Origin: Dechloromonas hankyongensis
Lineage (GTDB): Bacteria > Pseudomonadota > Gammaproteobacteria > Burkholderiales > Rhodocyclaceae
DNA length: 64,000 bases
NCBI RefSeq assembly: GCF_022012295.1
Contig: NZ_JAKLTN010000002.1
Location: 682,001 to 746,000, forward strand
Reading direction: 5' to 3'
Positions 1-64,000 of the stretch are shown piece by piece. How positions within the stretch are numbered: the stretch's first letter is position 1; every line of letters begins with the position of its first letter. The notes below the pieces were generated by a model. That model searched no databases. It had not been told where the DNA came from and worked only from the letters and a program-made list of their open reading frames with translations. The translations under genes and the position numbers were made by a program.

Positions 1-1424
<1,424 letters not shown>

Positions 1425-1485
1425 GGGAACTCGTTGGCGGCAAGCAGGTCTTGCCCGTGTGGAACGAGCACGTTATAACGAGCGA

Positions 1486-1491
1486 TATAAT
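1486..1491 (+). promoter_or_regulatory. Candidate -10 box for ygfZ
   Basis: A perfect TATAAT lies 25 bases upstream of the preferred ygfZ start, in the gap between divergent mltG and ygfZ. No good -35 hexamer is seen at 16-18 bases upstream. A palindromic CGTTATAACG at 1471-1480 could supply a -10 for mltG on the other strand. Inference from sequence only. Confidence 0.45.
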
Positions 1492-1516
1492 ATCCGAAAC
1501 CCCCTCTGGAGCCCCC

Positions 1517-2533
1517 ATGAATCCCCAATGGCGCAGCTTTCTCGAATCCGCCCAAGGTCATTTCGACGGCAATTCGACCGAACTTCTCAACTTCGGCGAT
1601 GCCGCCGGTGAATTGCAGGCCGCCCGGCAACAAACCGTTGTCGTTCCGCTGACTCACCTGGCCCTCATCGAAGCGACCGGCGAAGATGCCAAGGCTTTCC
1701 TGCACAGCCAATTCACCAGCGACATCAACCACCTGGGCGCAAACCAGGTTCAGCATGCTGGATGGTGCACTGCCAAGGGGCGCATGCAGGCCAGCTTCCT
1801 TGCCTGGCGCCAGAATGAACGCTATCTGCTGGCCCTGTCGGCCGACCTGCAGGAAGCCAGCCAGAAGCGTCTGCAGATGTTCGTATTGCGCTCCAAGGTC
1901 AGGCTGGCGACCCTGACCGACAGCACTATCATGCTCGGCTTGGCCGGGCCGCAAGCCGAAGAAGCTCTGGCCGAATCCGGCCTGCCCTGCCCCGCGAGCC
2001 CGATGATCACCGACCAGCAGGGCGAGATCACCGTCATGCGCCTGGACGGCACCCGGTTCGCTGTCCTCGCCCCGGCATCGGCCGGGGAAGCGCTATGGCA
2101 GAAAGTGGTCGGCAAGGCCCGCCCGGCAGGCACCGCGGCATGGCGTTGGCTCGACATCCAGGCGGCCTACCCACTGGTCACCCTGGCCACCAAGGAAGAA
2201 TTCGTTCCGCAGATGGCCGATTTCGAAAAGATCGGCGGCGTCAGCTTCCACAAAGGCTGCTACCCGGGCCAGGAAGTGGTCGCCCGGACCCAGTACCTCG
2301 GCAAGGTCAAGCGCCACCTGTTCCGGCTGACCAGCCAGCAGGCGCTCAAGGCGGGCGATGTCCTGCATTCGCCGGACAATCCGGACCAGTCGTGCGGCAT
2401 GGTCATGACCGCCGCCCCGTCTCCCGCCGGTGGCTACGAAGCCCTCGCTGTCGTGCAGTCGAACTTTTCGGCCAATGTCCGCCTGGGTTCGCTCGACGGA
2501 CCGCCAGTCCAGGCCGCCGCAGTCAATCCGTAA
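1517..2533 (+). CDS. ygfZ: YgfZ/GcvT-domain folate-binding protein (Fe-S cluster maintenance)
   Basis: Tetrahydrofolate-binding protein of the GcvT fold that supports assembly or repair of some Fe-S enzymes. The family signature KGCYPGQEVVAR is present about three quarters through the protein, including the conserved cysteine. The ATG at 1517 (MNPQWRSFLES, 338 residues) is preferred over an in-frame ATG at 1451 because the upstream 22 residues are not family-like and a TATAAT box sits between the two. The NRDE gene follows 8 bases after the stop, so the pair is probably co-transcribed. Confidence 0.93.
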   Translation: MNPQWRSFLESAQGHFDGNSTELLNFGDAAGELQAARQQTVVVPLTHLALIEATGEDAKAFLHSQFTSDINHLGANQVQHAGWCTAKGRMQASFLAWRQNERYLLALSADLQEASQKRLQMFVLRSKVRLATLTDSTIMLGLAGPQAEEALAESGLPCPASPMITDQQGEITVMRLDGTRFAVLAPASAGEALWQKVVGKARPAGTAAWRWLDIQAAYPLVTLATKEEFVPQMADFEKIGGVSFHKGCYPGQEVVARTQYLGKVKRHLFRLTSQQALKAGDVLHSPDNPDQSCGMVMTAAPSPAGGYEALAVVQSNFSANVRLGSLDGPPVQAAAVNP

Positions 2534-3260
2534 ACCGGGCGATGTGCCTGATCGTCGTCGGCTGGCGGGTTCATCCGGACTACCCGCTGGTCGTCGCTGC
2601 CAACCGCGACGAGTTCTATGCCCGCCCGAGCACCGCGATAGGCCGCTGGGCGGATGCCCCCCATGTCATTGGCGGGCTGGATCTCGAAGCCGGCGGCACG
2701 TGGCTGGGGATCACCGATAGTGGACGCTTTGCCGCAGTGACCAACGTCCGTGAGTCGGGTGCCGCCAAGGGTGCCCTTTCGCGTGGCGCCCTGACCCGCA
2801 ATTTTCTGACGTCTAGGCTGTCGGCCGGCGAATACGCCGCGCAACTCGACTACGCGCAGTACTCCGGTTTCAATCTGCTGCTGGCCGATGGCGCAGCGCT
2901 GACCTACTGCACCAACCGCGACGGTACGCCACGCTCCCTAGCACCCGGCGTCTACGGCTTATCCAACCATCTGCTCGACAGTCCGTGGCCCAAACTGCTG
3001 GCCGCACGCCTGCGCTTTTCCGCGGCATTGCCCCGATTGCCCGACACCAGGGCGTTTTTCGACTTGTTGGCCGACCGGGAAATCGTCCCCGACGCAGAGT
3101 TGCCGAGCACCGGCGTCAGCCTGGAATGGGAACGGCTGCTATCGGCTATCTTCGTCAAATCCGAGTCCTACGGCACGCGGGCCTCGACCGTTGCCTGGCT
3201 GCGGCGCGATGGCGAAGTGACGATGCATGAGAAAAGCTTCGGCCCCGGTGGCCAGGCGCT

Positions 3261-5304
<2,044 letters not shown>

Positions 5305-5359
5305 GCCAATTCCGCCGGAAATGCGCTATGGACACAGAAATTTCAGGGCCTGCCGCCGC

Positions 5360-6994
<1,635 letters not shown>

Positions 6995-7015
6995 TTTCAG
7001 TGCCTTGAATGAACA

Positions 7016-7038
7016 AGGGCGGCTCCATGAGCCGCCCT
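7016..7038 (-). promoter_or_regulatory. Intercistronic hairpin between guaB and guaA
   Basis: A perfect 10-base inverted repeat (AGGGCGGCTC / GAGCCGCCCT) with a three-base loop fills most of the short gap between guaB and guaA. On the minus strand it is followed by TTGTTCATTC rather than a T-run, so it is more likely an RNA-stability or partial attenuation element than a full terminator. Confidence 0.5.
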
Positions 7039-7055
7039 GAGGACCATGAAGACGA

Positions 7056-9079
<2,024 letters not shown>

Positions 9080-9097
9080 GAAGGAACTTGCTGGCTC

Positions 9098-9424
9098 TCA
9101 GCCCTCGGAGGCGTCGGTTTCCCCGGCACCTTTTTTCATGACCTTGCCTTCCGCTGCGCGTTGCTTGCGGACCTCCTTCGGATCGGCGATCAAGGGTCGA
9201 TAGATTTCGATTCGATCCTTGTCACGCAGCACGGCGTCGAGCTTGGACAATTTGTTCCAGATTCCGAATTTGTTCTTCTTGATGTCGATTTCCGGATACT
9301 TGCCGAGCAAGCCGGAAGCTTCCAGCCCCTGCTGTAAGGTCGCCCCTTCGGGAACGGCGACGCGAACAAGCTCCTGCTTGGTGCCCATGGCATAGCAGAC
9401 TTCGACATTCAATTTTTCAACCAT
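9098..9424 (-). CDS. rnfH: RnfH family protein (ubiquitin-like fold)
   Basis: Small protein of the RnfH/UPF0125 family, with a beta-grasp (ubiquitin-like) fold. The start MVEKLNVEVCYAMGTKQEL and the motif VPEGATLQQGLEASGLL are family-typical, as is IEIYRPLIADPKEVRKQRA near the C-terminus. The product is 108 residues. The start at 9424 overlaps the ratA stop by 8 bases, the conserved ratA-rnfH arrangement of Proteobacteria. Its exact role is unsettled; the name reflects linkage to rnf genes in some species, not shown here. Confidence 0.92.
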   Translation of the reverse strand: MVEKLNVEVCYAMGTKQELVRVAVPEGATLQQGLEASGLLGKYPEIDIKKNKFGIWNKLSKLDAVLRDKDRIEIYRPLIADPKEVRKQRAAEGKVMKKGAGETDASEG

Positions 9425-9860
9425 GAGTGGCTCCATAAACCTGGCCTGCCCGACGCACGAAAGCATCGACAAACGTATTTGCGATATGACTGAACACCGG
9501 GCCGATAACCTTTTCGAACAGCTTGCTGGAGAATTCGTAGTGCAGCTTGAATTCGATCTTGCAGGCGTTTTCAGCCAGCGGCTTGAAGTGCCACGCTCCC
9601 TCCAGCCGGCGAAACGGGCCGTCAACCAGACGAATGTTCATCAGGCGCGGGAATTCCTTGTCGTTTTCGGTGGTAAACGATGATTTCACGGCGTGGTAAT
9701 TGATATGCAAGGTGGCCACAGTCCGGGCCGCATCGCGGAATTTGACCTCGGTATGGCTGCACCAGGGGAGAAATGCCGGGTAATCCTCGCAACGATCCAC
9801 CAGTTCGAACATGCGTTCGGCCGATTGCTCGATCAAGACTGTCTTTTCAACCAGAGCCAT
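9417..9860 (-). CDS. ratA: RatA / coenzyme Q-binding START-domain protein
   Basis: START-domain protein of the RatA/Coq10 family (147 residues). Family motifs include LVDRCEDYPAFLPWCSHTEV near the N-terminus and IANTFVDAFVRRA near the C-terminus. In E. coli RatA was reported as a toxin that blocks ribosome subunit association, while homologues bind ubiquinone; a lipid-binding or chaperone role in respiration is as likely here. The start MALVEKTVLIEQ at 9860 is chosen because upstream sequence overlaps the divergent smpB promoter. It is upstream of rnfH and divergent from smpB, a common arrangement. Confidence 0.92.
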   Translation of the reverse strand: MALVEKTVLIEQSAERMFELVDRCEDYPAFLPWCSHTEVKFRDAARTVATLHINYHAVKSSFTTENDKEFPRLMNIRLVDGPFRRLEGAWHFKPLAENACKIEFKLHYEFSSKLFEKVIGPVFSHIANTFVDAFVRRAGQVYGATHG

Positions 9861-9885
9861 GCGGTGGCAGTGTTCCTGAATCCTG

Positions 9886-9891
9886 TAGAAT
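9886..9891 (+). promoter_or_regulatory. Candidate -10 box for smpB
   Basis: TAGAAT lies 28 bases before the smpB start. The same hexamer stands shortly before the starts of the DarA-like gene (23659) and nadC (37072), suggesting a common promoter style here. The -35 is weak. Confidence 0.35.
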
Positions 9892-9918
9892 CGCAATTTT
9901 AATGGATCGCCAGGCAGC

Positions 9919-10368
9919 ATGAGCATTACGGTCAATAAAAAAGCCTTCCACGACTACTTCGTCGAAGAAAAATACGAGGCGGGCATCGTCCTGGAGGGCT
10001 GGGAAGTCAAGGCCATTCGCGCCGGCCGGATGAACATCAAGGAATCCTACGTCATCATCAAGGGTGCCGAACTGTTCCTGATCGGCATGCACATCACGCC
10101 GCTGACCACCGCCTCGACGCACAACAAGCACGACCCGACACGCACGCGCAAACTCCTGTTGCACGGCAACGAAATCAGCAAGCTGATCGGCAAGGTCGAA
10201 CGTGCCGGTTATGCCTTGGTTCCGCTGGATCTGCATTTCCTGCGCGGACGGATCAAGCTCGAAATAGGTCTGGCCAAGGGCAAAAAGCAGCACGACAAAC
10301 GTGCCGCTGCGCTGGAAAAGGATTCCAAGCGCGAAGCCCAGCGCGCCATGAAGGAACACCAGCGATAA
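9919..10368 (+). CDS. smpB: SsrA-binding protein SmpB
   Basis: Binds tmRNA and delivers it to stalled ribosomes for trans-translation. The 149-residue protein starts [22 protein letters not shown] and has the conserved blocks [20 protein letters not shown] and [20 protein letters not shown], with the basic C-terminal tail that inserts in the ribosome. No tmRNA gene was recognised in the window. Divergent from ratA-rnfH. Confidence 0.97.
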
Positions 10369-10451
10369 ACCGCAATCAGTAGACTTGCATCAATAACCCG
10401 CCGAGCCAGATGAAGCATGATGTTCCTAAACGGCAAAACCAAAGCTCGGCC

Positions 10452-11087
10452 ATGAAAAAAATTCGCATTATCCTCGCCGACGACCAGCTTCTGATTCGTG
10501 CAGGCATTCGCGCCCTTGTCGAAACGCTTCCCGACTACGAGCTTGTTGCCGAATGTGCCGATGGGCACGAAGCAATTGCCGCATCGCGGCAATACCAGCC
10601 GGACGTCATCCTGCTTGACATCGCAATGCCCGGCCCGTCGGGAATTGAAGTGGCGAATGCGGTTCGCCGACTCGATGGCGACATCCGGATTTTGATGCTG
10701 TCCAGCATCGATCGTCGGGAAATTATCGACCAGGCGATCAATGCGGGAGCGAATGGTTATCTGCTGAAGGATTTCGTGCTGAGTGAATTGCATGAAGCAC
10801 TGCAGGCGATCCTAAGCGGCCAGCGCTACCTTTCGCCACGCATTCGCGATACCGAAATCGCCACCACAAGCAACGGTGGGGGGGACGGCAAAACGCATCT
10901 GACCGCGCGCCAACTGGAGGTTCTACGCCTCGTCGCCTCGGGCAAGACGACCAAGGAAATCGCCCGCGATCTCGGTATCAGTCCGAAAACAGTCGAATTC
11001 CATCGCAGTTGCCTGATGCAACGGATCGGCGCCCACGACGTAACCGGGCTGACCCGCTTTGCCGTCCAAAACGGCGTGCTGTGCTGA
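10452..11087 (+). CDS. NarL/FixJ-type response regulator
   Basis: Two-domain DNA-binding regulator of 211 residues. The receiver domain has acidic residues Asp10-Asp11, phospho-acceptor Asp56 in VILLDIAMP, and Lys in YLLKDF. The LuxR-type helix-turn-helix (about residues 148-205) reads LTARQLEVLRLVASGKTTKE and onward. The start MKKIRIILADDQ at 10452 fits the receiver fold; an in-frame ATG at 10410 would add 14 unlikely residues. No sensor kinase is adjacent; the convergent gene encodes an HPt protein, which may be a partner. Confidence 0.92.
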   Translation: MKKIRIILADDQLLIRAGIRALVETLPDYELVAECADGHEAIAASRQYQPDVILLDIAMPGPSGIEVANAVRRLDGDIRILMLSSIDRREIIDQAINAGANGYLLKDFVLSELHEALQAILSGQRYLSPRIRDTEIATTSNGGGDGKTHLTARQLEVLRLVASGKTTKEIARDLGISPKTVEFHRSCLMQRIGAHDVTGLTRFAVQNGVLC

Positions 11088-11102
11088 GCTGACTTGACCG
11101 GC

Positions 11103-11504
11103 CTAGCCGTGCCGGCCGGCTAAAAAAACCTTCATTTCCGAAGCCATGCAATGCATGCAGGCGATCAGCGACTCCGCCATCAGCTTCCAGTCGCTGAGAA
11201 CATCGCTTGATGGCGCCTTGTCCATGTGGTCACGCACCGATTCTTCGAAGGCCTTGGCCAGATCGACGCAGCGATGGCCAGAAAATAACACGCAGCTGCT
11301 CCGGATATTGTGCAGCGCATCGAGGAGCGCCACACTGTCACCAGCCTCCAGCGCCAGATTAAGGCGTTCCGACAGCGCCGGATAGTTCTCCAGAAACAAG
11401 CCAACCAAGCGCATAGTGGTCGCTTCGTTTCGGCCGAGATTGACCATCAGGTAGTCGAGGTTGCAAAAGCCGCTATCCTGCTGCGTGAAACCAAGATCCG
11501 ACAT
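11103..11504 (-). CDS. Histidine phosphotransfer (HPt) domain protein
   Basis: A single-domain, all-helical protein of 133 residues. The candidate phosphorylatable His65 lies in DALHNIRSSCVLFSG, resembling the HPt motif in which a basic residue and small residues follow the His. It contains no kinase or receiver domain. HPt proteins relay phosphate between hybrid kinases and regulators; the neighbouring NarL-type regulator, convergent with a 15-base gap, is an obvious possible target. The family is inferred from motif and helical pattern. Confidence 0.7.
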   Translation of the reverse strand: MSDLGFTQQDSGFCNLDYLMVNLGRNEATTMRLVGLFLENYPALSERLNLALEAGDSVALLDALHNIRSSCVLFSGHRCVDLAKAFEESVRDHMDKAPSSDVLSDWKLMAESLIACMHCMASEMKVFLAGRHG

Positions 11505-11630
11505 GAACAGCCCCTAAGCTTTTTGTATTGTTTGGTCATAGCTTATGAGCAAGGAGGTGCCTTGGTGAACTGGGCGTTACCCTAGTCCCGCGAGGGTTAC
11601 AGCCTGCCTATCCAGAAAAAGCGCGCAGAA

Positions 11631-11668
11631 AAACAAAAAGCCCGAAAGCAACACTGCTTTTCGGGCTT
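11631..11668 (-). terminator. Rho-independent terminator of tRNA-Asp
   Basis: On the minus strand AAGCCCGAAAAGCA pairs with TGCTTTCGGGCTT around a short loop and is followed by TTTGTTTTT. It begins 12 bases after the tRNA 3' end, so it terminates the tRNA transcript. The gap between this and the HPt start (11505-11630) holds no gene that I can see, only a weak five-base inverted repeat near 11579-11603. Confidence 0.85.
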
Positions 11669-11679
11669 GATGATATGAC

Positions 11680-11756
11680 TGGCGGAGTGGACGGGACTCG
11701 AACCCGCGACCCCCGGCGTGACAGGCCGGTATTCTAACCGACTGAACTACCACTCC
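11680..11756 (-). tRNA. tRNA-Asp (anticodon GTC)
   Basis: A 77-base cloverleaf on the minus strand. The acceptor stem GGAGTGG pairs with CCACTCC; the D arm starts TAGTTCAG; the anticodon loop CTGTCAC contains GTC; the T arm has GGTTCGAGTCC; discriminator G and an encoded CCA end the gene. The sequence is the standard bacterial tRNA-Asp. A terminator follows directly. No integrase or attachment-site duplication was seen next to it. Confidence 0.97.
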
Positions 11757-11836
11757 GCGTCGGGCTTCACCGCCGGTCAGCGATGAGCGGGGCGAATAAT
11801 AGCACGGCCCCATGGTTGCGGGCGAAATACAACGAC

Positions 11837-11842
11837 TACAAT
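11837..11842 (+). promoter_or_regulatory. Candidate -10 box for menD
   Basis: TACAAT lies 28 bases before the menD start, with a TTGCGG 15 bases upstream as a poor -35 candidate. It would make menD independent of the divergent tRNA. Confidence 0.3.
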
Positions 11843-11870
11843 TCACATTTTTCGCCACCAGCCCGACGAC

Positions 11871-13484
11871 ATGACCGATACCGGCTCGCTCAACCTTCAG
11901 TGGTCACAAGCCATGATTGCCGGTTTTGTCGCGGCGGGCATCACCGATGCCGTCATTTCGCCCGGTTCGCGCTCCACCCCGCTGGCCCTGGCGATGCTGC
12001 GCCAGCCGCGCTTGCGCTGCCATGTCGCCATTGACGAGCGAAGCGCAGCATTTTTCGGCCTCGGCATCGCCAAGGCACAACGGCGCCCTGCCCTGCTGCT
12101 GGCCACCTCGGGAACGGCGCCCGCCAACTGGTTGCCGGCCATCATCGAAGCCAGCCACAGCGGCGTCCCGCTGATCGCCATTTCGGCAGATCGACCGCCG
12201 GAACTGCAGGCCTGCGGCGCCAATCAGACGGTCAACCAATCCGCCATGTTCGCGCCACACATGCGCGCCAGTCACGCCTTGGGGGCGCCGCACCCGGGCT
12301 TCGACCCCGGCTATCTGCACCGCCTGGCGGCTCAGATTCATGAACAGGCAAGCTGGCCCTACCCCGGCCCGGTCCATATCAACCAGCCCTTCCGCGAACC
12401 GTTGTTGCCTGTCGCGCCGGCGGTCGGCGACGACATTCCAGCACGCTTGCAGGCGGCGCACGCCAGACCACAGCCCGATGCCCAGCAGATCGCCGAACTG
12501 GCCAAGCACCTTTCAGGCCGTCCCGGCGTCATGGTCTGTGGCGAGATGCCGGCAAATCCCGGCCAGAATGCTGCCCTGGCCGAGTTGGCCAGCCGGCTGG
12601 CCTGCCCGATCCTTGCCGAGCCGCTGTCCGGCCTGCGCTTCGGACCGCACGACCGATCGCATGTCTGCGTCGGCTACAACCGCTGGCTGGATGCTGGCGC
12701 AGCGCATGCCTTCCTCAAGCCGGAATGGATACTTCGTTTCGGCGCCTTTCCGGCAACCCGAAATCTGCAAAACTACGTGTCAGGCAATGCCGCGATGCAC
12801 ATCGTGGTCGATCCGTGGCCAAGGTGGATCGATCCGTCGCGTCAGATCACCCATCTGCTGCGCGCCGACCCGACGGCATTCTGCCAAGACTTGCTGCGTA
12901 AAAAGCTGGAACCGGCAGCCGACGGCTGGCTGGCTGCTTTCTCCGCACAGGAGAAGCGGGCGATGCAAGATCGCGAGCCGGATCACATCGCTGCCGTGCT
13001 GGATGCGTTGCCCGCCGAAACCGCCCTGTTCATCGGCAACTCGCTGGCTATCCGACAACTGGATTCCCTCTCCGGTCATGCCGATAAGACGCTCCACCTC
13101 TACGCCAACCGCGGCGCCAGCGGAATCGACGGCAACATCTCGACGGCGGCCGGCATCGCCAGTGCGAAAGGCCGCACGGTCGCCCTGATCGGAGACCTGA
13201 CCTGCCAGCACGACATCGGTGGCCTGGCCCTGACCCGCGGTCTCGATATCGTGATCGTCACCGTCAACAATGGCGGCGGCGGCATATTCGATTATCTGCC
13301 GCAGCACAGCCTGCCGGAATTCATCAAGGGCTGGCGCACCCCGCAGGAGGTCGATTTCGAGCATGCCGCCTTAGCTTTCGGATTGAGCTACCAGTGTGCG
13401 CAGTCCACCAGCGGACTGCATAGCGCGCTAGGCCATGCCTTGAGCAGCGGCGGAGCGCACCTGATCGAATTGAAGCAGCTGTGA
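11871..13484 (+). CDS. menD: SEPHCHC synthase MenD (menaquinone pathway)
   Basis: Thiamine-diphosphate enzyme that joins isochorismate and 2-oxoglutarate to make SEPHCHC, the first dedicated step of classical menaquinone synthesis. The 537-residue protein has the MenD signatures VISPGSRSTPLALAML and DERSAAFFGLGIAKA at the N-terminus, RGASGIDGNISTAAGIA in the centre, and the ThDP-binding GDLTCQHDIGGLAL with NNGGGGIFDYLP near the C-terminus. These motifs separate it from acetolactate synthases. No other men gene is in the window, so it is isolated. queF follows 40 bases downstream. Confidence 0.92.
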   Translation: MTDTGSLNLQWSQAMIAGFVAAGITDAVISPGSRSTPLALAMLRQPRLRCHVAIDERSAAFFGLGIAKAQRRPALLLATSGTAPANWLPAIIEASHSGVPLIAISADRPPELQACGANQTVNQSAMFAPHMRASHALGAPHPGFDPGYLHRLAAQIHEQASWPYPGPVHINQPFREPLLPVAPAVGDDIPARLQAAHARPQPDAQQIAELAKHLSGRPGVMVCGEMPANPGQNAALAELASRLACPILAEPLSGLRFGPHDRSHVCVGYNRWLDAGAAHAFLKPEWILRFGAFPATRNLQNYVSGNAAMHIVVDPWPRWIDPSRQITHLLRADPTAFCQDLLRKKLEPAADGWLAAFSAQEKRAMQDREPDHIAAVLDALPAETALFIGNSLAIRQLDSLSGHADKTLHLYANRGASGIDGNISTAAGIASAKGRTVALIGDLTCQHDIGGLALTRGLDIVIVTVNNGGGGIFDYLPQHSLPEFIKGWRTPQEVDFEHAALAFGLSYQCAQSTSGLHSALGHALSSGGAHLIELKQL

Positions 13485-13524
13485 CCAGCTTCGCCCGCCA
13501 GGCAAGCAGGTAAAATTCGCCCCC

Positions 13525-14370
13525 ATGACCCCGACCACACCTCACGACCCCAGCCACGCCTCGCCGCTGGGCAAGGCCACCGAATACCAGAGCCACTACG
13601 CGCCGGAATTGCTCTATCCCATTCCGCGGCAGTTGAAGCGTAGCGAAATCGGTATCGTCGACGCCGCCCTGCCCTTTGTCGGCGAAGACTGGTGGAACGC
13701 CTACGAACTGTCGTGGCTGAATCCCAAAGGCAAACCCGTGGTTGCGGTAGGCAGCTTCCGCGTACCGGCGGACAGCCCGAACCTGATCGAATCGAAGTCC
13801 TTCAAGCTCTACCTCAACTCGTTCAACCAGACCAGCTTTCCGACCACGGAAGCGGTCTCGGCCACCATGGCGCGCGATCTGTCGGCCGCTACCGGACGGC
13901 CGGTCGATGTTTCACTGCAGCCGTTATCGACAAGGCCTGCCGCAACCATCGGCATCCCGGAAGGCATCCTGATCGACGATCTGGACGTCGCCTGCGACCG
14001 CTACCAGCCGGCTCCCGAACTGCTGGCCACCATGCCCGACGAAGTGGTAGAGGAAACGCTGTACTCGCACCTACTGAAATCCAATTGCCTGGTCACCGGC
14101 CAACCGGACTGGGCGATGGTCGTCATCCGCTATCGGGGCCAGCCGATCGACCGTGCCGGCCTGTTGCGCTACATCGTCTCCTTCCGCAACCACAACGAAT
14201 TCCACGAACAGTGCGTCGAGCGGATATTTACCGATCTGCAGGCCCGCTGCCAGCCGCAGGCGCTCGCCGTACACGCCCGCTACACCCGGCGTGGCGGACT
14301 GGACATCAATCCCTTCCGCAGCACCGGCGACAACCCCGCACCCGACAACACCCGCGAAATCCGGCAGTAA
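13525..14370 (+). CDS. queF: 7-cyano-7-deazaguanine reductase QueF (long type)
   Basis: NADPH-dependent nitrile reductase that converts preQ0 to preQ1 in queuosine synthesis. The 281-residue length matches the bimodular E. coli-type enzyme. Family motifs present are [15 protein letters not shown] (substrate and NADPH binding), [12 protein letters not shown] with the catalytic cysteine, and [10 protein letters not shown]. It stands between menD and mutS on the same strand, with a 16-base gap to mutS. No other queuosine gene is seen here. Confidence 0.96.
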
Positions 14371-14386
14371 CCCATACTCCAAGAAC

Positions 14387-16969
14387 ATGGCAAAAGAAGC
14401 AAAAACAGAGCAGCCCAAGCACACCCCCATGATGGTTCAATACCTGGCTCTCAAGGCCGGGCATCCGAACACCCTGTTGTTTTACCGGATGGGCGATTTT
14501 TACGAGCTGTTCTATGAAGATGCCGAAAAGGCGGCCCGCCTGCTCGACATCACGCTGACCACGCGCGGCCAGTCGGCCGGCGTGCCGATCAAGATGTGCG
14601 GCGTGCCCTTCCACTCCCTGGAGCCCTACCTCGCCCGCCTGGTCAAGCTGGGCGAATCGGCGGTCATCTGCGAGCAGATCGGCGACCCGGCCACCAGCAA
14701 GGGGCCGGTCGAACGTGCCGTGGCGCGCATCGTGACGCCCGGCACGCTGACCGACGCGGCGCTTATCGACGACAAACAGGACCTCTGGCTGCTCGCCGTC
14801 GCCACGCACCGCAATACCGCCGGCATCGCCCGTCTGAACCTGGCGAGCGGTGAATTCATCCTGATCGAAGTCGCTGTCGAGCAGATTCCGGCCACCCTGG
14901 AGCGCATCCGGCCGGCCGAGATTCTCTACCCGGAAAGCTGGACCCCGAATTTCGGCATCGACGCGGCGCGTACCCGCCAGCCGGACTGGTATTTCGACTA
15001 CGACTCGGCCCGCCGCCTGCTCTGCGACCAGTTTGAAGTCGCCTCGCTGGCCGGCTTCGGGGCCGAGGGTCTGAAACCGGCCATCGCCGCCGCCGGCGCC
15101 CTGCTGCAATACGCCCAGGCCACGCAATCGGGCAAGCTGCCCCATCTGCGCGGCCTGACAGTGGAACTGGAAGGCGCCTTTCTCGGCCTTGACCTGGCCA
15201 CCCGGCGCAATCTGGAACTGACCGAAACCCTGCGCGGCCAGCCGTCGCCCACCCTGTTCTCGCTGCTCGACAATTGCGTGACCAGCATGGGCTCCCGCCT
15301 GCTGCGCCACATCCTGCATCACCCGCTGCGCGAACGCGGCATTCCCGCCTTGCGCCACGGCGCCGTCGAAGGTCTGCTCGAGGATTACGGCCGTCTGGCC
15401 GGCGAAGTGCGCAAAGCCCTGCGCGGCATTGCCGATATCGAGCGCATCGCCGGCCGCATCGCGCTACGCAACGCCCGCCCGCGCGACCTCGCCAGCCTGC
15501 GCGAATCGCTGGCCCGCCTGCCGGAATTGCGCGCGCCGCTAATGGAGCAACCGGCGCCGCTGATCGCCCAGCTTTTTTCCGAACTGCAGACGCCGGAAGG
15601 CGCCCTCGAACTGCTGGTCCGCGCCATCGCCGCCGAACCCGGCGCCCAGGTGCGGGACGGCGGCGTCATCGCCCCGGGCTACGACCCCGACCTCGACGAA
15701 CTCCGCTCGCTGAACGACAACTGCGGCGCCTTCCTGGTCGACATGGAAGTCCGCGAGCGCGAACGGACCGGCATTGCCAGCCTCAAGGTCGAGTTCAACA
15801 AGGTGCATGGCTTCTACATCGAAGTCACCCATGCCAACGTCGATAAGATTCCCGATGACTACCGCCGCCGGCAGACGTTGAAGAACGCCGAGCGCTACAT
15901 CACGCCGGAACTGAAAGCCTTCGAGGACAAGGCGCTGTCCGCCCAGGAACGCTCGCTGGCCCGCGAAAAGCTGCTCTACGAGGCCATCCTGGACGCCCTG
16001 CTGCCGGTTGTCCCGACCCTGCAAACCATCGCCCGTGCCGTCGCCCAGCTCGACCTACTGGCCGGTTTCGCCGAATCGGCCTTGAAGCGCAACTGGTGCA
16101 AGCCGGAATTCGCGGCCGACACCCAGCTTAGCATCGTCAATGGCCGCCACCCGGTCGTCGAGGGCGAACTGGCCAACCAGGCGGAAACCTTCATCGCCAA
16201 CGACTGCCTGCTCGCCGAAAACCGCCGCCTGCTGCTGATCACCGGCCCCAACATGGGCGGTAAATCGACCTACATGCGCCAGGTGGCGCTGATCGCCCTG
16301 CTCGCCCACATCGGCAGCTACGTGCCGGCCGAATCCTGCGTGCTCGGCCCGCTGGACCGCATCTTCACCCGCATCGGCGCTTCCGACGACCTCGCCTCCG
16401 GCCGTTCGACCTTCATGGTCGAAATGACCGAAGCGGCAGCCATCCTGCACCATGCGACGAATCAAAGCCTGGTCCTGATGGACGAAATCGGCCGCGGCAC
16501 CTCGACCTTCGACGGCATGGCGCTGGCCTTCGCCATCCTGCGCCATCTGGTCGAGAAGAACCGTAGCCTGACGCTGTTCGCCACGCACTACTTCGAGCTG
16601 ACCCGCCTGTCGCACGAATATTCAGAACTGGCCAACGTGCACCTCGGCGCTGTCGAGCACAACGACCGCATCGTCTTCATGCATGCCGTCGAGGAAGGCC
16701 CGGCCAACCAGAGCTACGGTATCCAGGTCGCCGCGCTGGCCGGCATTCCGTCCGCCGTCGTGCGCGCCGCCCGCAAGCAGCTGCGGGAGTTCGAGCAGCG
16801 TGCCACCGTCGATCCGCTGCAACCGGACCTCTTCGCCCAGGGCGAGCCGGAACCGCTCGAACCCGAACCGCATCCGGTCATCGACCGGCTGGCTGCCATC
16901 GATCCGGACAGCCTGACGCCACGCGAGGCACTCGATGCGCTGTATGCGCTGAAAGGCTTGCTGCGGTGA
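14387..16969 (+). CDS. mutS: DNA mismatch repair protein MutS
   Basis: Recognises base mismatches and small loops and recruits MutL. The 860-residue protein has the mismatch-reading Phe-X-Glu in GDFYELF near residue 43, then connector, lever and clamp domains, and a C-terminal ABC-type ATPase with Walker [14 protein letters not shown] near residue 620 and Walker [17 protein letters not shown]. The ATG at 14387 (MAKEAKTEQ) follows the queF stop; longer in-frame extension overlaps queF and is rejected. Its stop overlaps the GTG start of the phosphoesterase gene. Confidence 0.97.
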
Positions 16970-17913
16970 GATTGGCTTGGAGCAAGGCTGCAATCGGTAG
17001 CCTCATTGCTCTCCTGCTGTCCTTGGGCACGCCGGCCGTTGCCGAAACCTGGCGTTTCGCCCTGATCGGCGATACGCCCTATTCCGAGCGTGAGCGAGCC
17101 GAAGTGCCGAAAATGATGGCCGCCATCGCCGACCATCCGGTGGCCTTCATCGCCCACATCGGCGATTTCAAGAAAGGTTCGGAGCGCTGCGACAATGCCC
17201 TGTTCGAAGACCGCCGACAGCTCTTCGCCAGTAGCCGCGTCCCATTCGTTTATATCCCGGGCGACAACGAATGGACCGATTGTGACCGCCTGAGCAATGG
17301 CGCCTATGATCCGCAGGAACGTCTAGCCAAACTGCGAGCCCTGTTCTGGCAGAAAGATGAGTCTCTCGGCAAGCACAGCATGCCCGTGGAGCGCCAGCCC
17401 GGCTCCTATCCGGAGCATGCCCGCTTCTCGGTCGGCCCCGTGCTGTTCGTCACGCTCAATCTGCCGGGCGGCAACAACAACTGGGGCATGACCAGCGATC
17501 CGCGGCCGGAATTCCTGGCCCGCAACCCGGTCGTCCAGGCCTGGCTGAAGGACAGTTTCGCCGTGGCCCGTCGCGACAAAAAATCAGCCATCGTCCTGCT
17601 TTTCCAGGCCAACCCGAGTTTCACGCACTATGGCCAGGGCTTTCCGCATCGGGGCTATCGGGAGTTTCTCGATACCCTGCGCGAGGAAACCCTGAATTTT
17701 TCCGGGCAGGTCGTTGCCGTGCATGGCGACACCCATATCAGCCGTGTAGACCAGCCGCTGCGTGACTGCAGCGGTCGTCCGATCCAGAACTTCGTCCGGG
17801 TCGAGACTTTCGGCTACCCGATCATGGGCTGGACGGAAGGCATTATCGATAGCGACGCGACGAATCCGCTGCGTTTCATAACCCACCCCTGGCCCCCAGC
17901 GTCCCAGCCATAA
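16966..17913 (+). CDS. Exported calcineurin-like metallophosphoesterase
   Basis: A 315-residue protein with a signal peptide (residues 1-26, ending TPAVA) and a metallophosphoesterase fold: LIGDTPY (metal Asp), [17 protein letters not shown] (GDN motif) and VHGDTHISR (GD/GH metal site). The substrate is unknown; the protein should act in the periplasm. The GTG start overlaps the mutS stop by four bases (GTGA), so it is translationally coupled to mutS. A strong bidirectional terminator follows at once. Confidence 0.88.
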
Positions 17914-17939
17914 AAAAACCCGCCGCAGCGGGTTTTTTC
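17912..17939. terminator. Bidirectional rho-independent terminator
   Basis: A symmetric AAAAAACCCGC-CGCA-GCGGGTTTTTT hairpin between the convergent phosphoesterase (plus) and SlyD-like (minus) genes. T-runs on both strands let it stop transcription from both sides. Confidence 0.9.
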
Positions 17940-17959
17940 TCGCCTGTGCAACGAACGGA

Positions 17960-18460
17960 TCAGTGGCAGGTTTCGCCGTCGTCGTCCGGATTGTGCACGT
18001 GGCCGTGTTCGACCTCTTCTTCGCTGGCCGGGCGAATCGCCGTCACCGTGCAGGTGAACACCAGGGCCATGCCTGCCAGCGGGTGATTGCCGTCAAGAAC
18101 GACCTTGTCGTCGGCAATATCGGTCACCCGATAAATCACGAAATCATCTTCGCCACCATCTTCCGGACCGCCTTCGAATTGCATGCCGACCTGGAGTTCC
18201 TTCGGGAAATCCTTGCGCGGCTCGATCTGGACCATCTCGGCGTCGTATTCGCCAAAGGCCTCGTCCGGCTGCAGCTTGATCTGCACCGACTCGCCGATCT
18301 TCTTGCCCTGCAGCGCTTCCTCGATCTTCGGGAAAATATCGTCGTAGCCGCCATGCAGGTAAACCAGCGGCTCGCGGCCCTCGTCGACCACCTCCCCATC
18401 CGGGTCCTTGACGTGGTAGTCGAGCGTGATGACGGTATTCTTGGCAACCTGCATGTTCAT
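17960..18460 (-). CDS. slyD: SlyD-type FKBP peptidyl-prolyl isomerase
   Basis: Cytoplasmic FKBP-fold prolyl isomerase and chaperone with an inserted flap domain, as in SlyD. N-terminal motifs are VITLDYHVKDPDGEVVDE and YLHGGYDDIFPKIEEALQGK; the C-terminus carries a short His/Glu/Asp/Cys-rich tail (EHGHVHNPDDDGETCH) suited to metal binding, shorter than in E. coli. Product 166 residues; a second in-frame ATG at codon 3 (MQVAKNT) is an equally good start. Monocistronic, ending at the bidirectional terminator. Confidence 0.93.
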   Translation of the reverse strand: MNMQVAKNTVITLDYHVKDPDGEVVDEGREPLVYLHGGYDDIFPKIEEALQGKKIGESVQIKLQPDEAFGEYDAEMVQIEPRKDFPKELQVGMQFEGGPEDGGEDDFVIYRVTDIADDKVVLDGNHPLAGMALVFTCTVTAIRPASEEEVEHGHVHNPDDDGETCH

Positions 18461-18575
18461 ACTTTGGAATTCCTAATATTGATGGGCTTTCCCGGCAATT
18501 TTTCGGTCAAAGGCAAATTTCTGCCTCATTCCGAATCGGCGCGAGAAGAACAATTCTATCACCCCGCCCCAAGGC

Positions 18576-19046
18576 TCATGAATTCAGCTCTTTGACCAAG
18601 CGCAGAATCTCAAGGGCGTGCCCCTTGTAATTGACGTTGTAGAGCGCATGACGAATGGTCCCCATGCCGTCGATGATAAAGGTCGAACGGCAGACGCCGA
18701 ATTTCTTGTGACCGTCCACCTCTTTGGACTGCCAGACGCCGTACTGCTTGCAGACGACCCCTTCGGTATCCGACAGCAACTCGATACCGATACCTTCCTT
18801 GTCGCGGAATTCCGCATGTTTCAGGCAGTCGTCGCGGCTGATGCCCAAGAGCACGCAGTTATGACGCAGAAACTCGTCTTCGTGATCCGAGAAGTCGGTG
18901 ACCTCTTTGGTGCAACACGGCGTGCCGTCCTTCGGATAGAAGAAAATCACGATGTGTTTACCCTGGTACCGGGCCAGATCAATCGTCTCCATGTCGGCAT
19001 CCGGCAATGAAAACACCGGGGCTTTTTCGCCAACCTTTAGCAGCAT
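18576..19046 (-). CDS. bcp: Peroxiredoxin of the PrxQ/Bcp group
   Basis: Thiol peroxidase that reduces hydroperoxides with thioredoxin. The 156-residue protein has the AhpC/TSA fold; the peroxidatic site reads GTPCCTKE, where most relatives have TPGCT, so the catalytic cysteine is preceded by a second cysteine. A further cysteine in NCVLLGIS and one in GVCRSTF could serve as resolving residues. Monocistronic on the minus strand, upstream of the SlyD gene by 115 bases. Confidence 0.93.
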   Translation of the reverse strand: MLLKVGEKAPVFSLPDADMETIDLARYQGKHIVIFFYPKDGTPCCTKEVTDFSDHEDEFLRHNCVLLGISRDDCLKHAEFRDKEGIGIELLSDTEGVVCKQYGVWQSKEVDGHKKFGVCRSTFIIDGMGTIRHALYNVNYKGHALEILRLVKELNS

Positions 19047-19142
19047 ATTGTTCTCCTTGAACGCTCTGCGCGGGGGACTGCTTGGAGCGATTCTAGCGGA
19101 GGGAAATACGGGTGACTACATCGTCCGGCCGAGTTTGGAGAT

Positions 19143-19427
19143 TTATTTTCCGGGAACTTTTTCCGGGATCTGGACGAAGGTTTCGTCCTGTTTGACCATG
19201 CCCAATTCGAAGCGGGCACGTTCCTCGATGGCGTCGTAACCTTGTTTCAGGTCGCGAACTTCAGCATCGAGACCCGCATTCCGGATTTCCAGTTTGCGGG
19301 TGACTTCCTTTTGCTGCTGCAACTGACGGTCGTATTCCCACACCTTCAGCCAGCCCCCCTTACCCACCCATAGGGGGTACTGGAGCAGGCCGATGGCTGC
19401 GAGGAGGCCGACCGTCAGCCAACGCAT
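19143..19427 (-). CDS. ftsB: Cell division protein FtsB
   Basis: Small bitopic septum protein that links FtsL and FtsQ. The 94-residue product has an N-terminal membrane segment (about residues 3-21), then a leucine-zipper-like coiled coil (residues 34-75), then the [20 protein letters not shown] segment typical of FtsB. It lies 6 bases downstream of eno, the conserved eno-ftsB order, and is the last gene of the pyrG operon. Confidence 0.93.
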
Positions 19428-19433
19428 GCGCGA

Positions 19434-20726
<1,293 letters not shown>

Positions 20727-20753
20727 TTATTTTCAGAAGGTTGAAAGAACAAA

Positions 20754-21062
20754 TTAAACCTGATTATCAACACCGGAAATGACTAGCATGTTCATTTCGG
20801 CAATATGTTCGCGGACCTTGCGGGCCGCCTGATACTCGGCCGAATCGTAGAAGCGCTTGGCCTGCGCAACCGATTCGAACTCGACGACGATCATCCGCTC
20901 TGGCGGCGACCATTTGCCTTCGAGAATTTCCGAAGCGCCGCCCCGGACCAGGAAACGACCGCCGTATTGTTCGACGGCGGCGGTAGACAGCTGGCGATAT
21001 CGGGCAATGGCGTCGGCGTCATGCACCTTGACCTCGGCCACGACATAGCCCTTGGCCGACAT
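20754..21062 (-). CDS. DUF1330 family protein
   Basis: A 102-residue dimeric ferredoxin-fold (ABM-like) protein: [20 protein letters not shown] at the start and IVVEFESVAQAKRFYDSAEY later are family hallmarks. No established biochemical activity. The start at 21062 overlaps the kdsA stop by one base (TAATG), and eno follows 36 bases later, so it is an inserted member of the operon; its presence between kdsA and eno is a recurrent arrangement in Betaproteobacteria as far as I recall. Confidence 0.9.
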   Translation of the reverse strand: MSAKGYVVAEVKVHDADAIARYRQLSTAAVEQYGGRFLVRGGASEILEGKWSPPERMIVVEFESVAQAKRFYDSAEYQAARKVREHIAEMNMLVISGVDNQV

Positions 21063-21897
21063 TACTTCAGTTCCTCGAAGCCGGCCGACTTGACCGCCTT
21101 GTCGAGCGCCACCAGTGTGGCGAGAAGGGCTTCCATACGATCGAGCGGCCAACTGTTCGGACCATCCGACCATGCCTTTTCGGGACAGGGATGGGTTTCC
21201 ATGAACAGCCCTGAAATGCCGACCGCCACCGCTGCCCGCGCCAGCACCGGCACGAATTCGCGCTGGCCGCCGGAAACGGTCCCCTGCCCGCCCGGCAACT
21301 GCACCGAGTGGGTGGCGTCAAAAACTACCGGGCAATCCGTTTCACGCATGATCGCCAGGCTGCGCATGTCGGAAACGAGATTGTTATAGCCGAAGGACGC
21401 ACCGCGTTCGCAGACCAGGATGTTGTCGGCGCCGTTGTTCACTTCGCGCGCCTTGGCGACAACGTTTTTCATGTCGCCCGGCGCCAGGAACTGGCCCTTC
21501 TTGATATTGACCGGCTTGCCGCAGGAGGCCACGGCGTGGATGAAATCGGTCTGCCGGCACAGGAAGGCCGGGGTCTGCAGCACATCGACCACCGCCGCCA
21601 CGGGAGCGATCTGGTCGATGTCATGGACATCGGTCAGCACGGGCACGCCGATCTGGCGCTGCACTTCCGAGAAGATACGCAGGCCTTCGTCGAGCCCGAG
21701 ACCTCGGACAGACGTACCGGAACTGCGATTGGCCTTGTCGTAAGACGCCTTGAAGATGTAGTTGATACCCAGTCGGGCACAAACTTCCTTCATATACCCC
21801 GCCACATCCAGGCAAAGCTGCTCGGATTCAGCGGTACAGGGCCCGGCAATCAGGAAAAAAGGCTGGTCAAGACCAGCCTCGAAACCGCAAAGTTTCA

Positions 21898-21898
<1 letters not shown>
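21062..21898 (-). CDS. kdsA: 3-deoxy-D-manno-octulosonate 8-phosphate synthase
   Basis: Condenses arabinose 5-phosphate with phosphoenolpyruvate to Kdo-8-phosphate for the lipopolysaccharide inner core. 278 residues with the signatures [39 protein letters not shown] and [13 protein letters not shown]. Both ends are coupled: start overlaps the pyrG stop by one base (TAATG) and stop overlaps the DUF1330 start in the same way. Confidence 0.98.
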
Positions 21899-23613
<1,715 letters not shown>

Positions 23614-23658
23614 TCATATCGAATAGCAGACAACCGACAATGCGCCCCTCCCCTTTGT

Positions 23659-23664
23659 TAGAAT
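23659..23664 (+). promoter_or_regulatory. Candidate -10 box of the biosynthetic operon
   Basis: TAGAAT lies 29 bases before the preferred TTG start of the DarA-like gene, the same spacing as seen for smpB. If this is the promoter, the in-frame ATG at 23640 cannot be the start. The -35 is not recognisable. Confidence 0.35.
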
Positions 23665-23693
23665 TCCCGCTGAATCCACCGCCAGAAGCCCAC

Positions 23694-24644
23694 TTGAAGC
23701 ACGTTCTCGTCGTCAATTATTCGCAAACCGGCCAGCTTTCCGACATCGCTGCCCAACTCATCGGTCCGCTGCGCGATGCCGGCCATCAGGTGCATCTGGA
23801 AACACTGGTTCCGGCCAAGCCTTACCCGTTTCCATGGCCGATTGTCGATTTTGTCGACGCCATGCCCGAATGCGTGCAACTCGATGCACCGCCGCTCAAA
23901 CCGCTGACGATTCCTGCCGAAACCGACTTCGATCTGGTCATCCTGTGCTACCAGGTCTGGTTTCTGTCGCCGGCCCTGCCGATGACCGCCTTCCTGCACA
24001 GCGAGACGGGAAAACACCTGATCCGCGACAAGCCGGTCGTAACCCTGGTCTCCTGCCGCAACATGTGGCTGTCGGCCCAGGAAACCATGCAGAAATTGAT
24101 CGCCCAGGCCGGCGGCAAGCTGTGCGACCACCTGGCCTTTACCGATCGCGGTCATCCGCTGGCCACCTTCATCACGACCCCGCGCTGGGTGCTGACTGGC
24201 AAGCGCGACCGCTTTTTCGGCATGCCACCAGCCGGCGTAGCACCGGAGGAAATCCGCGGCGCCAGCCGTTTCGGCCGCGCCCTGGCTGACGCCTTGGACC
24301 GGGATGCCGAAAGATCAGGCCAGCCCATGCTCGCCGGCTTGCGCGCCGTTACCGTCAATCCCCGGCTGGCGATCAGCGAACGCGCAGGCCGACGGGCCTT
24401 CGGCATCTGGTCGCGCCTGATCCGCTGCTTTGGCAAACGCGGCAGCTGGCAGCGCCGTCCGGCCCTGCTGGTGTTCTCCATTTATCTGATTGTGATGGTT
24501 TTGACGGTCGTTCCAACAAGCCTATTGTTACAATGGTTACTTTCCCCGCTGCTGAAATCGCGCCTGGAGGGGCTGCGCGCTCAGCTGGAACTGCCGAGCG
24601 GGTCCCAGGAATTCAATCTAGAAAAATATGACCAGTCGCGATAG
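23694..24644 (+). CDS. DarA-like flavodoxin-fold protein (dialkylresorcinol condensing enzyme family)
   Basis: A 316-residue protein beginning [20 protein letters not shown], the phosphate-loop pattern of the flavodoxin fold, with a later membrane segment near the C-terminus (about residues 260-290, [20 protein letters not shown]). Proteins of this type are annotated as dialkylresorcinol condensing enzyme DarA, which with DarB joins and cyclises beta-keto acyl units. I favour the TTG at 23694 because it starts the fold directly and lies just after a -10-like box; an in-frame ATG at 23640 would add 18 residues. The next gene starts inside its last 17 bases. The function here is inferred from family and neighbours. 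Confidence 0.7.
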
Positions 24645-25794
24645 TGCCTACATCACCGGCACATCTTCCTTTCTGCCCAATGCGCCGGTAGCCAACGACG
24701 ATATCGAACAGGTGCTCGGCATGATCGGCGGCAAGCCGTCGCGTGCCCGACGCATCGTGCTGCGCAACAACGGCATCCGGACGCGCCACTACGCCATCGA
24801 CCCGACGAGCGGCGTGGCCACCCACACCAACGCGCAACTCACCGCCGAGGCCGTGCGCGGCCTGGCCGACGAGCATTTCTCGCCGTCGACGATGGATTGC
24901 CTGGTCACCGGCACCTCCCGCCCCGACCAGCTGATGCCCAACCACGGCGTCATGGTGCATGGCGAACTGGCCACCCCGCCCTGCGAAGTGGTGTCGACTG
25001 CCGGTATCTGTGTGTCCGGCATCACCGCGCTCAAGTACGCCTGGATGGCCGTGCTCTCGGGCCAGGCACGCAATGCCGTAGCTACCGGCTCCGAACTCGC
25101 CTCGTTGGGCTTGCACGCGCGCAACTTCGAAGCCGAATCGGCGCACCGCGTCGCCCAGCTGGAAACCAACCCGGAAATCGCCTTCGAAAAGGACTTCCTG
25201 CGCTGGATGCTCTCCGATGGCGCCGGTGCCTTCCTGCTCCAGCCGCAGCCGCGTTCCACTGGGCTTTCGCTGCGTATCGACTGGATCGACATCCTGTCGC
25301 AGGCCGATTCCATGGAAGCCTGCATGTACGCCGGGGCCGAAAAGCTGGCCGACGGCACGCTGAAAGGCTGGCAACAGTATTCGCCGGAAGACTGGAACAG
25401 CCGCTCGATCTTCACGGTCAAGCAGGATGTTCGGCTACTCAACGAAGCGGTCGCCTACCAGACCATCGGCAAGTCGCTCGAACAGGCCAAGACCCAGCGC
25501 CACCTCTCGGCCGAGGCCATCGACTGGTTCCTGCCACACATGTCCTCCGAGTATTTCCGCCAGCCGATGGCCGACTGCATGGCCGCGTCTGGTGTCAGCA
25601 TCCCGCAGGAACGCTGGTTCACCAACCTGCACAGCAAGGGCAATACCGGCTCGGCGTCGATCTACATCATGGTCGATGAACTGCTGAAAAGCGGCCGCCT
25701 GGAAAACGGCGACACCCTGCTCTGCTTCGTTCCGGAAAGCGGTCGCTTCACCGGTTCGCTGATGCACCTGACGGCTGTCGACCATGCTGGATAG
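24628..25794 (+). CDS. Beta-ketoacyl-ACP synthase III family enzyme (DarB-like)
   Basis: Thiolase-fold condensing enzyme of 388 residues. The KAS III triad is complete: Cys128 in STAGICVSG, His304 in [10 protein letters not shown] and Asn339 in [10 protein letters not shown] true housekeeping FabH is usually near 320 residues and sits with plsX and fabD; this longer form in a cluster with a DarA-like gene fits the DarB group, which extends or couples acyl chains. Start [20 protein letters not shown] overlaps the upstream gene by 17 bases and its stop overlaps the next gene by 11 bases. Confidence 0.85.
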
Positions 25795-26179
25795 CGAAGT
25801 CCCGCAGGAAGGCAACAGCACGCTGGGCGGCCACCGCAAGGCGATGTACGCGCGCGGCGCCGACGGCAAGCTGCATATCGTCCAGTCGGCAGGCTGGGAG
25901 GTTGAGGAAATCGTCACCAAGCAGGCCGTCAACGACCTGCTGCGCCTGACCGAAGACGCCCGCCAGCGCGTGCTGGCCGGTCAGACCTCGCCGCTCGAAT
26001 ACCACATGTATCGGGTGCGTATGGACGTGCCGCTGCTGGCGCAAGCCAGCGGCATCTGGCAATGGCGCATCCGCCGTCATTTCCGGCCGGCTGTCTTCGC
26101 CGGCCTGTCTGCTGCGCTACTGGCCACCTACGCCGACGCCATGGGCATCAGCGTCGAACAACTGAAAAAGGCCGACTGA
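25784..26179 (+). CDS. Uncharacterised protein in the DarAB-type cluster
   Basis: I do not recognise a family. The 131-residue product starts [20 protein letters not shown], is mixed alpha/beta by composition, and has one hydrophobic stretch (about residues 101-118, [17 protein letters not shown]) that may be a membrane-associated helix. Two conserved-looking segments are [17 protein letters not shown] and [20 protein letters not shown]. The strong overlaps on both sides (11 bases upstream, one base TGATG downstream) show it is a translated member of the operon, so it probably takes part in the same pathway. Confidence 0.75.
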
Positions 26180-27168
26180 TGGACTTCCAGCACAGCCAGG
26201 CTTCCCACTGCGAAAGCGGCGTCATGTCGGCGATGCTGCGCCATCACGGGCTACCGCTCTCGGAGCCGATGACTTTCGGCCTGTCCTCGGCGCTTTCCTT
26301 CGCCTACCTGCCGATCATCAAGATCAACGGCCTGCCGCTGGTCGCCTACCGGATGCCGCCCAAGGCCATCATCAAGGGCCTGCAGAAGCCGCTCGGCCTT
26401 AAGATGCGCTTCGAGACCTTCGGCAGCCAGACCGCCGGCGTCGCCCGCCTGAACGAACTGCTCGACCAGGGCAAGCTGGTCGGCCTGCAGACCTCGGTCT
26501 TCTGGCTGCCCTACCTGCCGGAAGACCTGCGTTTCCACTTCAACGCCCACAACGTGCTGGCCTTCGGCCGCGAAGCCTCCGGCGACTATCTGCTGTCCGA
26601 CCCGGTGGCCGAAACGACCGTCACCTGCCCGGCAGCCGACCTGCAACGCGCCCGTTTCGCCAAGGGCGCGCTGGCACCAAAGGGCCTGCTCTACTACCCA
26701 ATCGGCACGCCGCAGACGCCCGACTGGCAGAAGGTGCTGCCGGCCGCCATCAAGAAGACGACGCGCATCATGCTCGATGCCCCGTTGCCGATCATCGGCG
26801 TGCGCGGCATCCGCTGGCTGGCCAAGGCCATTGAAAAACTCGATGCCGGCAACGGTGCCGCCCATAGCAAGCTGTTCATCGGCCAGGTGGTGCGCATGCA
26901 GGAGGAAATCGGCACCGGCGGAGGCGGCTTCCGCTTCATCTACGCCAGTTTCCTGCAGGAGGCGGCCGATCTGCTCAATCGCCCGGCACTGGGCGAACTG
27001 GCCGAGCAGTTGATCGACATCGGCGACGAATGGCGGGAATTCGCGCTGGCCACGGCGCGCATGATCCGCGACCGCGACCCGCTGCAACCGCCGAAGCTGG
27101 CCGCCAAGCTGCGCGCCATCGCCGACCGCGAGCAGGCCTTTTTCCGCGACTTGCGCAGCGCCGCCTGA
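26179..27168 (+). CDS. BtrH N-terminal domain protein (thiol acyltransferase/peptidase fold)
   Basis: A 329-residue protein whose first 140 residues match the BtrH_N pattern: HCESGVMSAMLRHHGLPLSE, then FGLSSALSFAY. BtrH of butirosin synthesis moves an acyl group from a carrier protein to an amine. A papain/C39-like triad is suggested by Cys11, His124 (NAHNVLAFG) and Asp141 (LLSDPV). The C-terminal helical half (about residues 180-329) corresponds to the DUF4872-type region of such proteins. Start and stop overlap neighbours by one base each (TGATG). An ACP is encoded downstream, so transfer from that ACP is a reasonable inference. Confidence 0.75.
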   Translation: MDFQHSQASHCESGVMSAMLRHHGLPLSEPMTFGLSSALSFAYLPIIKINGLPLVAYRMPPKAIIKGLQKPLGLKMRFETFGSQTAGVARLNELLDQGKLVGLQTSVFWLPYLPEDLRFHFNAHNVLAFGREASGDYLLSDPVAETTVTCPAADLQRARFAKGALAPKGLLYYPIGTPQTPDWQKVLPAAIKKTTRIMLDAPLPIIGVRGIRWLAKAIEKLDAGNGAAHSKLFIGQVVRMQEEIGTGGGGFRFIYASFLQEAADLLNRPALGELAEQLIDIGDEWREFALATARMIRDRDPLQPPKLAAKLRAIADREQAFFRDLRSAA

Positions 27169-28079
27169 TGCTGCATATCGATGACGTTTCGTTTCGCTAC
27201 CGCGGTGCCGAAACGGCGGCGCTCGACGGCATCGCCCTAGACATCCCGGCCGGTGGCGTCTACGGCCTGCTCGGCCCGAACGGCGCCGGCAAGACGACGC
27301 TGATCTCCATCCTGGCCGGCCTGCAATCGGCCAGCAGCGGGCAGATCACGCTCAACGGCCGCCCCCTGGCCGCAGCCCGGGCCGCCGACCCGCGGGCCAT
27401 CGCGCTGGTGCCGCAGGATTACGCCTTCTATCCGATGCTCACCGTCACCGAAAACCTGCGCTTCTTCGGCGGTGTGCTCGGACTGAGCAAAGCAGAGCTG
27501 CGAACCCAGATCGATGCAGCCGTCGCCTTCGCCCGCCTCGAACAGGTGGTCGGCAAACCGGCCGAACAATTGTCCGGCGGCCTGCGCCGACGGCTGAACC
27601 TGGCCATCGGCCTACTCGGCCGGCCGCAACTGCTGCTCCTCGACGAGCCAACCGTCGGCGTCGATCCGCAATCCCGCCACTTCCTGCTCGATTCCATCGC
27701 CGGCCTGCCGGCCACCGGCACCACCGTCATCTACACCAGTCACTACATGGAAGAGGTCGAAGCCATCTGCGAACGCGTCGCCATCGTCGACCACGGCAAG
27801 GTGCTGGCCGAAGGCGCACTGGAAGCGCTGCTGCGCTGCGACGAATCGGTCGTCGAACTGGAATTGAATGCCGAACTGCCGCCTGACCTGGCCAGCCGCC
27901 ATGAAGCCGTCGGTGAAGGGGCGATGAAATACCGGCTGAAGCTCACGTCGGCCGCCGATCTGCCGCGCCTGCTCGACAATCTGGCCACCGCCGGCTGCGC
28001 CGTGCAGCAACTGAAAGTCGGCCGCGAAAACCTCGAACACCTCTTCATGCGCCTGACCAAGCGCTCGCTAAGGGACTGA
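27168..28079 (+). CDS. ABC transporter ATP-binding protein (ABC-2 type exporter)
   Basis: 303 residues with a complete ABC ATPase: Walker A LLGPNGAGKTT (residues 36-46), signature LSGGLRRRL, Walker B LLLLDEPTVGVD, and switch His in YTSHYMEE. The C-terminal extension of about 80 residues is typical of the CcmA/DrrA-like group that powers export of lipids and polyketides. Start overlaps the BtrH-like stop by one base; the permease gene follows after 3 bases. Confidence 0.93.
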   Translation: MLHIDDVSFRYRGAETAALDGIALDIPAGGVYGLLGPNGAGKTTLISILAGLQSASSGQITLNGRPLAAARAADPRAIALVPQDYAFYPMLTVTENLRFFGGVLGLSKAELRTQIDAAVAFARLEQVVGKPAEQLSGGLRRRLNLAIGLLGRPQLLLLDEPTVGVDPQSRHFLLDSIAGLPATGTTVIYTSHYMEEVEAICERVAIVDHGKVLAEGALEALLRCDESVVELELNAELPPDLASRHEAVGEGAMKYRLKLTSAADLPRLLDNLATAGCAVQQLKVGRENLEHLFMRLTKRSLRD

Positions 28080-28082
28080 GCC

Positions 28083-29297
28083 ATGAGCCGACTGAGCGCA
28101 CTGTGGCAAAAGGAAACCCTGGCCCTGCTCCGCGATCGGCACGGCCTGGCTGCCCTATTCGTCATGCCGATCATCTTCATCCTGGTCATGACCATGGCGC
28201 TGCACGACGCCTTCATGCCGGGGGCGGCCATCGACGTCGGCTACGCTATCGTCGATCTCGACGGCAGCCCGCATTCGCAGTCGCTGATCCAGCGCCTGAA
28301 CAAGGCCGGCAGTTTCCGGCACGTGGCCAATGTCGCCAATCCCGACGACGCTCGGCAGGCCATCCGCGACGGCCGCTATGCACTGGTCCTGATGCTGCCC
28401 AAGGGCTTCGGCGAGCGCCTGCTCGCCCCGGCTGGCGCCGACGGCCAGCCGACCGAGCCGCTCAGCCTGTTCGTCGATCCGACCCTGAACCCGGCGCTGC
28501 AACTGGCCTTCCGCACCCAGACCAATGCCGCGCTCGGCACCTTGCGCGCCGATGAACTGACGCGCAAGGCCGGCAAGCTGTTCGGCCTGCCGATGGCGGC
28601 CAATGCTCCCGACCGCGAATGGCCGGACGAGATCGTCAGCGTCGCCGTGCAGAACGACCGCAGCATACGCCCGCCCTCGTCCGTGCAGCAGAATGTCCCG
28701 GCCTGGCTGGTCTTCGCCATGTTCTTCGTGATCATCCCGATTTCCGCCATCCTGATCATCGAGCGCCAGCAGGGCACGCTGCAGCGTCTGGCCGCCATCG
28801 GCCTGCCGTTCCGCCTGGTGCTGCTCGGCAAGCTGCTGCCCTTCTTCATCGTCAACCAGGTCCAGTCCGTGCTGATGGTCGGTGTCGGCATGTTCATCGT
28901 GCCGATCTTTGGCGGCGAAGCGCTGGTCATGCCGCAGGGCATCGGCCTGCTCCACTGGTGGCTGGTTTCGATGGCGGTCAGCCTGGCGGCCGTCGCCTAT
29001 GCGCTGCTCGTCGCCAGTCTGGCCAAGACGACCCAGCAGGCGACCATCATCGGCGGCGTCGGCAACATTTTGATGGGTGCCGTCGGCGGCATCATGGTGC
29101 CCAAGTTCATGATGCCAGCCGCCATGCAGACGCTGGCCGAATTCTCCCCCATGGCCTGGGGCCTGCAGGGCTTTCACACGGTCATGCTGCGCCATGGCGG
29201 GTTCGCCGCCATCCTGCCCGCCCTCCTCCAACTGCTTGCCTTCGCCGCCGCCGCCCTGGCCGCCGCCGTCTGGCTCAACCACCGCCAATCCGCATGA
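28083..29297 (+). CDS. ABC-2 type transporter permease
   Basis: A 404-residue inner-membrane protein with the ABC-2 (YhhJ/DrrB-like) layout: one N-terminal membrane helix (about residues 23-40), a large extracytoplasmic domain (about 45-210), then five or so C-terminal helices starting VPAWLVFAMFFVIIPISAILI. The motif IIERQQGTLQRLAAIGLPF is typical of the family. It forms the exporter with the preceding ATPase. The ACP start overlaps its stop (ATGA). Confidence 0.92.
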   Translation: MSRLSALWQKETLALLRDRHGLAALFVMPIIFILVMTMALHDAFMPGAAIDVGYAIVDLDGSPHSQSLIQRLNKAGSFRHVANVANPDDARQAIRDGRYALVLMLPKGFGERLLAPAGADGQPTEPLSLFVDPTLNPALQLAFRTQTNAALGTLRADELTRKAGKLFGLPMAANAPDREWPDEIVSVAVQNDRSIRPPSSVQQNVPAWLVFAMFFVIIPISAILIIERQQGTLQRLAAIGLPFRLVLLGKLLPFFIVNQVQSVLMVGVGMFIVPIFGGEALVMPQGIGLLHWWLVSMAVSLAAVAYALLVASLAKTTQQATIIGGVGNILMGAVGGIMVPKFMMPAAMQTLAEFSPMAWGLQGFHTVMLRHGGFAAILPALLQLLAFAAAALAAAVWLNHRQSA

Positions 29298-29563
29298 GTG
29301 CCGAACTCCGCCTTGCCCTAAAAGCCCTGATCGTCGAAGCCTGCGACAAGGATTGCGACCCGGCCAGCATCACCGACGACGAAGTGCTGTTCGGCCCGGA
29401 GGCCCCGCTGCAGCTCGATTCCCTCGATGCCCTGCAGGTCTCGATGGCGATCAAGAAGCAATACGGCCTGCGCCTGCCGGACAGCAAGGAAACCCGGCGC
29501 ATCCTGTCGAACGTCGCCAATCTGGCCGACCACCTGGAAGGCTGGCTGGCCAGCCGGGGCTGA
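29294..29563 (+). CDS. Acyl carrier protein
   Basis: An 89-residue ACP with Ser43 in PLQLDSLDALQV as the phosphopantetheine attachment site, and the flanking helix pattern of the family. It is not the housekeeping AcpP, which has the DSLDTVEL context and lies between fabG and fabF. It is the private carrier of this cluster. The start overlaps the permease stop (ATGA), and the ketosynthase starts 8 bases after its stop. Confidence 0.9.
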   Translation: MSAELRLALKALIVEACDKDCDPASITDDEVLFGPEAPLQLDSLDALQVSMAIKKQYGLRLPDSKETRRILSNVANLADHLEGWLASRG

Positions 29564-29571
29564 GTCCGGAC

Positions 29572-30651
29572 ATGTCGCGCCCCGTCCATATCGTCGCCAG
29601 CGGCCTGCTCTGCGCCCGCGGCGACTCGCCGGCCGCCGTCCGCGACGCTTTGTGGATGGGCGAATGCAGTGCCGGCCAGCACACTCTGGGCGAACGGCGC
29701 TTTCCCTATTACGCCCTGCCGGTGGAAGAGCCCGACTGGTCCTTGCGCGCTGAACGCGCGGTGCGCCAGGTCAGCGCACAACTCGGGCCATACGCCCCGG
29801 CCACGCCGCTGTTCGTCGCCTCGTCGTCCTTCCAGATCGGCCTCTTCGAACAGCAAGGAGCGCCGTTCGACATGCCCGTCGGCAGCGCCTCGTTCAGCCG
29901 CCAGATCGCCGACTGGATGGCCCTGAAGGGCCCACGTGCCAGCTTCTCGAATGCCTGCGTCTCCGGCTTTTCGGCCATCGATGCGGCCAGTACGCTGATC
30001 GCCGCCGGGTTGATCGACGAGGCCATCGTCGTCGGCATCGAACTGGCCAACGACAGTACGCTGGCCGGCTTTGGCGCCATGGAACTGCTTTCCCGCTCGC
30101 TGTGCCGCCCCTTCGACGCCCGCCGCGACGGCCTTGTGCTGGGCGAGGCCGTCGCCGCCATCAAGCTGTCCGCCTCCCCTGGGCCGTGGACAATCGGCGG
30201 ACTGGCCACCGGTCTGGATGCCTACTCGACCACCGGCCCTGACCCGGACGGTGGGCCGATTGCCGGCGTGATGCGCGCTTGCCTGCATGCTGCCAACGCC
30301 ACCCCGGCCGACGTCGACCTGATCAAACTGCAGGCCGCTGGCTCCCCGGGCAGCGATCTGGCCGAAGCCAATGCCCTGCGCCAGGTTTTCGGCGCCAGCA
30401 TGCCGCCCCTGCTCTCCTTGAAGCCGGCCCTCGGCCACACGCTGGGGGCCAGCGGCATCGCCGAACTGGCCGCCCTGCTTGCCGGCCTCGACGCCGGACA
30501 AATTCCGGCCACCGCCAACTACCGCGACAGCGATGCCGAAATCGGACTCGCTCCGGTGACCGTTCGCCGCCAGGCCACCGTCCGTCGCGCCCTGCTCAAC
30601 CTGATCGGTTTCGGCGGCGGCCTGGCCAGCCTGGTCGTGGAGCGCAGTTGA
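29572..30651 (+). CDS. Beta-ketoacyl synthase family protein with altered active site
   Basis: FabB/FabF-type thiolase-fold protein of 359 residues, shorter than the usual 410. The nucleophile Cys129 is present in FSNACVSGFSA, and Lys284 and His289 are present in SLKPALGHTLGASG. The first catalytic His, which in FabF lies in NAHGTSTP, aligns without gaps to Gln254 in KLQAAGSPGSD. The enzyme may therefore load an acyl chain but decarboxylate malonyl-ACP poorly, or act by a different mechanism. It is followed with a one-base overlap by a smaller ketosynthase-like gene, a possible chain-length-factor partner. Confidence 0.85.
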   Translation: MSRPVHIVASGLLCARGDSPAAVRDALWMGECSAGQHTLGERRFPYYALPVEEPDWSLRAERAVRQVSAQLGPYAPATPLFVASSSFQIGLFEQQGAPFDMPVGSASFSRQIADWMALKGPRASFSNACVSGFSAIDAASTLIAAGLIDEAIVVGIELANDSTLAGFGAMELLSRSLCRPFDARRDGLVLGEAVAAIKLSASPGPWTIGGLATGLDAYSTTGPDPDGGPIAGVMRACLHAANATPADVDLIKLQAAGSPGSDLAEANALRQVFGASMPPLLSLKPALGHTLGASGIAELAALLAGLDAGQIPATANYRDSDAEIGLAPVTVRRQATVRRALLNLIGFGGGLASLVVERS

Positions 30652-31325
30652 TGGCTTTCCTCAACGCCCTCGTCACCCAGGAATTCGCGCCGGATGCCCT
30701 CGCGGCCGAAGTCCGGACGGCAGTCGGCAAACCGCTACGCCGTGCCGCCGCCCTGACCCAGCTCGCCTTGATCGGTGCCTGTGCCTGCCTGACCACCGAA
30801 CAGCGCCGGCTACCGACCATCCTGCTCTGGCAATCGACCAGCGGCCCGCGCCAGGAAACCCTCGCACTGCTCGATGAGGTCTGCCTCGGCGGCGGCGAAC
30901 CGATGCCCTACGACTTCCTGGCCACCCAACCGGCGCTCGCCGCCGCGCAGATCCAGCCCTTCCTGCCCGGCCTGCAGTCGGCCATGCACCTCCCGCTGGA
31001 TAGCGCGGACTCGGCCAACTGGAGCCTGCTGCTCGCCCTGGCCGGCCGATGGCTGGATCAGGGACGCTGCGCCAAGGTACTGTGCGCCCAGCTCGACCAC
31101 TGGAGCGATGCGGCTTCCGGGCAATGGCTGGCACTCGGCACGCTGCCGCTTGAAAACACGCTGGCTCGCTTCCAGATAGGCGAAGTAGCCGGCACCGCCA
31201 GCCAGCCCGACACACCTGATATTCCTAGCCGGCTGAGTGAATGGCTGACTGCCGGCGAAACGCCCGGCTTTTCCCTGCGTTCCGCCACCAACCCGCGACT
31301 GGCGGTAGAATTCGCCCGACTTTAA
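30651..31325 (+). CDS. Putative ketosynthase-like partner (chain-length-factor-like)
   Basis: A 224-residue protein starting MAFLNALVTQEFAPDALAAE. It has no complete active site. The order of segments LPTILLWQSTSGPRQETLALL, then GEPMPYDFLATQPALAAAQI, resembles the short N-terminal ketosynthase fragments (Ketoacyl-synt_2 type) found in aryl-polyene clusters, which lack the catalytic residues. The assignment is tentative. Its start overlaps the ketosynthase stop by one base, and it is the last gene of the operon; the next gene begins 18 bases later but is a different kind of gene. Confidence 0.55.
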   Translation: MAFLNALVTQEFAPDALAAEVRTAVGKPLRRAAALTQLALIGACACLTTEQRRLPTILLWQSTSGPRQETLALLDEVCLGGGEPMPYDFLATQPALAAAQIQPFLPGLQSAMHLPLDSADSANWSLLLALAGRWLDQGRCAKVLCAQLDHWSDAASGQWLALGTLPLENTLARFQIGEVAGTASQPDTPDIPSRLSEWLTAGETPGFSLRSATNPRLAVEFARL

Positions 31326-31343
31326 CCATTTCAGGCCCTCATC

Positions 31344-32201
31344 ATGTCCGAGTTTGCATTTGACGTTTCCATCGAAGAGTTCGAAGCCAAAGTCCTGATC
31401 CCGGCCGAGACCGTGCCGGTCGTCGTCGATTTCTGGGCGCCGTGGTGCGAGCCGTGCAAGGTCCTGAAGCCGCTGCTGGAAAAGCTGGCCGAGGAGTACA
31501 AGGGCCGCTTCATCCTGGCCAAGGTCAATTCCGACGAAAACCCGGAACTGGCGCAGCATTTCGGCGTGCGCAGCATTCCGTCGGTCAAGGTGCTGTTCCA
31601 GGGCCAGCTGGTCGATGAATTCAACGGCGCCCTGCCGGAAAAACAAATCCGCGAATTCCTCGACCGCATTGCCCTGCCGGCCGGGCCGGAACAGGTCAAC
31701 CTGCGCGAGCAGGCCGCTGCCCTGGTCGCCGAGGGCAAGCTGGAAGAAGCGCTCGCCGCGCTGGTCCAAGCCAGCCAGGCCAACCCGCAGGACCAGGCCA
31801 TCCAGCTCGACGCCGTCGATGTGCTGATGCAACTCGGCCGCAACGACGAAGCCAAGCAACTGCTGGCCGGCGAATACGCCAACGAGCCGGATCGCGCCAA
31901 TGCCCTGCGCGCCCGCCTGGCGCTGCTCGACGGCGCTGCCGACACCGCACCGCTCGAAGCCAAGCTGGAAGCCAATCCGGACGACCACGCCACCCGCCTC
32001 GAACTGTCCAAGGCTTACGCCGCGCAAAGCCGCTTCCGCGAGGCGCTCGACGCCGCGCTCGAAGTGGTTCGCCGCGACCGTTTCTTCAACGAGGGCGCCG
32101 GCCGCAAGGCCGTTCTGGCCCTGTTCGAAGCGCTATCTGGCGAGCAATACGACGACCTCGTCCGCGAATTCCGTCGCAAGATGTCCGCAGCCTTGAACTA
32201 A
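31344..32201 (+). CDS. cnoX: Thioredoxin-domain co-chaperone, CnoX/YbbN family
   Basis: A 285-residue protein: thioredoxin fold (about residues 1-110) with the active site WAPWCEPCK, then tetratricopeptide-like helical repeats to the C-terminus. CnoX-type proteins hold damaged proteins and pass them to GroEL/DnaK. The CXXC pair here is complete, unlike in E. coli YbbN (SXXC), so redox activity is possible. It lies 18 bases after the biosynthetic operon and may be read through from it. Confidence 0.9.
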   Translation: MSEFAFDVSIEEFEAKVLIPAETVPVVVDFWAPWCEPCKVLKPLLEKLAEEYKGRFILAKVNSDENPELAQHFGVRSIPSVKVLFQGQLVDEFNGALPEKQIREFLDRIALPAGPEQVNLREQAAALVAEGKLEEALAALVQASQANPQDQAIQLDAVDVLMQLGRNDEAKQLLAGEYANEPDRANALRARLALLDGAADTAPLEAKLEANPDDHATRLELSKAYAAQSRFREALDAALEVVRRDRFFNEGAGRKAVLALFEALSGEQYDDLVREFRRKMSAALN

Positions 32202-32224
32202 ATGCTTTAGCGAAGGTATCGGCC

Positions 32225-33127
32225 ATGCAGCTGTTCTACACCGATGTCTTCGTCCTGCCCCTGCCGGCCGGCCATCGTTTCCCGATGGAAAAATATTCCC
32301 GGCTCCGCGCCGCCCTGCTGGCCAGCGGCGAGTTCGGCGAATCCGATTTCCACCTGCCGCACGCCGCCAGCGATGAGGAACTGGGCCGCGCCCACGAGCC
32401 GGCCTACATCGCGGCAGTATCCGCCGGCACGCTGTCGTCGGCCGCCCAGAAGGCCATCGGCTTTCCGTGGAGCCCGGGCATGGTCGAACGCTCGCGGCGC
32501 TCGGCCGGCGCCACCATCGGCGCTTGCCGCGCCGCGCTCAACGACGGCGTGGCGGCCAATCTGGCGGGCGGCACCCATCACGCCTTTCGCGATCGCGGCG
32601 AGGGTTTCTGCGTATTCAACGATGCCGCGGTCGCCGCTCGTGCCATGCAGGCCGAGGGGCGCGCCCGGCGCATCCTGATCGTCGATTGCGACGTCCATCA
32701 GGGCAACGGCACGGCCAGCATCCTGCGTGGCGACGACAGTACCTTCACCTTCTCGATCCACGGCGCCCGCAACTTCCCATTCGACAAGGAAGAAAGCGAT
32801 CTCGACATCGAATTGCCGGATGGCTGCACCGACGCGGCCTACCTGCTCCGCCTTGACGAGGGTTTGGATACCGCCTTCGACCTGTCCCGGCCCGACCTGG
32901 TGATTTATCTGGCCGGGGCCGATCCTTACCATGACGACCGTCTGGGCCGCCTGGGCCTGAGCTTTGCCGGACTGGCCGAACGTGATCGCCACGTCTTCGC
33001 CCATTGCAAGATCCGCAATGTCCCGGTCGCCATCGCCATGGCGGGCGGATACGCCCGTCAGATCGACGACACAGTGCATATCCACAGCACGACGATACGC
33101 CTCGCCAAAGCCTTGCTGGGCGGTTAA
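32225..33127 (+). CDS. Histone deacetylase family hydrolase
   Basis: Zinc-dependent deacetylase of the arginase/deacetylase superfamily (300 residues). The zinc and active-site motifs are intact: GGTHHAF (catalytic His pair), DCDVHQGNGTA (Asp and His ligands) and AGADPYHDDRLG (second Asp ligand). Bacterial members act on acetylated polyamines, small molecules or proteins; the substrate here is unknown. A 23-base gap separates it from the thioredoxin gene, so the two may share a transcript. Confidence 0.92.
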   Translation: MQLFYTDVFVLPLPAGHRFPMEKYSRLRAALLASGEFGESDFHLPHAASDEELGRAHEPAYIAAVSAGTLSSAAQKAIGFPWSPGMVERSRRSAGATIGACRAALNDGVAANLAGGTHHAFRDRGEGFCVFNDAAVAARAMQAEGRARRILIVDCDVHQGNGTASILRGDDSTFTFSIHGARNFPFDKEESDLDIELPDGCTDAAYLLRLDEGLDTAFDLSRPDLVIYLAGADPYHDDRLGRLGLSFAGLAERDRHVFAHCKIRNVPVAIAMAGGYARQIDDTVHIHSTTIRLAKALLGG

Positions 33128-33190
33128 AGTACGGTTTGAAGACTTGGCTCGACGCCCTGCACGGCAAAAACAGCCAAACTTGGTGAATTC

Positions 33191-35554
33191 ATGCCGGAGC
33201 CATTGAGAAGAATGTTCGGATTGCCCAACTGGCGCTCACTGCAAACCCGTATCGCGGCCGGCATGTTGGTTGTCGTCCTCGGCATCCTGTGGGTGGCGGA
33301 ATATTCCCTCAGCCAGTCCTTGCGCCGCGACATGGAAGCGGCCATTTCGGCCCAGCAATATTCCACGGTATCGCTGATCGCCAAGGAAATCGACCGCTCC
33401 ATCGTCGAGCGCCTGAGCATTGCCGAATCCCTGGCTGAGAGCCTGACCAGCGGCGTTCTCGCCTTCCCGGCCGCCACCCAGCGGCTGATCGAGGAACGCA
33501 AGATTCCCGGCCGCATCTTCAACTGGGGAATCATCGTCACCGACAGCACCGGCACGGCCATCGCCAGCGTGCCTACCGATCTGCACCGAACCGGCACCAA
33601 CTACAAGGAATACGATTTCATCGCCAAGGCGCTGAGCACCGGGGATGTCCAGCTACCCGACCCGGTCATCAGCCCGAACAGCGGCTTGCCGGTATTCACC
33701 ATGGTCGTTCCCATCATTGACGACAACCAGCACACCATCGGTCTGGTCATCGGTGTCACCAATCTCGCCCAATCCAATTTCCTCGACGAAATCGGTCTCG
33801 CCAAATACGGCAATACCGGTGACTTTCTGGTTACCGCCCCGGTTGGTCGCCTCTACGTCGCCTCGTCGGACAAGCGGCGCGTCATGAAATCCGGGCCGGC
33901 GCGCGGCGTTAATCCGGTGTATGACCGCTATATCGATGGCTACGAAGGATCGGGCATCGCCAAAAGCTCGCGCGGCGTAGTCGAAATGTCCTCCAGCCGG
34001 CGCATCCCGACGACCGGCTGGCTGATGCAGTCGGTCCTCCCGGTCGACGAAGCCTTCGCCCCGATCGAGGCCATGGAGCGCCATCTGATCGTTGTCTCGC
34101 TGGTCCTGACCCTGGTCGCCACGCTGATCAGCTGGTGGTGGCTGCATCTGCAACTGCGTCCGCTGTCCGAGGCCTCGACCCTGCTGCGCAACATGCGCGA
34201 GGGGGTGATTCCGCGGCAGGCGCTGCCCGTCGTCCGCCCGGATGAAATCGGCCTGCTCACCGAAGCCTTCAACGGCCTGCAGGCCACCATCATCGACGAA
34301 GAGTCACGCGCGGCCGAACATACCGCCAACCGGCGCTTGCGCCACATCGTCTCCTTCGTTCCCGGCATGCTTTTCCAGTATCGCCTGCATGCCGATGGGC
34401 GCAGCGATTTTCCTTTTGTCAGCGAAGGCATCCGGGAAATTTACGGCATTGCTCCGGAAGAAGCCGAAGGGAACGCCAGCCTGCTGCTCGATACGATGCA
34501 TGCCGACGACCGCGAGGCCTTCCTGGCCAGCCGGAACGAATCGGCCAGGACGCTGGAGCCGTGGAACGCCGACTACCGGATCGTTCTACCGGACGGCCAA
34601 AGCCGATGGCTGATGATCACCGCCCAACCGGAGCGGGTCGGGGCCGGTGAAACCTTCTGGCACGGCTTCATTACCGACATTTCCGAACGCAAGGCAATGG
34701 CCGCCGAACTGGAGCAGTATCGCGACCATCTGGAGCATCTGGTCGAGATCAGAACCGCCGACCTCGAGGCCGCCCGCGCCGAGGCCGAGCGCCTGGCCGG
34801 CGTCAAGAGCGAATTCCTGGCCAACATGAGCCATGAAATCCGTACCCCGCTACATGGCATGCTCGGCCTGGCCCATATCGGCAAACGGAATACCGACGAC
34901 GACAGCAAGGCGCACCGAACATTCGACAAGATTCTCCATTCCGGCAACCTGCTCCTCGGCATCATCAATGACATCCTCGACTTCTCGAAAATGGAAGCCG
35001 GGATGCTGAAAATCGAATCGGCGCCGGTCGATCTGGCGGCCGTTCTCTCGGAATCGCTGGAATTGATGCAGGAACGGGCGGATGCCAAGAAACTGCCCCT
35101 TGCCCTGATCACGGCCGACGATCTGCCCCCCACCTGCCGCAGCGACGCGCTTCGCCTGCGCCAGATCCTGCTCAACCTGCTGTCCAATGCCGTCAAGTTC
35201 ACCGAACAGGGCTCGGTGAGCCTAGAAGCAAAGTTCGCCGGACAACAACTGGTCTTTCGCGTCATCGACACCGGTATCGGCATCCCCGCAGAACAGCGGG
35301 ACAGCATTTTCCACCCGTTCGAGCAAGGCGACAGTTCGACCACTCGACGCTTCGGCGGCACCGGCCTGGGCCTGGCCATCACCGCACGGCTGGTCGAACT
35401 GATGGGCGGCAGCATTTCCGTGGACAGCACACCCGGCCAGGGCAGTTGCTTCGAAGTCAGACTGCCCTACGTTGCAGTTTCCCCGTCCGTCGCAACGTTG
35501 TCCCATGACGACAGTGGCCAGCAGCACCAGACATTGACCGAAATCCACCAATGA
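33191..35554 (+). CDS. Membrane sensor histidine kinase (Cache-HAMP-PAS-HisKA-HATPase)
   Basis: A 787-residue kinase. Membrane segment 1 is near residues 20-42, a periplasmic double-Cache-like sensor region spans 45-290, membrane segment 2 is near 297-320 (VVSLVLTLVATLISWWWL), then HAMP, a PAS fold (about 385-505), a HisKA domain with phospho-acceptor His548 in NMSHEIRTPLHGM, and a HATPase with N box NLLSNAVKF, G1 DTGIGIP and G2 GGTGLGLAI. No receiver or HPt domain is attached, so a separate regulator is required; none is adjacent. The ligand is unknown. The stop overlaps the start of the downstream gene by four bases (ATGA). Confidence 0.92.
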   Translation: MPEPLRRMFGLPNWRSLQTRIAAGMLVVVLGILWVAEYSLSQSLRRDMEAAISAQQYSTVSLIAKEIDRSIVERLSIAESLAESLTSGVLAFPAATQRLIEERKIPGRIFNWGIIVTDSTGTAIASVPTDLHRTGTNYKEYDFIAKALSTGDVQLPDPVISPNSGLPVFTMVVPIIDDNQHTIGLVIGVTNLAQSNFLDEIGLAKYGNTGDFLVTAPVGRLYVASSDKRRVMKSGPARGVNPVYDRYIDGYEGSGIAKSSRGVVEMSSSRRIPTTGWLMQSVLPVDEAFAPIEAMERHLIVVSLVLTLVATLISWWWLHLQLRPLSEASTLLRNMREGVIPRQALPVVRPDEIGLLTEAFNGLQATIIDEESRAAEHTANRRLRHIVSFVPGMLFQYRLHADGRSDFPFVSEGIREIYGIAPEEAEGNASLLLDTMHADDREAFLASRNESARTLEPWNADYRIVLPDGQSRWLMITAQPERVGAGETFWHGFITDISERKAMAAELEQYRDHLEHLVEIRTADLEAARAEAERLAGVKSEFLANMSHEIRTPLHGMLGLAHIGKRNTDDDSKAHRTFDKILHSGNLLLGIINDILDFSKMEAGMLKIESAPVDLAAVLSESLELMQERADAKKLPLALITADDLPPTCRSDALRLRQILLNLLSNAVKFTEQGSVSLEAKFAGQQLVFRVIDTGIGIPAEQRDSIFHPFEQGDSSTTRRFGGTGLGLAITARLVELMGGSISVDSTPGQGSCFEVRLPYVAVSPSVATLSHDDSGQQHQTLTEIHQ

Positions 35555-37074
35555 AAGCCGATAGCGCCCAAACCGCCATGACGTCCCTGCCCCTGTATCG
35601 GAACGACAGCTTGCGCCGTATCGAATTGCGCCACGCCGCCGATGGCCTGATGCAGCGCGCCGGCGTCGCCGCAGCGGATTGGGCAGCCCTGCTGGCCGGT
35701 GAAAAGAACCAGCCCGTCCTGATCCTGGCCGGCCCCGGCAACAATGGCGGCGATGCCTTTGAAGTGGCTCGCCTGCTGCACGAACGCTTTTTCGACGTCT
35801 GTGTGGTTTTTCCCGGTGCTCCGGACAAACTGCCTCCCGATGCAACCACTGCCTACCAGCGCCTTATCGCGGCCGGTGCTCAAACCGTCCCGAGCGTTCC
35901 GGAGGAACACCCCTGGTCGCTGATCGTCGATGGCCTGTTCGGCATCGGCCTAACCCGGCCGCCGGAAGGCGGCTATGCGGCGATGATCGCCACCGCCAAT
36001 CGCCTTGCCGAGCGCGATACCTGTCCGCTGCTCGCACTAGACTGCCCGTCCGGCCTCAATGCGGAAACGGGAACTGCCCATTCGCCAACCATCAACGCGA
36101 CGCACACCATCAGCTTCATCGGCGCCAAGCCGGGTCTGTACACCGCCGACGGCCCCGACTGCTGCGGCGAAATCCGGATCAGCCCGCTCGACCTCGACAT
36201 CGCCACGAAAACCGAGGCAGACGGCCATCTGATCAGCCTCGACGACTTTTCAGGCCGCCTGAACGCCCGGCGCCAGAACACCCACAAGGGCAGCTTCGGC
36301 AACGCCGGCATCCTGGGCGGTGCCAAGTCGATGGTCGGTGCCGCCTTGCTGGCTGGGCGTGCGGCATTGAAGCTGGGTGCCGGCCGCGTCTATCTCGGCA
36401 TGCTCGACCCGGAAGCCCCGTCGGTCGACTTGCTACAACCCGAACTGATGGTGCGCCGTGCCGACAGCCTGCTGCAAACCGATCTGCAGGCCCTGGCCTG
36501 CGGTCCCGGCCTCGGCCGCTCCGCCGAGGCCGCCCGCCTGCTCGAGCAAGCGCTCAAGGCCCCGGTGCAACTGGTGCTCGACGCCGACGCCCTCAATCTG
36601 CTGGCTGAAGATGGCCGGCTGGAGGGCAACCTATACAACCGTTTCGCCCCGGCCATCCTGACCCCGCACCCGGCCGAGGCCGCACGCCTGCTCAATTGCT
36701 CGGTGCGCGACGTGCAGAACGACCGGATCAAGGCCGCCTGCGAACTGGCCGAGCGCTATCGCAGCCACGTGGCCCTCAAAGGCTGCGGCACGGTGATCGC
36801 CACCGCCGACGGTCGCTGGTGCATCAACACCACCGGCAACCCGGGCATGGCGACGGCGGGTACCGGAGACGTCCTGAGCGGCCTGATCGTCGCCCTGCTC
36901 GCTCAGGACTGGCCGCCGGAAACTGCCCTGATGGCTGGCGTCCATCTTCACGGTGCAGCGGCTGATCGGCTGGTTGCCGGCGGCATCGGCCCGGTCGGCA
37001 TGACGGCAGGGGAAATCATCGACGCCGCCCGCCGCTGCTTCAATGCCTGGGTCGGCGATCGCGCCACACTGTAG
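35551..37074 (+). CDS. nnrDE: Bifunctional NAD(P)H-hydrate epimerase / ADP-dependent dehydratase
   Basis: Repairs hydrated NADH and NADPH. The 507-residue fusion has the YjeF_N epimerase at about residues 1-215 (LAGPGNNGGDAFEVARLL, DGLFGIGLTRP) and the ribokinase-like dehydratase at about 225-507 (NTTGNPGMATAGTGDVLSG, with the catalytic Asp). The first ATG overlaps the kinase stop; an ATG at codon 10 (MTSLPLYRN) is an alternative start closer to the family N-terminus. nadC follows 33 bases later, grouping two NAD-related genes. Confidence 0.95.
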   Translation: MKADSAQTAMTSLPLYRNDSLRRIELRHAADGLMQRAGVAAADWAALLAGEKNQPVLILAGPGNNGGDAFEVARLLHERFFDVCVVFPGAPDKLPPDATTAYQRLIAAGAQTVPSVPEEHPWSLIVDGLFGIGLTRPPEGGYAAMIATANRLAERDTCPLLALDCPSGLNAETGTAHSPTINATHTISFIGAKPGLYTADGPDCCGEIRISPLDLDIATKTEADGHLISLDDFSGRLNARRQNTHKGSFGNAGILGGAKSMVGAALLAGRAALKLGAGRVYLGMLDPEAPSVDLLQPELMVRRADSLLQTDLQALACGPGLGRSAEAARLLEQALKAPVQLVLDADALNLLAEDGRLEGNLYNRFAPAILTPHPAEAARLLNCSVRDVQNDRIKAACELAERYRSHVALKGCGTVIATADGRWCINTTGNPGMATAGTGDVLSGLIVALLAQDWPPETALMAGVHLHGAAADRLVAGGIGPVGMTAGEIIDAARRCFNAWVGDRATL

Positions 37075-37077
37075 AAT
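37072..37077 (+). promoter_or_regulatory. Candidate -10 box for nadC
   Basis: TAGAAT straddles the end of nnrDE, 30 bases before the nadC start; same hexamer and spacing as at smpB. The -35 is weak. Confidence 0.25.
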
Positions 37078-37107
37078 GCTTGCCTCCACTGCAGCCTGCC
37101 TTCTGAA

Positions 37108-37971
37108 ATGACCATCGAATTCGATTACCCGCTTGCCGCTGAAATTTCCCGCAACGTTGAAGCAGCCCTGACCGAGGATGTCGGGGCCGGCGACCTGACC
37201 GCCAGCCTGGTTCCCGGTGAACGCCAGGTCAAGGCCACCGTGATTTCCCGTGAAGCGGGCGTGCTGTGCGGCACGGCCTGGTTCGACGAATGCGTGCGCC
37301 GCTGCGACCCGACGGCGACGGTCACCTGGCATGGCAGCGACGGCGACCGCATCGCCCCAAACCAGCTGCTGTGCGAAATCGACGGCAACGGCCGCGCCCT
37401 GCTCACCGCCGAGCGCAGCGCGCTGAATTTCCTGCAACTGCTCTCCGCCGTGGCCAGCAAGGCGCGCATCTACGCCGACGCCATCGCCGGCACCAAGGCG
37501 CAGGTGGTGGACACCCGCAAGACCCTGCCCGGCCTGCGCATTGCCCAGAAGTACGCCGTCCGCGCCGGCGGCGGCGGCAACCACCGTCTGGCGCTGTGGG
37601 ATGCCATCCTGATCAAGGAAAACCATATCCACGCCGCCGGCGGCATCGCCCAAGCCATGACGGCCGCCAAAGATGTCGCCGGGCAAGCGCAGGAACGCTG
37701 CAAATTCATCCAGATCGAAGTCGAGAGCCTGGATGAGTTGAACCAGGCGCTGACCGCTGGCGCCACGATGATCCTGCTCGACAACTTCAGCCTGGACATG
37801 ATGCGCGAAGCTTCACGCATCAATGCCGGCCGCGCCATCCTCGAAGCGTCCGGCAATGTCACGCTGGAGACCATACGCGGCATCGCCGAAACCGGCGTAG
37901 ATCGGATCTCCGTCGGCGCACTGACCAAGGACGTGAAGGCACTCGATCTGTCGATGCGCTTCATCGGCTAG
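37108..37971 (+). CDS. nadC: Quinolinate phosphoribosyltransferase (nicotinate-nucleotide pyrophosphorylase)
   Basis: Converts quinolinate and PRPP to nicotinate mononucleotide, the third step of de novo NAD synthesis. The 287-residue protein has the signatures EDVGAGDLTA, VDTRKTLPGLRIAQKYAV with catalytic Arg and Lys, GGGGNHRLALWDAILIKENH, and the barrel segment ISVGALTKDVKALDLSMRF at the end. Full length. Confidence 0.97.
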   Translation: MTIEFDYPLAAEISRNVEAALTEDVGAGDLTASLVPGERQVKATVISREAGVLCGTAWFDECVRRCDPTATVTWHGSDGDRIAPNQLLCEIDGNGRALLTAERSALNFLQLLSAVASKARIYADAIAGTKAQVVDTRKTLPGLRIAQKYAVRAGGGGNHRLALWDAILIKENHIHAAGGIAQAMTAAKDVAGQAQERCKFIQIEVESLDELNQALTAGATMILLDNFSLDMMREASRINAGRAILEASGNVTLETIRGIAETGVDRISVGALTKDVKALDLSMRFIG

Positions 37972-38039
37972 GCTTTTCCGGCATTTGTCGCCATAATTGC
38001 CCGGCATACGGTCAATTACAAAAACTCGGGGAAATCCAA

Positions 38040-38177
38040 ATGCTCTTCGCGCTGTTCTACGTCGTCGCGATTACGATTCTGATCCTGCACTTCACGGGTT
38101 TCCTCGCCCGCCACAATCTTGAATGGCTGGTCCTGGTCCTGGCCGTGGCCGTCTTCCCCGCCGTCATTTACCTGTAG
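38040..38177 (+). CDS. Small two-helix membrane protein
   Basis: A 45-residue reading frame (MLFALFYVVAITIL... to ...FPAVIYL, stop TAG). It consists of two hydrophobic segments (about residues 3-19 and 28-44) joined by a short basic turn (LARHNLEW). A purine-rich GGGGAAA stands 9 bases before the ATG. No other start is available and codon use matches the neighbours. It lies after nadC with a 68-base gap. I do not recognise a family. It is too short to be sure without comparison, but the hairpin composition and ribosome site support a real gene. Confidence 0.55.
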   Translation: MLFALFYVVAITILILHFTGFLARHNLEWLVLVLAVAVFPAVIYL

Positions 38178-38185
38178 CCTGACGC

Positions 38186-38214
38186 AAAAACGGCCGATCA
38201 AAACTGATCGGCCG
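38186..38214 (-). terminator. Rho-independent terminator of thrC
   Basis: A perfect 10-base stem (CGGCCGATCA / TGATCGGCCG) with a four-base loop, followed on the minus strand by TTTTT. It begins 24 bases beyond the thrC stop. On the plus strand there is no T-run, so it serves thrC rather than the small plus-strand gene. Confidence 0.88.
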
Positions 38215-38237
38215 CTGCATCCCTACGTGGTCCAGAC

Positions 38238-39665
38238 TCAGAGGTGGTCGACCACGAACTGCTTGATAGCTGTGACATCCGGTGCCATCACGACCACGCG
38301 TTGCGGCAGGTTCTCGATACCCTTCAGGTCGGCCGGACGCACCGGTTCGGTTCCCAGCGCTTCACGGATGGTTTCCTCGAACTTGGCCGGCTGTGCGGTT
38401 TCCAGCACGACCATCGGCACACCCGGCAAACGGTTTTCCAGCGCCACCTTCAGGCCATCGGCAGTATGGGTGTCGAGCATCACGTTGTAGCGTCCCTGGG
38501 CGAAGCGGATGGTCTTGATACGGTCGTTGTGCGTGCTCTTGCCCGACACGAAGGCGAATTGCGGCATCTTCGCCCAATGCGCCGTGGCCGACAGGTCGAA
38601 AGCTTCGCCCTTGTCGACCTTGGCCCACAGCTCGCGCACGACGGCCGGATCGCGGCCGACCAGATCGAAGACGAAACGCTCGAAATTGGACGCCTTGGAG
38701 ATATCCATCGACGGGCTGGACGTCACGCTGGTTTCGACCGAGGTCCGCGGACGATAGACGCCAGTACGGAAGAACTCATCGAGCACGTCGTTCTCGTTGG
38801 TGGCCAGCACCAGGCGGGCGATCGGCAGGCCCATCTGGCGAGCGATGTGGCCGGCGCAGATATTGCCGAAGTTACCGGACGGCACAGTGAACGCCACCTG
38901 CTCGTCGTTGCTTTGGGTCGCCAGGAAGTAGCCCTGGAAGTAATAGACGATCTGCGCCGCGACACGAGCCCAGTTGATCGAATTGACCGCGCCGATCTTG
39001 TTCTTGGCCTTGAAAGCGGCGTCGTTGGAAACCGCCTTCACGATGTCCTGCGCGTCGTCGAACATGCCGGTCACGGCAATGTTGAAGATATTTTCATCCT
39101 GCAGCGAATACATCTGGGCGCGCTGGAAGGCGCTCATCTTGCCGTCCGGCGACAGCATGAAGACCTTGACGTTGTGCTTGCCGCGCATGGCGTACTCGGC
39201 CGCCGACCCGGTATCGCCCGAGGTGGCGCCGAGAATGTTGATCGCCTCGCCGCGCTTGTCGAGCACGTATTCGAACAGGTTGCCGAGCAACTGCATGGCC
39301 ATGTCCTTGAAGGCCAGGGTCGGGCCATTGGACAGTTCCTGCGTGTACAGGCCATCTTCCAGCTTGGTCAGCGGCGTGATCTGGGCGGCGTCGCCACCGT
39401 TGCGGGTATGACAATAAACCTGCGCGGTGTAGGTCTTGGCGACCAGCGCCTTCAGATCGACCGCCGGAATGTCGGTAATGAACTTGGACAGGATTTCGTA
39501 GGCCAGGTCGGCATACGACAGCTGGCGCCAGGCATCGAGTTCGGCACGGGTGATTTGCGGGTAGATTTCCGGCAGGTAAAGGCCGCCATCCGGGGCCAGG
39601 CCGCCGAGAAGGATGTCGCAGAAAGCCTGGGGCGCGGCGTTGCCGCGAGTCGAGATATAGCGCAT
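38238..39665 (-). CDS. thrC: Threonine synthase
   Basis: PLP enzyme that converts O-phosphohomoserine to threonine. The 475-residue length and the N-terminus MRYISTRGNAAPQAFCDILLGGLA match the long, class II threonine synthase. The PLP lysine lies in GPTLAFKDMAMQLLG, and ATSGDTGSAAEYA is the phosphate-binding loop. The start at 39665 is canonical; the longer upstream frame overlaps the membrane-protein gene. It is separated from hom by two unrelated genes and probably has its own promoter. Confidence 0.97.
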   Translation of the reverse strand: MRYISTRGNAAPQAFCDILLGGLAPDGGLYLPEIYPQITRAELDAWRQLSYADLAYEILSKFITDIPAVDLKALVAKTYTAQVYCHTRNGGDAAQITPLTKLEDGLYTQELSNGPTLAFKDMAMQLLGNLFEYVLDKRGEAINILGATSGDTGSAAEYAMRGKHNVKVFMLSPDGKMSAFQRAQMYSLQDENIFNIAVTGMFDDAQDIVKAVSNDAAFKAKNKIGAVNSINWARVAAQIVYYFQGYFLATQSNDEQVAFTVPSGNFGNICAGHIARQMGLPIARLVLATNENDVLDEFFRTGVYRPRTSVETSVTSSPSMDISKASNFERFVFDLVGRDPAVVRELWAKVDKGEAFDLSATAHWAKMPQFAFVSGKSTHNDRIKTIRFAQGRYNVMLDTHTADGLKVALENRLPGVPMVVLETAQPAKFEETIREALGTEPVRPADLKGIENLPQRVVVMAPDVTAIKQFVVDHL

Positions 39666-39693
39666 GGCGAAAACCTGAAGAGCGAAAACCGCG

Positions 39694-39699
39694 ATTTTA
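39694..39699 (-). promoter_or_regulatory. Candidate -10 box for thrC
   Basis: The minus strand reads TAAAAT here, at the end of the membrane-protein gene and 28 bases before the thrC start. It would allow thrC expression without hom, which ends at its own terminator. Confidence 0.35.
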
Positions 39700-40821
39700 C
39701 CGCGTTGGACGCTGCACGCGCACGGCTTGCGCCAGCGCAATGACAAAGAGAGCCAATCCGGCCATGACCATGCCGCCCCCCAGCAGTGGCCTACCCGCCA
39801 GCAGGGCGAATGCCGCACCGACGAAAAGACCGCCGCGCACCGCCCCGGTCACGGCCAGCTTTTGCCGCATCGAGAGCCGTTCCGGGGTAACCGGCCCCGG
39901 CCAGCGCCAGACCGGCAGCAACTGACTCAGCGCCCCGGTCACCAGCGGCAGCAGGAAGCCGGCGCCCCAGGCGAGCAGCGACGGGCGCGTCGGCAACATG
40001 CCGGCCCCGTGCAGCAAGCCGGCGACCAGCGCCACCAACAAGCCGAGCACTGCGCACAACAACGAAGCGGCTGCACCATCACGCAGCAGGGGCGTGATCC
40101 CGAAGCGCCGCACCCATTGCCCGACCAGACCCAGCGTGGCGACCAGGACCAGGGCAGCGCCCGGCGCCGCGAACGGCCAAGCGATGACTGCGCCGGTGGC
40201 TATGAGCAGCGCGCCCGAAGCCACCAGCCACAAACGGCGCCGCAACCAGCTGGCCGCCTCCGGATCCGGCTTGCCGAGTGCCGTCGGCAACAGCACCGGC
40301 AAGGTACCCAGTGCCGCGAGACCAACCAGGCCGAGCGTATTGAGATGCAGGTGAAACACCCGCAAGGCGCGCCAATAGGAAGGCCAGAAGGGTATGAGCA
40401 GGATGCTGCCCAAGGCGAGGATCAGGCAGCCGATAGCCACGCCGTACCAGCGCCAGCCGGGATGCGGACTACCCAGCGTCTTCCTGACCCGGGAGGCGAT
40501 CCAGTTGAGCAAGATGCCAGCGGCGAGCAGATCGCAGACCGCTGCGAAATAAACCATCCCGTAGGGAAGCCAGCCCTGCATGCCGCTGACGGCGACCAGG
40601 CCGACGCTCTGCGCCACGGTGGGCAGACGGGCCATGCGCAGACCGATGTCGCCGGTTCGGGTGAGTACCGGCACAAAATGCATCATTGCCGCAAAAATCA
40701 AGGGCACGATGCCGACGGCAAACACCAGATGCGCTACCGCCAGTGGCGAACCCCAGCCGCTCAACGCCAGCGCTGCGCTGGCAATCAATGCAAGGAGGCT
40801 GAGGCTCGCTGTGGTGATCAA
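39697..40821 (-). CDS. Polytopic membrane protein with intramembrane histidines (NnrS / haem-copper-oxidase-like)
   Basis: A 374-residue protein with about ten to twelve membrane helices. Histidines fall inside predicted helices: His31, His48 (AAMMHFVPVL), His157 and His159 (RVFHLHLNTLG), His271 (GLLHGAG). This pattern resembles NnrS and haem-copper-oxidase subunit I-like proteins that bind haem or copper. The start is a TTG one base after the DUF2249 stop, so the two are coupled. DUF2249 and NnrS-like proteins often accompany denitrification and nitric-oxide response genes; a role in respiratory metal or NO handling is inference. No enzyme is assigned. Confidence 0.7.
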   Translation of the reverse strand: MITTASLSLLALIASAALALSGWGSPLAVAHLVFAVGIVPLIFAAMMHFVPVLTRTGDIGLRMARLPTVAQSVGLVAVSGMQGWLPYGMVYFAAVCDLLAAGILLNWIASRVRKTLGSPHPGWRWYGVAIGCLILALGSILLIPFWPSYWRALRVFHLHLNTLGLVGLAALGTLPVLLPTALGKPDPEAASWLRRRLWLVASGALLIATGAVIAWPFAAPGAALVLVATLGLVGQWVRRFGITPLLRDGAAASLLCAVLGLLVALVAGLLHGAGMLPTRPSLLAWGAGFLLPLVTGALSQLLPVWRWPGPVTPERLSMRQKLAVTGAVRGGLFVGAAFALLAGRPLLGGGMVMAGLALFVIALAQAVRVQRPTR

Positions 40822-40822
40822 C

Positions 40823-41098
40823 TCAGCCGACGACTTTGAAGTCGATCACGATGGCGCCCGGCTCGCGCTGCTGGTACTCGATGCTCAGGTGCTGGCCGTA
40901 GCGCTGTTGCAATTGGGCGAGCAGCGGCAGCGGGTCATGGTCATTGCAGAAACGCATGGTTTCGCCCGGCATCAGGGCATCCAGGGCGCCGAAGATGGCG
41001 GCGTGGCGAAAACGCTTGGCGATGCCGCGGGCGTCGAACGGATAGAGCGCTTCGGCGGTCGGGTGGTCGCAGGAATGGACGGGGCGAATGGTTTGCAT
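40823..41098 (-). CDS. DUF2249 domain protein
   Basis: A 91-residue protein: DALMPGETMRFCNDHDPLPLL is the DUF2249 core, followed by the EYQQREPGAIVIDF end segment. The fold is TusA-like and the family has no fixed function, though members often occur with respiratory NO/nitrate genes. The start MQTIRPVHSCD at 41098 has a good ribosome site (CCGGAGA); a longer in-frame version running up to 41230 would read through the hom terminator and is rejected. Upstream partner of the His-rich membrane protein. Confidence 0.85.
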   Translation of the reverse strand: MQTIRPVHSCDHPTAEALYPFDARGIAKRFRHAAIFGALDALMPGETMRFCNDHDPLPLLAQLQQRYGQHLSIEYQQREPGAIVIDFKVVG

Positions 41099-41189
41099 AC
41101 AATCTCCGGGAAAGGAATCGAACAACAAGGAAGCCTCATTGTGCGACGATGTTTCGTCCGTTTCCTTGATGCATCTCGGCAAGCCCCTA

Positions 41190-41214
41190 CAAAAACGGGG
41201 GCCAAGGCCCCCGT
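41190..41214 (-). terminator. Rho-independent terminator of hom
   Basis: ACGGGGGCC pairs with GGCCCCCGT around a two-base loop and is followed on the minus strand by TTTTTG. It lies 25 bases after the hom stop and isolates hom from DUF2249 and thrC downstream. Confidence 0.85.
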
Positions 41215-41238
41215 CGAAAAACCATTCCAAACAGCTAT

Positions 41239-42549
41239 TTACTGCAGTTCTTCCAGGCGAATACGCTTGACCTTGCCCTTCTGCGCCGACAGGCCTTCGA
41301 TCTTGGCAATCGCCGCATCGGCAGCGCTTTCCTTGCAGACGTGGGTCAGGATGATGATGTCGGTTTCGCCCTCGCCCTCTTCCGGCTCGCGTTGCAGCAG
41401 CGCATCGATGGAGATGCCCTGATCGGCCAGGATGCGGGTGATGTCGGCCAGCACGCCCGGCTTGTCCTCGACACGCAGACGCAGGTAGTAACCGGTCTCG
41501 ACCTCACTCATCGGCAGGACCGGCAGGCTGGACATGGCATCCGGCTGGAAAGCCAGGTGCGGCACGCGATGTTCGGCATCGGCGGTGGCCAGGCGGGTGA
41601 CGTCGACCAGGTCGGCGATGACGGCCGATGCCGTCGGCTCGGCGCCGGCGCCCTTGCCGTAGTACAGCGTAGCGCCAACGGCATCGCCCTTGACGACGAC
41701 GGCGTTCATGGCGCCTTCGACGTTGGCGATCAGGCGCTTGGCCGGAATCAGGGTCGGATGCACGCGCAGTTCGATGCCCTTCTCGCGACGCTTGGCGATG
41801 CCGAGCAGCTTGATGCGGTAGCCGAGCTGTTCAGCGTACTTGATGTCGGAAGCTTCCAGCTTGGTGATGCCTTCGACGTAAGCCTTGTCGAACTGGACCG
41901 GGATACCGTAGGCGATGGAAGCGATCAGCGTGGCCTTGTGCGCGGCATCGACGCCTTCGATGTCGAAGGTGGGATCGGCTTCGGCGTAGCCCAGACGCTG
42001 GGCTTCCTTCAGCACGTCGTCGAAGGACAGGCCCTTGTCGCGCATTTCAGACAGGATGAAATTGGTCGTGCCGTTGATGATGCCGGCCGCCCATTCGATG
42101 CGGTTGGCGGTCAGGCCTTCGCGCAGCGCCTTGATGATCGGAATGCCACCGGCCACGGCAGCTTCAAAGGCGACCATGACGCCCTTCTGCTGGGCGGCGG
42201 TGAAGATTTCCGTTCCATGCACGGCGAGCAGCGCCTTGTTGGCGGTGACGACATGCTTGCCGTTGGCGATGGACAGCATGACCACTTCCTTGGCCACACC
42301 GTAGCCGCCGATCAGCTCGACGATGATGTCGATTTCCGGATCGTTGACCAGCGAGAAGGCATCGTCAGTGACGCGAGCCATACCACCGGTCACCTGCTTG
42401 GCCAGTTCCACATTCTTGTCGGCCACGGCCGTAATGCGAATCGGGCGGCCAGCGCGACGGGTGATTTCTTCCGCGTTGCGATTCAGAACGGTCCAGGTGC
42501 CACCGCCGACGGTGCCGATGCCGATAAGGCCAACATTGATAGGTTTCAT
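41239..42549 (-). CDS. hom: Homoserine dehydrogenase
   Basis: Reduces aspartate semialdehyde to homoserine, the branch point to threonine and methionine. The 436-residue protein has the NAD(P)-binding GLIGIGTVGGGTW, the substrate-site segment INGTTNFILSEM and EADPTFDIEGVDAAHKA, and a C-terminal ACT domain (from about residue 350, YYLRLRVEDKPGVLADI) expected to sense threonine. It lies downstream of the aminotransferase gene on the same strand with a 92-base gap. Confidence 0.97.
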   Translation of the reverse strand: MKPINVGLIGIGTVGGGTWTVLNRNAEEITRRAGRPIRITAVADKNVELAKQVTGGMARVTDDAFSLVNDPEIDIIVELIGGYGVAKEVVMLSIANGKHVVTANKALLAVHGTEIFTAAQQKGVMVAFEAAVAGGIPIIKALREGLTANRIEWAAGIINGTTNFILSEMRDKGLSFDDVLKEAQRLGYAEADPTFDIEGVDAAHKATLIASIAYGIPVQFDKAYVEGITKLEASDIKYAEQLGYRIKLLGIAKRREKGIELRVHPTLIPAKRLIANVEGAMNAVVVKGDAVGATLYYGKGAGAEPTASAVIADLVDVTRLATADAEHRVPHLAFQPDAMSSLPVLPMSEVETGYYLRLRVEDKPGVLADITRILADQGISIDALLQREPEEGEGETDIIILTHVCKESAADAAIAKIEGLSAQKGKVKRIRLEELQ

Positions 42550-42550
42550 T

Positions 42551-42585
42551 TTTAGGATCGAGTTGCTTAGGATTTAGGATCGAGT
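42551..42585. repeat. Pair of 13-base direct repeats before hom
   Basis: TTTAGGATCGAGT occurs at 42551-42563 and again at 42573-42585, 22 bases apart (two helical turns), directly upstream of the hom ATG on the minus strand. It might be a regulator-binding pair or a small duplication; nothing in the sequence decides this. Confidence 0.6.
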
Positions 42586-42641
42586 GGTCGAAAGTCGGGG
42601 GCGGCCTTTTGCTAACAGCTCAAGCCCCTAACCGCTAATAG

Positions 42642-43871
42642 CTAGTTGGTGCCGTGACGCTTGCGATAGTTTTCGAGGAAGCGGGCGATACGGGCAATGG
42701 CCTCGCGCAGATCGTCCTCGTGCGGCAGGAAAACCAGGCGGAAGTGATCCGGATGCGGCCAGTTGAAGCCCGTGCCCTGAACCAGCAGCACCTTTTCCTC
42801 CTGCAGCAGTTCGGAAATGAATTGCTGGTCGTTCTTGATCGGGTAAATCTTCGGATCAAGTTTCGGGAACATGTACAGCGCCGCCTTCGGCTTGACGCAG
42901 GAGACGCCCGGGATAGCCGTGATCAGCTCGTGCGCGATATCGCGCTGGCGACGCAGGCGACCGCCGTCCTTGATCAGGTCATCGATGCTCTGGTAACCGC
43001 CCAGCGCGGTCTGGATGCCGTGCTGACCCGGCGCATTGGCACACAGGCGCATCGAGGCCAGCATATCGAGGCCCTCGATGTAGTCCTTGGCGTGGCGCTT
43101 GTCGCCGGAAACCACCATCCAGCCGGCCCGGTAGCCGCAGGAGCGGTAATTCTTCGACAGGCCGTTGAAGGTGATCATCAGCACGTCTTCGGCCAGCGAG
43201 GCGATCGACGTGTGCTTGGCACCCTCGTACAGCACCTTGTCGTACACCTCGTCGGCGTAGATGGTCAGGTGATGCTGGCGGGCGATATCGATGATTTCGC
43301 ACAGCAGGTCGTCCGGATACAGCGCGCCGGTCGGATTGTTCGGGTTGATCAGCACGATCGCTTTGGTATGGGCGTTGATCTTGCTGCGGATATCGTCGAG
43401 ATCCGGCAACCAGCCCTTGCTTTCGTCGCACAGGTAATGCTTCGGCGTGCCGCCGGACAGGCTGATCGCCGCCGTCCACAGCGGATAATCCGGCGCTGGC
43501 ACCAGGACTTCGTCACCGGCATCGAGCAGGGCGTTCATCGCCATGACGATCAGTTCGGAAACGCCGTTGCCGACATAGATGTCGTCCAGCGTCACGCCCT
43601 TGATGCCCTTTTGCTGGGTGTAGTGCATGATCGCCTTGCGCGCCGCGAAGATGCCCTTCGAATCCGTGTAACCAGCCGCATTGGGCAGGTTGCGGATCAT
43701 ATCCTGCTGGATTTCTTCGGGCGAATCGAAACCGAACGCGGCCAGGTTGCCGATGTTCAGCTTGATGATCTTGTGGCCCTCTTCCTCCATCTGCTTGGCT
43801 TTCTGCAGCACGGGGCCGCGGATGTCGTAGCAGACGTTGGCGAGTTTGGCGGATTTCTTGACGTGTTTCAT
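42642..43871 (-). CDS. alaA: PLP-dependent aminotransferase, AlaA type
   Basis: Class I aminotransferase, 409 residues, probably glutamate-pyruvate aminotransferase (AlaA/YfbQ group). The start MKHVKKSAKLANVCYDIRGP and the motif HKIIKLNIGNLAAFGFDSPEE match AlaA. The PLP lysine is in FNGLSKNYRSCGYRAGW, and VLINPNNPTGALYP is the Asn/Pro cofactor motif. First gene of the alaA-hom pair, the usual Betaproteobacterial order alaA-hom-thrC. Confidence 0.93.
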   Translation of the reverse strand: MKHVKKSAKLANVCYDIRGPVLQKAKQMEEEGHKIIKLNIGNLAAFGFDSPEEIQQDMIRNLPNAAGYTDSKGIFAARKAIMHYTQQKGIKGVTLDDIYVGNGVSELIVMAMNALLDAGDEVLVPAPDYPLWTAAISLSGGTPKHYLCDESKGWLPDLDDIRSKINAHTKAIVLINPNNPTGALYPDDLLCEIIDIARQHHLTIYADEVYDKVLYEGAKHTSIASLAEDVLMITFNGLSKNYRSCGYRAGWMVVSGDKRHAKDYIEGLDMLASMRLCANAPGQHGIQTALGGYQSIDDLIKDGGRLRRQRDIAHELITAIPGVSCVKPKAALYMFPKLDPKIYPIKNDQQFISELLQEEKVLLVQGTGFNWPHPDHFRLVFLPHEDDLREAIARIARFLENYRKRHGTN

Positions 43872-43978
43872 GCGATGGTTCCGGCGGGCGGCGTATAGGC
43901 CATTAAGGCCAAAGGTATAATCCTACCTTTTCATATGGTGCACCGCAATTTAGGCGGTATTTCAGGAAGGATCACGCC

Positions 43979-44350
43979 GTGAAACTCCACACCTCCAACA
44001 CCGCCGACCTCAATCTTTTCACCGCCTACGGTGATGATTTCGTTGCCGTCAATCAGGAAAAATACTTCAGCAACCTGATCCTGCAGCCCGAATCGATCAT
44101 TCAGGAGTGGACCGCAGCCACGGTTGCAACGCTGACAGAAGCTGACATGGAAAAACTGACCGGACTCGGCACCGAGATCATCCTGCTCGGCACCGGCGGC
44201 CGCCTGCGCTTCCCCTCAGGCACCCTGCTCCGTCCTTTCGCCAATGCCGGTATCGGCCTCGACGTTATGGACTTGGCAGCCGCCTGCCGCACCTACAACA
44301 TTCTGGCTGCCGAGGGCCGCAAGGTTGCCGCGGCCCTGCTCTTCGATTGA
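43979..44350 (+). CDS. Mth938-like domain protein (DUF498)
   Basis: A 123-residue Mth938/Xcc1710-type protein: GLGTEIILLGTGGRLRFPSG and IGLDVMDLAAACRTYNILAAE are the conserved blocks. Members have an alpha/beta fold; no clear activity is known for bacteria. GTG start with an AGGAAGG ribosome site six bases before it. Its stop directly abuts the convergent manC stop, leaving no room for a terminator. Confidence 0.9.
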   Translation: MKLHTSNTADLNLFTAYGDDFVAVNQEKYFSNLILQPESIIQEWTAATVATLTEADMEKLTGLGTEIILLGTGGRLRFPSGTLLRPFANAGIGLDVMDLAAACRTYNILAAEGRKVAAALLFD

Positions 44351-45793
44351 TCAGCTGCGCCCGTAGGTATCCTCGAAGCGCACGATGTCGTCTTCGCCCA
44401 GATAGCTGCCGGACTGCACCTCTATCATTTCCAGCGGCACGATTCCGGGATTTTCCAGGCGGTGCCTGGTTCCGAGCGGAATGTAAGTCGACTGGTTTTC
44501 CGTAACAAGGAAAGTCTCGTCACCCTTCGTGACTTTGGCCGTTCCGGTCACCACGATCCAGTGCTCGGCGCGATGGTGATGCATCTGCAGCGACAGCGAC
44601 GCCCCGGGCTTCACACAAATGCGTTTGACCTGGAAACGCTCGCCCGCATCGACGCCGTCGTACCAACCCCAGGGGCGATGCACCTTGCGGTGCCACTGCG
44701 CAACCGAGCGCTTTTCCGCCTTCAGGCGATCGACAATCTTTTTAACGTCCTGCGTCGCATCGTGGCGCGCCACCAGCACTGCATCGTTGGTTTCGACCAC
44801 GACCACATCGCTCAAGCCGATACAGGTCACTAGGCGGCTTTCCGAAACAGCCAGCGTATTGCGGCAAGACTCGAGCAGGACATCGCCCCGAGTCGCATTG
44901 CCCGCCTCGCACTTGGGCAGCACCTTCCACAAGGCATCCCAGGCGCCCACATCGGACCAACCCGCCGACAAGGGAATGACTGCAGACTTGGGCAAACCGT
45001 CCTGCCCTGTCGACAGACGTTCCATGACCGCATAGTCGATCGAATCCGAAGGGCATTTCTCGAACTCGGCGCGATCAATGCGGACAAAGTCTCCATCCTG
45101 ACTGACCGCCGCCAATGCCTTCGTGCAGGCGGCGAGGATATCCGGCCGGCACAGCGTCAGTGCTGACAGCCAGGTCGATGCCTTCATCACGAAAATACCG
45201 CTATTCCACAGGTAATCGCCGGCATCCAGATAAGCTTGCGCCGTATCCCGGTCCGGCTTCTCGACAAAACGCGCGAGGGAATAGGCGGCATCGTCAGGCG
45301 CAATCCGCTCTCCGCGCTGGATGTAGCCATATCCGGTTTCCGGACAATCCGGCGTAATACCGAAGGTGACCGCCAGCCCCTGCTCGGCAAGCCCGACCGC
45401 ACGCGTCACGGCACCGCGGAACACCTCACCCTCAAGAATCACATGGTCAGCCGGCATGACCACCAGAACGGGATCATCGCCACCCCGCTGCGCCCACAGC
45501 GCCGCCAATGTCAGCGCCGGTGCTGTATTGCGTCCGAAGGGCTCGAGCAAAATCTGGCCTCGCTTGCCCAATAAACGCAACTGCTCGGCCACGGCAAAGC
45601 GATGCTCTTCGTTACAGACCAGGAATGGGTCAGCCAAATCCGCAATACCATCGAGGCGAGCGACCGTTTCCTGGAGCATCGTGTTGTCGCCGACCAAGGG
45701 CAACAGTTGCTTCGGGTATTTTTCGCGGGACAGCGGCCACAAGCGCGTACCGGAGCCACCTGAAAGAACAACCGGTGTAATTTTATTGATCAT
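44351..45793 (-). CDS. manC: Mannose-1-phosphate guanylyltransferase / mannose-6-phosphate isomerase
   Basis: Bifunctional enzyme supplying GDP-mannose for polysaccharides. The 480-residue protein has the nucleotidyltransferase start VVLSGGSGTRLWPLSREKYP, the FVEKPD motif, and a C-terminal cupin isomerase domain (RPWGWYD, LQMHHHRAEHWIVV with metal-binding His). It is preceded by a short AT-rich gap after the LolA-like gene on the same strand, and its product probably feeds the exopolysaccharide locus to the right. Confidence 0.96.
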   Translation of the reverse strand: MINKITPVVLSGGSGTRLWPLSREKYPKQLLPLVGDNTMLQETVARLDGIADLADPFLVCNEEHRFAVAEQLRLLGKRGQILLEPFGRNTAPALTLAALWAQRGGDDPVLVVMPADHVILEGEVFRGAVTRAVGLAEQGLAVTFGITPDCPETGYGYIQRGERIAPDDAAYSLARFVEKPDRDTAQAYLDAGDYLWNSGIFVMKASTWLSALTLCRPDILAACTKALAAVSQDGDFVRIDRAEFEKCPSDSIDYAVMERLSTGQDGLPKSAVIPLSAGWSDVGAWDALWKVLPKCEAGNATRGDVLLESCRNTLAVSESRLVTCIGLSDVVVVETNDAVLVARHDATQDVKKIVDRLKAEKRSVAQWHRKVHRPWGWYDGVDAGERFQVKRICVKPGASLSLQMHHHRAEHWIVVTGTAKVTKGDETFLVTENQSTYIPLGTRHRLENPGIVPLEMIEVQSGSYLGEDDIVRFEDTYGRS

Positions 45794-45819
45794 TTAATTC
45801 AATGCATTACAATTAAAAT

Positions 45820-46614
45820 TTAATCCATTTTTTTAAGATATTCTTTGGTAAATATCTTGTCCGGAAGGTCACGTAATTTCATTTCGCTATACTCAAGCAC
45901 AGATTTTTCACCCGGACGCAGTGCATCTTCCATAACCAACCTTGTAGGACGCACCCGCCCTGCTAAAGTCTGAAAATTTTCATAGCTGCACTTTTTCATC
46001 AGGCGATTGGACAGCGAATAAAATTCGGCCTTCAAAGGCCATCCGGATTTTTCGTTCACCCAGTACATGACGCGCTGATATGTCACGCTACGATCGATTG
46101 CATTCAGCTCAAGTACCAAGTACTTTTCATTTCCGACAGTTTCGGTTCTTAGGACTTTCGGATTGTAGTCACCGGCAAAATTCGCCCGCGCCAGATCGCC
46201 ATTCGCCACCTGCCCCGTCAGGCGCTGCGCCAGAGAAATTCTGACAGGCTGGGAAACCTCAGGCATAAACACCCAAAGGTCTCGTCCCTTCATTAAAATT
46301 ATTTGCCCCCGCTCGGATGCGGGTTCGGTAATCATAACCACCGCGTTGTCATTTCCCTTGGACAGTACGCGATATTTTCGAACATCAGAATCTTTGTCCG
46401 GACGCGTAGAGTTTATTACAACGTCAACTTGAAAACCTTCAGCCGGGAACCGAACCTTGTCTGCCTTTTCAACTATACTGCGACCGAGAGCTTCGTCCGC
46501 GTTAGTTTGGGTATTTTCCTCAGCAAACGCAGCTGCCCCAAGGACTGAAAAACAGATATACGCTGCCCAAGCAAAGACGTTTTTGCCCTTCCGAATACAG
46601 CCAGTAATCATCAT
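45820..46614 (-). CDS. Outer-membrane lipoprotein-sorting protein (LolA-like)
   Basis: A 264-residue exported protein with a signal-peptide-like N-terminus (hydrophobic segment about residues 14-31, ending AFA) and the DUF4292/lipoprotein-sorting pattern: ILMKGRDLWVFMPEVSQPVR, LAQRLTGQVANGDLAR, EKSGWPLKAEFYSLSNRLMKKC. Such periplasmic proteins work with MacB/FtsX-type ABC transporters. It is divergent from an ABC ATPase gene (52-base gap), and two FtsX permeases lie 4-7 kb away. Base composition is more AT-rich than to the left. Confidence 0.8.
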   Translation of the reverse strand: MMITGCIRKGKNVFAWAAYICFSVLGAAAFAEENTQTNADEALGRSIVEKADKVRFPAEGFQVDVVINSTRPDKDSDVRKYRVLSKGNDNAVVMITEPASERGQIILMKGRDLWVFMPEVSQPVRISLAQRLTGQVANGDLARANFAGDYNPKVLRTETVGNEKYLVLELNAIDRSVTYQRVMYWVNEKSGWPLKAEFYSLSNRLMKKCSYENFQTLAGRVRPTRLVMEDALRPGEKSVLEYSEMKLRDLPDKIFTKEYLKKMD

Positions 46615-46665
46615 GAGATTTCTCCCGCACTATTTCGATACTATCGCAGACGGCGGCAAACAATC

Positions 46666-47415
46666 ATGAGCGTCGTCCGCATCGAACACGTCTATAAAGA
46701 CTATCAGCTTGGCGAACAGACTGTCCAAGCATTACATGATATTACATGGTCAATTGATGCCGGAGTCTTCCTCGCTATATCCGGCCCTTCAGGAAGTGGC
46801 AAGACCACGTTGCTCAACCTGATCGGATGCATTGATAAACCAACGCGCGGCAAGATATTCATAAACGAAGATGATGTTTCGGAGAAGTCAGCTAACGAAC
46901 TAGCTGATTTGCGCGCACGATCAATCGGCTTTGTCTTTCAAACCTTCAATCTTCTCCCGGTTCTATCAGCTGCTGAAAACGTAGAATATCCTCTACTACG
47001 GCGTGCAGACATCTCCCCTGACGAACGAAAGGCACGCGTCAACTACTTCCTGGATATTGTAGGACTGGGAAAATTTGCAAACCACCGCCCAAACCAGTTG
47101 AGCGGCGGCCAAAGGCAACGCGTAGCCATTGCGCGGGCGCTGGCCATAAAGCCAAGTATCGTGCTCGCTGACGAGCCTACTGCCAATCTGGACAAAGCGA
47201 CCGGTCGCGAAATCCTCAGCCTAATGAAGCAGATAAACCGTCGACTGAAGACAACCTTCATATTTTCGACACACGACCAGAAGGTCATCGACCGCGCCGA
47301 CCGCCTTGTCCAGATGGAAGATGGTTACATCACTGCCTTTGGGGTACGCAACGAAACAGACAAAAGCTGGAATCTAGCTCGTGTTCGCACCCTGCCGGAA
47401 TCAGAAAACGAATAA
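46666..47415 (+). CDS. ABC transporter ATP-binding protein, LolD/MacB type
   Basis: 249 residues with Walker A SGPSGSGKTTLLNL, signature LSGGQRQRVAIARALA, Walker B VLADEPTANLD and switch His in FSTHDQK. The motif FVFQTFNLLPVLSAAENVEYP is typical of LolD/MacB ATPases, which partner FtsX-like permeases. The adjacent gene is not a permease but an outer-membrane protein; the permeases are on the other strand near 51-53.5 kb. The most likely partners are those two. Confidence 0.9.
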   Translation: MSVVRIEHVYKDYQLGEQTVQALHDITWSIDAGVFLAISGPSGSGKTTLLNLIGCIDKPTRGKIFINEDDVSEKSANELADLRARSIGFVFQTFNLLPVLSAAENVEYPLLRRADISPDERKARVNYFLDIVGLGKFANHRPNQLSGGQRQRVAIARALAIKPSIVLADEPTANLDKATGREILSLMKQINRRLKTTFIFSTHDQKVIDRADRLVQMEDGYITAFGVRNETDKSWNLARVRTLPESENE

Positions 47416-47455
47416 ACCCACCCACAAAAACAAGAACCCTGCGAATAGACATCAT

Positions 47456-48796
47456 ATGATCCCCCGCCTTACCACTATTGCAGCATGCTGCATTGCGCTT
47501 GGCGCCACAGCAGCAGAAGATGATCTACTAGGCCGCGATGCACTGTTCGGCGACGACATTCCAAAAGCAGAACGTACATCGCCACAACGCGGTTCAGGAA
47601 TCAAGGGCTTCATTCAATTCGAGGCAGCCCGCACAACTGCAGACCCGGATCACTGGTCGAAACTTCGCGCACGCACCGAACTAGGCAACTCAGGCAAACT
47701 GAATGACAGCCTCAAATGGAAATTGGGTGTCAGGCTTGACTATGACTTCGTTTATGGCATCAACGACTTCTACTCACCTGAGGTCGTCAGAAACCAGCGA
47801 CATAACGTAGACCTGCGTGAAAACTACGTCGACTACAGCACCGGCAATCTTGATTTTCGTATTGGCAAGCAACATGTCGTCTGGGGCGAAATGGTCGGGC
47901 TCTTCTTCGCAGACGTTGTTTCAGCCCGTGATATGCGTGAATTCATCCTGCCGGAATTCGACCAGATGCGAATTCCGCAGTGGGCAGTGCGCGCAGAATA
48001 TTTCGGAGATGACATCCACGCCGAACTGTTATGGGTTCCGGTCGCCAGCTACGACAATGTCGGCAAACCCGGCGCAGAGTTCTATCCTTATCAGCCCGTT
48101 CCGCCTGGCTTTAACACCCGCTATCTTGCAGAAATGCGCCCTGAGCGCGATGCAGACAACATGAATTATGGGCTGCGCCTATCGACCCTGAAGAACGGAT
48201 GGGATATCTCGGGTTTTTACTATAGAAGCAGCGATGTCGGACAGACCTTCTATCGGCAGTTCGAAGCACCTACCAACACTTTCGTATACCAAGCCAGACA
48301 TGACCGTATCCATCAAACAGGCGGCACGATCTCCAAGGACCTCGGCGATATCGTATTCAAGGCGGAAGGCGTATACACGTCAGGACGCAGTTTCACCACA
48401 TTGAATTTTGCCGATAGCGATGGCGTGGTCAGACAGAACACATTCGATTGGGCTGCAGGCCTGGACTTCACACTGCCAGCCGATACCCGATTGAATGCCC
48501 AAGTATTTCAACGCCAGTTCTTCAGCTACGACCCGAACAATGTCTCAGATAAGCGGGAGAACGGCTATAGCCTGCTGCTCAACAAGAAGTTTTTTAATGA
48601 CTGGGAGGCGCAAGCCCTGTTTATTTCCAGCCTCAACCGCACCGACTGGCTTTTCCGCCCACGTCTGACTTGGAACTTTCAGCGTAACTGGCGCGTACTT
48701 CTAGGTGCTGACATCTTCAATGGCCCCCCGCAAGGGATGTTCGGTCGTTACGACCAACAGGACCGAGTTTATTCGGAAGTACGTTACAGCTTCTAA
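47456..48796 (+). CDS. Outer-membrane beta-barrel protein, DUF1302/alginate-export-like
   Basis: A 446-residue exported protein: signal peptide (residues 1-19, ending ATAA), then a repeating beta-strand pattern of alternating hydrophobic and polar residues ending in the outer-membrane signal VRYSF. It resembles DUF1302-type barrels. The start at 47456 follows the ATPase stop by 40 bases and has an excellent signal-peptide start (MIPRLTTIAACCIALGATAA); the frame can be extended into the ATPase gene but not plausibly. Likely part of the same export system. Confidence 0.8.
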   Translation: MIPRLTTIAACCIALGATAAEDDLLGRDALFGDDIPKAERTSPQRGSGIKGFIQFEAARTTADPDHWSKLRARTELGNSGKLNDSLKWKLGVRLDYDFVYGINDFYSPEVVRNQRHNVDLRENYVDYSTGNLDFRIGKQHVVWGEMVGLFFADVVSARDMREFILPEFDQMRIPQWAVRAEYFGDDIHAELLWVPVASYDNVGKPGAEFYPYQPVPPGFNTRYLAEMRPERDADNMNYGLRLSTLKNGWDISGFYYRSSDVGQTFYRQFEAPTNTFVYQARHDRIHQTGGTISKDLGDIVFKAEGVYTSGRSFTTLNFADSDGVVRQNTFDWAAGLDFTLPADTRLNAQVFQRQFFSYDPNNVSDKRENGYSLLLNKKFFNDWEAQALFISSLNRTDWLFRPRLTWNFQRNWRVLLGADIFNGPPQGMFGRYDQQDRVYSEVRYSF

Positions 48797-48960
48797 TGGT
48801 GCGGCTTGGGGTTCGGTAACGTTACCTAATTAAAGCCACCAACAAAGCATCGCACGCCACCGCAAGCCATCCTAACCCAGGCGCACAGTCTCATTGAGCA
48901 CATTTTTAACCACTGATTTCTTTATTAAGAGATTTCAGCTCAGTTTGGCAGATTACAAAC

Positions 48961-48992
48961 AAAAAAGAGGGAGCATAACGCTCCCTCTTTTT
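48961..48992. terminator. Bidirectional terminator between the barrel gene and the PEP-CTERM gene
   Basis: GAGGGAGC pairs with GCTCCCTC around a five-base loop, with A-run and T-run on either side. It lies 25 bases from the PEP-CTERM stop and serves that minus-strand gene; it can also stop the plus-strand barrel transcript. The rest of 48797-49016 shows no gene. Confidence 0.85.
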
Positions 48993-49016
48993 AATTCAGC
49001 TCGCAGCTAAGCCCGT

Positions 49017-49895
49017 TTAGGCTTGCTTGGCGCGACGACGGCTAGAGAGCCCCAGACCCAGCAGAGCGCCCCCCATCAGGAGCAGCATCGACGGCTCAGG
49101 GATATCGAAGCGCAGGCTACCGTCATGGTTGGTGCTAACCTGATAGATCGTGTTGCCATTAGCATCGACACCTGCAACAGAGAACTGACTGAGGGTCACG
49201 TTGGTGTCTTGGCTGGCGACCCAAGTCACTTTGAGCGGTGACGGGTTGCAAGTAGCCAGCGCCTGGAAACCGGTAGCACCACCACAATTGATGCCATTGG
49301 CAGCATGAATGAGGTTATTGAAGCCCCCATCAACACCGGTAAAGTCGGGGATGCCGAATAGAACGGTACCGACGCCAGTCGCGCCACCGCCACCGATCAA
49401 CAGGTTCATGAAGTTATTGAAATTGCTGCCATCAGTGGTCAGCAGCATCTTGATCAGACCACCAGCCGCATACGACAGCAGAGGGATATCGCCATTGAGA
49501 CCACCGACCACGCCAAGCAGGTTTTCACCCCTGAAGCTGATCATCCAGTCATTTCCATAACCGTTGTTGGAGGCGGTACCAAAAGCTTGCCCTGGCGTAA
49601 AGCCAGTTGCAAAGTTATTGACTAGCTCATTGGTACCAAACAGGCCAATACTCGTCGAAACCAAGTCGCCCGCATCGATACCGTTACCATCAACGTCCGT
49701 AATAAAGGTCGTCGACTGATAGGTATAAAGAATCTCGTTCTTGATACCAGTACTCGTCGAGTTGACCTTCCCCGTCTGATTTAAGCCAGTGAAATTTGCA
49801 CCCACATCCAGATAAATCTGGGAAGCGGAAGCGGCTGTTGCAGCGCTCACTGCAAGAGCAGCACAAAGCGCCTTAAGTTTAAAAGTGTTTTTCAT
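49017..49895 (-). CDS. PEP-CTERM sorting-domain protein
   Basis: A 292-residue exported protein: signal peptide (residues 1-24, ending ASA), a Gly/Asn/Thr-rich beta-type body with few charges, and a C-terminal sorting signal with the IPEPS motif, a hydrophobic stretch LLLMGGALLGLGL and the basic end SSRRRAKQA. This is the classical PEP-CTERM tripartite signal recognised by exosortase, here presumably the XrtA encoded near the right edge. Start at 49895 has a good ribosome site (TGGAGAG). A sigma-54 promoter candidate lies about 68 bases upstream. Confidence 0.93.
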   Translation of the reverse strand: MKNTFKLKALCAALAVSAATAASASQIYLDVGANFTGLNQTGKVNSTSTGIKNEILYTYQSTTFITDVDGNGIDAGDLVSTSIGLFGTNELVNNFATGFTPGQAFGTASNNGYGNDWMISFRGENLLGVVGGLNGDIPLLSYAAGGLIKMLLTTDGSNFNNFMNLLIGGGGATGVGTVLFGIPDFTGVDGGFNNLIHAANGINCGGATGFQALATCNPSPLKVTWVASQDTNVTLSQFSVAGVDANGNTIYQVSTNHDGSLRFDIPEPSMLLLMGGALLGLGLSSRRRAKQA

Positions 49896-49962
49896 TTTGC
49901 TCTCCAGTAAGGACTGAATCCGTTTAAACGCCAGGCAAAACCATTTGCCACGCAAGAGCTTA

Positions 49963-49978
49963 AGCAGGCACCATGCCA
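49963..49978 (-). promoter_or_regulatory. Candidate sigma-54 (RpoN) promoter of the PEP-CTERM gene
   Basis: The minus strand reads TGGCATGGTGCCTGCT, matching TGGCACGnnnnTTGCW at all but two positions, both transitions, and keeping the essential GG-N10-GC spacing. It lies 68 bases before the ATG, giving a 5' leader of about 55-60 bases. In other betaproteobacteria PEP-CTERM genes are driven by RpoN with PrsK/PrsR; those regulator genes are not in this window. Confidence 0.65.
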
Positions 49979-50086
49979 GAATGGCAAGCAACTGAAAAAC
50001 AAAGGAAATATTTTTTAACGCCTCGCCCCGTGTAAAGTTTTCCGACATTCCAAATGCAAATAAATAGTGCACTCTAGACGAACCCT

Positions 50087-50959
50087 CTAGGCATTCTTTC
50101 TCAGCAGACTGCGGATATATCGAAACATCAGTTGCTGGATTGGATTTTTGTTCCCGAACGGACGCCAAGTCTTGACCAGACGATTTTGATAGGCATCGAA
50201 ATGCAACCCCCTTGGCGCGTAGCGCACACCCCCTCTACCTAACAACACCTTCAAAGCAGCAGAACAGGCCACCCCCGCAGCCAGTTCAATGCCCATCGCG
50301 GTGGACGGCACCTTGCGTTTGAACAGATTGACTGATGTCCTATTAAGCAAATAGTGCCGCTGCAACATGGAGGGAGAAACACCGACGATGAATTTGAGGA
50401 TCTGATCCTCGAACTCATATCCTTCCAAAGCGAAATACTCTTCAAAACTCATACCGTCCGGACTAAAAACGAGCAAAGCGGTACCTAGCCCCATTGGAGC
50501 AGCGGTAATCGCCGGAATACCTTTCTCATGGCATCGCGCAAAAACCTTGCGACGAATGTCCAGCGAGAAGATATCCAAGCTATCCATATAGAGATCCACT
50601 CCATCAAGGAAATGATCGACGTTCTCGGTATTCAAACCGGTTGGCAACAGCCGAAGATCACAATCGGGATTGATACCCCGCACCTGCTCTGCCATGACAT
50701 CAAGTTTGGGCAGTCCAATAGTGGATGCCAGCGCCCCCGCCTGTCGATTCAGATTCGGCCAATCAAAAGTATCCAGATCGGTGATTGAAAATGCGCCTAT
50801 CCCTAGACGGGCAAGCGTCAACAAGTGACTCCCCCCCACCCCACCAAGGCCACCAACTGCTACACGGCAATTGCGAAGCCTACCCTGCTCATCATCGGTT
50901 ACCCATCCAATATTTCGCGAGAACGCCACATCGTACGAAAACCGAGAACTATCAGTCAT
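50087..50959 (-). CDS. ThiF/MoeB/HesA-type E1-like adenylyltransferase
   Basis: A 290-residue protein of the ubiquitin-activating superfamily. The ATP-binding GGLGGVGGSHLLTLAR (about residues 35-50), the Arg finger segment DTFDWPNLNRQ and the Asp-rich MDSLDIFSLDIRRK loop are present. No CxxC zinc-binding pairs, unlike MoeB, and no rhodanese domain. No ubiquitin-like partner is encoded nearby. Start has a strong AAGGGGG ribosome site. It lies between the PEP-CTERM gene and the FtsX permease operon on the same strand. The substrate is unknown. Confidence 0.85.
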   Translation of the reverse strand: MTDSSRFSYDVAFSRNIGWVTDDEQGRLRNCRVAVGGLGGVGGSHLLTLARLGIGAFSITDLDTFDWPNLNRQAGALASTIGLPKLDVMAEQVRGINPDCDLRLLPTGLNTENVDHFLDGVDLYMDSLDIFSLDIRRKVFARCHEKGIPAITAAPMGLGTALLVFSPDGMSFEEYFALEGYEFEDQILKFIVGVSPSMLQRHYLLNRTSVNLFKRKVPSTAMGIELAAGVACSAALKVLLGRGGVRYAPRGLHFDAYQNRLVKTWRPFGNKNPIQQLMFRYIRSLLRKNA

Positions 50960-51041
50960 GGAACCCCCTTGATTAATTGTTGGACAGTAACCCCTCCTGT
51001 CACTGATCTTCCGAACAGCGAACGGGGATAGCTATCGATTG

Positions 51042-52277
51042 TCAGAGCCCATGCCTTAACGCATCGACAATCGATAGCCTCGAAGCCCGGTGAGCTGGCA
51101 AGATAGACGCTAATACAGTAGCCAACCAACCGATCAGTCCAGCAAGCAAGACCGACGGAGGATCGACACGAATATAAGCCGTATAGCCGAGATTCGCGTT
51201 GGGAGGCGGAGGCATGGGAATACCGATTGCCGAGATACCCCAAGCCGCAGAGACCCCTAACAACATACCAAGAATAGCTCCACACCCTCCCACCAGAACC
51301 CCTTCCGTCATGATCTGATTGAATATTGAGGATGGGCGCCCCCCAATTGCCATAACAGTTCCGAACTCTCGAGTTCGCTCAAATAGTGTCATGTTTATGG
51401 TATTGGCCACAGACAGGAGAACCATCATGAGAATAATCAGGCGGAGAACGCCGAATTGACGATCATAAAGATCGATTGTTTTTGAGTAAAAGTCCGACAG
51501 ATCGTGCCACAGCGTGACCTCGCTACCGTTGCCGCCAAGCTTTTTTCTAACTTTCTCGGCAACCAATCCACTCTCCGAAGTTTGATTCAGCACCATAACC
51601 AGCTTATGCACAGCCTCAGTAGCCATGAGTTCCCTAGCAGCCGGCAATGTAATCCTTACAGCACGAGCATCGAAATCTTTCGAAAAAGTCTGAAAAACGC
51701 CGACGATTTCGAAATCCAATGTATTGATCGCCCCTTCAGCCAGACTGACCACCAACGCGATACGATCACCTGGCTCAACATTGAGCGACTTGGCCACTCC
51801 CTGGCCGACAACCATGCCAAACTTATCTTTGTCACTTAAGGCACGCCCGCTGATGTAGCGCACATAAATTCCGGTTAATGCACTTTCGAAATCTGCCTCA
51901 ACGCCTTCTCCGATCACACCCAAGTCGCGCTTGCCGTTGTTCAGCGTCCCCGTGAAATTAATTCTGGACAACACAGAAGACACTCCAGGAAATTCCAGTA
52001 ATTGAGATCGAATTTTCTCCGGATTCTCGATCAAGTATTTGTCTGGAGAGCGCAGTCCGCCGTTTTGAAAGCCTTGACGAGTAACCTGGATATGCCCTGT
52101 CTGCCCATGGATGATGGCCTCTCCCAGCTGTATGAAGATATCCTGAACAAAACCGCCAACAATGATCAGGCCAGCAACCCCTAGCCCAATTGCCAACAAA
52201 TTCGCTATAGCTCTCGCTCGTTGTCGAAAGACGTTTCGCAGAGCAAAGAGCAGATTTTCAAGGAAGCGGGATTTCAT
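51042..52277 (-). CDS. FtsX-like ABC transporter permease (second of pair)
   Basis: A 411-residue inner-membrane permease of the MacB/LolCE type: membrane helix near residues 20-43, a large periplasmic domain, then three C-terminal helices beginning near residue 270 (LRLIILMMVLLSVANTINMTL). The motif ERTREFGTVMAIGG is the FtsX signature. It is paralogous to the adjacent permease; both carry ISAIGIPMPPPP-like loops. Start overlaps the upstream permease stop (ATGA). Expected partner is the LolD-type ATPase at 46666. Confidence 0.92.
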   Translation of the reverse strand: MKSRFLENLLFALRNVFRQRARAIANLLAIGLGVAGLIIVGGFVQDIFIQLGEAIIHGQTGHIQVTRQGFQNGGLRSPDKYLIENPEKIRSQLLEFPGVSSVLSRINFTGTLNNGKRDLGVIGEGVEADFESALTGIYVRYISGRALSDKDKFGMVVGQGVAKSLNVEPGDRIALVVSLAEGAINTLDFEIVGVFQTFSKDFDARAVRITLPAARELMATEAVHKLVMVLNQTSESGLVAEKVRKKLGGNGSEVTLWHDLSDFYSKTIDLYDRQFGVLRLIILMMVLLSVANTINMTLFERTREFGTVMAIGGRPSSIFNQIMTEGVLVGGCGAILGMLLGVSAAWGISAIGIPMPPPPNANLGYTAYIRVDPPSVLLAGLIGWLATVLASILPAHRASRLSIVDALRHGL

Positions 52278-53503
52278 TGGTTATACCGAAGCGCGTCAAC
52301 TATATTGAGACGGCTCGCCCGGAAGGCAGGCAGGATACTGGCAATCAGCGTCGTTATAACCGCCAACGTGACTGATTCGACGGCAATTTCCGGAGTGAAC
52401 AATACGGCGCCCGTAAAACCATGTGCCATACCCGGCGCAGGTGGCATAGGAATACCAATGGCCGAAATACCTTGTGCAGCCAGCCATCCGACCGAAATTC
52501 CGATCAAGCCCCCTAACAAGCCGATCAAGATCCCTTCAACAATGAAAAAGCGCATGACAACACTGCGCTTCTGCCCCAAAGCGAGTACGGTACCAATTTC
52601 TGTCGTCCGCTCCAGCACGCTCATGGTTTGGGTGTTCGAAATGGAAAGCACGATGATCAACCCAATAATGACCTTCACAACCTGAATCTGGCTGGTAAAA
52701 AGTGTGACGGTCTTATTGTAGAAATCAGCCAAGGCAGACCATGGGACCAACTGATATGCATTGGCCGGAAGGATCACCTTCAGTTGCTCGATTACCTTTT
52801 GCGTCAGCAGATGACTATCCAGCAGCATGACCCAAGCGGTCGCCCCTTCGACTCGCATCAAGGTTCGCGCCCGCTGAATCGGCAAGCGGAGAGCATGATC
52901 ATCAAACTCCTTTGACGTCGTATTGAAGACACCAACTACTTCAGTTTCAACAGCGCCTGCTCCACCTTGCTCCGTTGTCACCAAGAGAACGATTTTGTCC
53001 CCGACTTTAGCCCCCAGACTTTGAGCCAATCCCTCTCCTAGAATAACGGCTGCCTCATTGTCGTCTTTCAGATCCCTACCGTCATCGATATTGATGCGCG
53101 CACTGATAGGCCTCTCCCCCGCAGGAGAAACGCCTTCGCCAATGAAGGATACGGTGGCATCACCAAGGCTTGCCAAACCACTGAATGCCAACCTGGGGGT
53201 AACGCTAACAACTCCCTTTAGTCCAGCCAATTTGGGAAACAGCTCCCGTCCATCGCCAAGCAGAAACCGGTACGGGTCGGCTACCCCTTTTTCAAAATAA
53301 TCCGGCCTGACAATTTGCACATGGCCCAGTTGAGATCGGACTGTTGAATCCCGCATGTCAACAAAGATCCAAGCAATAAAACCACTGGCCAACGAGAAGG
53401 CCACGATCCCACTCGCCACAGTCAGTATCGAGACTGCAGTCCGTTGCCGATTGCGCGCCAAGTTCCGCCATGCAATCACGAGATCAGAAAAAAACTGCCT
53501 CAA
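52274..53503 (-). CDS. FtsX-like ABC transporter permease (first of pair)
   Basis: A 409-residue paralogue of the next permease: helix near residues 17-45, periplasmic domain, FtsX signature ERTTEIGTVLALGQ and three C-terminal helices. The TTG at 53503 is preferred because AGGAG stands five bases before it; a GTG at 53530 with no ribosome site would add nine residues. Its stop overlaps the second permease start. It is divergent from the export lipoprotein gene; the 294-base gap 53504-53797 holds no other gene. Confidence 0.9.
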   Translation of the reverse strand: MRQFFSDLVIAWRNLARNRQRTAVSILTVASGIVAFSLASGFIAWIFVDMRDSTVRSQLGHVQIVRPDYFEKGVADPYRFLLGDGRELFPKLAGLKGVVSVTPRLAFSGLASLGDATVSFIGEGVSPAGERPISARINIDDGRDLKDDNEAAVILGEGLAQSLGAKVGDKIVLLVTTEQGGAGAVETEVVGVFNTTSKEFDDHALRLPIQRARTLMRVEGATAWVMLLDSHLLTQKVIEQLKVILPANAYQLVPWSALADFYNKTVTLFTSQIQVVKVIIGLIIVLSISNTQTMSVLERTTEIGTVLALGQKRSVVMRFFIVEGILIGLLGGLIGISVGWLAAQGISAIGIPMPPAPGMAHGFTGAVLFTPEIAVESVTLAVITTLIASILPAFRASRLNIVDALRYNQ

Positions 53504-53797
53504 TTGCTCTCCTGTCTCTGCAAAGACCACATTTACCTAGCCTCTCAGTGGAGACCCCCGAACCATATCGACAATGGTATATCCGGCCGCACACTTTCAC
53601 CAGTTTGCTGATCAACGACGTTCCAAATTAAGTACTTTACGAGGAGAGATTCCTGCACCTTTCCTAACCCCATTGCGGGAAACCGAGGCATCGCGTGAAC
53701 TCTTTAACGCTACTTTCCCGATGTTTCCGTTATGATTATGCCGAATTGATTGAGTAGAGCAGGAACAGCCTGCGATCTGATTAAAAGGGGACTACCA

Positions 53798-54421
53798 ATG
53801 TCTGCGATTCGTTCTACCTTGTTTTCTGGATGCAAATTTCTGGCTGCTTTTGCTGTAGCGCTCTCTTTCCTCGGCTGCTCCGGCCTTCCTCCCGCTCCAA
53901 AAGTAGCTTCTTCTTCCGAGTACAGCTACAAAATTGGCCCCGGCGATAGTCTCAATATTGTTGTCTGGCGAAATCCGGAACTCTCAATGACCGTTCCTGT
54001 TCGCCCTGACGGCAAGATATCTTCCCCGCTAATTGATGATCTTGACGCCATGGGGAAAGACTCAACATCGTTGGCGCGTGACATTGAGAAAGAATTGTCA
54101 AAATTCATTCGTGACCCCGTCGTCACAGTCATTGTCACGACGTTCGTTGGACCATACAGCGAGCAGATTCGTGTAGTCGGCGCGGCCGCAAAACCGCAGA
54201 TTCTTGCCTACAAGCAAAAAATGACGATTCTTGATGTCATGATCGCTGTCGGCGGCATTACCGACTTTGCTGATGGAAACCGCGCGTCCATCCTTCGTAC
54301 ATCCGAAAACAACACCCAGTACAACGTTCGCCTGAAAGATCTGATCAAGAACGGAGATGTTTCTGCCAACGTGGAAATGAAGCCAGGTGACGTTGTCGTC
54401 ATTCCCCAAAGCTGGTTCTAA
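53798..54421 (+). CDS. XrtA-system polysaccharide export lipoprotein (Wza/EpsA-like)
   Basis: Outer-membrane polysaccharide export protein (207 residues). The start MSAIRSTLFSGCKF, with an AAGGGGA ribosome site, gives a lipoprotein signal peptide ending FLGC (lipid-modified Cys27). It then has the polysaccharide export domain beginning YKIGPGDSLNIVVWRNPELS and a SLBB-type region (IRVVGAAAKPQILAYKQKMT). An in-frame ATG at 53750 would add 16 residues and is less likely. First gene of the exopolysaccharide operon; a TATGAT at 53731-53736 could be its -10. A hairpin follows before the next gene. Confidence 0.92.
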   Translation: MSAIRSTLFSGCKFLAAFAVALSFLGCSGLPPAPKVASSSEYSYKIGPGDSLNIVVWRNPELSMTVPVRPDGKISSPLIDDLDAMGKDSTSLARDIEKELSKFIRDPVVTVIVTTFVGPYSEQIRVVGAAAKPQILAYKQKMTILDVMIAVGGITDFADGNRASILRTSENNTQYNVRLKDLIKNGDVSANVEMKPGDVVVIPQSWF

Positions 54422-54440
54422 TCAATCCTTGAACAACTCT

Positions 54441-54474
54441 GCCGCTACCGCTGAATAGCAGTAGCGGCCTTTTG
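54441..54474 (+). terminator. Intra-operon terminator/attenuator hairpin
   Basis: GCCGCTAC (54441-54448) pairs with GTAGCGGC (54461-54468), 12-base loop, followed by CTTTTG. It lies in the 66-base gap between the export lipoprotein and the chain-length gene. The short T-run suggests partial termination, which would make more export protein than downstream enzymes. Confidence 0.55.
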
Positions 54475-54487
54475 CATGAGCTGATAG

Positions 54488-56047
54488 ATGGAAGAAATCG
54501 TTAGGCAGGCACTCACCACCCTGCGTGCCACCTGGAAGCATCGACATTTGGGGATGATTGTTGCCTGGGTTGTCGGCGCCCTCGCGGCAGGGGTGATTTT
54601 GCGCATTCCCAATCAGTACGAAGCCTCTGCCCGAATCTACGTCGACACCCAGTCGATATTGCGCCCACTGATGTCCGGCCTGGCTGTTCAACCGAACATT
54701 GAGCAACAGATCATGATGCTTAGCCGTACGCTGATCAGCCGGCCCAACATTGAAAAGCTGATCCGGATGGCCGACCTTGACTTGGACATCAAAAACAAGG
54801 CACAGCAGGAAGTTCTGATTGAGGACTTAACAAGCTCACTCAAGATCGTCGGCGTAGGACGCGACAACCTCTATACCATCTCCTACCGTGACCCTGATTC
54901 AGCCAAGGCACAACGTGTGGTTCAGGCGCTGGTGTCCATTTTCATTGAATCGAGCCTGGGGGATAAGCGCCAAGATACCGACTCGGCCAGAAAATTTCTT
55001 GAAGAACAAATTCGAAACTACGAGAAAAAACTCGAGGATGCAGAAAATCGTCTGAAAGAGTTCAAACTGAGAAACATCGATCTCGCGGCAGCAGAAGGAA
55101 AAAGCGGCATCGACCGCCTTGGGGATCTGACGACACAACTAAGCAATGCAAGACTTCAATTGCGCGAAGCTGAACAGTCACGCGACGCGCTGCGTCGGCA
55201 AATTGCCGGGGAAGAGCCTGTGTTGCTCCCGGACTCAGTCGGCGGAGACTCGAGTATTTCGCTCCCTGAAATCGATGGGCGAATTGATACACAGAAGAGA
55301 AATCTTGACAGCCTCCTCCAGCGATACACCGAACAACACCCTGACGTAGTTGGGGCTCGGCGACTCATCAAGGATCTCGAAGAACAAAAGCGCCAGGAGA
55401 TTGTGGCACGCAAGAAATATGCTGCGGCTAATCCCGGGAGTTCAGTCAGCAACAACCCGGTATTCCAGCAATTGAAAGTCTCTCTGGCCGAAGCCGAAGC
55501 AAGTACAGCATCGCTTCGCGCTCGTGTCAGTGAATATGAGGAGCGCTACAAGCGCACAACCTCGCTTATGAAAACCCAACCCCAGCTGGAGGCTGAATTA
55601 GCCCAACTGAACCGCGACTATGAATTAGACAAGCGAAACTATGAGCAACTGGTTTCCCGCCGTGACTCTGCAGAGTTGTCCGGCGACTTGGACACCGCTG
55701 GCTCCATGGCTGACTTCCGTCTGATTGACCCACCGCGATCCTCTTCAAAACCTGTCGCCCCCAATAGGCTCATGCTTCTTCCTATAGGACTCCTGGTCGC
55801 CTTGGCCGGAGGACTGTTTGTAGCATTCGCTGCGAGTCAGATACGCCCGGTCTTTTTTGATAGCAAAGCCCTTCGCGACGTCACTGATCTCCCGGTCATC
55901 GGAACAGTTTCTCTAATTTCAAACGAAGCACGTCGCCAAAAGGAGCGTTCGAGCCTTCGCCGCTTCTATATCGCCACGGCAGGCCTGGTTTCAGCTTATG
56001 GTCTGGGAATTGGGATTTTAGTTTTCCTGTCCCGGCAAGCCACTTGA
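54488..56047 (+). CDS. XrtA-system chain-length determinant (Wzz family)
   Basis: Inner-membrane polysaccharide co-polymerase of 519 residues. N-terminal membrane helix near residues 19-40 followed by the Wzz domain (YEASARIYVDTQSILRPLM), a long coiled-coil periplasmic region (about 155-400), the C-terminal Wzz helix near 424-445 (LMLLPIGLLVALAGGLFVAF), and a further hydrophobic segment near 493-515. The last segment goes beyond the usual two helices. It pairs with the tyrosine autokinase encoded 9 bases later, replacing the fused BY-kinase of other systems. Confidence 0.92.
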   Translation: MEEIVRQALTTLRATWKHRHLGMIVAWVVGALAAGVILRIPNQYEASARIYVDTQSILRPLMSGLAVQPNIEQQIMMLSRTLISRPNIEKLIRMADLDLDIKNKAQQEVLIEDLTSSLKIVGVGRDNLYTISYRDPDSAKAQRVVQALVSIFIESSLGDKRQDTDSARKFLEEQIRNYEKKLEDAENRLKEFKLRNIDLAAAEGKSGIDRLGDLTTQLSNARLQLREAEQSRDALRRQIAGEEPVLLPDSVGGDSSISLPEIDGRIDTQKRNLDSLLQRYTEQHPDVVGARRLIKDLEEQKRQEIVARKKYAAANPGSSVSNNPVFQQLKVSLAEAEASTASLRARVSEYEERYKRTTSLMKTQPQLEAELAQLNRDYELDKRNYEQLVSRRDSAELSGDLDTAGSMADFRLIDPPRSSSKPVAPNRLMLLPIGLLVALAGGLFVAFAASQIRPVFFDSKALRDVTDLPVIGTVSLISNEARRQKERSSLRRFYIATAGLVSAYGLGIGILVFLSRQAT

Positions 56048-56056
56048 GGTAAACCA

Positions 56057-57010
56057 ATGAGTCTTATTGAACAAGCGGCTAAGCGCCTTGAGCAACTCCG
56101 GCAGGCAGGAGTCGACCTCCCCGAAGAACCGGCTGTAGCGCGATCTGCCGAGCTTAAACAGCGGAAGGAGCCGGTTTTTCACGACGAAACATCCAAGGTT
56201 CAACAACCAGCACCTCTGCCTTCCATTCAAGCGCAGGAGAGAAAGTTAACCACCAGTAATCAGAATCAAGTTTCGCTGAATCTGGAAACAATTCAGGCAG
56301 CGGGAATGCTAACGCCTAATGCCGCCCGTAGTCAGCTCGCCGATGAATTCCGCGTGATCAAGCGTCCGCTTATCTCCAACGCGATGGGCAAAGGAACATC
56401 GCCTATTGCAAACGGCAATTTGATTATGGTTACAAGCGCCCTACCGGGCGAGGGAAAGAGTTTTTCTGCAGTCAATCTCGCGATCAGCATGGCCATGGAA
56501 CTCGACAATACGGTAATGCTTGTCGACGCTGACGTTGCACGCCCGTCTGTATTGAATATGCTTGGCCTTCCCGCGGCCAAAGGTTTGCTTGATGTGCTTG
56601 AGGAAAATTCTCTGGATATCTCAGGGGTTTTGTTGAAGACAAACATCGAAAAACTTTCCATCCTTCCCAGTGGGACTCCACATGCGCGGGCAACAGAACT
56701 TCTGGCCAGCGATACCATGATTCGCCTGCTAGACGACATGGCACGCCGCTATAGTGATCGTATTATTGTCTTTGATTCTCCGCCGCTGCTGCTGACAACT
56801 GAAGCGCGCGTCCTGGCGACACATATGGGCCAAGTCGTCATGGTTGTGAATGCAGAGAATACTGCGCAGGCTGCAGTGAAGCAGGCCATTACAACCATCG
56901 AATCCTGTCCGGTAAAAATGATGGTTCTTAATCAGGTCCGCGTACAAAAGTCTGACGGCTATGGATATGGCTACGGGTATGGCTATGGGTATGGAAATGA
57001 AAAAAAATAA
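56057..57010 (+). CDS. XrtA-associated tyrosine autokinase
   Basis: BY-type tyrosine kinase (317 residues) that modulates polymer length through the chain-length determinant. Walker A SALPGEGKS with Lys134, Walker A' VMLVDADVARP (about 154-164), and a C-terminal tail of six Gly-Tyr dipeptides as autophosphorylation sites, ending GNEKK. The tail is encoded by a hexanucleotide-like repeat and overlaps the start of the next gene. The N-terminal 75 residues are a charged linker. Homologues are found only in XrtA loci. Confidence 0.93.
   Translation: MSLIEQAAKRLEQLRQAGVDLPEEPAVARSAELKQRKEPVFHDETSKVQQPAPLPSIQAQERKLTTSNQNQVSLNLETIQAAGMLTPNAARSQLADEFRVIKRPLISNAMGKGTSPIANGNLIMVTSALPGEGKSFSAVNLAISMAMELDNTVMLVDADVARPSVLNMLGLPAAKGLLDVLEENSLDISGVLLKTNIEKLSILPSGTPHARATELLASDTMIRLLDDMARRYSDRIIVFDSPPLLLTTEARVLATHMGQVVMVVNAENTAQAAVKQAITTIESCPVKMMVLNQVRVQKSDGYGYGYGYGYGYGNEKK
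56957..56995 (+). repeat. Gly-Tyr tandem repeat in the kinase tail
   Basis: About six copies of the six-base unit GGNTAY (GGCTAT, GGATAT, GGCTAC, GGGTAT...) encode the tyrosine cluster. Copy number may change by slippage in whole units, altering the number of tyrosines without breaking the frame. Confidence 0.8.
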
Positions 57011-58682
57011 GCCTCTAAAGCTCTTGAATAAAAGCCATCTAGCCATTGCATGCTTTTCTGTATATTCACTTACAGTGTGGTCACAACAAGCAATAACCGG
57101 ATCTGCACTTTCAACCACACCTGTTGCAGGTGACAACACACCTCAGTCACAAACTGGACAGCCCTCGGCTCTGTCCCTTGATAATGCAGAGGGAGAAAAA
57201 GCCCGTGCGTTTGTCATCAAGCCTCGTATCAGGCTTGGAGAAACCTGGAGCGACAATGTCGACGTCGGCCGCTCGCAAAATCGCAAAACCAGCGGTCTGA
57301 TTACCGAGATAGCCCCCGGCATACACGTCGATGCCCGCACCGCTCGCCTACAAGCATATTTCGACTATTCCTTGATTGGCCTGTACTACACCGAACCTTC
57401 AGGCTATAGCCGCACTCAGAACGCACTCAACACCTTCGGCACCCTAGAAGCCATATCGAACTGGTTCTATCTGGATTTCAGCGCAGTCATCGCCCAGCAA
57501 GCGATTTCCGCTTTTGGTACTCAAACCGGATCTACCTCGTATCAAAACAGCAACAGCACGGAAACGGGCACCTACCGGCTTTCCCCCTATATTCGCGGAC
57601 GCTTGGGAAACGACGTCAATTATTTGTTACGTTACAACTGGTCTACAACCCAGGCCAGTGCCAACAATGTATCTGATATCGATCTGTCGGAATGGTCTGG
57701 CCAGTTAAGTGGCGGTACGGCCTTCAAGAACCTACGCTGGTCCGTCGATGCCAGCCAGCAAACGGCTGAGTACAGCCTCGGGCGCAAGACTGAGGCCGAG
57801 CGTCTCTACGCAACGGCCACGTATCAAATTGTTCCGCAATTCCGCGTTTCGCTCAGTGGTGGCCAGGAATCTAACAACTACGCATCGACCGATCAGATAT
57901 CCCACAATACATCAGGCTACGGATTCGACTGGAACCCGACAGAAAGAACCCAGTTCTCGGTTTTCAAGGAGCGGCGCTTCTTCGGGAACGGTCACCGCAT
58001 CAATTTTAGCCACCGATTTCCTCTTACCACGATCACTTACACCGACACCCGAGACGTCTCGGTACTGCCAAATCAATTTTCGAGCGTAGGGGTTGGCACC
58101 ATATATGACCTTGTCTATCAGACCGCGCTGATACAAGTTGCCAAAGATCCGAGTTTTAACGGAAACCCTGTGCTAATTGCACAGGAAGCTGCTTCGCGAA
58201 CGAATTTACTGCTTTTGGCGTATGGAATACCGGCTAACACACAGGTCACGAGCAGCTTCCTGAGTTCGCGTGCAACCGTTCAACGTCGTCAGCAATTGTC
58301 CTTTGTCATGCAGGGGGCACGCAATATCTTGACCCTGATGGTCAATCGGAATGAAAACCAGAGCATTCTGGCAACACAGGCGGTCAATGATGACTTTTTT
58401 GCAAACAATATGACGGGTATTCGACAAACTGGGTTCAGCATCAATCTGGCCCACCGTCTAAGTGAACAGTCCTCATTGAATGTACTGGCAACCCGCCAAA
58501 ATAGTGACTCACTGGGCAATAACACACTACGGACTTCAATTACGACGTACCAAGCAAACCTCATTTCCAAAGTGGGCTCCAAAACCTCAGCGACCGTTGG
58601 TGTCCGGAGAACAGAATTCGATAGCCCGTCTAACCCGTACGTCGAAAATGCTGTTCTGGGCAGCATTTCAATTACCTATTGA
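56997..58682 (+). CDS. PEP-CTERM system outer-membrane beta-barrel protein (TIGR03016 type)
   Basis: A 561-residue protein typical of XrtA loci: N-terminal signal-type hydrophobic segment, a low-complexity linker, then long beta-barrel sequence with alternating strands and no catalytic motif, ending VLGSISITY. The start MKKNKPLKLLNK at 56997 lies inside the kinase gene (14-base overlap); further in-frame ATGs upstream lie in the Gly-Tyr repeat and would give a non-signal-like start. It probably forms part of the outer-membrane polysaccharide exit or anchors the product. Confidence 0.85.
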   Translation: MKKNKPLKLLNKSHLAIACFSVYSLTVWSQQAITGSALSTTPVAGDNTPQSQTGQPSALSLDNAEGEKARAFVIKPRIRLGETWSDNVDVGRSQNRKTSGLITEIAPGIHVDARTARLQAYFDYSLIGLYYTEPSGYSRTQNALNTFGTLEAISNWFYLDFSAVIAQQAISAFGTQTGSTSYQNSNSTETGTYRLSPYIRGRLGNDVNYLLRYNWSTTQASANNVSDIDLSEWSGQLSGGTAFKNLRWSVDASQQTAEYSLGRKTEAERLYATATYQIVPQFRVSLSGGQESNNYASTDQISHNTSGYGFDWNPTERTQFSVFKERRFFGNGHRINFSHRFPLTTITYTDTRDVSVLPNQFSSVGVGTIYDLVYQTALIQVAKDPSFNGNPVLIAQEAASRTNLLLLAYGIPANTQVTSSFLSSRATVQRRQQLSFVMQGARNILTLMVNRNENQSILATQAVNDDFFANNMTGIRQTGFSINLAHRLSEQSSLNVLATRQNSDSLGNNTLRTSITTYQANLISKVGSKTSATVGVRRTEFDSPSNPYVENAVLGSISITY

Positions 58683-58688
58683 TTTTGT

Positions 58689-59777
58689 ATGTACGAATCT
58701 TTTTTTAGCTTGACGAACAAGCCTTTTCAGCTGAATCCCGACCCAAATTTCTATTTTGGTAGCAAGCAACATCGTCGTGCCCAAGCCTATCTTGAGTACG
58801 GCATGCATCAGAACGAGGGGTTCATTGTCATAACCGGAGAGGTAGGTGCCGGTAAAACTACCATAGTGCGCGGATTGCTTGAAAATCTTGACGCTGACAA
58901 GGTCGTTGCTGCACAGCTGGTTAGCACCCAACTCGACGCAGATGACACACTTCGCCTGGTTGGCGCGGCTTTTGGGCTGCGGACAAAAGATGTCGCCAAA
59001 TCCGATGTTTTGATGTCACTTGAAGCTTTTCTGATCAGCATGGCGACGAAAGGCAAGCGTTGCCTCCTTGTAGTCGACGAAGCGCAAAACCTGACTGCCC
59101 GTGCTGTCGAAGAATTACGCATGCTGTCCAATTTTCAGTATGGAAACCAAGCGCTGCTACAAAGCTTCTTAATTGGTCAGCCGGAGTTTCGTCAGATATT
59201 GCAAAGTCCACACATGATGCAGTTCCGCCAACGCGTCATCGCTGCTTGCCATATCGGCCCACTGGACGTTACTGAAACCCAGGCGTATATCGAACATCGC
59301 TTGCGACTTGCAGGCGCTAAAGAGAACACGCCTGCCATATCAGCCTCCGCGTTTGAGGCGATATTCAAGGCCAGCAGTGGCATTCCCAGGCGCATTAACT
59401 CCGTATGCGATCGTTTGCTGCTCTTCGGTTACCTCAATCAGCAACGAAGTTTTGATGCTTCCGATGTCGAAGAAGTTGCTCGCGAGATATTTGAGGAAAC
59501 CATCGGGGGAGAGACCGTTATTCCATCCCAAGGAAATACCAGCCTATTGGCAAGCAGTGGGTTTTCCAACGAGAGTTCCCGCACAAGCAACCAATCACCA
59601 GCACAGTTACTGGCTGTCCTCAATGCAGAGCATGTTGCCGAGCGCCTTGCACGGCTGGAACAAAGTCTGTTGCAACTAGAAAGAATAAATAGCGCTACCT
59701 TGAGCTTGATGGAAAAAATGTTTGAAAAGTCCTCCATTCACGCTGCTGTACCAAGTAATGAAAAGGTTGAGATTTGA
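58689..59777 (+). CDS. XrtA-associated AAA ATPase (ExeA-like)
   Basis: A 362-residue P-loop ATPase of the ExeA/GspA group: ITGEVGAGKTTIVRGLL with Walker A at residues 50-58, Walker B LLVVDEAQNL (about 120-129), and sensor Arg segments such as GIPRRINSVCDRLLL. The N-terminal MYESFFSLTNKPFQLNPDPN is the standard opening of this group. It is a conserved XrtA-locus member of unknown task, perhaps in assembly of the export machinery. The C-terminal 80 residues are low in conserved motifs. Confidence 0.93.
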   Translation: MYESFFSLTNKPFQLNPDPNFYFGSKQHRRAQAYLEYGMHQNEGFIVITGEVGAGKTTIVRGLLENLDADKVVAAQLVSTQLDADDTLRLVGAAFGLRTKDVAKSDVLMSLEAFLISMATKGKRCLLVVDEAQNLTARAVEELRMLSNFQYGNQALLQSFLIGQPEFRQILQSPHMMQFRQRVIAACHIGPLDVTETQAYIEHRLRLAGAKENTPAISASAFEAIFKASSGIPRRINSVCDRLLLFGYLNQQRSFDASDVEEVAREIFEETIGGETVIPSQGNTSLLASSGFSNESSRTSNQSPAQLLAVLNAEHVAERLARLEQSLLQLERINSATLSLMEKMFEKSSIHAAVPSNEKVEI

Positions 59778-59778
59778 C

Positions 59779-60930
59779 ATGTGGCCAATTGAACTCGGGC
59801 CGGTAATTTGTGTGGTTGGAGCACGCCCCAATTTCATGAAAATGGCTCCAATCCTGCGCGCGCTGGCAGAGCATCAACCAGCGATTCCGGCTATTCTGGT
59901 GCACACCGGTCAGCACTACGACCGCGAAATGAATGACCGTTTGTTCGAGGATCTTCGGCTCCCTCAGCCGGATATCAACCTCGGTGTCGGATCCGGATCG
60001 CATGCCGTGCAAACAGCGGAAGTCATGAAACGCTTCGAACCCGTGCTGGATGATAGAAAACCCTCGTGTGTTCTGGTTGTCGGGGACGTTAACTCCACTT
60101 TGGCATGTACCCTTGTCGGAGTCAAAAAAGGAATCCCTGTCGTTCATGTGGAAGCGGGCTTACGCAGTTACGATCGCGCAATGCCAGAGGAAATCAATCG
60201 AGTATTGACAGATCAGGTAGCAGACCTTCTCTATACGACTGAACGTCGCGCTACCTCCAATCTGCAACGTGAAGGCATTAGCGAAGAACGCATCCGCTTC
60301 TGCGGCAATGTGATGATTGATTCTTTATTGGCCAATCGACAGTATGCGCGGTCGCCTGCTGATACGTTGGCAGCTGCAGGTGTCGATTCAGCAATAATTT
60401 CGGAGAAAAGCGGCTATGGCGTCGTTACGATGCATCGCCCATCGAACGTAGACCATCCTGAGACTCTCGAAAGTCTGTTGACCGTTCTGCGAGAAATATC
60501 CTCCGATCTACCGCTAATCTTTGCCCTGCATCCAAGAACCAAGAGCAATATCGATCGTTTCGGCCTTGGCCACCTGATTGATAACAACCGGATGCTCATC
60601 CTGCCACCGCAAGGATATCTTGAGATGCTCGGACTACTCTCCCGGGCACGCATCGTTCTGACAGACTCCGGCGGCTTGCAGGAAGAAACAACTGCATTGG
60701 GCGTTCCCTGCCTGACCATGCGAGAAAATACTGAACGGCCGATTACCGTCGAACAAGGCACCAACACCATGGTCGGGCGCAATACCGTACTGATCCTCAG
60801 CGAAGCAAGAAAGATACTCGCCGGTAACGGGAAATCCGGCTTGGTTCCTGAACTCTGGGATGGGCAAGCTGCCAAGCGCATTGCTTCAGATCTGTTCGCC
60901 TGGCTTGCAGAGCGTCAACATAGCCGGTAA
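59779..60930 (+). CDS. wecB: UDP-N-acetylglucosamine 2-epimerase (non-hydrolysing)
   Basis: Interconverts UDP-GlcNAc and UDP-ManNAc, supplying ManNAc-type sugars. The 383-residue protein starts MWPIELGPVICVVGARPNFM; signatures GARPNFMKMAPILRAL, VHTGQHYDREM, HVEAGLRSYDRAMPEE and DSGGLQEETTALGVP are complete. The start at 59779 is one base after the ATPase stop with AAAAGG upstream; a longer in-frame version overlaps the ATPase gene by 56 bases and is rejected. Confidence 0.94.
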   Translation: MWPIELGPVICVVGARPNFMKMAPILRALAEHQPAIPAILVHTGQHYDREMNDRLFEDLRLPQPDINLGVGSGSHAVQTAEVMKRFEPVLDDRKPSCVLVVGDVNSTLACTLVGVKKGIPVVHVEAGLRSYDRAMPEEINRVLTDQVADLLYTTERRATSNLQREGISEERIRFCGNVMIDSLLANRQYARSPADTLAAAGVDSAIISEKSGYGVVTMHRPSNVDHPETLESLLTVLREISSDLPLIFALHPRTKSNIDRFGLGHLIDNNRMLILPPQGYLEMLGLLSRARIVLTDSGGLQEETTALGVPCLTMRENTERPITVEQGTNTMVGRNTVLILSEARKILAGNGKSGLVPELWDGQAAKRIASDLFAWLAERQHSR

Positions 60931-60938
60931 TTGCGCCA

Positions 60939-61787
60939 ATGGCCATGAAGGAAACCACAGCTCCCTGCAATGCGCTGACAATCGATGTTGAAGATTATTT
61001 TCAAGTCTCGGCATTCGCTCCACACATTCCCCGTACTGAATGGACAATTCGCGAATGCCGGGTTGAACGCAATATCGACGTCATCCTCAGGATGCTTGAT
61101 GACCATGAAACCAAAGCAACTTTCTTCACGCTAGGCTGGATTGCAGAGCGCTACCCTGATGTTGTCAGGCACATTGTCGACAATGGCCACGAGTTGGCTA
61201 GTCATGGTTATGGTCATGAGCGCGCGAGCGACCAGACGCCAGAAAGTTTCTATGCCGACATCAATGTCGCCAAACTGATTCTTGAAGACCTGTCAGGGCA
61301 AGAGGTCAAAGGCTACCGCGCACCCAGCTTTTCCATCGGGGAGAGAAATCTCTGGGCGTTCGAATGCCTCGAAAAAGCAGGTTACCGATACAGTTCGAGC
61401 ATCTATCCGATCCATCATGATCACTACGGAATGCCCAACGCGCCGCGCCAAGCACACACAATTGGCGGCCTGACAGAAATACCGGCGACCACCCTACGTT
61501 TTCTGAATCGAAATTGGCCGGCAAGTGGCGGTGGCTATTTCCGCTTGATGCCCTACAGCCTTTCACACTGGATGATCAGCCACATAAATCGCGTCGATCA
61601 GATGTCTGCTGTATTCTATTTTCATCCTTGGGAAATCGATGTCGATCAGCCCAAAATTCCCGGAATCGGCATAAAAACCCGCTTCCGTCACTATGTAAAC
61701 ATTCATCGGATGGAATATCGCTTGCGCCGCCTTCTGGCCGACTTCAAATGGGGTCGGATGGACCAACTTTTTCTGCGGCGGGACTAA
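60939..61787 (+). CDS. XrtA-system polysaccharide deacetylase
   Basis: NodB-type polysaccharide deacetylase (282 residues) of the subgroup with a DUF3473 C-terminal extension, found in PEP-CTERM loci. Motifs: LTIDVEDYFQVSAF (catalytic Asp region), ASHGYGHERA (His metal ligands), KGYRAPSFSIGERN. Probably removes acetyl groups from the exopolysaccharide, in line with the HexNAc sugar made by WecB. No signal peptide is seen. It starts 8 bases after wecB. Confidence 0.93.
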   Translation: MAMKETTAPCNALTIDVEDYFQVSAFAPHIPRTEWTIRECRVERNIDVILRMLDDHETKATFFTLGWIAERYPDVVRHIVDNGHELASHGYGHERASDQTPESFYADINVAKLILEDLSGQEVKGYRAPSFSIGERNLWAFECLEKAGYRYSSSIYPIHHDHYGMPNAPRQAHTIGGLTEIPATTLRFLNRNWPASGGGYFRLMPYSLSHWMISHINRVDQMSAVFYFHPWEIDVDQPKIPGIGIKTRFRHYVNIHRMEYRLRRLLADFKWGRMDQLFLRRD

Positions 61788-61793
61788 GGGAAT

Positions 61794-62828
61794 ATGCAAG
61801 TCAAACTATTGGACCCCGATGCCGAGGAATCCATCGCTCGATGGAACGAATTCGTTTACTCCTCGGCTGATGCAAGCTTTTTTCATCGAGCTGAATGGCA
61901 AACCATCATTCGCAGCGTTTTCCGCCACCCAACTTATTTTCTCTACGCTGAAAACAATGGCGACATAGTCGGCATATTGCCGCTTGCCCATGTCAACAGC
62001 TACCTGTTTGGTAATTCATTGGTTTCATTGCCATTTGCTGTCTATGGCGGCGTAGCATCTGCGCAGCCCGAAGCAATCGCCATCCTGGAACAAGAGGCAC
62101 AGCTACTAGCTCGCAGATTGAACGTCGACCATCTGGAATTTCGCAATATCGCGCCAAGGCACACCGATTGGCCAACCCAGGACTTGTACGTCACCTTTCG
62201 GAAAGAGATATTGCCTAACGTTGATTCAAACATGCAGGCTATTCCGCGCAAGCAACGCGCCATGGTTCGAAAAGGTATCAATAATGGACTGAAAAGCACT
62301 GTCGACAACAACACTGATCGTTTTTTCAAGCTTTTTGCCGACAATGTTCACCGCCATGGTACCCCCGCATTGCCAAAGCGCTATTTCGATACCTTACTCG
62401 AGATTTTTGGCAAGGATTGCGAAGTGCTGACCGTCACAACTCCAGATGGTTTGCCGTTGAGCAGTGTGCTGTCGTTTTATTTCCGTGACGAAGTACTCCC
62501 TTACTATGCAGGAGATGATGAGGCTGCCCGACAGTTTGCTGCCAACGATTTCAAATACTGGGAATTGATGCGCCAAAGCTGCGAGCGCGGCCTAAAAGTA
62601 TTTGATTACGGACGCAGCAAGAAGGGAACCGGGCCATATTCATTCAAGAAGAACTGGGGGTTTGAACCAGAACCTCTTCATTACGAATACTGCTTGTACA
62701 AACGTGCCAGCATTCCCCAGAACAATCCGTCAAATGCGAAATACAAGCTGTTTATCGAGGCTTGGCGTCGGCTACCGATCGGAATTGCCAACTCGCTTGG
62801 CCCACTGATTGTCAGAAATCTGGGCTAG
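61794..62828 (+). CDS. FemAB family protein of the XrtA/PEP-CTERM system
   Basis: A 344-residue protein with tandem GNAT-like folds of the FemAB group: FFHRAEWQTIIRSVFRHP near the start and VFDYGRSKKGTGPYSFKKNW near residue 270. FemAB proteins transfer aminoacyl groups from tRNA to peptidoglycan precursors; the XrtA-linked subgroup probably adds an aminoacyl group to another acceptor, not known. It starts 6 bases after the deacetylase stop. Confidence 0.92.
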   Translation: MQVKLLDPDAEESIARWNEFVYSSADASFFHRAEWQTIIRSVFRHPTYFLYAENNGDIVGILPLAHVNSYLFGNSLVSLPFAVYGGVASAQPEAIAILEQEAQLLARRLNVDHLEFRNIAPRHTDWPTQDLYVTFRKEILPNVDSNMQAIPRKQRAMVRKGINNGLKSTVDNNTDRFFKLFADNVHRHGTPALPKRYFDTLLEIFGKDCEVLTVTTPDGLPLSSVLSFYFRDEVLPYYAGDDEAARQFAANDFKYWELMRQSCERGLKVFDYGRSKKGTGPYSFKKNWGFEPEPLHYEYCLYKRASIPQNNPSNAKYKLFIEAWRRLPIGIANSLGPLIVRNLG

Positions 62829-62942
62829 GTTACGACTTGCATCGGCTCAGGTTGAGCCAGCACGGACTTTCAAAAAACAGTGGCATTTCCGCCTACCCGG
62901 GGAACTGGAAAGCCTTAGCCTCCTACCGTTAAGAAACTGAGC

Positions 62943-64000
62943 ATGTCACCTGCCAACAACAATTGGAAAGCCATAGCACCAATCCTTCTCGGCGCTCTAG
63001 GACTGATCGGCTATTTTTATTGGGACACGTTCAGTGAAATGACGGGGACATGGTGGAGGTCCCAAACATATACCCACGGGTTCGTCGTCCCCATCATCAG
63101 TGCATGGCTAATTTGGCAAAAACGCGCCCTCTTTTCCCGTATGGCCCCGGCTCCTGCGTTTTGGCCGGTTTTGATCGTTGCAGCTTTTACGTTCATTTGG
63201 CTAATTGGTGAGCTTACGGCAATCAACGCGCTGACACAGTTTTCGCTGATTGCCATTGTTGTCTTTTCTGCCTTGGCTATATTGGGCTCAGCTATTAGCA
63301 AAGAACTGGCATTTCCACTGGGATTTCTATTTTTTGCCGTTCCAATAGGTGACTTTTTGTTGCCCAATTTGATGGAGTGGACTGCGGATTTCACTGTATC
63401 AGCTCTCCGCCTCAGCAACATACCTGTCTACCGGGAGGGGCAGAGTTTTGTTATTCCCAGTGGTCACTGGTCTGTCGTAGAGGCCTGCAGCGGCATTCGC
63501 TACATGATCGCTTCAGTAACCGTCGGTACGCTCTACGCTTACCTTACTTACACATCTCTACGACGTCGGTTAACGTTTGTCCTGATTTCGTTCCTCGTCC
63601 CACTGATTGCAAACTGGCTGCGCGCATATCTGATCGTAATGCTTGGACATCTGTCGGGGAATAAGCTGGCAGTTGGTGTCGACCATCTGATTTATGGTTG
63701 GATTTTCTTTGGTGTGGTAATTGCAATCATGTTTGCAATCGGAATGCGCTGGTCGGAACCTCTGCCCATCTACACATCAGACAGCGCCCTCCCATCAAAA
63801 GCTACCTTTGAATACCGGCACCTTTGGCTTGTGGTGATTGTCTTGGCAATAACCATTATTGGCGGACCTGTTGCCGAAAATGCTCTACGCCGCTCAAGTA
63901 ACAATACAGATCTGACTATCACCAGCCCAGCAGAGGCTGGAGGATGGCTATTGAGTCAATCACCCACTGGCTGGAAGCCACGTTTTGTCAATCCATCTAG
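62943..64000 (+). CDS. xrtA: Exosortase A (XrtA), partial, extends beyond the right edge
   Basis: Integral membrane cysteine transpeptidase/protease that cleaves PEP-CTERM sorting signals. From the ATG at 62943 the frame stays open to the edge (352 codons). About eight membrane helices carry the catalytic residues Cys182 in VEACSGIRYM, Arg227 in NWLRAYLIV and His248 in GVDHLIYGW. The sequence beyond residue 300 is the start of the EpsI-like C-terminal domain, so the gene is the fused XrtA/EpsI type of about 500 residues. The 114-base gap upstream contains no gene. Confidence 0.95.
   Translation, partial: MSPANNNWKAIAPILLGALGLIGYFYWDTFSEMTGTWWRSQTYTHGFVVPIISAWLIWQKRALFSRMAPAPAFWPVLIVAAFTFIWLIGELTAINALTQFSLIAIVVFSALAILGSAISKELAFPLGFLFFAVPIGDFLLPNLMEWTADFTVSALRLSNIPVYREGQSFVIPSGHWSVVEACSGIRYMIASVTVGTLYAYLTYTSLRRRLTFVLISFLVPLIANWLRAYLIVMLGHLSGNKLAVGVDHLIYGWIFFGVVIAIMFAIGMRWSEPLPIYTSDSALPSKATFEYRHLWLVVIVLAITIIGGPVAENALRRSSNNTDLTITSPAEAGGWLLSQSPTGWKPRFVNPS

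Follow-up and report, generated by a model that had tools for sequence, protein, structure and literature searches.

We examined a window of 64,000 nucleotides from a contig of Dechloromonas hankyongensis, in which nine plus-strand open reading frames (ORFs) follow one another over positions 23694-31325 (Table 1). As a preliminary description made from the sequence had reported, the genes are consecutive, and the ORF list of the window shows neighbours that overlap or lie at most 8 bases apart. Downstream, the following ORF (31344-32201) resembles a thioredoxin on inspection by eye.

Table 1. The nine genes of the dar operon, named as in Azoarcus, with their positions in the window.
Gene	Product	Coordinates	Strand	Basis and remarks
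darA	Flavodoxin-like DAR aromatase	23694..24644	+	TTG start; weak flavodoxin-like profile match; precedes darB in 21/21 family loci
darB	StlD/DarB ketosynthase (DAR cyclase)	24628..25794	+	NCBIfam NF005293, 616 bits (cut-off 450)
darD	NCBIfam DarG family	25784..26179	+	NCBIfam NF053536 (DarG_fam), 174.7 bits (cut-off 70)
darE	NCBIfam DarH; BtrH-type acyltransferase, Cys11-His124-Asp141	26179..27168	+	NCBIfam NF053550, 480.6 bits (cut-off 300)
darF	ABC transporter ATPase	27168..28079	+	Pfam ABC_tran, 108.5 bits
darI	ABC-2 permease	28083..29297	+	ABC2_membrane_3, 127.5 bits
darC	Acyl carrier protein	29294..29563	+	PP-binding, 22.8 bits (cut-off 20.8)
darJ	Ketosynthase, Cys129-Gln254-His289 (usual Cys-His-His)	29572..30651	+	Ketoacyl-synt_C, 77.8 bits
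darK	Half-size ketosynthase-like; likely chain-length-factor-like partner of darJ	30651..31325	+	AF2 model and Foldseek

In homologous systems, DarA and DarB together make a 2,5-dialkylresorcinol (DAR) from two fatty-acid-derived chains. The preliminary description had assigned this chemistry, with an acyl carrier protein, to the locus, and rightly so: DarB is placed by the StlD/DarB model and DarC by the PP-binding domain, while the evidence for DarA is weak. The start of darA was set at its TTG codon because the consensus of relatives (MKxVLVVxYSQTGQ) opens at that residue. DarA of the window has no match of its own in Pfam or NCBIfam; a profile of 32 DarA sequences weakly matches the flavodoxin-like PDB chain 2mwm (E 0.0021, 20.2 bits) and 3 of those 32 members match the NCBIfam flavodoxin model, which speaks, weakly, for the flavodoxin-like character named beforehand as a test. 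DarB falls short of the stricter exception model resorcinol_DarB (510.1 bits, cut-off 550). In DarC, residues D42, S43 and L44 are invariant in 31/31 sequences. The ABC ATPase and ABC-2 permease of the preliminary description are borne out by their domain matches, and it may be that this pair, DarF/DarI, serves in export.

All nine genes recur in an identical order, darA-B-D-E-F-I-C-J-K, in the dar operon azo0293-azo0283 of Azoarcus sp. BH72, as judged by annotation and order and not by protein alignment (Table 1 of PMC3949708, 2014). There DarB is labelled DAR cyclase and DarA DAR aromatase, and the operon constitutes the DAR half of arcuflavin, for which mass spectra led to the proposal of an ester between an aryl polyene of xanthomonadin-like type and DAR (PMC3949708). 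The cluster had been called uncharacterised, a description that the published operon overturns; an unknown lipid or acyl-amine pathway was dropped as an explanation once each gene had found its counterpart in the Azoarcus table. BH72 differs in carrying a PHD/PilT pair between darF and darI, which the operon of the window lacks. In one relative (locus L048), two short ORFs between these genes appear PHD/PilT-like by eye.

Within the family, the order A-B-D-E-F-I-C-J is identical in all 21 loci examined (L044-L064; the fetched DNA of L051 ends inside J). DarK was found by tblastn in 13 of the 21, and J and K are fused as one protein in six, including three with no tblastn match (L057, L058, L061). 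This order is not due to chance, and the conserved neighbourhood upholds the earlier view of a single pathway. A smaller set is known from Pseudomonas chlororaphis, where darA, darB and darC, common to both clusters, are given as the sole biosynthetic genes for 2-hexyl-5-propylresorcinol, a free resorcinol, and are followed by the AraC/XylS-type regulators darS/darR; the available part of that account makes no mention of D, E, F, I, J or K genes (PMC6403133). With six further genes beside darABC, the operon of the window does not fit this type.

The operon itself encodes no dehydratase, ketoreductase or ligase, and had on this ground been set apart from both the standard aryl-polyene and the standard dar type of cluster. 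That absence is limited to the operon. A different contig of this genome carries, at C1:412-438 kb, genes for an AMP ligase, a ketoreductase, a FabA/ApeI-like dehydratase and ketosynthases, together with a XanB2-type chorismatase, a halogenase, a LolA protein, an exporter and an acyltransferase, which rules out a genome devoid of the polyene half. A 149-aa candidate for a second dehydratase had no Pfam match, and a search of the genome for an ApeP-like dehydratase returned nothing but was uninformative, since the controls gave no match either. In BH72, too, the xanthomonadin-like polyene genes lie elsewhere in the genome, but there the polyene blocks are unlinked, whereas here the two fall within about 26 kb.

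Flexirubin clusters, as in Chitinophaga pinensis and Flavobacterium johnsoniae, likewise yield a DAR made by DarA/DarB and esterified to an aryl polyene (PMC3992019). The DAR genes, the DarG_fam member and a LolA with some similarity to the LolA2_flexi model could be taken as signs that the operon is itself of flexirubin type. Yet DarD misses the flexirubin_DarG model (125 bits, cut-off 170), the LolA of the polyene region reaches 56.3 bits against a LolA2_flexi cut-off of 125, and the genome encodes a XanB2-type chorismatase, which would supply a hydroxybenzoate starter, whereas the flexirubin head group of Chitinophaga derives from tyrosine (PMC3992019); we consider this reading very improbable.

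Using LolA_3 as a proxy for polyene clusters, we found it in 26 of 27 family genomes with a strong DarE match versus 45 of 172 others (n=199; Fisher p 1.3e-12). Counted by genus, the tally by which alone shared ancestry was corrected for, it is present in 11/11 genera with DarE and in 18/57 without (p 2.3e-5). A congener (G147) has neither strong DarE nor LolA_3. In a sample of the class, DarB accompanies strong DarE in 18/18 genomes, and LolA_3 exceeds its cut-off in 14 of these 18 as against 1 of 7 genomes with DarB only; among the exceptions, three DarE-positive genomes have no LolA_3 match, one has a match below the cut-off, and one DarE-negative genome (G396) lies above it. Weak DarE matches (in G131, G081, G336 and G211) were disregarded in these counts. 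Of the DarB-only loci (seven, L114-L120), three gave matches to A and B with the dar profiles and four to B only, one of these four also showing F weakly (41 bits) at its edge. Relatives including L056, L066, L070, L071 and L076 have their dar operon next to or in the midst of polyene-gene matches; at least one such match occurs in 29 of the 80 named loci, and two or more in 19.

These patterns bear on whether the operon alone might make a free dialkylresorcinol lipid, modified and exported by DarE, DarJ/DarK and the ABC pair with no polyene involved. Such a product would suit an operon that carries darA, darB and a carrier protein with ABC genes alongside and whose polyene genes are on another contig, and the Azoarcus DAR proteins do yield DAR in Escherichia coli (PMC3949708). 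The polyene LolA marker in nearly all strong-DarE family genomes, the polyene-gene matches next to relatives' operons and the failure to detect free DAR in Azoarcus extracts (PMC3949708) argue against it, and we regard it as improbable. Instead, we put at roughly 0.85 the probability that the operon is the DAR half of an arcuflavin-type pigment pathway; its product would be a resorcinol lipid, probably coupled to a yellow polyene chain whose genes lie outside the operon in this genome.

How the halves are joined turns first on DarE. Its Pfam domains are BtrH_N (152.6 bits, cut-off 29.7) and DUF4872 (190 bits), and at least 573 DNA stretches encode relatives, a figure from one scan with two patterns that may correspond to fewer loci. 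Cys11, His124 and Asp141 are kept in 80/80 sequences. A sequence search of the PDB yielded mostly designed coiled coils and apolipophorin, which we regard as spurious. With the DarE model, Foldseek returned AziU2-U3 as best match, CtaG (E 3.0e-10) and CcbD (E 3.2e-9), all of which, like BtrH, share its fold; the Cys-His-Asp of CtaG is known from its deposited variants (C11A, H128A, D144N), and the CcbD structure has also been solved with a carrier domain. The fold alone is no proof of acyl transfer, because AziU2-U3 (AziU3/U2) forms aziridines and is not known to transfer acyl groups. BtrH acylates an amine, as do CtaG and CcbD. The preliminary description had taken over this acceptor along with the family; the BtrH_N and DarH models sustain the acyltransferase family, but an amine is not needed in a pigment class presumed to be esterified at a phenol, and the predicted acceptor of DarE is the DAR phenol.

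The second element is the pair DarJ/DarK. In the window's DarJ, Gln254 replaces the first catalytic His, so that the Cys-His-His of a condensing ketosynthase is incomplete and one catalytic His remains; among 67 sequences, 29 have Gln and 38 His. DarK alone matches nothing in Pfam or NCBIfam. Its AF2 model (pLDDT 89.0, pTM 0.86) resembles 7f28_C (E 2.8e-9) and ApeC (6qsp_B, E 8.2e-8) at TMq 0.57-0.58; against 6qsp_B (TMq 0.58, rmsd 7.0) the E-value is clear and the TM-score moderate. Members of the DarK profile match ketoacyl-synt (9/38) and Ketoacyl-synt_2 (3/38), and the profile matches PDB chains (best E 2.4e-5) and, weakly (E no better than 1.2e-6), stretches within the ketosynthase portion of long DarJ proteins. 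The case for ketosynthase homology is drawn from these matches and the model, not from hhalign, which aligned DarK to DarJ over merely 19 columns (probability 0.4 percent). The two proteins are likely to resemble a ketosynthase/chain-length-factor pair, comparable to ApeO:ApeC (6QSP), in which ApeC is half-size like DarK and DarJ is likewise a ketosynthase, but the window's DarJ has Gln for the first catalytic His, and the operon encodes neither a dehydratase nor a ketoreductase.

We tentatively suggest that DarE is the ester former of polyene-DAR pigments, of BtrH/CtaG type but acting on a phenol oxygen in place of an amine, and that DarJ/DarK, its first catalytic His lost in the window's lineage, assists DarE by holding or handing over the chain with no elongation. 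That DarE acts elsewhere, for example on a membrane amine, while DarJ/DarK, a ligase or an acyltransferase of the polyene side joins the halves, is possible without being probable. The Gln in DarJ could mean that the enzyme transfers acyl groups and does not condense, the authors of the flexirubin work proposed the ligase-like FlxW for joining, and both the acceptor of BtrH and the best fold match of DarE point the same way; the invariant Cys-His-Asp, the likeness to CtaG and CcbD and the association, in the class sample, of LolA_3 with DarE rather than with DarB only point the other.

Under the arcuflavin-type reading, DarA and DarB would make the DAR, as the literature on homologues indicates, and DarC with the DarJ/DarK pair would handle or supply an ACP-bound chain. 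A polyenoyl chain made by the arc-type genes of the other contig would pass from a carrier protein to DarE via Cys11 and thence to the DAR phenol oxygen. Passage over the inner membrane, for the finished product or for an intermediate, may then fall to DarF/DarI, with a LolA/MMPL path leading on to the outer membrane; DarD would be an accessory protein.

In summary, the system is largely already described, NCBIfam already having models for DarB as well as for the DarD-type and BtrH-like proteins, and the cluster adds one more instance of a published, widespread pigment system. The joining step of polyene-DAR pigments is now directly testable, with one candidate enzyme and defined catalytic residues, and the DarJ/DarK ketosynthase pair, with its lineage-specific active-site change, is also of use.

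The nine-gene operon proposed in the preliminary description was borne out, with nine closely packed plus-strand genes in the window (see table), but its view of the cluster as uncharacterised was not, since the dar operon of Azoarcus sp. BH72 has been published with the same order. The gene list in the relevant part of that paper runs darA, B, D, E, F, G/H, I, C, J, K, with E labelled BtrH-like, F an ABC ATPase, G/H PHD/PilT, I an ABC permease, C an ACP and J a ketosynthase (PMC3949708); without the PHD/PilT pair, this listed order is exactly that of the window. The window cluster is thus of an already described kind. From mass spectra, the Azoarcus authors concluded in the same part that a dialkylresorcinol (DAR) is joined, probably by an ester, to a xanthomonadin-like polyene (arcuflavin); mutants showed that the pigment requires two unlinked polyene loci, and both kinds of cluster are also reported there from Dechloromonas aromatica, Variovorax paradoxus and Sideroxydans lithotrophicus (PMC3949708). 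Arcuflavin is listed as one among four described aryl-polyene classes in the section concerned of PMC10165715.

Features of the window, of contig C1 of the same genome and of one related locus (bits are profile-model scores)
Feature	Location	Strand	Evidence
Nine-gene operon	window 23694-31325	+	
First gene (darA)	window operon	+	flavodoxin-like, weak match
DarB	window operon	+	StlD/DarB model, 616 bits
DarG_fam protein (DarD)	window operon	+	174.7 bits
DarH, BtrH-related acyltransferase (DarE)	window operon	+	480.6 bits, cut-off 300
ABC ATPase, ABC-2 permease, ACP	window operon	+	family models
Ketosynthase (DarJ)	window 29572-30651	+	family model
Last gene (darK)	window operon	+	half-size ketosynthase-like
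ABC ATPase gene	window 46666-47415		
Two MacB/FtsX-type permeases, side by side	window 51042-53530	-	
LolA	C1:417900		LolA2_flexi 56.3 bits, under cut-off 125
Two ACPs, FabF-like ketosynthase	around C1:417900		
AMP ligase	around C1:417900		best model 4-coumarate ligase, 114 bits, under its cut-off
FabA/ApeI-like protein	around C1:417900		FabA 30.8 bits, over cut-off; ApeI-like 24.6, under cut-off 28.5
Acyltransferase, MMPL exporter, polysaccharide deacetylase, methyltransferase	around C1:417900		
Ketosynthase, ketoreductase, sodium/proton exchanger	within ~20 kb beyond LolA neighbourhood		
XanB2-type chorismatase	within ~20 kb beyond LolA neighbourhood		PF21168, 134.2 bits
Trp_halogenase-type enzyme	within ~20 kb beyond LolA neighbourhood		
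Two short ORFs, PIN-type toxin-like and PHD-type antitoxin-like	L048:7092-7741	-	by eye

The toxin/antitoxin-like ORFs of L048, a dar-type locus of genome G026, separate the ABC ATPase gene from the permease gene, as in the published Azoarcus BH72 list. In L051 (genome G086) there is ~5.5 kb extra between darF and darI, which makes this gap a possible site of recurrent insertion. Elsewhere in the window, G+C falls to ~51% at 46000-64000, against ~56-68% ahead of that part; Wzz/GNVR, AAA ATPase, FemAB-like and DUF3473 polysaccharide deacetylase genes are among those found there, and the content resembles that of an exopolysaccharide locus. The ABC ATPase gene at 46666-47415 lies some kb from the paired MacB/FtsX-type permeases.

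LolA_3, our proxy marker for polyene clusters, has one match in the window's genome, on C1. Judged by annotation, the putative polyene-type genes found on this contig correspond to some of the arc genes of Azoarcus.

The gene set is widely conserved, as the single-pathway idea of the preliminary description called for: A-B-D-E-F-I-C-J stand in the same order in 21/21 family loci (L044-L064), and K was found by tblastn in 13. Among the 17 class genomes with strong DarE other than the window's own (L065-L076, L121-L125), all nine genes lie within the stretch seen in ten (nine of the twelve L065-L076, plus L124); L121 carries eight, A being absent from the stretch seen, and in the remaining six just A-B-D-E is present, with three of these close to a contig end. 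In class loci, ABDE and FICJK frequently form two blocks facing one another, and several of these loci carry polyene genes as well. In 80 named loci, the best 80 of at least 573 stretches and thus a choice biased towards close relatives, both D and E are present throughout; B is found in 78, F and I each in 74, A in 73, C in 69, J in 66 and K in 56. The eight genes other than K are present together in 63; many, not all, of the misses are on short contigs. Among the matches listed, hosts of DarE relatives include Variovorax, Pseudomonas, Vibrio, Photobacterium, Sulfurimonas and Desulfocapsa, and the nearest named relatives are at 96% for a Betaproteobacteria MAG and 94% for an uncultured Azonexus, so that the window's genome probably belongs to an Azonexus-like bacterium. 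Two distant relatives (27-28% identity; L077 in G336, L078 in G211) lie in stretches without DarA, DarB or DarD matches, L077 alongside ABC ATPase-like and permease-like matches.

DarE is also linked with the polyene marker. Among 199 family genomes, DarE is matched at E 0.001 in 29; dropping two weak matches leaves 27 with strong DarE (E < 1e-50). LolA_3 occurs in 71, and together with strong DarE in 26 (Fisher p 1.3e-12; tallied by genus, 11/11 versus 18/57, p 2.3e-5). The lone strong-DarE genome without LolA_3, G179, is 80% complete, and the congener G147 has neither. In the class sample (369 genomes), DarB (E 1e-30) was found in 25. DarE was matched at E 0.001 in 20; without two weak matches, 18 have strong DarE, all 18 with DarB. 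Among these DarB-bearing genomes, LolA_3 exceeds its cut-off in 14/18 with DarE versus 1/7 without (p 0.007), or 15/18 versus 2/7 at E 0.001 (p 0.017). The seven DarB-only loci have A and B in three and B alone in four, one of the latter with a weak F match. In Pseudomonas chlororaphis, 2-hexyl-5-propylresorcinol is described as made with darA, darB and darC, the darC mutant still yielding some (part of PMC6403133). Therefore, the extra dar genes are associated with the hybrid pigment, not with DAR synthesis as such. The hosts of L114, L115 and L116, class loci with DarA and DarB and no matches to the other seven genes, are candidate free resorcinol producers.

DarJ and DarK are very likely partners, since DarK models as a half-size ketosynthase resembling 7f28 and ApeC, and J and K form a single protein in 6/21 family loci (L047, L049, L050, L057, L058, L061). 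DarJ keeps Cys129 and His289 in 67/67 sequences; residue 254, which we take to correspond to the first His of the catalytic Cys-His-His triad in ketosynthases, is Gln in 29, the window's included, and His in 38. A second set of 30 including the window, some possibly polyene ketosynthases, has 12 Gln and 18 His, and a quick tree places three changes at this position. Because Gln replaces this His, ordinary malonyl condensation by DarJ appears doubtful in the window's lineage.

In DarE, Cys11, His124 and Asp141 are invariant in 80/80 sequences (those of 79 named loci plus the window's own) and in 36/36 of a second set. Its structure model (pLDDT 92.7) matches, by Foldseek, AziU2-U3 (E 1.1e-11), CtaG (E 3.0e-10), whose deposited entries comprise variants C11A, H128A and D144N and a PHBA complex, and CcbD, including a structure with a carrier domain. 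AziU3/U2 is presumably aziridine-forming, so the fold alone leaves the reaction unsettled. BtrH_N is described, in the part of PMC10318531 concerned, as a papain-like family related to C39, with an ACP:aminoglycoside acyltransferase as its type member. Taken together, the invariant residues, model matches and family make carrier-to-acceptor transfer by DarE likely, and the acceptor would be the DAR phenol. We found no experimental test of a BtrH-like protein in polyene-DAR pigments in the open-access literature, which is weak evidence of absence. The interest of the cluster lies in the chemistry by which polyene and DAR would be joined.
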